In this document: positions 1 through 39,860 of the stretch, in pieces | Position numbering within the stretch: the stretch's first letter is position 1 | How the letters are laid out: every line of letters begins with the position of its first letter | IMG/VR virus record: IMGVR_UViG_3300037189_003789 | Span: 1-39,860 of that record | Direction: 5' to 3' (one strand) | Origin: a virus | Length of the DNA stretch: 39,860 nt | Position numbers and translations under genes: made by a program | Notes under the pieces: generated by a model | What the model was told of the DNA's origin: nothing | Database searches by the model: none | The model's input: the letters and a program-made list of their open reading frames with translations, nothing else

Positions 1-84
1 ATCTTTGTCATCAGACTCAACGATCATTTTTGCTTCGTTGAAACTGAGATTCTCTCGGAGGTATAACATATTTTTCAATGTCAT
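1..84 (-). CDS. 21: Prohead core protease gp21, N-terminal fragment (runs off left edge)
   Basis: Partial gene. The minus strand reads about 28 residues from an ATG at 84 (MTLKNMLYLRENLSF...) and stays open to the window edge. A second in-frame ATG at 69 is an alternative start; neither has a strong Shine-Dalgarno. It begins only 6 bases after the stop of the prohead core protein, so it is in the same late operon. The position (portal, small protein, core protein, next gene) is where T4-like phages encode the gp21 protease, and the N-terminal sequence (short leader, then LSFNEAKMIVESDDKDG-like acidic stretch) resembles the start of that family in aquatic T4-like phages. No catalytic residues are inside the window, so identity rests mainly on synteny. 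Confidence 0.5.
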   Translation of the reverse strand, partial: MTLKNMLYLRENLSFNEAKMIVESDDKD

Positions 85-90
85 CTACTA

Positions 91-1080
91 TTACTTACGT
101 GCCTTAAGGATGGCTTTGGTGTTTTGCTCGCCACGTTGGCCACCAATCTCACCTGTATGTGCTCCGGCCATTTTACCTGTAGCTTTAAATTCGCCTTGAG
201 CATCAATGCCGCCACCTTTAACACGGGTCTTGAATGCTGTCTTACCTGCATCGCCACCTGGTGTATTCATTACTTTGCCAATTAGCGGCTTAGTACTTGG
301 ATCAGCTAGACCACCTTTAGTTCCGCCTGCTTTAACGCCTGCATCGCCATGTACTTCAACATGGTTCTGTGCGATATTACCAGCTGAACCACCCATATCA
401 TTCTTCATGTTATCGATCAATGACTTGGTGTTGCCTGATGCTTTGTAGCTTCCGCCAGTGCTTGCACCAACGTTTTGTAGTTCTGTTTTACCAGCAAGGT
501 TAGCACCTGAACCGTATGGAACGCCAATCTTGTTAACATATTCCATCATCTTAGCTAGTTCATCTGCTCCGCCCATGTCGTCACCGCCCATATCTGGCTC
601 GGCACCCATGTCGTCATCACCCATATCTGGTTCCATACCCATTTCTGGTTCTGCATCCATATGCTCTTCACCTTCTTCACCTTGTAGCAACTGTTCAAAC
701 TCTGCTTTTAGGTCTTCTAGTGCATCTTCTAAATCCATTACACGATCTTCGATCTGTCCTTCGCCACCTTCTTCGCCACCAAACGGATCTTCTTCGCTGT
801 CTGCGTCATCTGATTCTGCGTCATCTGATTCTGCATCATCTTCTGCATCATCACCTTCAGTGTCATCTGATTCTGCATCATCTTCTGCATCATCATCTTC
901 TGAGCTATCCGAATCACCGTAAGGATTTCCAGTATCTTTGCTGAAATCTTCAGCTAATAATTCTTCGTAAATTTCACGTGATTTTCCAACAACGATGTTG
1001 TGGAATATTTCTTTAGCTTGTTCTTGATCATCATTGATCAAAGCCTCAAGCATTGCTTCAAATTGAGCGCGGTCAGTCAT
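91..1080 (-). CDS. Acidic prohead core (scaffold) protein, gp67/gp68-like
   Basis: 329 residues. The N-terminus (MTDRAQFEAMLEALINDD, then AKEIFHNIVVGKSREIYEELL at about 22-42) is the helical motif shared by T4-like prohead core proteins: a short helix followed by a segment ending in a kinase-like 'repeat' of charged residues. Residues about 55-110 are almost pure Asp/Glu/Ser with tandem DDAESDD units. Residues about 145-175 carry repeats of the type MGxEPDMGxDDM. The C-terminal half is Gly/Lys-rich and basic. The protein would form part of the scaffold inside the assembling head and be degraded or trimmed by gp21. The start has a good Shine-Dalgarno (AGGAG). It lies between the small 82-residue protein and gp21, matching T4 head-gene order. 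It is much longer than T4 gp67 (80 aa) or gp68 (141 aa). The assignment to gp67 versus gp68 is not settled. Confidence 0.65.
   Translation of the reverse strand: MTDRAQFEAMLEALINDDQEQAKEIFHNIVVGKSREIYEELLAEDFSKDTGNPYGDSDSSEDDDAEDDAESDDTEGDDAEDDAESDDAESDDADSEEDPFGGEEGGEGQIEDRVMDLEDALEDLKAEFEQLLQGEEGEEHMDAEPEMGMEPDMGDDDMGAEPDMGGDDMGGADELAKMMEYVNKIGVPYGSGANLAGKTELQNVGASTGGSYKASGNTKSLIDNMKNDMGGSAGNIAQNHVEVHGDAGVKAGGTKGGLADPSTKPLIGKVMNTPGGDAGKTAFKTRVKGGGIDAQGEFKATGKMAGAHTGEIGGQRGEQNTKAILKARK
793..912 (-). repeat. Short tandem repeat coding the Asp/Ser acidic tract
   Basis: On the plus strand the units TCATCTGATTCTGC and TCATCTTCTGCA recur many times over this 120-bp stretch, in frame with the prohead core gene. 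They encode repeated D-D-A-E-S-D-D. Repeats of this kind can expand or contract by slippage, so the length of the acidic tract may differ between relatives. Confidence 0.7.
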
Positions 1081-1121
1081 GTTTATTTCTCCTGTGAATT
1101 GTGTAGTACAAGGCTGTAAGA

Positions 1122-1129
1122 TATTTACT
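1122..1129 (-). promoter_or_regulatory. Possible weak late promoter before the prohead core gene
   Basis: The minus strand reads AGTAAATA, 6 of 8 matches to the T4 late element TATAAATA. A start site about 7 bases downstream would leave a leader of roughly 35 bases carrying the AGGAG ribosome site of the core gene at 1080. It sits in the only sizeable gap (about 100 bases) of the head operon. The match is poor, so this is tentative. Confidence 0.25.
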
Positions 1130-1181
1130 CTTTTACTTAAAAAGTAGGCAGATATAGGTCAAAAACGACAGATTTTTTCTA

Positions 1182-1430
1182 TTAAACAGGAGCGCCAGGT
1201 GCTGGTGGCGGTACCGCGTACATATCGTGTATAAACTCTAGTTCGCGCTCTTGCTCTAGTATATGTGCTTCTGTGGTCTTGCGTAATTCGTTAATTTGTT
1301 TGAGAGTTAATCTTGTCTTACGTGTGTCGTCGCGATGCAACATGGCGTTATCACGGCCTGCATCATAGCGCAGATCGTTAGCCACATTACGTGTCTCGGG
1401 ATCAATATAAAACAATTCTCGTAGTATCAT
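1182..1430 (-). CDS. Small conserved protein between portal and prohead core genes
   Basis: 82 residues, MILRELFYIDPETRN...DDTRKTRLTLKQINELRKTTEAHILEQERELEFIHDMY, ending in a Pro/Ala-rich tail. The central and C-terminal half is predicted to be one long amphipathic helix. Small proteins with this pattern (an RELFYxxxET start and a TRKTRLTLKQINxLR core) recur at this position in exo-T-even phages; their function is not established. It follows the portal stop by 8 bases, so it is translated from the same late message. A scaffold or head-assembly role is inferred from context only. It is not clearly a gp67 homologue, although it has similar length and position. Confidence 0.75.
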   Translation of the reverse strand: MILRELFYIDPETRNVANDLRYDAGRDNAMLHRDDTRKTRLTLKQINELRKTTEAHILEQERELEFIHDMYAVPPPAPGAPV

Positions 1431-1438
1431 ACGAGTAT

Positions 1439-3193
1439 TTATGCTACAGGGCCTGCGGCGCCGCCTGCTGGTCCGCCTGGTGCACCTGGAGTGCCGCCTG
1501 GGCTACCAGGAGCGCCTGCTTCTGACTCGGGAGTTTGCATATCTTCAGGTGCTGTCATATCTCCAGCCATACCTAAATCACCTTCTATACCGCTTGCACT
1601 CAAGCCTGCTGAACGTAATTCACCTGCGGCATCAGTGCTAGTAGGTTCGCCTTTGCCGTTTTCTTCTGCCCACATACGTTCGTTTTCTGCTACTTCTTCG
1701 TCTGTTAAACCGAGGAATCGTTTGGTAGCAAAACGCTTACTAATGTATGGAACAGCCTGTATAGTATTAAATGTATTAATACGTTCTGCATCCATGGATG
1801 CTTGCTTGCTTGATGCAAAGTTTAACGGAGGATTAAAGTTTAATTCAAAGATATTAGGATCTATATTAACACCTTTGCCGTACATATACATCTTAAATTC
1901 TTCGTCAAATACTGTGGTTATTAGGCTTTGTAGGCGTTCGCAGTACTTGTTAAATCGTAGTTCTTGTATGTAAGCAGTGCCCACACGACCGTCATTAAAT
2001 TGATTTTGACTGTCTTCTGCACCAGTTGGCAAGTAGCTTGAAGGTATACGTAAGCCACGGAATAACTTGTTAGTAAAGTACTTTAAATCGTCAATTTCAC
2101 CGATATTTTTACCGCCTTCTAGCATCTTAACATCACTGCCACGACCGTCTGCTGACTTAGGAAAGAAGTAGTCTTCGTTAATACTTAAAGGGTTGTAAGC
2201 AGAGTCTATAACATTATTGCCACCGCCTGTTTGGCTTGGAATTCTGCGTTGATGAATTTCATTTTTAACACGTTCTACAAAGGCCATTGCCAAGTGACTA
2301 GGCATATTACCTACATCAATACTGAACATACGACGCTCAGGAGCACGACTTATGCGATAGATTAAGATTGCATCTTCAATCAATTCTTTTTGTTTGTAGA
2401 CTTTGTAGACGTTTTCTAGCAATGAGTTACCAAATGGAAAGTTATTATCTAAACCTTCACTTAAACTAAGATGTACCACGTGTTTTGCATCTACTGCTGA
2501 TTCTTTCTGATTAAGACCAAAGCGGCTGGTGTTACCGGGTGTAGGACCTTTGCCACCGCCTGAACCACCGCTAGTGCCACTACCGGCAAAACTTCCCGAT
2601 GGGGTTGCTCCGCCACCTTGTCTTGGGCCAACTGTTGGCGTAATTTGCGTAGCTACTAGGTTTTCAAAGTTTGGTGCTAGATCTTTAACAATATACTGCT
2701 CAGGCTTTTTGCCTTCGCTTTCGTTAACAATAATTTTAATTAGATTAGCAGGATCCAAGTAAGTCCATTTTTGATTTTCCGGATCACGGATAAAAAATGT
2801 ATCACCGTATTTGAACACATTACGCACTATTTTAAAGATACGTACATCGAATTTTTGCACTTTGTTCCATTGACTTAGATACTCGCCTAGGATCTTTACT
2901 TCGGCATTAGTAGCTTTACTGCGCCATTTAACTGAGAACGGGCTCTTGCTATCTTTTAATTTCTGTGTGCAAAACTCTGCTAGAATATCCAGGGCCGCAT
3001 TAACTTCTGGGTCGCTATCCATGACTTCATACTGACCATAACGCTCAATACGATTTGGACTACCAGTGTATACGTCAGGCAAGTAACTTGAGTAGTTTGT
3101 CTTAGCCGGGCCCGGACGATTGCCGTTCTGCCCGCCGATAGGACTTATTTCGCCGTTAACTGGTACTGGTGTAAAGAATTTTTTCCAACTCAT
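1439..3193 (-). CDS. 20: Portal vertex protein gp20
   Basis: 584 residues (T4 gp20 is 524). The gene encodes the dodecameric head-tail connector that nucleates prohead assembly and conducts DNA. Diagnostic segments are RYGQYEVMDSDPEVNAALDI (about 51-70), KIVRNVFKYGDTFFIRDP (about 121-138), the DAKHVVHLSLSEGLDNNFPFGNSLLENVYK region (about 235-265), and the SYLPTGAEDSQNQFNDGRVG clip/stem region. Near the C-terminus, RINTFNTIQAVPYISKRF is followed by FLGLTDEEV, a classic gp20 ending. Unusual features are a Gly/Ser-rich insertion at about 189-222 and a Gly/Pro/Ala-rich C-terminal tail. The start ATG lies 6 bases after the stop of the upstream tape-measure-like gene, consistent with coupled translation. 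Confidence 0.95.
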   Translation of the reverse strand: MSWKKFFTPVPVNGEISPIGGQNGNRPGPAKTNYSSYLPDVYTGSPNRIERYGQYEVMDSDPEVNAALDILAEFCTQKLKDSKSPFSVKWRSKATNAEVKILGEYLSQWNKVQKFDVRIFKIVRNVFKYGDTFFIRDPENQKWTYLDPANLIKIIVNESEGKKPEQYIVKDLAPNFENLVATQITPTVGPRQGGGATPSGSFAGSGTSGGSGGGKGPTPGNTSRFGLNQKESAVDAKHVVHLSLSEGLDNNFPFGNSLLENVYKVYKQKELIEDAILIYRISRAPERRMFSIDVGNMPSHLAMAFVERVKNEIHQRRIPSQTGGGNNVIDSAYNPLSINEDYFFPKSADGRGSDVKMLEGGKNIGEIDDLKYFTNKLFRGLRIPSSYLPTGAEDSQNQFNDGRVGTAYIQELRFNKYCERLQSLITTVFDEEFKMYMYGKGVNIDPNIFELNFNPPLNFASSKQASMDAERINTFNTIQAVPYISKRFATKRFLGLTDEEVAENERMWAEENGKGEPTSTDAAGELRSAGLSASGIEGDLGMAGDMTAPEDMQTPESEAGAPGSPGGTPGAPGGPAGGAAGPVA

Positions 3194-3199
3194 CGTGCG

Positions 3200-5149
3200 T
3201 TAAGCCTCATACATGTTGTTTGACAAATTTTTAGTAACTCGAATCTGAGTTGAGGTGTTACCTGCAACCGTAGATGTATGCATTACTAGTTGTGACATAG
3301 TAGTACTTATCTGTTTAAGCACTGCGAGCATGTCGTTTAGAGCACTGCCCCCTAGGCCTGCTCCCCCTAGCATGCCGCCCATTGAGCCTTGTGCTTTGGC
3401 TAACATTTGACTCATTTGATCTTTAGTTGCAACTACTTCTTCTCCGTGGAGAATAGCATTCGTGCCTGCACCAAAATTTTCAAACATCTTATCAAATCCA
3501 CTGCCGCTTAGGAAATCCTTTATTCCCGGACTACCGTTTAAACGTTTAACTTCTGGTTGTTTAGTTTCTAATGCTTTCTTTCTTTCTGCTTCTTCTAACG
3601 CTTTTCTTTCTTCTCTTGTTTTTGTAAGTAAATCCATCATTTCTTTAGTAGTAACACCAGCACCGTGCAGGCCTGCACTCACTGCACCTGTTATGTCGAC
3701 ATTTTCACCGTAGGGATTTTTTTCGCCTTTGTATCCCGAACTAGCCGCTGTTTCTAAAACTGTAGATCTAGTTATTTTTTGACCGCTTGCTGTTAACATC
3801 TGACTACTTAATAATCCAAAACCGTCTTTAACTTTTATTAGTTCGGGAGCAAGATCACGATTAGCTTGTTTTACAATACCTGTTGCTACGGCATTTTCTA
3901 TATCTAATTCGCGTTGTTTTAATTTTAGAATAGCATCAGTACTAGCACTATCTCCTCGAGCTTTTTTTTGATCTTCAATTGCTTGTTTTTCTTTTTCAGT
4001 TAGACTTGCCCAGTATTTTACACGAGCTTGATATTCTTCGTCGGCTGTAAATTTAACACCTTTAGCTCTCTCCCCATCAATGAAAGCATCCATTGCTTTT
4101 CTTTGAGTAGCATTAGCGAGGAATATATCTCCACCATCTTTAGCTGTTGAGTTAAATGCACCCATAGTTGCTATTTGTAAAGTGTTCATATCACTAAACT
4201 GAGCGGCTATTTGTCCTTGAGCTAACTGTCTATCTTTTTTAGCTCCTTCTAGATCTCCTGCTTGGAATTTCTGTATAGACTGTCCCATAGTCTGTGCGCC
4301 TTCTCCCATAAGAACTAACGAATTGTTAGCTTTTTCTGTATAGGTTGTTCCGTAGACGTACATGTCTTTATAAAAGTCTCCCATGCCAGCTGCCTGTGCT
4401 TCCACATAGGCCATCTGTGCTTGTCTTCTATATTCTTCTCTCTTTGCAGGATCTGCTATTTGTCTAGCTTCCATTTCAATTTTAGCTTGAAAGGCCGCAT
4501 CACGTTGTGCTTCTTTTAATTTTTCTTCTTGATCTTTACGAGCCATACCAGTTAATCTAGCAGTAAGCTCTAATTGCTCTGCTAATTGTCTAGCAGCCGC
4601 AATTTCTTTATCTCTAGCTTTGTCTGTATTAATGTTAGTTGCAGAACCTAGTGTAACAGACAAGGCCATAACATCGTTAAGTTCTTTATTAGTATATCCA
4701 AGTGTTCTTAAGCTGTCAGCTACTTCGGGTACATCGTAAAATTGTTTAGTTAAATCTGCAAATGCTCTAGTGCCTTGCTGACTAGTTCCACCTAGACTTC
4801 TTAAATTTATATTAGTAGCTCTAAGTGTTTCAGCAAAAGATTCTGAGTCAACTCTAGCACCACGAGCCGCAATAGCCATTTCAACTATTCCACCCTGGAA
4901 TGAAATTCCAGCGTTGCTAAGTCCCCGCCATATATCTACTTGTGGTTCAATTCCGGATCTTAGTTTATTAAAAAATCCTGTGGTTCCGCCGACTACTTCT
5001 GATATACCATCAAATACACTAGATACTTTAACACCGCCCTTGGCTAGATTTTCAAACCAACTACCGTTTGACGGTCCCGTTCCTGCACCAGCTGCCTTCA
5101 TAGCTTCTGCTGTAAACTTAGCCTGTCGTTTCATTTCCTCATCGGTCAT
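3200..5149 (-). CDS. Putative tail tape-measure / virion structural protein
   Basis: 649 residues, first gene of the minus-strand late operon. It starts at ATG 5149 with AGGA 7 bases upstream, just after a TATAAATA late promoter. The sequence is largely helical: charged coiled-coil-like stretches at about 190-260 and 385-430, with Ala/Gly-rich segments elsewhere. Near residues 565-580 it contains GTNAILHGEEVVATKDQM, which resembles the 'mutable loop' ending of many tape-measure proteins (xxAxLHGxExVxP). Length is close to T4 gp29 (590 aa), which sets tail length and passes into the host. In T4 the tape measure lies with the hub genes rather than next to the portal, so this is a plausible but unproven assignment. 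Alternatives are an internal head or neck protein. It is clearly late and structural by context. Confidence 0.5.
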   Translation of the reverse strand: MTDEEMKRQAKFTAEAMKAAGAGTGPSNGSWFENLAKGGVKVSSVFDGISEVVGGTTGFFNKLRSGIEPQVDIWRGLSNAGISFQGGIVEMAIAARGARVDSESFAETLRATNINLRSLGGTSQQGTRAFADLTKQFYDVPEVADSLRTLGYTNKELNDVMALSVTLGSATNINTDKARDKEIAAARQLAEQLELTARLTGMARKDQEEKLKEAQRDAAFQAKIEMEARQIADPAKREEYRRQAQMAYVEAQAAGMGDFYKDMYVYGTTYTEKANNSLVLMGEGAQTMGQSIQKFQAGDLEGAKKDRQLAQGQIAAQFSDMNTLQIATMGAFNSTAKDGGDIFLANATQRKAMDAFIDGERAKGVKFTADEEYQARVKYWASLTEKEKQAIEDQKKARGDSASTDAILKLKQRELDIENAVATGIVKQANRDLAPELIKVKDGFGLLSSQMLTASGQKITRSTVLETAASSGYKGEKNPYGENVDITGAVSAGLHGAGVTTKEMMDLLTKTREERKALEEAERKKALETKQPEVKRLNGSPGIKDFLSGSGFDKMFENFGAGTNAILHGEEVVATKDQMSQMLAKAQGSMGGMLGGAGLGGSALNDMLAVLKQISTTMSQLVMHTSTVAGNTSTQIRVTKNLSNNMYEA

Positions 5150-5172
5150 AAAAAAATCCTAGAAATATAGTA

Positions 5173-5180
5173 TATTTATA
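5173..5180 (-). promoter_or_regulatory. T4-type late promoter for the head/tape-measure operon
   Basis: The minus strand reads TATAAATA exactly, followed by TACTATATTTCTAGGA and then ATG 5149. The predicted start is about 7 bases downstream, giving a short leader with an AGGA ribosome site. This is the consensus recognised by gp55-RNA polymerase in T4. Confidence 0.8.
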
Positions 5181-5208
5181 GGATCTAAGAACTGCGTACT
5201 TAATGATC

Positions 5209-6042
5209 TTAAGGTTTATTAGGCGCGGCTAAGTATCGTTTAACGTTGGGATCTGTGGGATTATTGTTGATATATTGCTGTACTCGGGTAGCGGCCATGG
5301 TATCTTTAAATCCCTTTTCGTCTGTTACCGGTGTGCCATCCACAAAGACTATATTTTTCATAGCGGCTTTCTGTGCTGGATTTAGTTCAGCATCTGGCTT
5401 AGGTTTAGGATTAGGTTTACCTGTAGCATTGTTGTACTGCTCTTTGCCAAAAGAAACTAAGGTATTCCAAGTTTCTCTTTCAACCCTTCCTACCCAAACT
5501 AGTTCAGTAAAGAATTTCTGTAGCCATTGTTGTCCCATTGGGCTTTGTAAAAACAAACTAATGCCTTCTATTAAAGCATATTCCGCCGCTATCGGACCAA
5601 ATGCCGCCAACGCACCTATCGCTAGTCCAGGAACTGCTCCCGCTGTAAACAAACCTACAATAAGACCTGCTAGTATAGTAACCCATTTAGCTCGGCGCAT
5701 GAACATGACTATGAACGGAACTAGCATTTCTGCAGTCCATACACCTAGATAAAAATCTTCCCACTCCTGCATCTTCTCGGGATCGTTTTTGTAGCGTTGT
5801 TGGATTATGTGTCTATGATACAGCAACTCAGCCGCAGGTGCTACAAATGCTATAAGTCGCAGAGCTATCAGCCATTTGCCACCTAGCTTTTGTAGCCAAG
5901 TGTCAACTAGTTCTTTTTTAGTTGCAGGACCCATGCCATTCTTAATAGCCCATGTTTCTAACTCTGCAATTTTCTGAGCAGAACCTATATAGGTCATTTC
6001 AACTTTAGCTTCGGCGATTACTTCGTAGACTTTCATAGTCAT
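5209..6042 (-). CDS. Unidentified membrane protein in the late structural region
   Basis: 277 residues from ATG 6042 (MTMKVYEVIAEAKV...). I prefer this start because AGG lies 5 bases upstream; a longer reading from 6093 would add MRTFWCIFYLQ..., which overlaps the divergent late promoter. The N-terminal MKVYEVIxEA motif is familiar from uncharacterised structural-region proteins of exo-T-even phages. Hydrophobic segments lie at about 58-75 (WLIALRLIAFVAPAAELLY), 100-118 and 120-165 (a long Ala/Gly-rich hairpin), giving an estimated three or four transmembrane helices. The C-terminal 90 residues are polar and Pro/Lys-rich (NPKPKPDAELNP). It could be an internal virion protein injected with DNA, or an inner-membrane protein. 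No function is recognised. Confidence 0.7.
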   Translation of the reverse strand: MTMKVYEVIAEAKVEMTYIGSAQKIAELETWAIKNGMGPATKKELVDTWLQKLGGKWLIALRLIAFVAPAAELLYHRHIIQQRYKNDPEKMQEWEDFYLGVWTAEMLVPFIVMFMRRAKWVTILAGLIVGLFTAGAVPGLAIGALAAFGPIAAEYALIEGISLFLQSPMGQQWLQKFFTELVWVGRVERETWNTLVSFGKEQYNNATGKPNPKPKPDAELNPAQKAAMKNIVFVDGTPVTDEKGFKDTMAATRVQQYINNNPTDPNVKRYLAAPNKP

Positions 6043-6092
6043 ATATTTACCTAGACTAGCTTGCAGATAAAAAATACACCAAAAAGTGCGCA

Positions 6093-6100
6093 TATAAATA
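6093..6100 (+). promoter_or_regulatory. T4-type late promoter for gp26/gp51
   Basis: Exact TATAAATA in the context CGCATATAAATACAAG. The gene start ATG 6123 is 22 bases after the element, with CGGAG as ribosome site about 8 bases upstream of it. It is divergent from the minus-strand membrane-protein gene. Confidence 0.85.
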
Positions 6101-6122
6101 CAAGATAATCCGGAGTATTACT

Positions 6123-6950
6123 ATGAGCACAAATCCATTACAAAAGTATTTTAGACAGCCAAAGATCTTTATCAAGTTACCATCTGGAGGAATTTATTCC
6201 AAACCCGGTACCGTACAGGGAGACGTTACGCACATGCCAGTCTACGGAATGACGGGCATGGATGAGATCATGATGCGCACACCAGACGCACTGCTAACCG
6301 GTGAAAGCACAGCTAATGTAATTGCCAGTTGCTGTCCTAACATCAAAGAAGCATGGGAAATCAGTGTTACAGATATTCTAATGATCCTCACTGCTATACG
6401 TATCAGTACCTACGGTAACACCATGCATGTGCAGGCTACCTGCACAGAATGCAGTGCAGAAAATGATTATGAAATGGATCTTAATCAAGTCATTGAACAC
6501 TATATGAACTGTCGTTATGAAAACACCATAGTGCTTGATCAGATGATAATAAAGACACAGCCTTTGACCTACAAGCGTAGTACAGAGTTAAATGTTAAGA
6601 ATTTCCAACTGCAACAACAGATGAATCAAGCGTTGAGTCTAGAAGATTCCGAAGAAAAACAAAAACAATACCAAGAAATTTTCAAAGCTATCAGTGATCT
6701 ACAGTTAGAAATATTAAAAGCCAGCATAGAAAGTGTAGAAGTTGACGGGCAGGTAGTTACCGAACGTAGCTTTATTGCCGACTGGTTGGGCAACTGCGAC
6801 AAATCTATTATTGATTCTATCAAAGATCTAAATCAACGCAACACCGACACTTGGAGTGTTCCCGAGTTTCGTGTAGAGTGTGATAGCTGTAACGCTGAAA
6901 ATAAAGTTCGTGTAGAGCTGGATGAATCAAATTTTTTCGTCAAAGCCTAA
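6123..6950 (+). CDS. 26: Baseplate hub / tail assembly protein gp26-like, with split zinc-ribbon motif
   Basis: 275 residues. Key features are IFIKLPSGGIYSKPG (about 15-29), MTGMDEIMMRTPDALLTGES (about 43-62), a VIASCCPNIKEAW segment (about 66-78) and a DILMILTAIRISTYG helix (about 84-98). These match the gp26 baseplate-hub family of T4-like phages, whose pattern is 'LPSGG...MTxxDE...RTPDAL...SC.P.I'. Two Cys pairs, C107-x2-C110 and C253-x2-C256, could together bind one zinc. The family is needed for hub assembly and probably chaperones the tape measure. The 3' end carries a U-UUU-UUC slippery run at 6932-6938, just before the stop, and the gp51 frame continues in -1. That makes it comparable to lambda G, with a longer 26-51 fusion made by frameshifting. 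Confidence 0.8.
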   Translation: MSTNPLQKYFRQPKIFIKLPSGGIYSKPGTVQGDVTHMPVYGMTGMDEIMMRTPDALLTGESTANVIASCCPNIKEAWEISVTDILMILTAIRISTYGNTMHVQATCTECSAENDYEMDLNQVIEHYMNCRYENTIVLDQMIIKTQPLTYKRSTELNVKNFQLQQQMNQALSLEDSEEKQKQYQEIFKAISDLQLEILKASIESVEVDGQVVTERSFIADWLGNCDKSIIDSIKDLNQRNTDTWSVPEFRVECDSCNAENKVRVELDESNFFVKA

Positions 6951-7171
6951 TCGGATTAGCATCAGACGAAATACAAAAACGTCTGGTTAGGCTAGATAAC
7001 GAAATCAAAGAATTCAAGCAAGAACTATTTCGCATCAGCTGGTATATGCGTGGTGGTGTAACTGTAGACGAACTACTGCACCTTTACAGTTACGAAGATC
7101 GTGACATGATCTATAATGTTATCAAAGATAACATGGAAGCTACTAAAGAAACTCGTATGCCATTACTATAA
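6926..7171 (+). CDS. 51: Baseplate hub assembly protein gp51-like, expressed as -1 frameshift extension of gp26
   Basis: The open frame from 6926 to the stop at 7169-7171 encodes ...SDEIQKRLVRLDNEIKEF, then ELFRISWYMRGGVTVDEL and a C-terminus ending KETRMPLL. The WYMRGGVT motif and the xxKETxxPL ending are characteristic of the small gp51-type hub assembly proteins placed directly after gp26 in aquatic T4-like phages. No ATG, GTG or TTG occurs in this frame before the ATG at 7046, which is inside the conserved motif and would give only 41 residues. A normal start is therefore missing, and expression by -1 frameshifting from gp26 (at 6932-6938) is the best explanation. A non-standard start such as ATC or ATA cannot be excluded. 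The frame is too short and start-less to appear as an ordinary ORF. Confidence 0.75.
   Translation: MKFFRQSLIGLASDEIQKRLVRLDNEIKEFKQELFRISWYMRGGVTVDELLHLYSYEDRDMIYNVIKDNMEATKETRMPLL
6929..6959 (+). promoter_or_regulatory. Probable programmed -1 ribosomal frameshift signal (gp26 to gp51)
   Basis: In the gp26 frame the codons read TCA AAT TTT TTC GTC. This creates two overlapping -1 slippery heptamers, A-AAT-TTT (6929-6935) and T-TTT-TTC (6932-6938). They fall inside the only 25-base interval (6926-6950) where both frames are open. A small hairpin, CTAAT-CGG-ATTAG (6947-6959), starts 8 bases after the slippery run, the usual distance for a stimulator, although the 5-bp stem is weak. Slipping here joins 26 to 51 as a 349-residue product. 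Confidence 0.7.
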
Positions 7172-7190
7172 GAAGAACTAGCGTTCTTCT
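7171..7190 (+). terminator. Perfect hairpin at the end of the gp26-51 unit
   Basis: AGAAGAAC-TAGC-GTTCTTCT, an 8-bp perfect stem with a 4-base loop, beginning on the last base of the gp51 stop codon. It is followed by pyrimidine-rich TGTTCTTCGCTT rather than a clean U-run, so it may be a terminator or a 3' stabilising hairpin. Confidence 0.45.
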
Positions 7191-7281
7191 GTTCTTCGCT
7201 TGCGCTCGAACTTATCTCTATTTCTATTATCGAATTATTAAGTGCGAAGCACTAAGATATTATCTAGATTGTTCAGTCACA

Positions 7282-7302
7282 CTTTGCCCGAGCAGGGCAA
7301 AG
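7282..7302. terminator. Strong 8-bp hairpin in the convergent intergenic zone
   Basis: CTTTGCCC-GAGCA-GGGCAAAG is perfectly paired and GC-rich at its tip. Neither side has a U-run, so it is not a textbook intrinsic terminator. Its position between convergent operons makes a bidirectional transcription or RNA-end role plausible. Confidence 0.4.
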
Positions 7303-7327
7303 AATCTTGACATTATCTGAGTTGAAC

Positions 7328-7528
7328 ATGTACACAGTAGCAATATGGCATTACAGAGGCGGTCATCCGGTACCTCGAGCCAAGTCTTTATACGACGGCA
7401 ATCAACATATATTCGCTACCATACATGCTGACCTAGGGTTTTTCTCCCTTCTTTTTCCTTTTAAATCTTTTCAAACAATCAAACGGCAAGGATTTTGCCA
7501 TCGGCGTCCTGTTAAGGATAGTGATTGA
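7328..7528 (+). CDS. Doubtful small ORF, unknown
   Basis: 66 residues from ATG 7328 (MYTVAIWHYRGGHPVPRAKS..., ending RRPVKDSD); a TTG at 7307 could extend it. The first half (to about residue 37) looks like a real compact protein, rich in aromatic and His residues. The rest is translated from a pyrimidine-rich stretch and looks like chance. The ribosome site is weak (GAG 8 bases upstream). It lies in the intergenic zone after gp51 and shows no family I recognise. It may be a truncated gene or not a gene. Confidence 0.25.
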   Translation: MYTVAIWHYRGGHPVPRAKSLYDGNQHIFATIHADLGFFSLLFPFKSFQTIKRQGFCHRRPVKDSD

Positions 7529-7607
7529 GTTCTCCCACGGCTGGAGATTCCGTCCCTGCGATCCGAGATCCAGGTATAGGGCGCACGATATTAGCCTGCG
7601 CTAGCTG

Positions 7608-8045
7608 TTATCCGTTAAGTTGTCTGCCTTTGATGTGTGATCCATGTACGCGAACCTGTATATGTCCGTTGTAGTAATCGTCTGATTCTAAAACTCGCCT
7701 GGAGAATTGCTCTCGTGCCTCTATATACGAGCATTCCGATTTTGAATTACAGTAGTAGAGTATGTCTCTTCGGAAGTGGTCGGTACCTAACTGCGTAACG
7801 TCCTTGGTCAGTTCAGGCGATGAACCATAATAGTCCTGCCAGTCTGAATCAATTTTGCTACGGATTCGTTTCTTTTTCTTTGTGCCGTTCTTTAACTTTA
7901 CAGTCTTGTAGGTCGTCTTACTGAATTTTGCTAGTTTTTTGCCTATGTACTTGCGCCCTGTTGTAGTATTCGTTATTAGATATACGAATCCCACACAGGT
8001 TTCGGGTAATGTTTCTACTAGTTGATCTGCATAGTACCATGACAT
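7608..8045 (-). CDS. SegE-type GIY-YIG endonuclease (homing-like)
   Basis: 145 residues from ATG 8045; an in-frame TTG at 8048 is not needed. The GIY-YIG core is visible as GFVYLITNTTTGRKYIGKK (about 18-36). A Lys/Arg-rich linker follows (NGTKKKKRIRSK), then SDWQDYYGSS (about 66-75), a DHFRRDILY strand, and the helix YIEAREQFSRRVL, whose Glu would be the metal-binding catalytic residue. It ends with DYYNGHIQVR. This order matches the putative SegE-like GIY-YIG nucleases common in T4-like phages. These are free-standing enzymes that cut DNA of related phages and promote spread of their own region. It is the last gene of the gp55-47-46 operon and starts 3 bases after the preceding stop. Confidence 0.8.
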   Translation of the reverse strand: MSWYYADQLVETLPETCVGFVYLITNTTTGRKYIGKKLAKFSKTTYKTVKLKNGTKKKKRIRSKIDSDWQDYYGSSPELTKDVTQLGTDHFRRDILYYCNSKSECSYIEAREQFSRRVLESDDYYNGHIQVRVHGSHIKGRQLNG

Positions 8046-8048
8046 CAA

Positions 8049-8312
8049 CTAGTTATTATCTTTGGTGCCTCTCCTAGTGCCTTTTTGAGCGCGACGAATC
8101 TTGCGTTCATCTAACTGCTCTCGTTTTTCTACTTGCCATTCTCTAATTGCCTTGCGTCGAGCCGAGCAGACATGGCGAATATCACTGAGCAAGTGCCGCA
8201 AGCGTATGGTGCTAGCATAGGTATCTTCAGCGAACCAGCGTTGATTCTCTTCAAAATATCTACGAAACACTCGCATCAACTCGGCATGTAGCTCTTCGTC
8301 TTTGTCAATCAT
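8049..8312 (-). CDS. Small basic helical protein, conserved hypothetical
   Basis: 87 residues. The N-terminal half is acidic/aromatic helical (ELMRVFRRYFEENQRWF). The middle reads ASTIRLRHLLSDIRHVCSARRKAIRE, and the tail is strongly basic (RRAQKGTRRGTK). The motif 'A-T-x-R-x-R-x-x-L-x-D-I-R...RRK-I' recurs in uncharacterised small proteins of many T4-like phages that look superficially histone-like. DNA binding is an inference from charge. The start codon overlaps the gp46 stop (ATGA), so it is translationally coupled to gp46. Confidence 0.7.
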   Translation of the reverse strand: MIDKDEELHAELMRVFRRYFEENQRWFAEDTYASTIRLRHLLSDIRHVCSARRKAIREWQVEKREQLDERKIRRAQKGTRRGTKDNN

Positions 8313-10087
8313 TCTGTTATTTCTAGGTCCGTAGCATAGCTAGTGAACCCGTTTTCCTTGATAACTTTTAGCACATTGTTCACACGTCCGATCAATTCAT
8401 CCTTGTGTGAGATTAAGAATATGTTCTTCTTGCGTTCTCGCGACATCTTCTTAAGTACTGCTAGTGCGCCTTCTACACCCGACGCATCAAGCCCGTTGTC
8501 TATCAATTCGTCAACAAATAACAGGTTAATTCCTTGATATAATGACTCCCAAACGTCTCTAAACGACCAACTCAAGCCCAGAATCAAGCGATTACGCTCG
8601 CCTCTCGACAGGTTATCAAAGTCTAGATCCTGCCCTAGCTGTGTGATTAACACGGATAAATCGTTTTGAAACAGCACAGAGTGCGGTAATCCCATCTTGT
8701 CTAGGTAGTAGGTCAAGCGATTATTGAGATAAGCAAGGTTCTGATCGATGATTTTCTTGCGAATAAAGCTGTCTTTTGACGTCAACAGCTTGAGCAAGAA
8801 CTCCTGATGGTCCTTCAAGCTGGACAATTCGTTGACTCGATCCCAAGAAACTGTCTGCATAGCTGTATGTTTAAGCTCGTCTATCTGTTCTTGATAGGGA
8901 TCTGACTCTCCGGCCTTGACTTCTAGCTGTGTTTCCAAGCTCTTTAGGTTGTTTTGATGCTTGAGTGCCTGCTCTAAGGTGTCATAATAGGTGTTAGGAC
9001 GCTGTGCTACTTCGCCGACTGAAGCGATTTCACCGATGATTAGAGCCAGATCAGCTTGGATTTTATCGTGATAGCTAGTGGCATCAGTCATATGAGTAGT
9101 GGCTTCTGCCGTCATAGACTCGTGTTTATGGTCATGTAGCTCTTGATCACAAGCGTGACATTTACGGTCTTGCAGTTTAGCAAGCTCGCTAGCGTACTTT
9201 TTTACGCTTCGCTCCGCTTGCGCTACCGCGCTATCTAGCGTAGCCCGCTCCTTATTCAGGCTTTTTAGCTTTGCCGACTTGTCGTCGTATACTTTTAGCT
9301 CCGCATGCTTCGCAAGCTCAGCTTCTATATCTACGCTTTCTAGTTCTACGATCGCACGAGCTATCTTCTCTATTTCATTATGATGTTGAGTATTCCATGC
9401 ACTTTGCTTGGTCGTCAAGCTATCAATACTCTTTTGTATACCTTCGTTGCTACGTTTAACTGCTTCTATATCAGCATTCTCTTGGAATATTTGATCTTTA
9501 GTTTCTTTTATTAGCTCTTTAAGTGTTTCTGCCTTCTCGCTTAACAGAGTAATGCCCAGTAACTGTTCAATAATAGCACGTTGATCATTGGCTTTCATGC
9601 TTAAGAACGGCTCAGTGTAGGTGTTAAGTGCTACGATATGCTTGAACATATCGTGGCTCATGCCAAGTAGATCGTCTAGATCCTTCTGAGTTTCACGCAT
9701 ATCGCCTTGAGCATCATCTGTTTCTTCAGCAGTTTGTGCCTGATCATTAACAAAGAACTGTAGCACATTAGGTTTGCGTCCACGTTCAATGCGATATTCA
9801 ATACCATCTTTTTCAAATGCCAATGTAACTAGCATACCTTTATTGTTAATCTTATTAACAAGGTTATCTTTTTTAATATTAGTCAGGGCATTGCCATATA
9901 ATGCAAAAGTTAATGCATTGACAATAGTAGTTTTACCTGTACCGTTACGTGAACCGCTGTCGTCACCTCCTTGATCTAAGTTTTCTCCTAGTACAAGTGT
10001 TAGATTTTTCTGCGCAAAGTTTACAGCCTGGGTTTGATTACCCACGCTCATAAAATTCCTAACGGTTAATTCCTTAATATTAATCAT
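8309..10087 (-). CDS. 46: Recombination endonuclease subunit gp46 (Rad50/SbcC-like ATPase)
   Basis: 592 residues (T4 gp46 is 560). SMC-type layout: N-terminal ATPase half with Walker A SRNGTGKTT (about 46-54) and a Q-loop region near NTYTEPFLSM (about 155-164). Coiled coil runs at about 180-305, broken by a zinc-hook CHAC (Cys about 310 and 313), with the returning coil at about 325-450. The C-terminal half holds the signature NLSRGERNRLILGLS (about 492-506), Walker B NLLFVDE (about 522-528) and the LISHKDEL H-loop. With gp47 it resects DNA ends for recombination-dependent replication, and in T4 it also degrades host DNA. Start and stop overlap both neighbours by ATGA, giving tight operon coupling. 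Confidence 0.95.
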   Translation of the reverse strand: MINIKELTVRNFMSVGNQTQAVNFAQKNLTLVLGENLDQGGDDSGSRNGTGKTTIVNALTFALYGNALTNIKKDNLVNKINNKGMLVTLAFEKDGIEYRIERGRKPNVLQFFVNDQAQTAEETDDAQGDMRETQKDLDDLLGMSHDMFKHIVALNTYTEPFLSMKANDQRAIIEQLLGITLLSEKAETLKELIKETKDQIFQENADIEAVKRSNEGIQKSIDSLTTKQSAWNTQHHNEIEKIARAIVELESVDIEAELAKHAELKVYDDKSAKLKSLNKERATLDSAVAQAERSVKKYASELAKLQDRKCHACDQELHDHKHESMTAEATTHMTDATSYHDKIQADLALIIGEIASVGEVAQRPNTYYDTLEQALKHQNNLKSLETQLEVKAGESDPYQEQIDELKHTAMQTVSWDRVNELSSLKDHQEFLLKLLTSKDSFIRKKIIDQNLAYLNNRLTYYLDKMGLPHSVLFQNDLSVLITQLGQDLDFDNLSRGERNRLILGLSWSFRDVWESLYQGINLLFVDELIDNGLDASGVEGALAVLKKMSRERKKNIFLISHKDELIGRVNNVLKVIKENGFTSYATDLEITE

Positions 10088-11097
10088 AGGCTACTATAAA
10101 TTTCCAGCAATTTGTTTTTGTCGTATGTTTCACTATCAATACTAATGATTTGATTACTTACAATTTGATCAATACTTTCAAATGCTTGAATATCTATATT
10201 TGTATTGATCTCAATCTCTTTCTTTTCTGCTATTAAGGTAAGTTCACGGATATCATAATCAGCAATAAACTTCTCTTTGATAAAACTTGCTTCTTCAAAA
10301 CTAATATCTATGTCTAATGCTACACGTAAATGTTGTTTAGGAAGTATAATTTCATCTGCACGGTCAATTAGTTCACTTAATTTTAGTGTACGGAACGTAG
10401 GTTGCCCTGGCCAACTATGATATGTAGGAGTTCCGTCCCACTCTAATATCATCATACCTCGATCGTCATCCCATGCATCACTATAGTTGTGCGGGAATGC
10501 ATTACCTATATAGATCATATTTTCATTTTGCTGGCGCTTATGGAAGTGCCCACTGAATCCTAATTCGAATCCTCTGAAAGCATCTACTTGTAATTCGCCG
10601 TGATCCGGCATTTGTACCATAGCATTCATAAAGAATTTAGGCAATTCGAAATGACCGAAGCAGTATTTGCCTTTCATATTCTTTATTCGTTTCCATTCGT
10701 CCCCAACAAGCCAGGGACATAGTGTAACACCGCCGATAGTAGTAGGCTCGTGTACAACAGTAACGCCGGGGATATACTTGCCAAATTCAACTGAATGAAT
10801 GTCTCGTTTATCTTTGTAGTACAAATCATGATTGCCGGGAAAAAAGTAAAAATTATCAAATGCTTGACCGAGTTTTTCCAAGGCACGTAAGCTATAATCC
10901 ATCGTAGTGATATTAAGACTATTACGATTATGATGCCAATCACCCATAAAGATACCTGTATCACAACCTTCCTCCTTGGCTTTTGCAATATACCAGTCTA
11001 CAAAGTCTTCGCAATCTTGGTTATGTACACTACTATTAGATTTAAGTCCAAAGTGTATATCCGTGAAGGCGGCAATCTTTTTAAACATATTACTCAT
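10084..11097 (-). CDS. 47: Recombination endonuclease subunit gp47 (Mre11/SbcD-like nuclease)
   Basis: 337 residues starting MSNMFKKIAAFTDIHFG. I chose ATG 11097 over ATG 11106 because AAGGA lies about 9 bases upstream; it would abut the earlier codon with no spacing. Metallophosphatase motifs in order are DIHFG (D13, H15), GDWHHNR (D53), GNHD (N89, H90), a GHFELPKFF segment, and SGHFHKRQ (about 190-197). It is the Mn-dependent 3'-5' exo/endonuclease partner of gp46 in double-strand-end processing. The start overlaps the upstream 54-aa gene stop as TAATG, and the stop overlaps the gp46 start as ATGA. Confidence 0.95.
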   Translation of the reverse strand: MSNMFKKIAAFTDIHFGLKSNSSVHNQDCEDFVDWYIAKAKEEGCDTGIFMGDWHHNRNSLNITTMDYSLRALEKLGQAFDNFYFFPGNHDLYYKDKRDIHSVEFGKYIPGVTVVHEPTTIGGVTLCPWLVGDEWKRIKNMKGKYCFGHFELPKFFMNAMVQMPDHGELQVDAFRGFELGFSGHFHKRQQNENMIYIGNAFPHNYSDAWDDDRGMMILEWDGTPTYHSWPGQPTFRTLKLSELIDRADEIILPKQHLRVALDIDISFEEASFIKEKFIADYDIRELTLIAEKKEIEINTNIDIQAFESIDQIVSNQIISIDSETYDKNKLLEIYSSL

Positions 11098-11261
11098 TAA
11101 TAACATTCCTTAACGATATAGTATGTAGGTTTAGGATATTTGTCTACAATATTGTTTTCTTTGATCCATTTGTTCATTGCCGGAGCATTGAAAAACATCT
11201 TATTAATGATAACTTTATGTGTAGCTGATTCTACAACACTGAGATAGTTACTTTTACTCAC
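11097..11261 (-). CDS. Small hypothetical protein between gp55 and gp47
   Basis: 54 residues from GTG 11261 (VSKSNYLSVVESATHKVIINK..., ending YIVKECY). The GTG is preceded by AAGGAG 9 bases upstream, lying inside the last codons of gp55, and overlaps the gp55 stop (GTGAGTAA). A TTG at 11279 would lengthen the frame but has no ribosome site. The sequence predicts a small alpha/beta fold with a KPTYYIVKE strand at the end. It is not recognised. The tight overlap with both neighbours argues that it is genuinely translated. Confidence 0.6.
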   Translation of the reverse strand: MSKSNYLSVVESATHKVIINKMFFNAPAMNKWIKENNIVDKYPKPTYYIVKECY

Positions 11262-12087
11262 TAGGTGCTTCTCCTTCAAATCGTTTTAGAGCGGCCGCAT
11301 GTTCGCCAGCACCAGTTCTACTATAACTTGGATTCATCCCGTTAATTTCTAAGATGTCATCGCGGATATTTTGATTACGTTTTTCTATATTAATGACACG
11401 TACAAAACTATTAGTAACAGCGGCAGTGAAATACGCAAACGGATTGTCTGATTTTGATTCATCGAACTGTAGTCCTATCTGCGTTAACTGTAAAATAGCC
11501 TGCCCTTTCATTTCATCGTTGTATGTGTATCCTCGAACATTGCCACGTGTGGCATATCGCTCGCATAACTTTAACATCATACGTGCTAGATTGTTAGTAA
11601 TTTGGCCAGCATCTTTATCAAACTTGCCTTTGACTAAATCGCCCTTCCAGTGACTTTTACCTACGCAAACTAGTTCGTCTGCATCGTTATATTTCCAATG
11701 TTGGAATGGTGGAAAATTTACTTTATCTCTATGATCGGCAAGACTCTTTGGATTCTTTTTACGAGTATTGTTAAGCGGAATATGATCAAATGTCATAACT
11801 CGGAAGACGACATCCGTTTTTTGTATCTTTTTATAGTCAACTTCGCAGTCTGCTTGTTTGACTTTTTCTCCGGCCTTTTTACGAGTAGCGTATTCTAAAT
11901 CGCCGATTCGTTTTGCTCGATTACGCTTGGCTTCTGCCACTGTACGTATGTTGATCTTCTCAACACTAGCTACAATCATATCATACTGGTGAAATTCTGG
12001 TTGGGTAAAGACGCAGTACGAACTTTTTGATTTGTGTATCTCTAACAACATATCCTTGTTGTTTAGGTAATTTACTTTAGCTGTCAT
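11254..12087 (-). CDS. 55: Late-transcription sigma factor gp55
   Basis: 277 residues, longer than T4 gp55 (185). The C-terminal part is the sigma region-2-like domain: ITNNLARMMLKLCERYATRG (about 157-176), GYTYNDEMKGQAILQLTQIG (about 180-199), then FDESKSDNPFAYFTAAVTNSF, which contacts the -10 element TATAAATA, and a VINIEKRNQNIRDDILE helix. The N-terminal 150 residues (INIRTVAEAKRNRAKRIGD; FRVMTFDHIPLN; KVNFPPFQHW) are the extension typical of this protein in aquatic T4-like phages. It directs host RNA polymerase to late promoters with the sliding clamp. The start at 12087 has GGAG 9 bases upstream. It is the first gene of the early/middle minus operon. Confidence 0.85.
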   Translation of the reverse strand: MTAKVNYLNNKDMLLEIHKSKSSYCVFTQPEFHQYDMIVASVEKINIRTVAEAKRNRAKRIGDLEYATRKKAGEKVKQADCEVDYKKIQKTDVVFRVMTFDHIPLNNTRKKNPKSLADHRDKVNFPPFQHWKYNDADELVCVGKSHWKGDLVKGKFDKDAGQITNNLARMMLKLCERYATRGNVRGYTYNDEMKGQAILQLTQIGLQFDESKSDNPFAYFTAAVTNSFVRVINIEKRNQNIRDDILEINGMNPSYSRTGAGEHAAALKRFEGEAPSE

Positions 12088-12109
12088 TAATTAAGTCTCC
12101 GGAATGTTA

Positions 12110-12138
12110 AGTATAAACTACGCAGTTAATAAAGTCAA
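12110..12138 (-). promoter_or_regulatory. Host sigma70-type early promoter for the gp55-47-46 operon
   Basis: On the minus strand: TTGACT (12138-12133), a 17-base spacer, then TATACT (12115-12110). Both boxes match the bacterial consensus in five of six positions with optimal spacing. A start near 12103 gives a 15-base leader containing the CGGAG ribosome site of gp55. Its -35 box touches the divergent late promoter. Confidence 0.75.
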
Positions 12139-12145
12139 ATAAATA
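12138..12145 (+). promoter_or_regulatory. Late promoter (one mismatch) for the baseplate cluster
   Basis: AATAAATA in the context GTCAAATAAATAATAC, seven of eight matches to the T4 late element. A start near 12152 leaves a short leader with AGAGGA ahead of ATG 12168. The element abuts, and shares base 12138 with, the -35 box of the opposing gp55 promoter. Confidence 0.65.
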
Positions 12146-12167
12146 ATACACCAAAAGAGGATTCATT

Positions 12168-13154
12168 ATGGCAGTTACAGGAAGAGCAATAACACGATTT
12201 GGCGCAAGCTCAAATCTTATAAGCGGTGCTGGAAACGTTTCAAAAAAAATATCAAGCGGATTAGCTGGTATAACGGCAGTCAGCGATCTTGGTTCTGCGA
12301 TACGATCCGGTGACATTTCATCTGGTGCTGAGGCATTGGGCGACTTGTCTAGCTCCTTTGCTAGCTTTGGCGGAGATGCAAACGAAAACGATTGGCGTGT
12401 CAGATTAAGTCTCCCTACTTGGCCAAGCTTCAGATCGAGCCCTGTACTTGCGCCACTAAAAGATGCCGGTGGATTAATATTTCCATATACTCCGCAAATT
12501 ACTATTCAAAGCAGTGCTACGTATAATGCTGTAGAAACAGTGCATACAAATTATAAATTTCAAGCATTTAGAAATAGCGATCCAGGAACAATTACAATAA
12601 CAGCCCCAATGAACGTTGAAGACCCAACACAAGGAATTTATTGGATTGCCGCGGTTCATTATTTACGCAGTCTAACAAAAATGTTCACAGGTCTTGATCC
12701 TAAAGCAGGCAACCCGCCTCCGATAGTTAAATTAAATGGGTATGGCAATTATGTTTTCAAAAATGTTCCTGTAGTTATTACACAATTCTCAACAACACTG
12801 CCTAATGATTGCGACTATATTGGAGTGCCGGTTGTAGGAAGTATGGCCGGCGCCATTGAGGGAATTGCTGATTCGATCGGTGGCGTTGCAGATAGCTTGG
12901 GCGGAGCCATTCCGGGTCTAGGTCCTATAGCAGAGGGAATAAGTAGCATAGCAGGCGGAGTTGGTCAGATTGCTGGACTAGCAGGATCGTTAGGACTTGG
13001 CGGAAAAACTAGTGGCGGAGTTAGCTACGTTCCAACGAAAAGCCAATTCCAAATTACACTACAACCAATCTACAGCAGAACTGCTTCACGTAAATTTAGT
13101 CTCGACAGATTTGTAGGTGGCGGCTATTTAAATAACTCTTTTGGATATATCTAA
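12168..13154 (+). CDS. Baseplate tail-tube junction protein (gp48/gp54-like)
   Basis: 328 residues. A Gly/Ser/Ala-rich N-terminus (to about 70) precedes a compact beta domain: WRVRLSLPTWPSF, then LIFPYTPQITIQSSATYNAV (about 103-122), NYKFQAFRNSDPGTITITA and GIYWIAAVHYLRSLTKMFTG. It continues with PPPIVKLNGYGNYVFKNVPV (about 183-202) and TTLPNDCDYIGVPV. A second Gly-rich linker leads to a C-terminal strand pair, YVPTKSQFQITLQPIYSR, and FSLDRFVGGGYLNNSFGYI. This layout (tube-like core with LPNDxDYI and a YVPTxSxxxxxLxPIYSR ending) is that of the baseplate tail-tube cap family in aquatic T4-like phages. It would sit where the tube meets the hub. gp48 versus gp54 is uncertain. It is the first gene of the plus-strand baseplate operon. 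Confidence 0.7.
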   Translation: MAVTGRAITRFGASSNLISGAGNVSKKISSGLAGITAVSDLGSAIRSGDISSGAEALGDLSSSFASFGGDANENDWRVRLSLPTWPSFRSSPVLAPLKDAGGLIFPYTPQITIQSSATYNAVETVHTNYKFQAFRNSDPGTITITAPMNVEDPTQGIYWIAAVHYLRSLTKMFTGLDPKAGNPPPIVKLNGYGNYVFKNVPVVITQFSTTLPNDCDYIGVPVVGSMAGAIEGIADSIGGVADSLGGAIPGLGPIAEGISSIAGGVGQIAGLAGSLGLGGKTSGGVSYVPTKSQFQITLQPIYSRTASRKFSLDRFVGGGYLNNSFGYI

Positions 13155-13155
13155 T

Positions 13156-13455
13156 ATGGCAACATATACAAATTCAAGTCCCTGGTACACGACTAATATA
13201 GCTAACAATCATCTCGATGTGTTGTCAATCAGGTCAGTTAGCTCCGAAGTTGATGATTTTCTGTATACCATACAACCACAGTATACATTCCGTCCAGACT
13301 TATTAGCCTATGACCTATATGGAGATGCCGGTCTGTGGTGGGTTTTTATTCAACGTAATCTTGATGTACTACAAGATCCAATACTTGATTTTGTTCCAGG
13401 CAAGCAGATTTACCTTTGTAAAAACAGCAGTCTAAAATCAGCATTAGGTTTATAA
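13156..13455 (+). CDS. 53: Baseplate wedge protein gp53
   Basis: 99 residues from ATG 13156, just after the previous stop; an in-frame TTG at 13141 is less likely. The core reads PWYTTNIANNHLDVLSIRSV, then FLYTIQPQYTFRPDLLAYDL followed by YGDAGLWWVFIQRNLDVLQD and a DFVPGKQIYLC ending. This is the gp53 wedge family: a domain that starts with a 'RPDLLAYxLYGxxxLWWVF' block and a C-terminal LysM-like turn. T4 gp53 is 196 residues, so this is a minimal version containing just the conserved half. It helps link the wedges to the hub at the baseplate centre. Confidence 0.9.
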   Translation: MATYTNSSPWYTTNIANNHLDVLSIRSVSSEVDDFLYTIQPQYTFRPDLLAYDLYGDAGLWWVFIQRNLDVLQDPILDFVPGKQIYLCKNSSLKSALGL

Positions 13456-13456
13456 T

Positions 13457-15679
13457 ATGAGTGGAGTAGATGGTTTAGTTAAAGCGGCAGCCGCCACAAC
13501 AGCAGGCATCTCGGCAGTACAGAGTCTAACGTCATCCGGCCCTGCTAGTGGAATAACTGCGGCCGCAAGTGCTGGCGGCGGCATTACAGGATTTTTCAGT
13601 GCGTTATTTACAGGCGCCGGCAAAACAAAACTACCAGTTCCAAATCCGTTGTTAAATTATGCCAGCTACACTTACCAGATAGGATTAGGTGTATTAACTA
13701 ATGCACAGATGAATAGCCCCGACCTTTATATGAAAGGCAATCAGATACCATTAATACTTAAAGATGCCAGCGCCAGTCCGCAGAACAGAGTAAAAACACC
13801 CTACGGCACTTTTGAGTTTTATATAGATCACTTAGAAATTAACTCTTTACCAGTACTGCAAAAAAATGCTATATCAAATGTTACAAACATAACATTTAAA
13901 ATTATTGAACCGTATAGCATGGGAATGTTTATGGTAGCCTTACAGGCAGCGGCAGGCAGAGCAAAACATAAAAATTGGATACAAGCACCTTATATACTTA
14001 CTATAGATTTTAGAGGAAACACAGAATCAGGAGCAATGTCTAATATACCAAACACTAGTCGTAAGATTCCGATAAAAATTACAAACGCTAATATGACTGT
14101 AACTGAACAAGGATGTGTATACGACGTTTCGGCAATCCCCTGGAACGCACAAGCACATTCAACTGCTGATTCCGGATTAAAAACAAACATATCTATCTCG
14201 GGAAAAAATATACAAGAAATATTACAAACTGGCGAAAATAGTCTTCAAGCAGTTATCAATAAAAAATTAAAAGAACAAGCAGATCAAGGAATAGTAAAAG
14301 TACCAGACGAGGTCCTGATACTATTTCCAGACCGCATAGAAACGGCAAAAGCTCCAGCAGCCAATGATCAAGTCGAAGGTAAGTCTGCAGCCACATCGGG
14401 CACAACTGCTGACGATATCGGAAAAAATATTGGAGTTACTCGAGATCAGAAAAATGGTACTCTGGTTCAATCAGATGCTTCTTGTAATGCTATAGGAAAA
14501 GCGAAACTGGGGTTCAGCGAAATAAGAAGCGGTGATGCACCGGCAGGTAAAGAAAAAGACGTATGGAAAGAAAACAAGGGAATCTATACTAGAGGAAACT
14601 TAGTAATAGATCCGACAACAAACGAAATGCGATTCACGCAAAACATGGATATTTTTAATGTTATCAACCAGGTAATAATGATAAGTGATTATTCAAAAAA
14701 TGCCATGAGTAAAGGAAATCTAACAGAAGACGGCCAACGTCAACTATGGACTATTGATGCGCAGGTTTTTAATATTAGTTCTGATGAAAATCTTGCTTTT
14801 ACAGGTATGTATCCTAGACTAATAGTCTATAGAGTACTGCCTTATCTAGCACATAGTTCTGCTATCGCACCGATGAATCAAGCTCCTGTAGGTCAAGCAA
14901 AGCTAGAAAAACAAGTAGCTAAAGTTTATAACTATATCTATACTGGAAAAAATACCGACATTATACATTTTAATATTAAATTTAATGCAGGGTTTATAGG
15001 AAAGATGGGCCAGGCTAAACTTAATCAAACACAGGATGTTAAAAACGAAACTAAAGAAAGTGGAGCCGCCCGAGAACAAAAAGAAGATGTGCAACCAGTC
15101 GGAGAAGGAAACACAACGCCGGTTACGGGAAATTTTTTAACAAGAGCCATACGAGCATTTGAAAAATGGACGGGCTCGGATATGTATGGTGGCGGCGGAC
15201 CTGAAAATCTCGATACCAGAGTCATGCGATCGTTCTGGGATGCGGTAACTAGCCAGACCGAGATGGTAAAGATGGATATGGAGATACTCGGCGACCCCTA
15301 TTATATTATACAAAGTGGCATGGGATCTTATTCTGCCAAACCTGATTCACAAAATCTCAACAATGACGGCACCATGGCACATCAAAATGGACAGGTATTT
15401 GTCATTGTAAATTTTAGAACACCTATTGATATTAACCTTTCGACAGGATTGTACGACTTTGGAAAGTCAGCTAAAACTGGCCCGGTGACCATGTGGACTG
15501 GACTATACAAGGTCACACAAATACATAACAAGTTCAACGCCGGTGTTTTTACACAGCAGTTAGAAGCTATTAGATTACCTAATACAGAGCTACCTAAAAA
15601 ATATCAAGCTACAGCATCAACTATCTACGGCGCCGATAAACCAGCGCCGCCAGAAAAAGTACCGGCACCTAAATCATGA
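13457..15679 (+). CDS. Baseplate hub protein (gp27-position candidate)
   Basis: 740 residues. After an Ala/Gly-rich N-terminus (1-45) comes LNYASYTYQIGLGVLTNAQM (about 65-84), an FYIDHLEINSLPVLQ strand region and a FKIIEPYSMGMFMVALQAAA helix. A second beta domain follows (NMTVTEQGCVYDVSAIPWN). The middle (about 290-360) is low-complexity. A conserved C-terminal domain contains FINVINQVIMISDYS-like and FNIKFNAGFIG segments, GDPYYIIQSG (about 610-620) and WTGLYKVTQIHNKFNAGVF (near 700). Its order (after gp53, directly before the gp5-like spike, overlapping it by ATGA) and the repeated beta-barrel-like domains suggest the trimeric hub that holds the spike, the job of T4 gp27. Similarity to gp27 itself is not visible by eye. 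Confidence 0.55.
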   Translation: MSGVDGLVKAAAATTAGISAVQSLTSSGPASGITAAASAGGGITGFFSALFTGAGKTKLPVPNPLLNYASYTYQIGLGVLTNAQMNSPDLYMKGNQIPLILKDASASPQNRVKTPYGTFEFYIDHLEINSLPVLQKNAISNVTNITFKIIEPYSMGMFMVALQAAAGRAKHKNWIQAPYILTIDFRGNTESGAMSNIPNTSRKIPIKITNANMTVTEQGCVYDVSAIPWNAQAHSTADSGLKTNISISGKNIQEILQTGENSLQAVINKKLKEQADQGIVKVPDEVLILFPDRIETAKAPAANDQVEGKSAATSGTTADDIGKNIGVTRDQKNGTLVQSDASCNAIGKAKLGFSEIRSGDAPAGKEKDVWKENKGIYTRGNLVIDPTTNEMRFTQNMDIFNVINQVIMISDYSKNAMSKGNLTEDGQRQLWTIDAQVFNISSDENLAFTGMYPRLIVYRVLPYLAHSSAIAPMNQAPVGQAKLEKQVAKVYNYIYTGKNTDIIHFNIKFNAGFIGKMGQAKLNQTQDVKNETKESGAAREQKEDVQPVGEGNTTPVTGNFLTRAIRAFEKWTGSDMYGGGGPENLDTRVMRSFWDAVTSQTEMVKMDMEILGDPYYIIQSGMGSYSAKPDSQNLNNDGTMAHQNGQVFVIVNFRTPIDINLSTGLYDFGKSAKTGPVTMWTGLYKVTQIHNKFNAGVFTQQLEAIRLPNTELPKKYQATASTIYGADKPAPPEKVPAPKS

Positions 15680-17370
15680 CAGACCGTATAGACTATAATC
15701 TTCCTAAAGAAACTTCAAGATCTGGGCCCGGTCCTTTCCTAGCCACAGTAATAAGTCACGTTGATAAGACTTATATGGGATCGTTAGAAGTTGAAATACA
15801 AGGCCCATCTGGAGCATCTGCTACACAAGGACAAACACATACAGTAAAATATATGAGTCCGTTCTACGGAGTAACAAAAATTAGTGAAGTAGCTACTGAT
15901 CCTAATCAAAACAACTATACTAATAGCCAACAGAGTTATGGCATGTGGATGGTGCCGCCTGATCCAGGAACAACAGTAATGATAATCTTCGTTAACTCGG
16001 ATCCTAAGCGTGGATACTGGATCGGTTGTGTTCCTGACGAGCATATGAATTTTATGTTACCCGGAGCTGCCGCAACACAAAGTACTGTAGAAACTACTAC
16101 TGGAGACAATAGTGTGCCTGAAGCACATCTTGGTCGCGCTCCGACTGGCGAATATAATAAACTTATTGCAGAAAATAAAAAATCTGGTGATCCTGAATTT
16201 AAGAAAAAACCACAACACCCTCTATATACTATATTACAAAATCAAGGATTAAGTTTAGACGATGTTCGGGGAATAACAACTAGTAGTGCAAGGCGAGAAT
16301 TTCCTAGTTCTGTATTTGGTATTAGCACTCCAGGACCGTCAGACAAGACACCAGACGGAAGAAGAGGACCAAAGGGGAATAAAGAGAATAGGATCAACAA
16401 GGCTCCTCTTAGTCGACTTGGCGGCACCACTTTTGTCATGGACGACGGTGACGACAAATTTGTTAGGATGACTAAAGCAAATGCTGGCCCACCCGAATAC
16501 GAAGCATTAGAAGCATTGCCTGATACGCAAGCACCGAGCGGAGATATAACAATTCCACACAACGAGTTGTTTAGAATTCGCACTAGAACAGGTCATCAGA
16601 TACTGTTGCATAACAGCGAAGATTTAATCTACATTGCCAATGCCGCAGGTACTAGCTGGATAGAAATGACCAGCAGTGGTAAAATTGATATTTTTGCTGC
16701 CGATAGCATTAGTGTACACACTAAAGCAGATATGAATTTTTATGCTGATCGAGATGTTAATATTGAAGCTAAAAGAAATATTAATATGAAAGCTACTGGT
16801 CGTATACAAGTTGAAACTAAAGATAAATTTAATTTAATTGTAGCTAAAGACGGGTTTATCACAACAACTGGCAACCTGCAGGTCAACACAACCGGCCTTA
16901 ATAACTTTACATCTAAACTTGCAACAAATATTAATAGTAGTGCGAACATCAATTTTACATCTGGTGCTGATACTAATCTTAAAGCTGGAGCAAAATTTAC
17001 ACAAAACGCCGCAGGCTATTTTTCATTACCCGGATACGGAGGAGTTGCACCAGTTTCTGCAATAGCACCTGCTGCCTCAAAAGCAACAGCATTGTCGGTC
17101 TTTGACAATTTTTATAATTCAACAGGCGGAAAAATTTCTAGTATTATGAAGCGTATTCCCAATCACGAGCCATGGCCGCAACATGAAAATCTAGATCCTA
17201 TGTTTATGACAAACAGCTCTACTGATAGAGAAAATTCAGAAGCTATTAAGTTTACCGCAAATTCAAATAATCAGCTAGTACCAAAGTACTACACAGTTTA
17301 TACAACCGCTACAGACACCTTTACAAAATATAAAGGTACTGCAAGTGGTCCTAAATCAGGAGGACAATAA
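15676..17370 (+). CDS. 5: Baseplate central spike protein, gp5/VgrG-like, without lysozyme domain
   Basis: 564 residues. The N-terminal OB-fold (about 1-120) has GPFLATVISHVDKTYMGSLE, SYGMWMVPPDPGTTVMIIF and SDPKRGYWIGCVPDEHMNFM, typical of gp5/VgrG spike bases. A Pro/Lys-rich linker (about 150-240) leads to GHQILLHNSEDLIYIANAAG (about 315-334). From about 335 to 450 there is a triple beta-helix of eight-residue-like repeats alternating polar and hydrophobic residues (KIDIFAADSISVHTKADMNF...DVNIEAKRNINMKATG). T4 gp5 carries a lysozyme between the OB-fold and the helix; I see no lysozyme catalytic motif here. The C-terminal 100 residues (after GYGGVAPVSAIAP) may be a tip or chaperone domain with a KRIPNHEPWPQHEN motif. 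Confidence 0.8.
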   Translation: MTDRIDYNLPKETSRSGPGPFLATVISHVDKTYMGSLEVEIQGPSGASATQGQTHTVKYMSPFYGVTKISEVATDPNQNNYTNSQQSYGMWMVPPDPGTTVMIIFVNSDPKRGYWIGCVPDEHMNFMLPGAAATQSTVETTTGDNSVPEAHLGRAPTGEYNKLIAENKKSGDPEFKKKPQHPLYTILQNQGLSLDDVRGITTSSARREFPSSVFGISTPGPSDKTPDGRRGPKGNKENRINKAPLSRLGGTTFVMDDGDDKFVRMTKANAGPPEYEALEALPDTQAPSGDITIPHNELFRIRTRTGHQILLHNSEDLIYIANAAGTSWIEMTSSGKIDIFAADSISVHTKADMNFYADRDVNIEAKRNINMKATGRIQVETKDKFNLIVAKDGFITTTGNLQVNTTGLNNFTSKLATNINSSANINFTSGADTNLKAGAKFTQNAAGYFSLPGYGGVAPVSAIAPAASKATALSVFDNFYNSTGGKISSIMKRIPNHEPWPQHENLDPMFMTNSSTDRENSEAIKFTANSNNQLVPKYYTVYTTATDTFTKYKGTASGPKSGGQ

Positions 17371-17816
17371 TGTCCAACAGCCTACATACTAAAACAGTAA
17401 TAACAGCAAAAGCCACAGTTAATTCAGCATCTAGTCCAAGAAAGTATAGAGGGTTCAGCACAGTCAGTACTAATACACAAAATTTTGCATTGTATGATTT
17501 TGAATTAATTAAACAGGATTTATTAAACAGTTTTCATGTGCGCCAAGGGGAAAGATTGATGAATCCTACGTATGGTTGTGTTATATGGGATCTATTATTT
17601 GAACCTCTTACTGACGACATTAAAGAGCTAGTATTGCAGAATGTTAATCAGATACTTAATTCTGATCCACGTGTACAAGCTAATAATGTTATCGTAACTA
17701 CCTACGATACTGGAATACAAATAGAAGCTGTGCTAACGTATGTGCAATATAATCTTCAAGAACAATTACAAATACAGTTCGATCAAACCAACGGTTTAAC
17801 AGCGCAGACCGTATAA
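17370..17816 (+). CDS. 25: Baseplate wedge protein gp25
   Basis: 148 residues (T4 gp25 is 132). A short variable N-terminus is followed by the gp25/GPW fold: YDFELIKQDLLNSFHVRQGE (about 48-67), RLMNPTYGCVIWDLLFEPL (about 68-86), DDIKELVLQNVNQILNSDPR (about 88-107) and the strand pair NVIVTTYDTGIQIEAVLTYV. The family belongs to the minimal sheath-initiating baseplate core shared by contractile tails and type VI secretion (TssE). The start codon overlaps the upstream spike stop (TAATG) and has an excellent AGGAGG site. It is the last gene of this sub-operon before a new late promoter. Confidence 0.95.
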   Translation: MSNSLHTKTVITAKATVNSASSPRKYRGFSTVSTNTQNFALYDFELIKQDLLNSFHVRQGERLMNPTYGCVIWDLLFEPLTDDIKELVLQNVNQILNSDPRVQANNVIVTTYDTGIQIEAVLTYVQYNLQEQLQIQFDQTNGLTAQTV

Positions 17817-17837
17817 AATACGCACATAATTTTATCA

Positions 17838-17845
17838 AATAAATA
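17838..17845 (+). promoter_or_regulatory. Late promoter (one mismatch) for gp6 and the giant tail gene
   Basis: AATAAATA in the context ATCAAATAAATACTG, the same TCAAATAAATA form as at 12138. A start near 17852 leaves a leader of about 12 bases with AGGATCAATC before ATG 17864. The gp25-gp6 gap is 47 bases. Confidence 0.65.
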
Positions 17846-17863
17846 CTGTTATTAGGATCAATC

Positions 17864-20800
17864 ATGAGTTCAACAACAAGACAAAATAATCTGCTACTAG
17901 CAGAAGATTGGCAAAAGATATATCAAAGTTTTAGGAACGCAGACTTCCAAAGCTATGATTTTGACAATCTACGTCGTACGATGATTGACTATATCCGTAC
18001 AAATTTCCCAGAAGATTTTAACGATTATATTGAGTCAAGCGAGTACTTGGCCCTTATCGATCTTATTGCTTTTATAGGTCAAAGTGTTGCTTTCCGTGCT
18101 GATCTAAATGCACGTGAAAACTTTTTAGAGCTTGCAGAACGTCGTGATAGCATCTTACGATTAGCTCGACTAGTCAGTTACAATGCTAGAAGAACTGTGG
18201 CGGCACAGGGACTATTAAAATTTACCACCGTACAAACAACAGAAAATGTGCTTGACAGCAACGGCCGTGATCTTGCTGGACAATATGTGTCTTGGAACGA
18301 TAGTAGCAATCCTAACTGGTATGATCAATTTATTAAAATTCTAGATGCGGCATTCCCACAGCAACAACAGTTTGGAAATCCTGCAGATAGCGCAACAATT
18401 TACGGAGTGCCCACAGCCCAGTACAGGTTTAATGCTAACAACAAAGATGTGCCGGTTTATTCATTCTCTAAAACTATTGCAGGCCGTGGAATGGATTTTG
18501 AAATAACCAGTACAACATTTACCGGACAAACATTTATATACGAAGAAGCTCCGAAGATTGCTAATCAAATATCTTGCATCTACAAAGATGACGGCTATGG
18601 TGCCGGTAGTCCGGGAACAGGATTTTTCTTTAACTTTGTTCAAGGTACATTAAACACTGGAACATTTACAGTTTCAAATCCTAGCACTAATCAATCTATA
18701 GATATTAATACACAAAATATCAACGATTCAGATGTTTGGTTATATGATGTAAATCAAAGTACCGGTCTAGAACATACCTTATGGTTAAAAGTTCCTGCAC
18801 TAACCGGTAATAATGTTATCTACAATTCATTAAATCAAACAACTAGTACAATCTATGCTGTGGCTACTAAAGTTGGTGATGCGGTTAGCTTGAATTTTGC
18901 AGATGGTACGTTTGGCAAATTACCCAACGGTGATTTTAGAGTTTACTACAGAGTTAGTAACGGCTTAACTTATACTATCAACCCATCGGATATTGTTAAT
19001 GTGTCTATTGCAATTCCCTACATATCTGCTCTAGGAACAAGTGAAACATTAACGATAGGATTGAGCCTAGCCAGTTCAGTTATTAATGCAACTGCTTCAG
19101 AGACAAACGCTAGTATAAAACAAAATGCTCCACAGACTTACTATACACAAAATCGTATGATTACTGGAGAGGACTATAATATTAGTCCCTTGTCAGCTAA
19201 CTTACAGGTAGCAAAAGTAAAAGCTATTAATAGAACATCGAGTGGTATTAGTAGATATTTTGATCTAACAGATCCTACCGGAAAATATTCAAGTACAAAT
19301 CTTTTTGCCGACGACGGAGTTTTATATCAGCAGTTTTACACTACGGGTACAACATTCTCTGCCTCCGGAACTCAAATAACTGGTGCGTATGTACAAGGTG
19401 TTATTGACAATACTGTGTTGCTTATCCTTGAAGATCCTAATCTTAGAAATTTCTTTTATTCAACATTTGTTACCTATACTGCGGCCAGTCTTAATGTGTC
19501 TTGGTATGCAGTGACCAGTGACAGCAACAGTACTAGCGGATATATTGGAGGCGCAACTACTAAGATACCGTTTGCTGTTGGAACATATACTCTAACAGAT
19601 TTAAGTTATGTAACTGCAGGTGCTATGATTAAATTTACAGCACCGGCTGGTAAGTATTTTAATACCAAGCAGGCTAATGCTATTACAACAATACCAACAA
19701 TTGGTGGGCAACCTTTAGTGCCAGCTAATGGCGCAAGCTACTTGTGGGCTAGAGTAGTTTCAGTAAAAGGAGATGGTACAGCTTCTGGTACAGGTACATT
19801 ATCAACAGGATTTGGTCCGATAATCCTAAGTAAGGAGATTCCAACAGGCGCTGTAGTTTCGGCTGTTATGCCGCATTTTTCAACATCGTTAACTACTAGT
19901 GTTCAGACATCAATGGTTGATCTAATACTAAGTAACTCAACATTTGGATTACGTTATGATGCAAGTTCTGCTAGTTGGCAAATTATCTTTGAACAAAATT
20001 TAAACACTACTTCTCCGTTCAGCTTGCAATATCAAGGCAATAATACTAACACTCAGTTAGATGCTAGCTGGCTACTATTATTTACAACTGACACACTAAC
20101 ATACACGATCACCGAACGTGCAGTGAGATATGTTTTTGAAAGTGATGCAGAGGTGACATTTTATTTTGATGATACTGTTAAAATTTATGATGTAGTGCAA
20201 TCGAATACAGTTACGGATACTATTAAGATATTAAACATTAATACTCAACCAGATAGCGCATTTCCATTCACTACTGATTACCACTGGCAGGTAGTATCTG
20301 AATCTATCGGACAAGACGGCTATATCGATCCTAAAAAAGTTATAATAACTTTCGCAGACCCAAGTAACAGCGGTGTTGTTGACAATCCACAGCAGTTTTT
20401 AGATATTGTAGCACCGTCAACTAATACATTAACCAAGTATATTGTTGAGAAAAAATATGAAATATCTCTAGGACAAGAAGATTACAAATATGTAACTAAT
20501 AATCCGTTAACAGGCCCTGTAATTATACTTCCTACTCAAAGTGCCGCATATCCAGTGAGCCAATGGACAACTGGACAGTATTTTTATTTTGTTGATTCAC
20601 AAGTAGTTGTACAATATGTTCCTACTAGTACTACTCAACAACTTCAACCTACATTAGATTATAAAGTTTATGCAGGTAGAGATAATCTGCGATTTCAATA
20701 CACTCACAGTGCTAGCTATGATTCAAGGATCGATCCCGGGTCTAGTAATATTATTGACATCTATGTATTGACACATAGTTATGATATGGCATTTAGACAA

Positions 20801-21376
20801 TGGGTCGCTAAAGGTGCTCCTCAGGACGGATCAGAGCCGCTACCGCCAAGTCAGAGTGAATTAAATACACTACTAGCACCTAATTTAAATCTAATTAAAT
20901 CAATATCAGATGAGATAATTTATCATCCGGTAAATTATACACTATTATTCGGAACAGCAGCCGACGCTAATTTACAAGCGACATTTGAAGTTATGATCAA
21001 TCCATCATCGGCAATAAGTTCAGCTAATGTTATTGCAAGGATATTAACAGCAATTAATCAATTCTTTGCACTTGAAAACTGGTCGTTCGGTGACACCTTC
21101 TACTTTACAGAGTTATCAACTTATGTAATGAATCAGTTAGCACCTGATATTACTGCATTTGTGATAGTTCCAGTGCAAACAGGTCAATATTTTGGTAGTC
21201 TATTTGAAATAACTTGTCCTAGCAACAGCATATTTTTAAGCTGTGCTACGGCAGCAAATATACAAGTAGTGTCGGGATTAACCAGCACTAATCTTAAAAC
21301 TGTAACAGGTACAGCACTAGCTGAAACAGTGTCTAGTCAACAAATCACTAGCGCAAATTATGGGGCAAATAGTTAA
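17864..21376 (+). CDS. 6: Baseplate wedge protein gp6
   Basis: 1170 residues, nearly twice T4 gp6 (660). The N-terminal block is the gp6/J-like signature: LLAEDWQKIYQSFRNADFQS (about 10-29), then a LRRTMIDYIRTNFPEDFNDY helix, SEYLALIDLIAFIGQS and AFRADLNARENFLELAERRD, and LRLARLVSYNARR. The middle region contains long beta-rich inserted segments (about 450-700, rich in Thr/Ser), which explains the extra length. The C-terminal part (YNISPLSANLQVAKVKAINR region and the final ANVIARILTAINQFFALENW helix) matches the wedge dimer core. gp6 forms the inner ring that holds the wedges and triggers sheath contraction. Confidence 0.92.
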   Translation: MSSTTRQNNLLLAEDWQKIYQSFRNADFQSYDFDNLRRTMIDYIRTNFPEDFNDYIESSEYLALIDLIAFIGQSVAFRADLNARENFLELAERRDSILRLARLVSYNARRTVAAQGLLKFTTVQTTENVLDSNGRDLAGQYVSWNDSSNPNWYDQFIKILDAAFPQQQQFGNPADSATIYGVPTAQYRFNANNKDVPVYSFSKTIAGRGMDFEITSTTFTGQTFIYEEAPKIANQISCIYKDDGYGAGSPGTGFFFNFVQGTLNTGTFTVSNPSTNQSIDINTQNINDSDVWLYDVNQSTGLEHTLWLKVPALTGNNVIYNSLNQTTSTIYAVATKVGDAVSLNFADGTFGKLPNGDFRVYYRVSNGLTYTINPSDIVNVSIAIPYISALGTSETLTIGLSLASSVINATASETNASIKQNAPQTYYTQNRMITGEDYNISPLSANLQVAKVKAINRTSSGISRYFDLTDPTGKYSSTNLFADDGVLYQQFYTTGTTFSASGTQITGAYVQGVIDNTVLLILEDPNLRNFFYSTFVTYTAASLNVSWYAVTSDSNSTSGYIGGATTKIPFAVGTYTLTDLSYVTAGAMIKFTAPAGKYFNTKQANAITTIPTIGGQPLVPANGASYLWARVVSVKGDGTASGTGTLSTGFGPIILSKEIPTGAVVSAVMPHFSTSLTTSVQTSMVDLILSNSTFGLRYDASSASWQIIFEQNLNTTSPFSLQYQGNNTNTQLDASWLLLFTTDTLTYTITERAVRYVFESDAEVTFYFDDTVKIYDVVQSNTVTDTIKILNINTQPDSAFPFTTDYHWQVVSESIGQDGYIDPKKVIITFADPSNSGVVDNPQQFLDIVAPSTNTLTKYIVEKKYEISLGQEDYKYVTNNPLTGPVIILPTQSAAYPVSQWTTGQYFYFVDSQVVVQYVPTSTTQQLQPTLDYKVYAGRDNLRFQYTHSASYDSRIDPGSSNIIDIYVLTHSYDMAFRQWVAKGAPQDGSEPLPPSQSELNTLLAPNLNLIKSISDEIIYHPVNYTLLFGTAADANLQATFEVMINPSSAISSANVIARILTAINQFFALENWSFGDTFYFTELSTYVMNQLAPDITAFVIVPVQTGQYFGSLFEITCPSNSIFLSCATAANIQVVSGLTSTNLKTVTGTALAETVSSQQITSANYGANS

Positions 21377-24300
21377 TGGCTAACAGTATTCTTCCACCCG
21401 GCGGACTTGGTGTAAACTTTCTTCCTGATTTTTATCAGACTCCGGCTAACAAAAAATTCCTGCAAGCTACAGTTGATCAATTATTTCAACCGGGTACAAT
21501 TACTAAGACCAGTGGATTTATCGGTCGTGAAAATGCTAAAGCCGCTACCGGCACTGATGTTTATGTAAAATCAGCTACTACTCCTAGACAAAACTATCAG
21601 CTAGAACCAGGCATAGTAATTAAGGATGAGTTAGATAACGTAAAGTTTTTTAAAGACTATCAGGACTATATTAATCAATTAGGAGTATTTGGAGCGAATA
21701 CTAGCAATCATGCTCGTTTAAATAAACAAGAATTTTACAGCTGGGATCCGCATATTGATTGGGATAAGTTTGTTAACTTTCAAAACTATTACTGGTTACC
21801 ATATGGACCTGACGCTATACGAATTTATGGTCAGCAAGCAACTGGCGTTAGTACATATACTGTAGAAATACAATCCGAAGGTGATGTTAACGAATATCTA
21901 TTCACACCTAACGGTCTAACATTAAATCCTACGATTAAATTATATCGAGGTCAGACCTATAATTTTAGTGTTACTAGTGACGCAAATCCATTTAGCATTA
22001 TGCTTTCTAGATCAACCGGTACTGGTTCGAGATACCATAGCGGTGTTGTTAATAATGGAGTAACTAACGGAATACTAACATTTACAGTTCCTATAGATGC
22101 TCCTAATCTACTATATTATCAAAGTGAATCTGATATAGCACTAGGCGGTGCAATAGAAATTTATGATTTCTTGGATAATTCATACATTGATGTAGTTAAC
22201 GAAGTATTAGGTAAAAAGAATTACAAATTAAGTAACGGGACTCAATTAAGTAACGGCATGAAAGTGGAGTTTGGTGGTAATGTAACCCCGGCTAGTTATG
22301 CTTCAGGCAAATACTATGTAGAAGGTGTAGGTACTGCAATTAAACTAGTGCCCGAGGCAATATTAGAAATAGTAACACCTTACACAAAAAACGAATCTAT
22401 AGAATTTGATGCAACACCGTTTGATGTTAGCCCGTTTGATGACGCCACCGGATTTGCCACTTTACAAGATTATGTAGTAATTAATCGTGCTAGTAAAGAC
22501 CATAACCCGTGGACAAGATATAATCGTTGGTTTCATAAAGATGTAATTATAACATCAGCAACTTATAACAACGATACTCCATCGTTAGATCAAACAGCTA
22601 GAGCAGTTAGACCAATTATAGAGTTTGAAGCAGATCTTAAATTGTTTAACATGGGTACTACTGCTACAACAGATATCGACTTAGTTGATGATTTTACTAC
22701 AGATGTATTTTCAGCAATTGAGGGCACGACTGGATATAATATAGATGGTGTACAACTAGTACAAGGACAGAAAATATTATTTTTAGCTGACACAGACCCT
22801 CTTGTACAAAACAACATATACGAAGTTGGGTTTGTTAATATCCAAGGAACTATCAGAATAACATTAACACAGATAGCAACACCGACTTTAAATCAATCGA
22901 CATTAGTATTACAAGGATTAGCAAATCAAAGTTTGATGTATTGGTTTAACGGGTCGACATGGATTAAAGGGCAACAAAAAACAAATACTAATCAAGCGCC
23001 ATTGTTTGATATAGTTGACGACAATGGTATAAGTTACAGTGACGAAATGACCTACACCGGTACTACATTTACCGGAACAAAATTATTTTCTTATGAACTA
23101 GGTACAGGGATTGCTGATAAAATTCTAGGATTCCCATTAACCTATCTAAATGTTGCGAATATTGGTGATATTGTTTTTAGTTTTAATTTAGCTACAGATA
23201 CTTGGAAATGGAAACAAAATGGTAGTACTGTTACAAAACAGATTAGTGCAGGATACTTATCAAGTTTAGATTATGCAGGTAACAAGATTTATATCAATGG
23301 TTGGCAAATTTGCAATACTACTACAACACAAGCGTCGGTAAGGATTTATAAAAATTCAGGATTAACAAATAAATTTAATCTTGATGTATACGATGATATT
23401 AACAATCTAACTGATTTAGAAGTAAAATTATATGTCAACGGCGTCCGCTTAGAACCTACTAAATGGACATTGGTAAAAAGAACAGATTATTATCAAATAG
23501 TTTTAACCACTCCTATAGAGCTTACAGATGTATTAACTATTAGAAGTTTTTCAGCACAGCCTATAAACGAGAATGGTTATTATGAAATTCCACTGAACCT
23601 ACAGAATAATTCTTTAAACAGCGATATCAGTACATTCACGCTAGGCGAGGTAATGGATCATGTTAATAGCATTATAGATAATATACCGCAGACATACGAT
23701 ACAACTCATAATAGTATTAGAGATTTAGGAAACGTTACACAATATGGTACAAAATTTGTACAGCACAGCGGCCCTCTCAGCCTTGCAATATACCATGTTA
23801 CTTCGGAATCTAATAATATCATCAAAGCATTAGAAACTGCTAGGGATGATTATAATTCATTTAAAAGAAATTTTATAGCTCTTGCAGGATCGCTAGGCGT
23901 TGATGCAACTTCGACTCAGTTAGTTGAATTAATTTTACAAAAACTCAACGCAAATAAACCTAATACGTCACCTTATTATTTTAGTGACATGGTTCCGTAC
24001 GGAGCTGCCACTACTACTAATTTAACCGTAGTTGATTATAGAATAAAAACATATCCGCTAACTGCTGTATTTTCTCTAGATAAATTAAGCAATAAGGCTG
24101 TTGGTGTTTACCAGACTAGTGTACTAACTAAAGTTAAAACACAATTAGCTTATGGTCGAGACTATACATTCAGTGACCAAGGGTTTGTTGTAATTAGCGA
24201 TAGCTTGGTTCTTACTAATGGCGATACAATCACAACTATCGAATATGATTCAACTGACGGTTCTTATGTACCGGCAACACCTACTAAATTAGGCATGTGG

Positions 24301-27300
24301 CCTGCATATATTCCTAAAATTTATCTAGATACTACTCTAGTTAATCCACAGAATGTAATTCAAGGGCACGATGGTAGTATTATTTTAGCCTATGGCGATT
24401 ACAGAGATGATTTAATTTTAGAATTAGAACTGCGCATCTTTAATAATATCAAAGTCAAGTACGATTCAACAATTTTTGATATCGGCAATGTAATCCCAGG
24501 ATATAATAGAAAGACCGATTACTCCTTATTAGAGTTTAATCAAGTATTAGCACCTGCATTTTATCAATGGTCCGGACTAGTTGGTATTGACTTTACACTA
24601 CCGTTGAGTTACGATCGTAGTAATCCGTTCACATTTAATTACTCGCAGGACGCGGCACCGAACCAGACAGCAACTCCGGGTTATTGGAGAGGTATATATC
24701 GTTGGATGTTTGATACCGATCGTCCGCATCTATGCCCTTGGGAAATGTTAGGATTCAGTGAAGAACCTACTTGGTGGGCCAGTGTGTACGGTCCTGCACC
24801 ATATACTAGTGATAATCTAGTCCTATGGGATGATTTAGCTACAGGCGCAGTGCGCCAGCCTGGGAAACCCTTAAAGGTATTAAGTAAGTATGCCAGACCT
24901 GTTTTAACTGGTCATATACCAGTTGATGAAAGCGGAAATCTATTAAGCCCGGCAAGATGCGGCCTAGCAACCGGATTGATGATAGCGAGTACCGGAAATG
25001 ATTTTGTATTCGGCGACGTTAGCCCAATAGAAGCTACATGGCGACGCAGTAGCTATTATCCATTTAGCGTAATAGTAGCTTCGATGTTATTAACACCTGC
25101 AAATACGTTCGGCATATTATTAGATAGATCTAGAATTGTTCGCAATCTTGCTGGACAACTTGTTTACTCTGATACAAACTTACGTATACAACCTGCCGAT
25201 GTTCTAATTCCAAGTGTATATACTAGCACAACTAGAGTACAAACTGCAGGTATTGTTAATTATATTGTTGATCTTATTTTAAATATTATCTTTAGTAATA
25301 ATCAAGATGCTTACAGATCATATCAATCAGATCTAATGGCACTAACTCCTCAGCTGAGTTATCGAATCGGAGCATTTACAAATCAAGATCAATTTAATCT
25401 ACTGTTAGAAAGTAAAACGCCATCGGCGACCGGCAGCGTCTTTATTCCAAAAGAAAGCTATAAAATATTTTTAAATTCGTCTAGCCCTACACAGAAGATT
25501 ACTTATAGCGGAGTTATAATTACAAAACTATCGAGTGGTTTTGAAATTAAAGGTTATAGTAAAACCCAACCGTACTTTTTCTACTTAGATTATATTGAAT
25601 CTGGAGTCGGAATAAATGTTGGAGGAATATCTGAAAGTTTTGTTACATGGACTACGGGTCAGCAATACATAATAGGACAAATAGTTAAATTTAATAATGC
25701 GTACTATAGAACAACTACAACTAATACAGCATCAACTAAGTTTAATCCTTCACACTTTGATGCATTATCAAGTTTACCAATAGTCGGCGGAGTTACAGCT
25801 AAGTTTAGAGATTCTTGGAATCGCACTACGGTTAAAGTTGCACCTTACGGCACACAGTTTTCTAGTGTGCAAGAAGTTGTAGATTTCTTATTAGGATATG
25901 AACAATATCTAACTGATCAAGGATTTGTCTTTGACGAATTTAACGAAAAATTAGAAGCAGTTGCAAACTGGTCCACTAGTGCTAAAGAGTTCATGTTCTG
26001 GACTACACAGAATTGGTCAACGGGTAGTACAGTGTGGGCAGATTGGATGCCGAACCAACCTTATAATTATAGTAGCATTGTACGATTCAACGGTAGTTAT
26101 TATAGTGCTCAATATAATATTCTTGCACAGGGAGATTTTGAAAGTACTCAATGGACATTGTTACCCGGTCTAAGCAATGTAGGTAGTAGTGTAATTAGTC
26201 TAAGCCCAGCAGCCAAGAACATAACATTTAATACAACACTAGCGGTTGTCGACGATATTAAAAATCCTTTTAATAGATATGAAATTTTTAAAGTAGACAG
26301 CACACCTATTCATCCCAATGAGCTAGACAGCTACAGAATTGGCAATACTGTTTCCTATAGCCCTCGTACTACAGACGGCATTTATTGCGCTAGTTTCTAT
26401 CTAATACAAAACGAACATGTGGCAATTATTAATAACGTAGATATATTCAACGATGTTATATATAATCCACCAAGCGGATATCGTAGAGAGCGTATTAAAT
26501 TATCTGGATATGTAACCGAAGGATGGTATGGCGGTTTAGATATTCCAGGATTTATATTCGATGGTGCTAAAGTACAAGGCTGGCAACCGTGGCAAGATTA
26601 TAACATGGCAGATGTTATAGCTTATCAAGGATACTATTATAGTGCTAACTCGTTCATTGCAGGATCTTCTACATTTACATCATCTCAATGGAATAGATTA
26701 TCAAAACAGCCATCTGCACAGCTAACTCCTAACTGGACTAACTCAGCTACTCAGTTTACAGATTTCTACGGACTAGAGATTGACAATTTTAATACACAGC
26801 AACAGGTATTTGCTCAACATCTAATCGGATATCAGAAGCGTCAATATCTTAATAATATAATACAAGATCCCGTAAGCGAATTTAAATTCTATCAAGGCAT
26901 GATACGTGATAAAGGTACACAGAACGTACTTAATCATTTGTTCGGAGTACTTAATGCAGATAAAGTTGAGAGTCTAACATTCTATGAAGAGTGGGCAATT
27001 CGTGTTGGACAATACGGCGCTTCTAACGCATTTGAAGATTTTGAAGTTATTATCGATCAAAACAAATATAAAAATAATCCCCAAGGCTATTACCTATCAA
27101 GTTCTTCAAACAATAATATCAGTTATACTATAAACCAACTAGTGCCAAATGACATCTATATTAAACCGTTAGGTTATAATAGTAAGCCATTTCCAATATT
27201 AACAACTGCTAAACAGTTCCTACGTAGTGCAGGTTATGTAAACCCTATTGATATTACCTATAATATAGGTTCTTTTGATCATATCTACGATACTGATTCT

Positions 27301-30300
27301 AACGGAAATCTAAAATATCCTGTATCCGGAATCGGTAACGGACAGTATATATGGACATCATTTAACGTTAATAGTTGGAACGTTTATAGATTTACAGATT
27401 TACAAATTCGTGTTACTAATGTAGTCTACACTTCAGATACAAAAACATTAACTATCACTACACAAAATTTAATTCCGATTAGTGTGGGAATGTATGTTGG
27501 TCTAGTGCAAGTTAATAGTATAGCAGGATTTTATAAGGTTACTAGTGTAAGTTTAAATTCCTTTACAGTAGTCAGCCCGTCTACTCTAGTAGTACCGTCA
27601 CCGTTTACACAAACTAGTCAGCTAGTAGTCTATGCATTAACTCCCCAGAGAGCAATATCTATAGACACAATTGATACTGTGTCGTTATCACATTTAGATC
27701 CTGGAACTCTTATCCGGACTGACGATTCTGGTAATGGCACTTGGGCAGTTTGGCAATATAACAGCGTGTATACTACACAAGATATACCTGATGTATCTCC
27801 GTCAACTAATTTTAACTTTGGTTCTAGTCTATCAGTTAATAGACAATCATCAATACTAGCAGTCGGCGATAGTCAAGGCTCGGTTTTAATGTATGATAAA
27901 GCTGGAACATCAGTTAAGTGGATAAGACGAGGATCAATCACTTCACCATTTATATCAAATAATGGCCCGATTACATCAAAACAAATTGCATCACTTTCAG
28001 CAATAAGTGATGACGGCACATGGTTGGTTACCGGAAGTCCATTTGCTGGTTATGCCGCCACTGCATATAAAGGAACCTATAATAGCAGTTTAACTTATCC
28101 TATTGATAGTATAGTTTCTGTTCAGAACTCTACAAACAACTATTCATATTACCAAGCTCTGAGAGCAGTACCAATAAACACAGTACCGACTAATGCAACC
28201 TATTGGTTCAAAGCACCGTACATCCCTGTAAGTAAATTATCGGGAACAGATTCGACATTAGCAGGACAAGGTGTTATTAGTATATACTTAAAAGATCTAG
28301 ACAATAATTATAATCTAATAGACACTATCGTTAGTCCTTTACCTGCCGCCAATGAACACTTTGGATCTAGTTTTGCATTTGGTAACAACAGCTTGTATGT
28401 AGGCGCTACTGGATACAACAATGGTGCTGGCCGAGTTTATAAATTATCATACACTACAACTGTACAGGTAACTACGCAATACAATCCAGTTGGTAGCCTA
28501 AATAGTATACTAGCAGTTAGTTCAACTAGCGGCATACGTGCCGGAATGATAGTACAGGGTAAAGGATTTACCAAGGGTCAAATTGTAGAAGCTGTGTTAA
28601 GCCCGACTACATTAAGTTTAAGCGGAACTCCGGATACAGGTGTTGTTCCGACCGGCATACTTAAATTTGTAACTAATAGTTGGACATACGATTGGAATGA
28701 AAATTATGTAGGCACAGCCTCTAGTGCATTAGGTACTAGCATTTCGACTAGTACAAATGCATCAACTCTTGCAATCACGTCAACCGGAACTGTACATATC
28801 TATAAAAACACCGGAAGTAGCATGATAGCATTGCCTTCGATAACAGGCAGTGATTCCTACTTTGGTCAAGGAGTAGCTGTATCACCCGACGGCAACTATA
28901 TTGCAATTTCTAATGATACCGAAGGAGTAGTAAGTCAAGCTGGCGGAGTAACGATATACTCATATACTAATGGTAGTTATACATCATATCAGACACTAGT
29001 AAATCATCGACCAGAGACTAACGGGTTGTTCGGCAATAAACTAGCATTTATGTCCGACAATACTATTGCGGTCTATAATAAAAACGGCGATAGTAAAATA
29101 ACTACAGGGTTTGATAATAACACTACAACCTTTGATAAAAAATCTACTAATTTTGTAACATTAGAAGTAAACAGCGGCCGAGTTGATGTTTATGATAGAT
29201 ATAATACCAAGTGGGTCTTCAGTGAAAGCCTTAAATCAACTAATCTTCCTAGTGACGGATATGGCACTGGATTCGCTGTAGGCTCTAATCAAATAATAGT
29301 AAGTGCACCAAATGCTACTGATCAAAGCCTAGCATCTGGTCTAGTGTACAGTTACGGAAAATCTGACGGCGCTTACTCTTGGTCTCAATATGAAAAACAA
29401 GACCTAGTTGCCGATGTTAGTAAAATTAAAAAGGCATTCTTATATAATAGAAAACTAGGAGAACTAGTAACTTATCTTGATATAGTTGACCCATTACAAG
29501 GTAAGATTCCTGGACCGGCACAAGAAGAATTAACCTATCAGACATTTTACGATCCTGCCAACTATTCATACAGCGACGAAACTATAGAGAGCGCAGTAGT
29601 TGATACTAATGCATTCTGGGCAGATCAGGAAGTTGGTCAACTTTGGTGGGATTTAAGAACTAGTAAATTCTTAGAAAATAACTTTGGAGATCCAGCATAT
29701 AGAAATAGTGCATGGAATACACTTGCACAAGGTGCTAGTATTGATATCTACGAATGGGTTTCTACAAACTTGTTACCAGCTAATTGGGATATTCAAGCAG
29801 ACACTCCAGAAGGCATAGCTATGGGTATTAGCGGTAAGAGTTTATACGGTAATTCTGCCTATAGTGTAACACAAGTGTATGACAACATCAGTAAGTCATT
29901 TAGAAATACCTATTATTTCTGGGTTAAAAATAAACGACTAGTGCCGCCAAATGTTAGCGGACGACACATGGCCGCCACTGGTATAGCATCGTTAATTGCT
30001 AATCCAAGAAGTCAAGGGTATACATGTTTAGCTATTACAGGGGTAGATTCGTTTAGTCTAATAAATGCCGCACAATATCTAAAAGGTACTGATGTAGTAC
30101 TAGCTGTAGAATATTGGACGATTGACAAAGTTGATCAAAATGTTCACAGTCAATGGAAGTTAATTAGCAATGACACATTAGTAAACTTGCCGAAGGATAT
30201 TGAACAAAAATGGTTTGATAGTTTATGTGGCTCCGACAGTGCCGGTCGTTCAGTACCCGATCCTGCGTTACCAGTTAAATTGCGTTACGGTATTGAAAAC

Positions 30301-33300
30301 CGTCCACGTCAAAGCATGTTTGTTAATCGTATCGAGGCTCTAAAAGAATTTATTGAGAGTGTTAATTTAATTCTAAGTACATATCAAACAACAGAACTAA
30401 GAGATATTAGTCCGTTAGAAAGATATGAACCAATTCCTAATGTAATCTACGGCCTGTATGATGCCGCCGTTGACACCTACGCAGAGCTTGTATATGCTAG
30501 TATTGGATCATTCTCATCTGCTACAGTAACACCGGTGATAGTTAATGGAAGTATAACAGGTATTAATATTATTAATTCCGGTAAAGGTTATGTAAATGCA
30601 CCGTATATTATGATCTCAGGATCAGGCACAGGCGCAAATGTACGTGCAATAATTAACACTCTAGGAGAAATTACCGGAGCGAAGATTATCAACGGAGGCA
30701 ACGGGTATAACATTAATACTCAGTGTTCAATACGTAGTTACTCAGTACTTGTTAATAGTGATGAGACTGCAGGTAATAGTTGGAGTATCTATTCATATGA
30801 TACTATGACAAACTTGTATTCTAAAGTGTTAACACAATCATACGACGTTCGAAATTATTGGACTTACAGAGATTGGTATTCTACAGGTTATAATCAATTT
30901 AGTGCACCTGATCTAACAGTTGATAATTTTGTAGATTTAAACACAGCACAAGATTTGTTCTTCCGACTAGCACGTGACGGTACCGAACAACCGGGCCAGC
31001 TAATCAAAGTTTTAAACGGCAATTCAGGAAAATGGGTGTTGTTATATAGATACTCAACTGTAATTTCAGTAGACTGGACTCAAAGTTATCAAGTAGTTGG
31101 TATACAGGATGGTACTATACAATTTAACAGTGATTTATATAAATTTGCCGGCACAGTTATTGGCTATGATTCTAATATTTTTGACAATGCAGACTTTGAC
31201 GTTCAGGCGAATGCAGAATTACGAATTATATTAAACACTATTAAGAATAACATATTAATTGAAGATCTTAAAAAGAATTATTTAGATTTATTTTTAAGCA
31301 GTCTCCACTATGCACATAGCGAACAGCCATTTATTGATTGGGCCTTTAAGACTAGTTTTGTACGAGCAACACATACTGTTGGAACTCTCAACCAACCAGT
31401 TAATTATCCAGTCGATAACTTAAGAAATTTCCAAGATTATGTTTCGGAAGTTAAACCTTATAGAACTAAGGTTAGAGAATATATCAGTCAATACACCGGT
31501 GTTGACACAGACCATAGTGCAGTTACAGACTTCGACCTACAACCCAACTATACAAATAATAGGATTAGACCAGTTGAAGCAACTTATTCAAATAATAGTA
31601 TAAGTGTAGTAGATCCGGCGATTCGAACATATCCTTGGAAGTTTTGGAATGATAATGTTGGATTTAGTATAACTGAAATTAAAATTGTTGACGGCGGCTC
31701 TGGCTATGCAAACATACCAGAAGTAATTATTAGTATGCCAACTGGTCCTAATTCGGTACCTGCTACCGCGGTTGCCTACATTACTAACGGCAAGGTCAAT
31801 AGGATCGTACTAACTAACATCGATCAATATGGTAGTGCAGGAAAAGGTTACTTATCTGCTCCTACAATAACAATTAATGGCGGATTAAACATAGATGGAG
31901 TTGCCGCTAAAGCTGTAGCAATTATTGGTAATAGTGTAGTACGATCAAATCTTACAGGATTACGTTTTGACCGTGTTAATCAAACTTATTACTTGGCAAA
32001 TTTACAGCAAGTAGATAGATTTAAAGGTACCGGTTCTCGACTACAATTTAGTTTGTCATGGGCACCAGATATACGTGCCGGCCAATCTAGTGTAACAGTT
32101 AATAGTATTCCTGTGCTTAGGGAATTATATACCTTAGCAACAGTTACATCTACATCTGCAGGATATACACAATATACAGGAAAGATTACATTTGTTACAG
32201 CACCTGCCGCGGGATCTTCTGTAGTAGTAACTTATAATAAATCACAAGATGTATTAACAGCTTCGGATCGTATACAATATTATTATAATCCAACAACCGG
32301 ACAACTAGGAAAAGACCTTACCCAACTAATGACTGGTGTCGATTACGGTGGAGTTATAGTCAGTGGGTTAGGATTTAATATTGCAGGCGGCTGGGGAGCT
32401 AGTCCGTATCTTACAGACTCTTGGGACAGCAGACCTGCGACCTTTAATGATTATGCAGTCCAAGTAGGAGCAAATACGCACGATTTTATTTTACCGTTTA
32501 CACCTCCTGTTGGAACAGCAATTAACATCTATTTTTCAAGACTAGTAACACAATCGTACACGTCGGATGGTGTTAGTACACAGTATGCATACGATTCTAC
32601 TTTACAAAATGTATCAGCAACTGTTGTATCGACTACTACTACAACAACAGTTACTACAACTTATATTACATCGGAAGTTATTAACGGAACAACTATTAAG
32701 AGTGGCGGGTATACACTACTAGTCGCTAGTACCGTAGGAATTGTGCCCGGCATGATTGTTAAAGGTACTGGTTTTTCAAAGAATCAAAAGGTAGTCAATG
32801 TAATTAATTCAACAACGCTGACTATAGATAATGTAGCTGATGGGTTCCCGTCAACTGACGAAGTTCTAACTTTTTCTAATATAGCTGGTAGTTTTATCTT
32901 AACAGTTGCTAGTACTTCAGGGCTAGTAGTAGGGGATATAGTAACCGCTACTGGTACAAGTAGTACAGCCTTTGCATACGGAACAGCGATTACAGCAATT
33001 AATTCTTCTAATTCTGTTACACTTAATCAGATTTTATATTCAACTATTGCATCCGGAACAACGATAACATTTACACAAAATCTAGTTGAGCCGACTACAG
33101 TGGTTATTAATGCGTCAGGAACAATCCAATTACTCCAAGCATACCCGGCAGGAAGCACAATTAATATTATCGGACAACGTCTTCCTGTGAGATTAGACGA
33201 TCCTCACTATGGACTAGTAGCTACTAGTACTTGGGCACCTGGTACTAACTATGCAATCAACAGTCTAGTACTAGTTGATAGTATTTCTTATATTTGTAAA

Positions 33301-36300
33301 AGAACTAACATTGCCGGGACTACGTTTGCCTTAGATTTCTCATTAGGATATTGGGCATTAATAAATTCAAACGCTATAATCCCAACTCCGGTGATTGGTG
33401 TAAGTGTAATCACTGACGTTGTAGATGGCGGTGCAGGAGGCGCAAGCCTGTCTATATCATTTAGTAGTGTAGTTGATTCTGGTACAGCATCTACTATCGA
33501 AGATACAATACTCGACGGTGGAATTATAAATGATTCACCGACAAATGTTATTGAAATTCCTGCAACATTTACAGTATTAGAGGGTGACGAATTTATCCTA
33601 AGAGAATCAACTAGCGATGGATCAGTACCAACTCCGGACGAGATCTACGACAGTAAGATAGATGGCGGAAATTTAATTTATTCAACAGCTACCGGCATCG
33701 CCGCAGACGACATTGTACTCGACGGCGACGGATTTGTCACACCGACATCGAGCCCAGCGACCGAAGAAGTAGTTCCTGGACAAGTTGTAGACACGTTAGC
33801 AATTAAAGTTTACGATAAATCTCCAAACGGTGCCGCAAATATTAAAGTGAATTCGTATCTAACAGACGGAGTAACTAAATCATTTGCCATCGGTCAAACT
33901 CCTAATAGTCCTAGAGCTGTAATAGTTAAACTAGGGACTAGTATAAAAACATACGGCACAGATTATACAGTTGATTATTCAAATAAATTAATCAACTTTA
34001 AAACTATTCCTAGCTTAGGACAATTAGTTACAGTATTCAGTATAGGGTTTAACGGAAATAATATTTTAGATCTAGACTACTTTATCGGTGACGGCGTTAC
34101 AACTGAATTTATAACTCGAGCTCCTTGGGTAACTTTAGTCACACCGTTAGTATATGTAAACGGAGTCTCAGCTACGGTTGAGTTATTTGAAACTGATACT
34201 ACGTATTCTTTCTCTCATGCTGTGGGACTTAGATTTTTAACGCCTCCTGCAATCGGTGCACTAATTAACTACATAATTGTCAGTGGAAGCCAACAAACTT
34301 TTGCTATTACCAAGACTGAAACAGTTATAACTACCGGAGCAAGTACATATACACTACAATATCCGATAGGCAAAACTCTACCAAACGAAAGTAATATGAT
34401 TGTTAGAGTTGACCAGTCAATATTACAAGCACCAATTAATAGTTACTATACAATTTCTAATAATAAACTTACCTACGTCGTTAACCCTTCTAAGTCATTG
34501 CCATATTCTACTGCTGTTACTGACATCTATGCCTATGCCGACGGAAATCGATTAACATTAGGTCGTGACTACACCGTTGACCCAGCTGGTATCTCGGTTA
34601 TTATTAATAATAATGTATACTCAACTTATGAAGGTAAACAATTAATTATAAGTATAATTTCAAATGACGGTTATAGTTATAACCCTAACACCAGTCAAAT
34701 TACATTTGCGCCAGGTGTTATCGTTGGAAACACACAAACTGTAGAAGTAGTTAGTAGTTATCTGCATGATACTTTAGATATCCAAAGAACTGCGGTTGAG
34801 TATTCTGCTTCTTATAGATTAACACCGGGCAGTATTGCTTTTTATCAATACAATGCAATCGGCGGCGGATTAATACAGCTTGATAGACCAGTTATCGATG
34901 CTAGCTATGTTTGGGTAACTAAAAATTCAGCGTTACTATCACCGGGTGTTGACTACAAACTAAATGATGACTTCCAAAGTTTACGTCTCACGCAACCAAT
35001 AACTACTGCAGATAGTTTAGAAATAATTACTTTTAGTAGCAATATACTACCTTCAAGCGGCATATCTTATATGCAGTTTAAAGATATGCTTAATCGAGTG
35101 ACTTATAGACGCTTGAATGCTAATAAGAGAACAGTATTAGCTGAAGATCTACGCTGGAATAGTACTCAAATAACAGTAGCCGATGCATCAGGGCTAGATC
35201 AACCAAACACTGCAAACAATAATCCTGGAGTGATTGAAATTCGCGGTGAACGAATAGAATACTTCCAAATAGATTATTCAACAAACATTCTAAGTCAGTT
35301 ACGTCGAGGCACACTAGGAACCGGAGTTTATAATATAAACAGAGCAGGATCGTTTGTACAGAACATCGGATCTAGCGAAACAATCCCATATGCTGATACA
35401 ACAATAACTGACACGGTAGCATCCTCAGGTCTTGGTACCCCTAGGGTATCAGGATCTATCATATCTACTACTTCCGAAGTAGTAGAACCGATTCCAAATT
35501 TTGCCATTATGACAACAGCTGGACAGCTATCAGTAACACCCGGTACCTACTATGTTGGTCAAGTAGTAGCTATGAGTGGTTATCCAATCCACGCTACTCT
35601 CACAGGAGTTACATCACTAGGAACCGCAGGTCAGTTCAGTTGTACAGCAAGTCCAAAAACACTAGTAGTAGGTCAGACTATAGTTGCTACAGGAATTACT
35701 ATAGCCGCAACACTTTCAAACATTGCTATTACTTCTACCAACGGACAATTCAGTTGCTCGTCGAGCCCAACGCCATTAGTCGTTGGACAACAGGTAACTA
35801 TGACCGGATTAGTAGTTGTAACACAGTCTATTACAGGTGTAGTAATCACAGGACCGGGAGGACAGTTTAGTTGTACGTCTTCACAAATACCTCTGGCAAT
35901 AGGCCAAACTATTACAATTTCTGGAAATTTTGGAGTAGGATCTAGTCAAGGAAGTATTACAGGATATACTAGTCCGTCTACCTATACTATTGTTTCTACT
36001 AATGGTAGAACATCATTTATTTTAGCTGTCATCGGAGGCGGTGCACTAACAACATCAATAGGAATTCCAACCGGATTGACCTATACACTAACAGCAGGAT
36101 CAGGTAGCATACAAAATTATCTTGCACCTGCAACTTATGTTATCAGCGAAACAAATGGTTCAACAACATTTACATTAAAAACTCTAGGTGGACAGCCTCT
36201 TGTAACCACAACAGGTATTCCGGCAGCGGCACCGACGATCGCTACAGGGTTAGGAATAAGTTTAACTGCTGGTACTATTACAGGATATTCTGGAACACAG

Positions 36301-37389
36301 GCTAGATATTTTATCTCAGCTACAAACGGATCAACGACATTTACACTGTCATCAACTTATCCTACAGTGACTCCTGTTGTTACTACGTTAGGAGCTATGT
36401 ATGGACAGCAATATAGTTTGAGCGCGGCCAGCATTAATAATTATACTAATCCAACGAACTACTATATCGTTGATACTAATGGTACGGATCAAATTACACT
36501 ATCGTCAACACAAGGCGGAACTCCAGTTACGTCATCAGTTGGTACTCCTTCGGGACTCGTAGCTAACGTAGTTATTAGTCTAGTAACTTTAGACAGTAAC
36601 AGTGGACTAGCCGCCTTACAAAAATTAGTTGTTATAGGGGACGGCGGCGGTGGCCTAACTCCGGGACCATATTATATTGTCGATCCTAATGCTGGAAAAA
36701 ATCAAGTTACTATAGCTACAAGTCTTGCACTAGCTAAGGCAGGTAAACCAGTTAATACCTTAACCACTACGGTATTGTCAAATACCACATTTAGTGCAGG
36801 TGGACAGGATATTAGTATCGGATTTACTCCTTCAAATGCTGATCAAATAGATGTATTTGTTGGAGGATATAATACTGTATCTTGGGCAGCCGATACTTCT
36901 TATACTGCGGGACAAATAGTATCAACCGGTGCATACACTTATCGATGTGTCGTAGCACATACTAGTTCAACATCGTTTGGAAACGACCTTACTAACTGGC
37001 ATTTCTTTGTAGAAAATGTACGCTTGAAGAAAAATGCATATAGTGTGTTTAACATTAACCAAGCACCTTACAGCCCAGCAGGAGATGTAGCTTTCCCAGC
37101 AGATTTTATTGTTGATGGCACTACTGCAACAGTAACTTTAACAAATCCGTTGACTCTAGGAACGCAAGTTACTGTGGTTAAAAAGACAGGTATCGCTTGG
37201 GATGGCGATAAGAATACCCCAGTGAACATACTAAATGATAATTCTGCTATTGCTAACTTTATCAAGGCAGCTCCTGGAATTTGGTACACTGAATACAATC
37301 AAATAAGTAATAGTACGATCAAAGGAAATTTTGACAATACTACTGTGTTATTTGACAATAATAATACAATAACATTCGATCAAGGATAA
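21376..37389 (+). CDS. Giant multidomain baseplate/tail protein (5337 aa), at the T4 gene 7 position
   Basis: A single uninterrupted 16-kb frame, overlapping the gp6 stop as TAATG. N-terminal 1-150 (GGLGVNFLPDFYQTPANKKF; FYSWDPHIDWDKFVNFQNYY) is a conserved attachment region found in large proteins after gp6 in aquatic T4-like phages. Next are long beta-rich virion domains. Carbohydrate-binding-like modules of the CBM5/12 pattern (W-x-x-x-x-x-Y-x-x-x-x-x-V...Y-Y...W) lie near 1425, 1557, 1736, 2232, 3953 and 5170. Residues about 2136-2675 form a probable seven-bladed FG-GAP propeller. Gly-Tyr repeats (SGKGYVNAPYIMISGSG) lie near 3052-3113 and 3432-3502. Three 'GMIVKGTGF'-type modules lie near 2360 and 3775-3900. 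Fibre-like domains fill 4130-4600. A C-terminal array runs from 4714 to 5139. Probably it replaces gp7/gp8/gp10 and carries receptor-binding functions; exact homology is unknown. Confidence 0.75.
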   Translation: MANSILPPGGLGVNFLPDFYQTPANKKFLQATVDQLFQPGTITKTSGFIGRENAKAATGTDVYVKSATTPRQNYQLEPGIVIKDELDNVKFFKDYQDYINQLGVFGANTSNHARLNKQEFYSWDPHIDWDKFVNFQNYYWLPYGPDAIRIYGQQATGVSTYTVEIQSEGDVNEYLFTPNGLTLNPTIKLYRGQTYNFSVTSDANPFSIMLSRSTGTGSRYHSGVVNNGVTNGILTFTVPIDAPNLLYYQSESDIALGGAIEIYDFLDNSYIDVVNEVLGKKNYKLSNGTQLSNGMKVEFGGNVTPASYASGKYYVEGVGTAIKLVPEAILEIVTPYTKNESIEFDATPFDVSPFDDATGFATLQDYVVINRASKDHNPWTRYNRWFHKDVIITSATYNNDTPSLDQTARAVRPIIEFEADLKLFNMGTTATTDIDLVDDFTTDVFSAIEGTTGYNIDGVQLVQGQKILFLADTDPLVQNNIYEVGFVNIQGTIRITLTQIATPTLNQSTLVLQGLANQSLMYWFNGSTWIKGQQKTNTNQAPLFDIVDDNGISYSDEMTYTGTTFTGTKLFSYELGTGIADKILGFPLTYLNVANIGDIVFSFNLATDTWKWKQNGSTVTKQISAGYLSSLDYAGNKIYINGWQICNTTTTQASVRIYKNSGLTNKFNLDVYDDINNLTDLEVKLYVNGVRLEPTKWTLVKRTDYYQIVLTTPIELTDVLTIRSFSAQPINENGYYEIPLNLQNNSLNSDISTFTLGEVMDHVNSIIDNIPQTYDTTHNSIRDLGNVTQYGTKFVQHSGPLSLAIYHVTSESNNIIKALETARDDYNSFKRNFIALAGSLGVDATSTQLVELILQKLNANKPNTSPYYFSDMVPYGAATTTNLTVVDYRIKTYPLTAVFSLDKLSNKAVGVYQTSVLTKVKTQLAYGRDYTFSDQGFVVISDSLVLTNGDTITTIEYDSTDGSYVPATPTKLGMWPAYIPKIYLDTTLVNPQNVIQGHDGSIILAYGDYRDDLILELELRIFNNIKVKYDSTIFDIGNVIPGYNRKTDYSLLEFNQVLAPAFYQWSGLVGIDFTLPLSYDRSNPFTFNYSQDAAPNQTATPGYWRGIYRWMFDTDRPHLCPWEMLGFSEEPTWWASVYGPAPYTSDNLVLWDDLATGAVRQPGKPLKVLSKYARPVLTGHIPVDESGNLLSPARCGLATGLMIASTGNDFVFGDVSPIEATWRRSSYYPFSVIVASMLLTPANTFGILLDRSRIVRNLAGQLVYSDTNLRIQPADVLIPSVYTSTTRVQTAGIVNYIVDLILNIIFSNNQDAYRSYQSDLMALTPQLSYRIGAFTNQDQFNLLLESKTPSATGSVFIPKESYKIFLNSSSPTQKITYSGVIITKLSSGFEIKGYSKTQPYFFYLDYIESGVGINVGGISESFVTWTTGQQYIIGQIVKFNNAYYRTTTTNTASTKFNPSHFDALSSLPIVGGVTAKFRDSWNRTTVKVAPYGTQFSSVQEVVDFLLGYEQYLTDQGFVFDEFNEKLEAVANWSTSAKEFMFWTTQNWSTGSTVWADWMPNQPYNYSSIVRFNGSYYSAQYNILAQGDFESTQWTLLPGLSNVGSSVISLSPAAKNITFNTTLAVVDDIKNPFNRYEIFKVDSTPIHPNELDSYRIGNTVSYSPRTTDGIYCASFYLIQNEHVAIINNVDIFNDVIYNPPSGYRRERIKLSGYVTEGWYGGLDIPGFIFDGAKVQGWQPWQDYNMADVIAYQGYYYSANSFIAGSSTFTSSQWNRLSKQPSAQLTPNWTNSATQFTDFYGLEIDNFNTQQQVFAQHLIGYQKRQYLNNIIQDPVSEFKFYQGMIRDKGTQNVLNHLFGVLNADKVESLTFYEEWAIRVGQYGASNAFEDFEVIIDQNKYKNNPQGYYLSSSSNNNISYTINQLVPNDIYIKPLGYNSKPFPILTTAKQFLRSAGYVNPIDITYNIGSFDHIYDTDSNGNLKYPVSGIGNGQYIWTSFNVNSWNVYRFTDLQIRVTNVVYTSDTKTLTITTQNLIPISVGMYVGLVQVNSIAGFYKVTSVSLNSFTVVSPSTLVVPSPFTQTSQLVVYALTPQRAISIDTIDTVSLSHLDPGTLIRTDDSGNGTWAVWQYNSVYTTQDIPDVSPSTNFNFGSSLSVNRQSSILAVGDSQGSVLMYDKAGTSVKWIRRGSITSPFISNNGPITSKQIASLSAISDDGTWLVTGSPFAGYAATAYKGTYNSSLTYPIDSIVSVQNSTNNYSYYQALRAVPINTVPTNATYWFKAPYIPVSKLSGTDSTLAGQGVISIYLKDLDNNYNLIDTIVSPLPAANEHFGSSFAFGNNSLYVGATGYNNGAGRVYKLSYTTTVQVTTQYNPVGSLNSILAVSSTSGIRAGMIVQGKGFTKGQIVEAVLSPTTLSLSGTPDTGVVPTGILKFVTNSWTYDWNENYVGTASSALGTSISTSTNASTLAITSTGTVHIYKNTGSSMIALPSITGSDSYFGQGVAVSPDGNYIAISNDTEGVVSQAGGVTIYSYTNGSYTSYQTLVNHRPETNGLFGNKLAFMSDNTIAVYNKNGDSKITTGFDNNTTTFDKKSTNFVTLEVNSGRVDVYDRYNTKWVFSESLKSTNLPSDGYGTGFAVGSNQIIVSAPNATDQSLASGLVYSYGKSDGAYSWSQYEKQDLVADVSKIKKAFLYNRKLGELVTYLDIVDPLQGKIPGPAQEELTYQTFYDPANYSYSDETIESAVVDTNAFWADQEVGQLWWDLRTSKFLENNFGDPAYRNSAWNTLAQGASIDIYEWVSTNLLPANWDIQADTPEGIAMGISGKSLYGNSAYSVTQVYDNISKSFRNTYYFWVKNKRLVPPNVSGRHMAATGIASLIANPRSQGYTCLAITGVDSFSLINAAQYLKGTDVVLAVEYWTIDKVDQNVHSQWKLISNDTLVNLPKDIEQKWFDSLCGSDSAGRSVPDPALPVKLRYGIENRPRQSMFVNRIEALKEFIESVNLILSTYQTTELRDISPLERYEPIPNVIYGLYDAAVDTYAELVYASIGSFSSATVTPVIVNGSITGINIINSGKGYVNAPYIMISGSGTGANVRAIINTLGEITGAKIINGGNGYNINTQCSIRSYSVLVNSDETAGNSWSIYSYDTMTNLYSKVLTQSYDVRNYWTYRDWYSTGYNQFSAPDLTVDNFVDLNTAQDLFFRLARDGTEQPGQLIKVLNGNSGKWVLLYRYSTVISVDWTQSYQVVGIQDGTIQFNSDLYKFAGTVIGYDSNIFDNADFDVQANAELRIILNTIKNNILIEDLKKNYLDLFLSSLHYAHSEQPFIDWAFKTSFVRATHTVGTLNQPVNYPVDNLRNFQDYVSEVKPYRTKVREYISQYTGVDTDHSAVTDFDLQPNYTNNRIRPVEATYSNNSISVVDPAIRTYPWKFWNDNVGFSITEIKIVDGGSGYANIPEVIISMPTGPNSVPATAVAYITNGKVNRIVLTNIDQYGSAGKGYLSAPTITINGGLNIDGVAAKAVAIIGNSVVRSNLTGLRFDRVNQTYYLANLQQVDRFKGTGSRLQFSLSWAPDIRAGQSSVTVNSIPVLRELYTLATVTSTSAGYTQYTGKITFVTAPAAGSSVVVTYNKSQDVLTASDRIQYYYNPTTGQLGKDLTQLMTGVDYGGVIVSGLGFNIAGGWGASPYLTDSWDSRPATFNDYAVQVGANTHDFILPFTPPVGTAINIYFSRLVTQSYTSDGVSTQYAYDSTLQNVSATVVSTTTTTTVTTTYITSEVINGTTIKSGGYTLLVASTVGIVPGMIVKGTGFSKNQKVVNVINSTTLTIDNVADGFPSTDEVLTFSNIAGSFILTVASTSGLVVGDIVTATGTSSTAFAYGTAITAINSSNSVTLNQILYSTIASGTTITFTQNLVEPTTVVINASGTIQLLQAYPAGSTINIIGQRLPVRLDDPHYGLVATSTWAPGTNYAINSLVLVDSISYICKRTNIAGTTFALDFSLGYWALINSNAIIPTPVIGVSVITDVVDGGAGGASLSISFSSVVDSGTASTIEDTILDGGIINDSPTNVIEIPATFTVLEGDEFILRESTSDGSVPTPDEIYDSKIDGGNLIYSTATGIAADDIVLDGDGFVTPTSSPATEEVVPGQVVDTLAIKVYDKSPNGAANIKVNSYLTDGVTKSFAIGQTPNSPRAVIVKLGTSIKTYGTDYTVDYSNKLINFKTIPSLGQLVTVFSIGFNGNNILDLDYFIGDGVTTEFITRAPWVTLVTPLVYVNGVSATVELFETDTTYSFSHAVGLRFLTPPAIGALINYIIVSGSQQTFAITKTETVITTGASTYTLQYPIGKTLPNESNMIVRVDQSILQAPINSYYTISNNKLTYVVNPSKSLPYSTAVTDIYAYADGNRLTLGRDYTVDPAGISVIINNNVYSTYEGKQLIISIISNDGYSYNPNTSQITFAPGVIVGNTQTVEVVSSYLHDTLDIQRTAVEYSASYRLTPGSIAFYQYNAIGGGLIQLDRPVIDASYVWVTKNSALLSPGVDYKLNDDFQSLRLTQPITTADSLEIITFSSNILPSSGISYMQFKDMLNRVTYRRLNANKRTVLAEDLRWNSTQITVADASGLDQPNTANNNPGVIEIRGERIEYFQIDYSTNILSQLRRGTLGTGVYNINRAGSFVQNIGSSETIPYADTTITDTVASSGLGTPRVSGSIISTTSEVVEPIPNFAIMTTAGQLSVTPGTYYVGQVVAMSGYPIHATLTGVTSLGTAGQFSCTASPKTLVVGQTIVATGITIAATLSNIAITSTNGQFSCSSSPTPLVVGQQVTMTGLVVVTQSITGVVITGPGGQFSCTSSQIPLAIGQTITISGNFGVGSSQGSITGYTSPSTYTIVSTNGRTSFILAVIGGGALTTSIGIPTGLTYTLTAGSGSIQNYLAPATYVISETNGSTTFTLKTLGGQPLVTTTGIPAAAPTIATGLGISLTAGTITGYSGTQARYFISATNGSTTFTLSSTYPTVTPVVTTLGAMYGQQYSLSAASINNYTNPTNYYIVDTNGTDQITLSSTQGGTPVTSSVGTPSGLVANVVISLVTLDSNSGLAALQKLVVIGDGGGGLTPGPYYIVDPNAGKNQVTIATSLALAKAGKPVNTLTTTVLSNTTFSAGGQDISIGFTPSNADQIDVFVGGYNTVSWAADTSYTAGQIVSTGAYTYRCVVAHTSSTSFGNDLTNWHFFVENVRLKKNAYSVFNINQAPYSPAGDVAFPADFIVDGTTATVTLTNPLTLGTQVTVVKKTGIAWDGDKNTPVNILNDNSAIANFIKAAPGIWYTEYNQISNSTIKGNFDNTTVLFDNNNTITFDQG
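27781..29400 (+). other. Predicted seven-bladed FG-GAP-like propeller within the giant protein
   Basis: Residues about 2136-2675 contain seven blade-like repeats. Examples are NFGSSLSVNRQSSILAVGDS, SAISDDGTWLVTGSP, HFGSSFAFGNNSLYVGATGY, ALGTSISTSTNASTLAITS, YFGQGVAVSPDGNYIAIS, LFGNKLAFMSDNTIAVYNK and GYGTGFAVGSNQIIVSAP. Each has a (F/Y/L)G-x(3-4)-(V/F) turn followed by a strand of the type IAxG and a VxxYxx strand. A carbohydrate-binding-like module is inserted in blade 2 (about 2232-2281) and another module in the middle (about 2360-2439). Confidence 0.6.
35515..36790 (+). repeat. C-terminal repeat arrays in the giant protein
   Basis: Two diverged repeat families at the protein level. The first (residues about 4714-4857) has four units centred on GQFSC...PLVVGQxVxxTG. 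The second (about 4870-5139) has five units centred on Y(V/I)IxxTNGxTxFTL followed by G-x-P-x-x-T-x-x-G. At DNA level they are diverged, so they are old duplications. They look like beta-strand stalk modules ahead of the last carbohydrate-binding-like module. Confidence 0.6.
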
Positions 37390-37392
37390 GAT

Positions 37393-39860
37393 ATGACACA
37401 ACAGATAATTGCCACCGGCTCAACGGCAAATGACGGTACTGGGGATACACTTCGAAGCGCCGGCACGAAAATAAATGCAAATTTTTCGGAATTGTATGCT
37501 AACATTTATACATTGCCAACTGCACAACCTCCGGCAAATAATTTAGGTATACCGTTTGCCGGAAGACTAGGCGGAGTAATACCAGACGGTAATACGATTA
37601 CTATCACAAACGGAGTTATCAGTGCTGTGTCAAGCGCGGCCTCAGCTGGTGCATTAACTGGCACAGATTTAAAGTCAACTATAGTCAACTCGAGTTTAAC
37701 TAGTGTTGGCACCCTAACAAGTCTAGCAGTCAGTGGCCCGACAACATTATCTACATCACTAAACGGTTTGTTAAAAAGTACAAATGGTCTAGTATCCTCG
37801 GCAGTTGCAGGTACAGATTATCTAGTACGAGGAAGCCTTAGCGTTACAGTTGCTACTAATAGCGGTAACGGCAATTTAACTTATAGTAACGGCATCTTTA
37901 CATTTACACCTCCATTGCTTCCAAATTACACAGTGACGACAGCTACTGCTAGTGGCGCAGGATCATTGAGCATAAGCGGAACAGTGTTTACATACACACC
38001 TTACAGTTTGCAACCAGCCACTACAGCTACACTAGGCGGTGTTAGACCTGACGGTTCAAGTATTACAATTAATGGTAGTGGCGTAATTAGTACAAATTTA
38101 TCCGGAACAGTTGTATTTAAAGGAACATGGGACGCAAGTACAAATACTCCTACACTAGCTAGTGGAGTAGGTACGCAAGGTTGGCAATATGCTGTTAACG
38201 TTGCCGGTACACAAAATTTAGGTAACGGCTCGCAAGTTTATAATGTTGGTGATTTTGTAATTTATGACGGTGCTAACTGGATTGATATATCTGGAACTAC
38301 TGGTGTATCAACCTTTAATACCAGAGCTGGTGCAGTTACATTATCAAACAGTGATGTTATAACAGCATTAGGATTCACTCCTTACAATTCTACCAATCCA
38401 AGTGCATATCTAACAGGAGTTTCTCAGCTTCAGGTTACATCAGCATTGGGGTATATTCCAATGCAGTCAAGTGACTTAACTGTTACAACTAATGCAGCCA
38501 GCGGCTCTGGCAGTTTAAGTTATTCAAGCGGTGTGTTTACATTTACTCCTTATGCTTTGCCGACTGCGACTACAACAGTTCTCGGTGGTGTTAAGATTGA
38601 CAACAGCACAATTAAAATTACCAATGGCATTATTTCTGTTAGCAGTGCATTAACTAGTGCTACACAATTTAAAGGAAACTGGGATGCAACTAATAACTCT
38701 CCGTTACTAGGAGGAAGCCTGCCTGCAGGTGTTGTTGCTGGATGGGAATATATTGTCAGTGTAGCTGGAACCAGAGATATAGGTAATGGAAGTACAGCAT
38801 ACGGCATTGGGGACCTAGTGATTTACGATGGCTCTAAATGGGTACGTATCCCGGGCGGTAATGCTGTTACATCGTTTAACACACGTCAAGGAGCAATTAC
38901 TTTAACCAGCAGTGATGTTACAACTGCACTAGGCGGAGTACAAAATGCCAATAAACTATTAGCTGGACCGTCAACTGGTGCTGATGCAACACCGACATTC
39001 CGTGCTTTAGTGGCCGCAGATATTCCTGCATTAAGTTATATCAGTAGTGTAACAAGTCAAACACAAAATTATGTATTAGCCGCACCAAACGGATCTCCTG
39101 GTTCTCCAACATTCCGTGCATTAGTAGCCGCAGATATTCCCACACTAACCGGTTACATTAATACAAGCTCAACTGGACAAACAATTACAGACACATCGGG
39201 CACTATAAACTATTCATTGAAAATAGCAAATGGAACAACCGGTGCAGTATTTGGCATTGGTACTGGCACTAATGCATATGGTATTGCTAACGATGCTCTT
39301 AACAATAGTATCTCGGGATATGTTCCTTATACAGTGAGTGCAAGTACAATAACATTCAAAGCTGGCGCAACACCTGCTACTGCATTGAGTATTGCAAGTA
39401 ACGGTGCAGTAACTATTGGCACATTAGCAGGATTATTAAAAGGTACTAGTGGTGTTATATCAGCTGCCGCGGCATCGGATATTAATACAACATTTGGAAG
39501 TCAAACACAAAACTATGTTTATGCCGCACCAGGCACTGGTGGTAACGGTAATCCAACATTCCGTGCATTAGTGAATGCAGATTTACCGACTACAATAACA
39601 GCAACAGCCGCAACAGCTACATTAACAAGTACAGCCGCAAGTCTAGGCTATATTGGTAGCCCAATTAATACACAAGCTAGTACATATACACTAGTGATAG
39701 GCGATGTTGGTAAAACAATTTATGCTGGCGGAAATTTAACTATTCCAGCCAATGCCAGTGTAGCATTTCCAGTAGGTACAATTATCAACGTGATAGCCAG
39801 CGCAGGTATTACTATAGCAATCACAAGTGATACATTACAATGGGGCGGACAGGCCACAAG
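37393..39860 (+). CDS. Tail fibre-like protein, N-terminal 822 codons (runs off right edge)
   Basis: ATG 37393 lies 3 bases after the giant gene's stop with AGGA 7 bases upstream, so it is coupled to it. No stop occurs in frame to the window end. The N-terminus TGSTANDGTGDTLRSAG followed by TKINANFSELY is the standard attachment motif of fibre and neck proteins in aquatic T4-like phages. The shaft contains paired copies of a domain (FKGTWDASTNTP...GDFVIYDGANW at about 240-295, and FKGNWDATNNSP...GDLVIYDGSKW at about 425-480), each followed by an FNTRxGAxTL segment. It also has three FRALVxADxP units (about 535, 573, 722). The last visible part (IYAGGNLTIPANASVAFPVG) is also fibre-like. The likely role is an adsorption fibre attached to the baseplate; the receptor-binding tip lies outside the window. 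Confidence 0.8.
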   Translation, partial: MTQQIIATGSTANDGTGDTLRSAGTKINANFSELYANIYTLPTAQPPANNLGIPFAGRLGGVIPDGNTITITNGVISAVSSAASAGALTGTDLKSTIVNSSLTSVGTLTSLAVSGPTTLSTSLNGLLKSTNGLVSSAVAGTDYLVRGSLSVTVATNSGNGNLTYSNGIFTFTPPLLPNYTVTTATASGAGSLSISGTVFTYTPYSLQPATTATLGGVRPDGSSITINGSGVISTNLSGTVVFKGTWDASTNTPTLASGVGTQGWQYAVNVAGTQNLGNGSQVYNVGDFVIYDGANWIDISGTTGVSTFNTRAGAVTLSNSDVITALGFTPYNSTNPSAYLTGVSQLQVTSALGYIPMQSSDLTVTTNAASGSGSLSYSSGVFTFTPYALPTATTTVLGGVKIDNSTIKITNGIISVSSALTSATQFKGNWDATNNSPLLGGSLPAGVVAGWEYIVSVAGTRDIGNGSTAYGIGDLVIYDGSKWVRIPGGNAVTSFNTRQGAITLTSSDVTTALGGVQNANKLLAGPSTGADATPTFRALVAADIPALSYISSVTSQTQNYVLAAPNGSPGSPTFRALVAADIPTLTGYINTSSTGQTITDTSGTINYSLKIANGTTGAVFGIGTGTNAYGIANDALNNSISGYVPYTVSASTITFKAGATPATALSIASNGAVTIGTLAGLLKGTSGVISAAAASDINTTFGSQTQNYVYAAPGTGGNGNPTFRALVNADLPTTITATAATATLTSTAASLGYIGSPINTQASTYTLVIGDVGKTIYAGGNLTIPANASVAFPVGTIINVIASAGITIAITSDTLQWGGQAT
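37930..38940 (+). repeat. Tandem duplicated fibre domain
   Basis: Two diverged copies with an offset of about 550 bases. Copy 1 begins TVTTATASGAGSLSISG and copy 2 TVTTNAASGSGSLSYSSG. Both continue through FTxTPY, TLGGV/VLGGV, FKGxWDA, GDxVIYDG and FNTRxGAxTL. A shorter partial copy of the first motif (VATNSGNGNLTYSNGIFTFT) precedes them at about 37850. The copies have diverged strongly in codon use, so the duplication is old. Confidence 0.7.

Follow-up and report, generated by a model that had tools for sequence, protein, structure and literature searches.

The gp26-type gene of the virus sequence analysed here very probably gives rise to a short and a long T4-type tail assembly chaperone by programmed -1 ribosomal frameshifting, a pair like lambda G/GT. 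The sequence is a 39,860-base virus record, which was taken as a whole (the window) and is probably a fragment. An initial annotation had proposed that gp26 and a 26-51 fusion are made by -1 slippage. Relatives, codon-level constraint, and a covarying RNA stem support this proposal, all at the level of sequence.

The features of the locus lie on the plus strand. The gp26-type gene, predicted to encode a short tail or hub assembly chaperone (TAC-N-like) of 275 aa that contains two conserved CxxC pairs, occupies 6123..6950, from ATG at 6123 to TAA at 6948-6950 as read directly. The -1 frame is open at 6926..7171, between TGA at 6923-6925 and TAA at 7169-7171. From 6932, beyond the slip, it encodes a 79-aa C-terminal extension (FFRQSL...PLL). 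Direct reading bore out the 25-nt overlap of the two frames given in the initial annotation, and also the absence of ATG, GTG, and TTG in the -1 frame upstream of the ATG within WYMRGG. The predicted frameshift product (6123..7171, TAC-NC-like) has the length of 349 aa claimed for the joined frames, comprising 270 zero-frame and 79 -1-frame residues. Two nested slippery heptamers had been noted in the overlap, and both are in the zero frame of gp26. T_TTT_TTC at 6932..6938, the likely slip site, conforms to the X_XXY_YYZ pattern of -1 frameshifting; A_AAT_TTT at 6929..6935 is probably accessory. A stem-loop follows at 6944..6993, in which 6944-6956 pairs with 6981-6993 around a 24-nt loop, and the gp26 stop codon lies inside it. 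The hairpin of the initial annotation is real, and the spacing of 8 bases stated for it holds from A_AAT_TTT (about 8), but not from T_TTT_TTC (5-6 nt).

Relatives were sampled from IMG/VR through the downstream frame (80) and through gp26 (16 loci). T_TTT_TTC was found in the gp26 zero frame within the overlap at every one of these loci. IKFFRQSL was one of the six seeds in the downstream-frame search; the gp26-found loci used none of that region and gave the same result independently of it. An automated set of 134 distinct gp26 3' ends, spanning window-like viruses, jumbo phages, cyanophages, and others, contained T_TTT_TTC in 131 genes, T_TTT_TTT in two, and neither in one (Cygsa01). A second in-frame T_TTT_TTN elsewhere in the gene was present in only 6 of 130 gp26 genes, against 133 of 134 with T_TTT_TTN in the overlap; the overlap heptamer is therefore above chance. 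The isolates with T_TTT_TTC include Atu_ph07, Phosso, 121Q, RaK2, GAP32, PA5oct, CBB, Munch, Hallingskeid, and Vibrio 2.275, and also the cyanophages Sf-FS3 and S-PM2, Schizotequatrovirus VH7D, Chrysonvirus phiAS5, Rhizobium IC12, and Acidovorax ACP17. The variant T_TTT_TTT is found in XacN1 and Stenotrophomonas CM1, and T_TTT_TTG in Rhizobium RL38J1. A_AAT_TTT, which needs an AAT codon before TTT and an A before that codon, occurred in 37 of the 75 genes of the window-like set and in none of the cyanophage-type set. It was rejected as the main slip site because it is missing from distant relatives in which T_TTT_TTC is present. In the alignment of gp26/gp51 junctions from relatives, a check suggested with the initial annotation, the -1 frame, its lack of a start codon, and the slippery run were retained jointly.

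The nucleotides around the slip site are conserved beyond what the proteins explain. An NNT codon always precedes the run, although eight different amino acids (N, S, D, T, H, R, Y, and A) are encoded there. The codon that follows the run is nearly always GNN with a variable amino acid, so that the -1 frame retains FFR in 128 of the 132 genes whose extension is complete. Among 60 window-clade sequences, the codon identity at positions with the same amino acid was 1.0 at the three slip positions and 0.7-1.0 at the core stem codons S5, L6, I7, V19, and R20, compared with about 0.2-0.6 at comparable nearby positions. The sequences are related and non-independent and are hence given without a p-value; the argument lies in the codon-family changes and in the breadth of lineages.

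The stem of the window has a folding energy of -17 kcal/mol (z = -3.75), and none of 200 shuffles was equally stable. It comprises 11-13 bp and starts 5-6 nt 3' of T_TTT_TTC, within the distance of about 5-9 nt expected for a stimulatory structure. Over the 70 nt after the heptamer, the mean z of the window-like set was -2.9, whereas control segments taken from these genes averaged -0.22. The corresponding values for the post-heptamer segment of cyanophage-type genes were -1.5 and -0.4. Covariation was evaluated with 58 window-clade sequences aligned without gaps, in which 89.8% of the stem cells paired. Both sides had changed in 47 cells, versus 25.6 in shuffles, and 0 of 500 shuffles reached this count. 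When the partner was slid by 1-3 columns, pairing fell to 14-51%. RNAalifold recovered the identical stem. Two loop-proximal pairs are weakly kept, and two window-clade members (L035 and L037) keep the heptamer with a weakened stem from which pairs have been lost. In our estimate it is evenly poised whether the two overlapping heptamers and the conserved, covarying stem of 11-13 bp with its loop of about 24 nt, located inside the extension, form a clade-specific stimulatory element that sets the short:long ratio; such an element may be new for T4-type tail chaperones.

The short form is homologous to T4 gp26/gp51 through PF12322 (E=6.7e-13, 49.3 bits, cut-off 24.5), and the gp26-type protein also matched phrog_150 (baseplate hub, E=4.6e-18). 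C107/C110 and C253/C256 were invariant in an alignment of 53 sequences. Its AlphaFold2 model (pLDDT 88.7) matched T4-like baseplate hub assembly proteins in a structure search of a viral library. Weaker structural matches of the same model were proteins of ~450-690 aa from other jumbo phages (Erwinia Special G, phiEaH2, and Ralstonia RSF1), which suggests that chaperones of this kind may go unnoticed in those phages as larger proteins. The extension has 14 invariant residues in a 57-sequence alignment, and its AlphaFold2 model (pLDDT 91) is all helical. It had no Pfam or PHROG profile match. Foldseek against the PDB returned nothing for the gp26 part or the extension, and no genuine match emerged when PDB sequences were searched with a profile; no solved relative is therefore known. 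When the Vibrio 2.275 extension was scanned against viral contigs, no relative was confirmed.

The name "gp51-type" given to the downstream frame in the initial annotation can be kept in the sense of a probable remote homology to the C-terminal part of T4 gp51; the frame corresponds to the extension only and lacks a Pfam or PHROG match of its own. The cyanophage -1 extension matched the C-terminal part of T4 gp51 with a probability of 97.8 (E=4e-12), and the jumbo extension matched T4 gp51 moderately (probability 70.6). The window-clade extension alone did not match T4 gp51 in hhalign (probability 0.1), and fusion profiles and intermediates were required to link the two. It matched the jumbo extension with a probability of 99.9, and the whole fusion profile was colinear end to end with the cyanophage fusion, FFR on FFR (probability 99, E=1.6e-18). 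On the basis of this chain from the window clade through the jumbo phages to gp51, and of the colinear fusions, gp51 is probably the counterpart of the predicted long form and gp26 that of the short form.

In PMC3004832, T4 gp26 (208 aa) and gp51 (249 aa) figure as chaperones of hub assembly. Both matched PF12322 (E=9e-64 and E=4e-52, respectively), as does the short form here, and are thus paralogues. The idea of 26/51 as a frameshift pair does not extend to T4 itself, where the two are separate, divergently transcribed genes on opposite strands without a frameshift, and only gp51 has the C-terminal extension. RB43 also differs from the window in having 26 and 51 as separate genes in tandem. 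In RB43-type phages (L196 and L199), the gp51-type and gp26-type genes are tandem on one strand, in contrast to the divergent pair of T4. The likeness to lambda G/GT consists in one gene that is predicted to yield a short and a long tail chaperone when ribosomes slip by -1 shortly before the short frame ends. No sequence-level relation to G/GT is claimed, and, unlike in lambda, an adjoining tape-measure gene was not recognised: Pfam and PHROG profiles found no tape-measure protein among the profiled ORFs of the window. Gene 26 of T4 is likewise not adjacent to 29.

It is very unlikely that the extension is instead a separate small protein, made from a non-standard start or by re-initiation after the gp26 stop, with an incidental slippery run. 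GenBank does annotate the downstream frame of several phages as a small gene of its own (121Q_595, GAP32_242, and S-PM2 gp51), and in 55 of 57 cyanophage relatives an in-frame ATG is conserved five codons past the slip, from which a free extension could also be made by separate initiation. The heptamer is lacking in a few lineages, namely Cygsa01, Vibrio K444, and Ackermannviridae Cba120. The first two have an overlapping TAATG start for the extension, and in Cba120 the -1 frame is open without a canonical slip heptamer; the extension may be made by another route in all three. However, a standard start is absent from most members of the window clade: before extension codon 35, 56 of 62 have no ATG, and 37 of 62 have no ATG, GTG, or TTG. 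Conservation of FFR reaches upstream of every usable start, the T run is fixed at synonymous positions while amino acids change, and the distance of the covarying stem is that expected if it stimulates frameshifting. In T4 gp51, moreover, the extension belongs to one protein.

Slippage of RNA polymerase, which would miscopy the T6 run and join the frames in part of the mRNA, is extremely unlikely. A homopolymer of six T, with an A in front of it in many members, is the kind of run on which it might occur. Polymerase slippage usually requires a longer run, and drift in length would be tolerated, whereas the run is six long and C-ended throughout the set except in two genes. The covarying downstream stem is expected for ribosomal rather than polymerase slippage. 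A single-base shift beside a homopolymer, which joins the two frames into one protein, would also result if a sequencing error or gene decay had split one ancestral fusion gene. The likelihood of this is negligible, as the same arrangement was found in independent contigs and isolate genomes that together number well over 100.

For programmed -1 ribosomal frameshifting, we infer the slippage, its efficiency, and the chaperone function of the products from the observed anatomy, conservation, codon constraint, and covariation. Most ribosomes would end at the gp26 stop and release the 275-aa short form. The stem-loop 5-6 nt downstream would hold up a minority, which would slip back one base on T_TTT_TTC, with the tRNAs on TTT and TTC re-pairing with TTT and TTT. 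The slipped ribosomes would make the 349-aa long form with the helical C-terminal extension. On the model of lambda G/GT, the two forms may coat the tail tape-measure protein in assembly, and the extension may recruit tail-tube or baseplate-hub subunits.

The initial annotation knew of no described case in T4-type 26/51 genes, a statement that did not stand. Vladimirov, Gautam, and Davidson (2022, Virology 566:9-15) identified T4-like tail assembly chaperone genes. In a passage of PMC12846349 that cites this work, polyT -1 frameshift signals are described in TAC-N genes of T4-like phages, and a passage of PMC10885494 that cites it mentions some T4-like phages with separate short and long genes. 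To the extent that these passages reflect the 2022 study, the window locus is a further example of a frameshift type already reported in T4-like phages since then, sharing with it a PF12322 short form, a polyT -1 slip site at the 3' end, and a conserved -1 extension. The overlapping A_AAT_TTT and a 79-aa extension remote from T4 gp51 are features of the window clade's own. Modest additions may lie in the wide occurrence of the heptamer among jumbo phages, in the covarying stem, and in the mis-annotation of the extension in many records. Since one slip heptamer is widely conserved across T4-type phages, the frameshifted gene may be ancestral and the separate 26 and 51 of T4 derived. G-T frameshifting is described as widely conserved with T4 excepted (Atkins et al., 2016; PMC5009743), and the conservation of the heptamer bears on this long-standing exception. 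The conserved extension frame is wholly unannotated in the RefSeq records of RaK2 (L098) and PA5oct (L100), and is annotated as a separate hypothetical gene from a later ATG in GAP32, CBB, Munch, and others. Because many jumbo phage and cyanophage records split off or miss the extension, their predicted long chaperone form is absent from databases.

In profile searches, the gp26-type gene of the window was surrounded by T4-type genes. These include portal gp20 (1439-3193, minus strand, PF07230), SbcC/SbcD-like 46/47 (8309-11106, minus), a late sigma factor (11254-12087, minus), and gp53-, gp5-, gp25-type, and other baseplate genes on the plus strand. The long ORFs next downstream of the gp26-type gene are on the opposite strand. 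The ORF at 7608-8048 (minus) matched phrog_447, which is named NAD synthetase, and also several homing endonuclease families; the name of the phrog looks wrong. Immediately after the baseplate wedge genes, a single open frame of 5337 aa with an ATG start occupies 21376-37389.

Follow-up and report, generated by a model that had tools for sequence, protein, structure and literature searches.

A 5337-residue protein encoded at the gp7 position of a T4-related virus is likely a gp7-type baseplate wedge protein

The virus fragment recorded as IMGVR_UViG_3300037189_003789 in IMG/VR was analysed over its full 39,860 bases, referred to here as the window. It carries a single reading frame of 16 kb directly behind the baseplate gene gp6, where phage T4 encodes gp7. 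The locus raises the questions of whether so long a frame is one genuine gene, whether its product stands in for gp7, gp8, gp9, gp10 and gp11 together, as the original prediction held, and which baseplate protein it represents. Coordinates are those of the window, and the giant frame, its features and the adjoining tail genes all lie on the plus strand.

The giant frame and its neighbours

The frame runs from 21376 to 37389, with an ATG start and its sole stop at its end, and encodes 5337 amino acids in as many codons. The preceding gp6 frame ends at 21376, so that the giant gene starts on the last base of gp6 and overlaps it by one base, which bears out the prediction of an unbroken frame coupled to gp6. 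Its 16014 bases make up 40.2% of the window, as had been estimated (about 40 percent), though relatives occur on contigs of up to 185 kb and the share is therefore a property of the fragment and not of the genome. G+C is even along the frame (0.33-0.41), without a step hinting at a join. The nearest relative (L086, 5324 codons) aligned in one piece to residues 1-5337 with 79% identity, and about 40 non-identical complete IMG/VR frames from other assemblies, each in one piece, had lengths of ∼3,900-5,460 codons. The retrieved loci contained 61 complete frames that matched, and an additional relative, cut by its contig end, had at least 5,672 codons. Scans of IMG/VR with two different query stretches located relatives in 211 and at least 576 places. 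The giant gene is real, large and conserved. Its size is ordinary both for its family and for cyanophage gp7.

Directly 5′ of the giant gene we identified gp5, the hub and tail lysozyme (15676-17370), gp25, a wedge protein (17370-17816, PF04965 over its cut-off), and the wedge protein gp6 (17864-21376; PHROG 10646, E 3e-291, and PHROG 219, the T4 gp6 family, E 6e-23). The following gene, cut by the window end (37393-39858), encodes a gp9/10-type fibre or connector (PF07880 over its cut-off; PHROG 677 and 958). The gene order is thus gp5-gp25-gp6-giant-gp9/10-type, and the giant adjoins gp6 where T4 has gp7, in agreement with the prediction. The gp6 of the window is enlarged too (1170 aa vs 660 in T4). 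Elsewhere in the window, a baseplate-hub-type gene (6123-6950, plus strand; PHROG 150) stands alone among minus-strand genes, and a frame at 7608-8048 matched PHROG 447, 'NAD synthetase' (5e-37), and, more weakly, homing-endonuclease families; the 'NAD synthetase' name may be a mislabel.

A widespread family and its conserved architecture

Three consecutive pieces of the giant matched PHROG 10938, a 'virion structural protein' family of 3,324 positions, with E values of 5e-168, 1.6e-91 and 2.2e-50, which assigns the protein to this family. TBLASTN analysis of isolated phages gave long collinear matches in PA5oct-type Pseudomonas phages, Agrobacterium phage Atu_ph07 and Sinorhizobium phage Phosso, with further collinear matches in Salicola phage SCTP-2, a Vibrio phage and RaK2-type enterobacterial jumbo phages. 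The homologues in isolate jumbo phages had 3,326-4,555 aa, and every one was encoded directly 3′ of a gp6-type gene. A UniProt protein from an uncultured phage showed 54% identity across the second conserved block of the giant, and a search of a bacterial genome collection with residues 681-1500 returned no relative. The giant is another member of a widespread giant tail-protein family, already catalogued and deposited, and not a new gp7-gp11 fusion. The record of the PA5oct homologue carries an 'ESI-MS/MS' note, denoting detection in the virion, and CBB_236 (3340 aa) was found in virions with 21 peptides and 7.72% coverage (PMC5259590); in these two relatives the protein is a virion component.

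Comparison with far relatives revealed conserved blocks at residues 1-140, ∼270-620, 680-1908, 2664-3000 and 3124-3450. The N-terminal segment (residues 1-140; 21376-21795) showed ∼31-38% identity to all far relatives, with 13 invariant positions. It is possibly a helical hairpin of the wedge core, judged by register only: its register is similar to that of cyanophage gp7 residues 13-49, where the match itself is at noise level. A module at residues 157-265 (21844-22170) is common with the C-terminal domain of cyanophage gp9/10-type connectors (PHROG 677, E 1.4e-16; hhalign 96%, E 3e-9). The main conserved block (residues 680-1908; 23413-27099) could be aligned in PA5oct, Atu_ph07, Phosso, SCTP-2, RaK2 and others. 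Within it lies a gp7-like core segment with an FYxG...KGT motif (residues 1786-1890; 26731-27045), which contains the best of 87 windows compared with the cyanophage gp7 core.

Further along, residues 2149-2662 (27820-29361) probably form an FG-GAP-type beta-propeller insertion with seven repeat-like units, of which five were recovered in a leave-one-out test (E 3e-4 to 0.13). This region gave weak Pfam matches to FG-GAP_2 and WD40, and is short or absent in RaK2-type relatives. The second conserved block (residues 2664-3450; 29365-31725), defined by alignment of far relatives, was modelled by AlphaFold2 with a mean pLDDT of 73. The model of residues 2640-3450 had no PDB match above noise, and in BFVD it matched solely models of its own family and one shared module. 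A glycine-rich module at residues 3047-3121 (30514-30738) also occurs in cyanophage gp7 (hhalign 98%), with a second copy at residues 3431-3517 (31666-31926; hhalign 91%), and residues 4581-4653 (35116-35334) are common with an insertion of the cyanophage gp7 core (hhalign 62%, E 7.5e-5). The variable region at residues 3701-4100 (32476-33675) showed ∼20-28% identity and 50-60% occupancy among 41 close relatives. The hypervariable degenerate repeats at residues 4701-5130 (35476-36765), which are diverged repeats at the DNA level, were present in just 3-13% of these relatives. Such poor conservation of residues 3701-4100, and especially of 4701-5130, suits an exposed outer part that may contact the host.

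Five CBM5/12-type modules were recognised by HMM (E 2e-8 to 7e-14; none in shuffled controls), and the 41 close relatives have 2-6 of them per protein (median 4). Modules 1 to 3 have the CBM5/12 (ChtBD3) fold by HMM and by predicted structure and lie in the conserved part (residues 1424-1461, 25645-25758, iterated HMM 7e-14; residues 1556-1593, 26041-26154; residues 1736-1772, 26581-26691). Modules 4 and 5, identified by HMM, lie in the variable part, the former near residue 3952 inside the variable region (33229-33354) and the latter at residues 5170-5208 (36883-36999). The predicted folds of modules 1 to 3 match chitin-binding domains as well as phage tail and baseplate modules (Milano, 8fqc; KP1 variant, 9f4a), with a VIA-align Z of 6.7 and 1.2 Å over 44 residues for module 1 against chitin-binding domains. 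Since modules 1 to 3 are conserved in relatives, near the core, they are more like structural spacers. As regards the many adsorption domains of the original prediction, several modules resemble carbohydrate-binding domains, and a role in adsorption would be a step beyond that resemblance.

Probable placement of the giant as a gp7-type wedge protein

The explanation that we favour, with a probability of roughly 0.68, is that the giant is a gp7-type baseplate wedge protein (BW3 of contractile tails) from a myophage that is related to T4 and probably of jumbo size. The gene lies directly after gp25 and gp6 and before a fibre/connector gene, like T4 gp7. In a sliding profile comparison with the cyanophage gp7 core, residues 1842-1877 of the giant came top of the 87 windows with a score of 28.8, vs 19.5 for the next independent region (E 6e-4, probability 28%), in an alignment that spans ∼35 residues and is linked to T4 only through the cyanophages. 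None of 294 decoys (reversed, column-shuffled or core-shuffled) scored 28.2 or more, the maximum being 22.7. Cyanophage gp7 in turn matched T4 gp7 around T4 residues 725-823 (hhalign 94%, E 1.4e-7). Few parts of the family are as well conserved as the core segment, which all relatives possess and in which G, YL, F, G and KG are invariant. We regard the core match as suggestive and the gp7 identity of the giant as likely.

Direct sequence homology to T4 gp7 was considered and set aside: comparisons of T4 gp7 with the giant by BLAST, HMM and hhalign gave nothing at the right place, and the T4 core profile missed the region. Reciprocal HMM searches of the core were not significant. Three queries against the sequences of solved structures (residues 1-1500, the core profile and a profile of the N-terminus) returned chance-level matches only, as did Pfam on the core. 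In an AlphaFold2 model of residues 961-1960 as a monomer, the core part had a pLDDT of 20-45, so that the lack of gp7 among structural matches is uninformative; such low confidence would be expected if folding of the segment depended on gp6, and we count it as no evidence.

Solved baseplate structures show gp7/BW3 linking two gp6-type chains through a helical bundle and serving as the attachment site for receptor-binding proteins (PMC10811340; gp7 orthologue, PMC10457771). By analogy, a short helical core of the giant (residues ∼1786-1890, perhaps with residues 1-140) would join two gp6 chains into the wedge bundle, while long insertions on both sides of this core would build the baseplate's outer shell and its arms and provide sites where the fibre proteins of the adjacent downstream genes could dock. 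The fast-changing C-terminal half would face outward, where any contact with the host might be made.

An unlikely alternative, and the one that survives best, is that the true gp7 was lost and that an unrelated giant scaffold fills its gene position, having taken over wedge assembly and fibre docking. It would account for the lack of a direct match to the T4 gp7 profile or to PHROG 964 in the giant or in the records of 18 relatives, although PHROG 964 gives an insensitive test, as it found even the annotated P-SSM2 gp7 only at E 8e-5. Most conserved blocks match their own family alone, and according to a published study cyano- and pelagimyophages lack T4 gp7 and use a substitute for it (PMC7029224). 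However, the core motif match withstands the decoy controls, the giant stands in the gene order where gp7 would, and there is a match between the cyanophage gp7 core and T4 gp7, contrary to the published absence. A second gp7 was sought in seven isolate genomes of giant-carrying relatives and none was found, which favours the gp7 reading.

Whether gp8-gp11 were fused into the giant, kept as separate genes or lost bears on a further, improbable alternative, in which the roles of T4 gp7, gp8, gp9 and gp11 are united in one chain, the periphery being built from gp7 insertions. Comparison of 20 segments of the giant by hhalign detected no similarity to gp8, gp10 or gp11 beyond small generic modules, namely the glycine module, common with cyanophage gp8, and the one module of cyanophage gp9/10-type connectors, which speaks for consolidation; with profiles made from one or two sequences, the test is limited for gp10 and gp11. 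A gp9/10-type protein is separate, since PF07880 (the T4 gp9/10 N-terminal domain) is found in the gene that follows the giant, as well as on 9 of the 11 long contigs of relatives. In seven isolate genomes of relatives (PA5oct, Atu_ph07, Phosso, SCTP-2, RaK2, SE_PL and a partial Vibrio genome) gp8 (PF09215) and gp11 (PF08677) were undetected, with T4 recovered as a positive control in both searches and P-SSM2 in that for gp8. This result could favour consolidation, but it fits loss or divergence and not fusion, and profile absence may itself reflect divergence; in these relatives gp8 and gp11 look lost or unrecognisable rather than fused. P-SSM2, moreover, has a giant gp7 plus a separate gp8. 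The observation that no separate gp7-gp11 genes are seen thus stands for gp8 and gp11, undetected in the isolates, and fails for the gp9/10-type gene downstream, and the proposal that the giant replaces all five proteins is not supported. In a narrower form, the outer baseplate for which T4 uses gp8, gp11 and a portion of gp9 would, in this group of large T4-related phages, consist of insertions in one gp7 chain; we consider this doubtful, but if true, one protein per wedge would reach all the way from the core at the sheath to the rim that faces the host.

Downstream of the giant in its closest relative are a gp9/10-type gene, a conserved protein of ∼200 aa and further fibre-type genes. The ∼200-aa protein (L188:3368-3973; in PA5oct, L002:27705-28310, where it was detected by MS) is also present in Atu_ph07, Phosso, SCTP-2 and the Vibrio phage, with 33-75% identity. 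None of the gp8-gp11 profiles matched this protein, and its candidacy as the missing gp8, gp9, gp10 or gp11 is unsupported.

Processing of the giant as a polyprotein, to give several tail proteins at maturation, appears very improbable. The protein is long and modular, and the reported virion peptides are not proven to come from a full-length chain, but no protease site or boundary was seen. The sole homologue with a split frame (L130) has two frames overlapping by ∼28 bases (L130:9440-9700); the second continues the protein and lacks a usable start where the break occurs, which suggests a local frameshift, whether from sequencing or real. We know of no processing of a gp7 of such kind. An assembly artefact joining two genes is ruled out for practical purposes by the ∼40 non-identical single frames in independent assemblies, the even G+C and the isolated phages with the same architecture.

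The baseplate of large T4-related phages is mostly annotated as just 'structural protein'. Placement of this family at gp7 would provide a testable identity for a gene that ranks among the longest in many freshwater and jumbo phages, and the map of conservation sets a core for structure solution apart from a variable half where host contact would be sought.

Comparison with known baseplates

The giant of PA5oct (YP_010678859, 3857 aa, PHROG 10938) is homologous over most of residues 14-3400, and its neighbourhood is alike, with SbcC, SbcD, a late sigma factor, gp5, gp25, gp6 and the giant, then fibre-type proteins. It differs in being ∼1,480 residues shorter, in having one CBM5/12-like module vs five, and in a shorter insertion at the propeller region. 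Atu_ph07 gp180 (4449 aa) and the Phosso protein (4555 aa), directly after a gp6-type gene, and SCTP-2 gp140 (3807 aa), RaK2 gp465 (3326 aa) and CBB_236, in the same place, have homologous conserved blocks. These five differ in their insert and C-terminal content, and their aligned parts have 23-29% identity to the giant.

T4 gp7 (1032 aa) occupies the same gene position after gp6; it is five times shorter than the giant and has no direct sequence match to it, and a likeness of their cores is suggested by way of cyanophage gp7. By profile comparison a gp7 core is detectable in cyanophages, contrary to the absence described for them (PMC7029224). In Pelagibacter phage HTVC008M, gp55 (L172:5436-8486), annotated as 'head closure Hc2', lies behind gp6 and can be aligned to the core of cyanophage gp7; it is probably gp7, which bears on the same absence claim for pelagimyophages.

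Cyanophage gp7, the 'baseplate wedge initiator', lies directly after gp25 and gp6 both in P-SSM2, which keeps a separate gp8 beside it, and in syn9 (gp101). A TBLASTN search with P-SSM2 gp7 residues 1-1500 gave matches in 472 phage records, and many of these bear the annotation 'baseplate wedge initiator'. The cyanophage core is near residues 190-315, whereas that of the giant is at ∼1790-1890, and most of their length is not alignable. Common to both are the glycine-rich module, a weak core motif, the gene position and giant size: P-SSM2 gp7 has 5195 aa and syn9 gp101 6076 aa, so that the size and position of the giant described here are not new.
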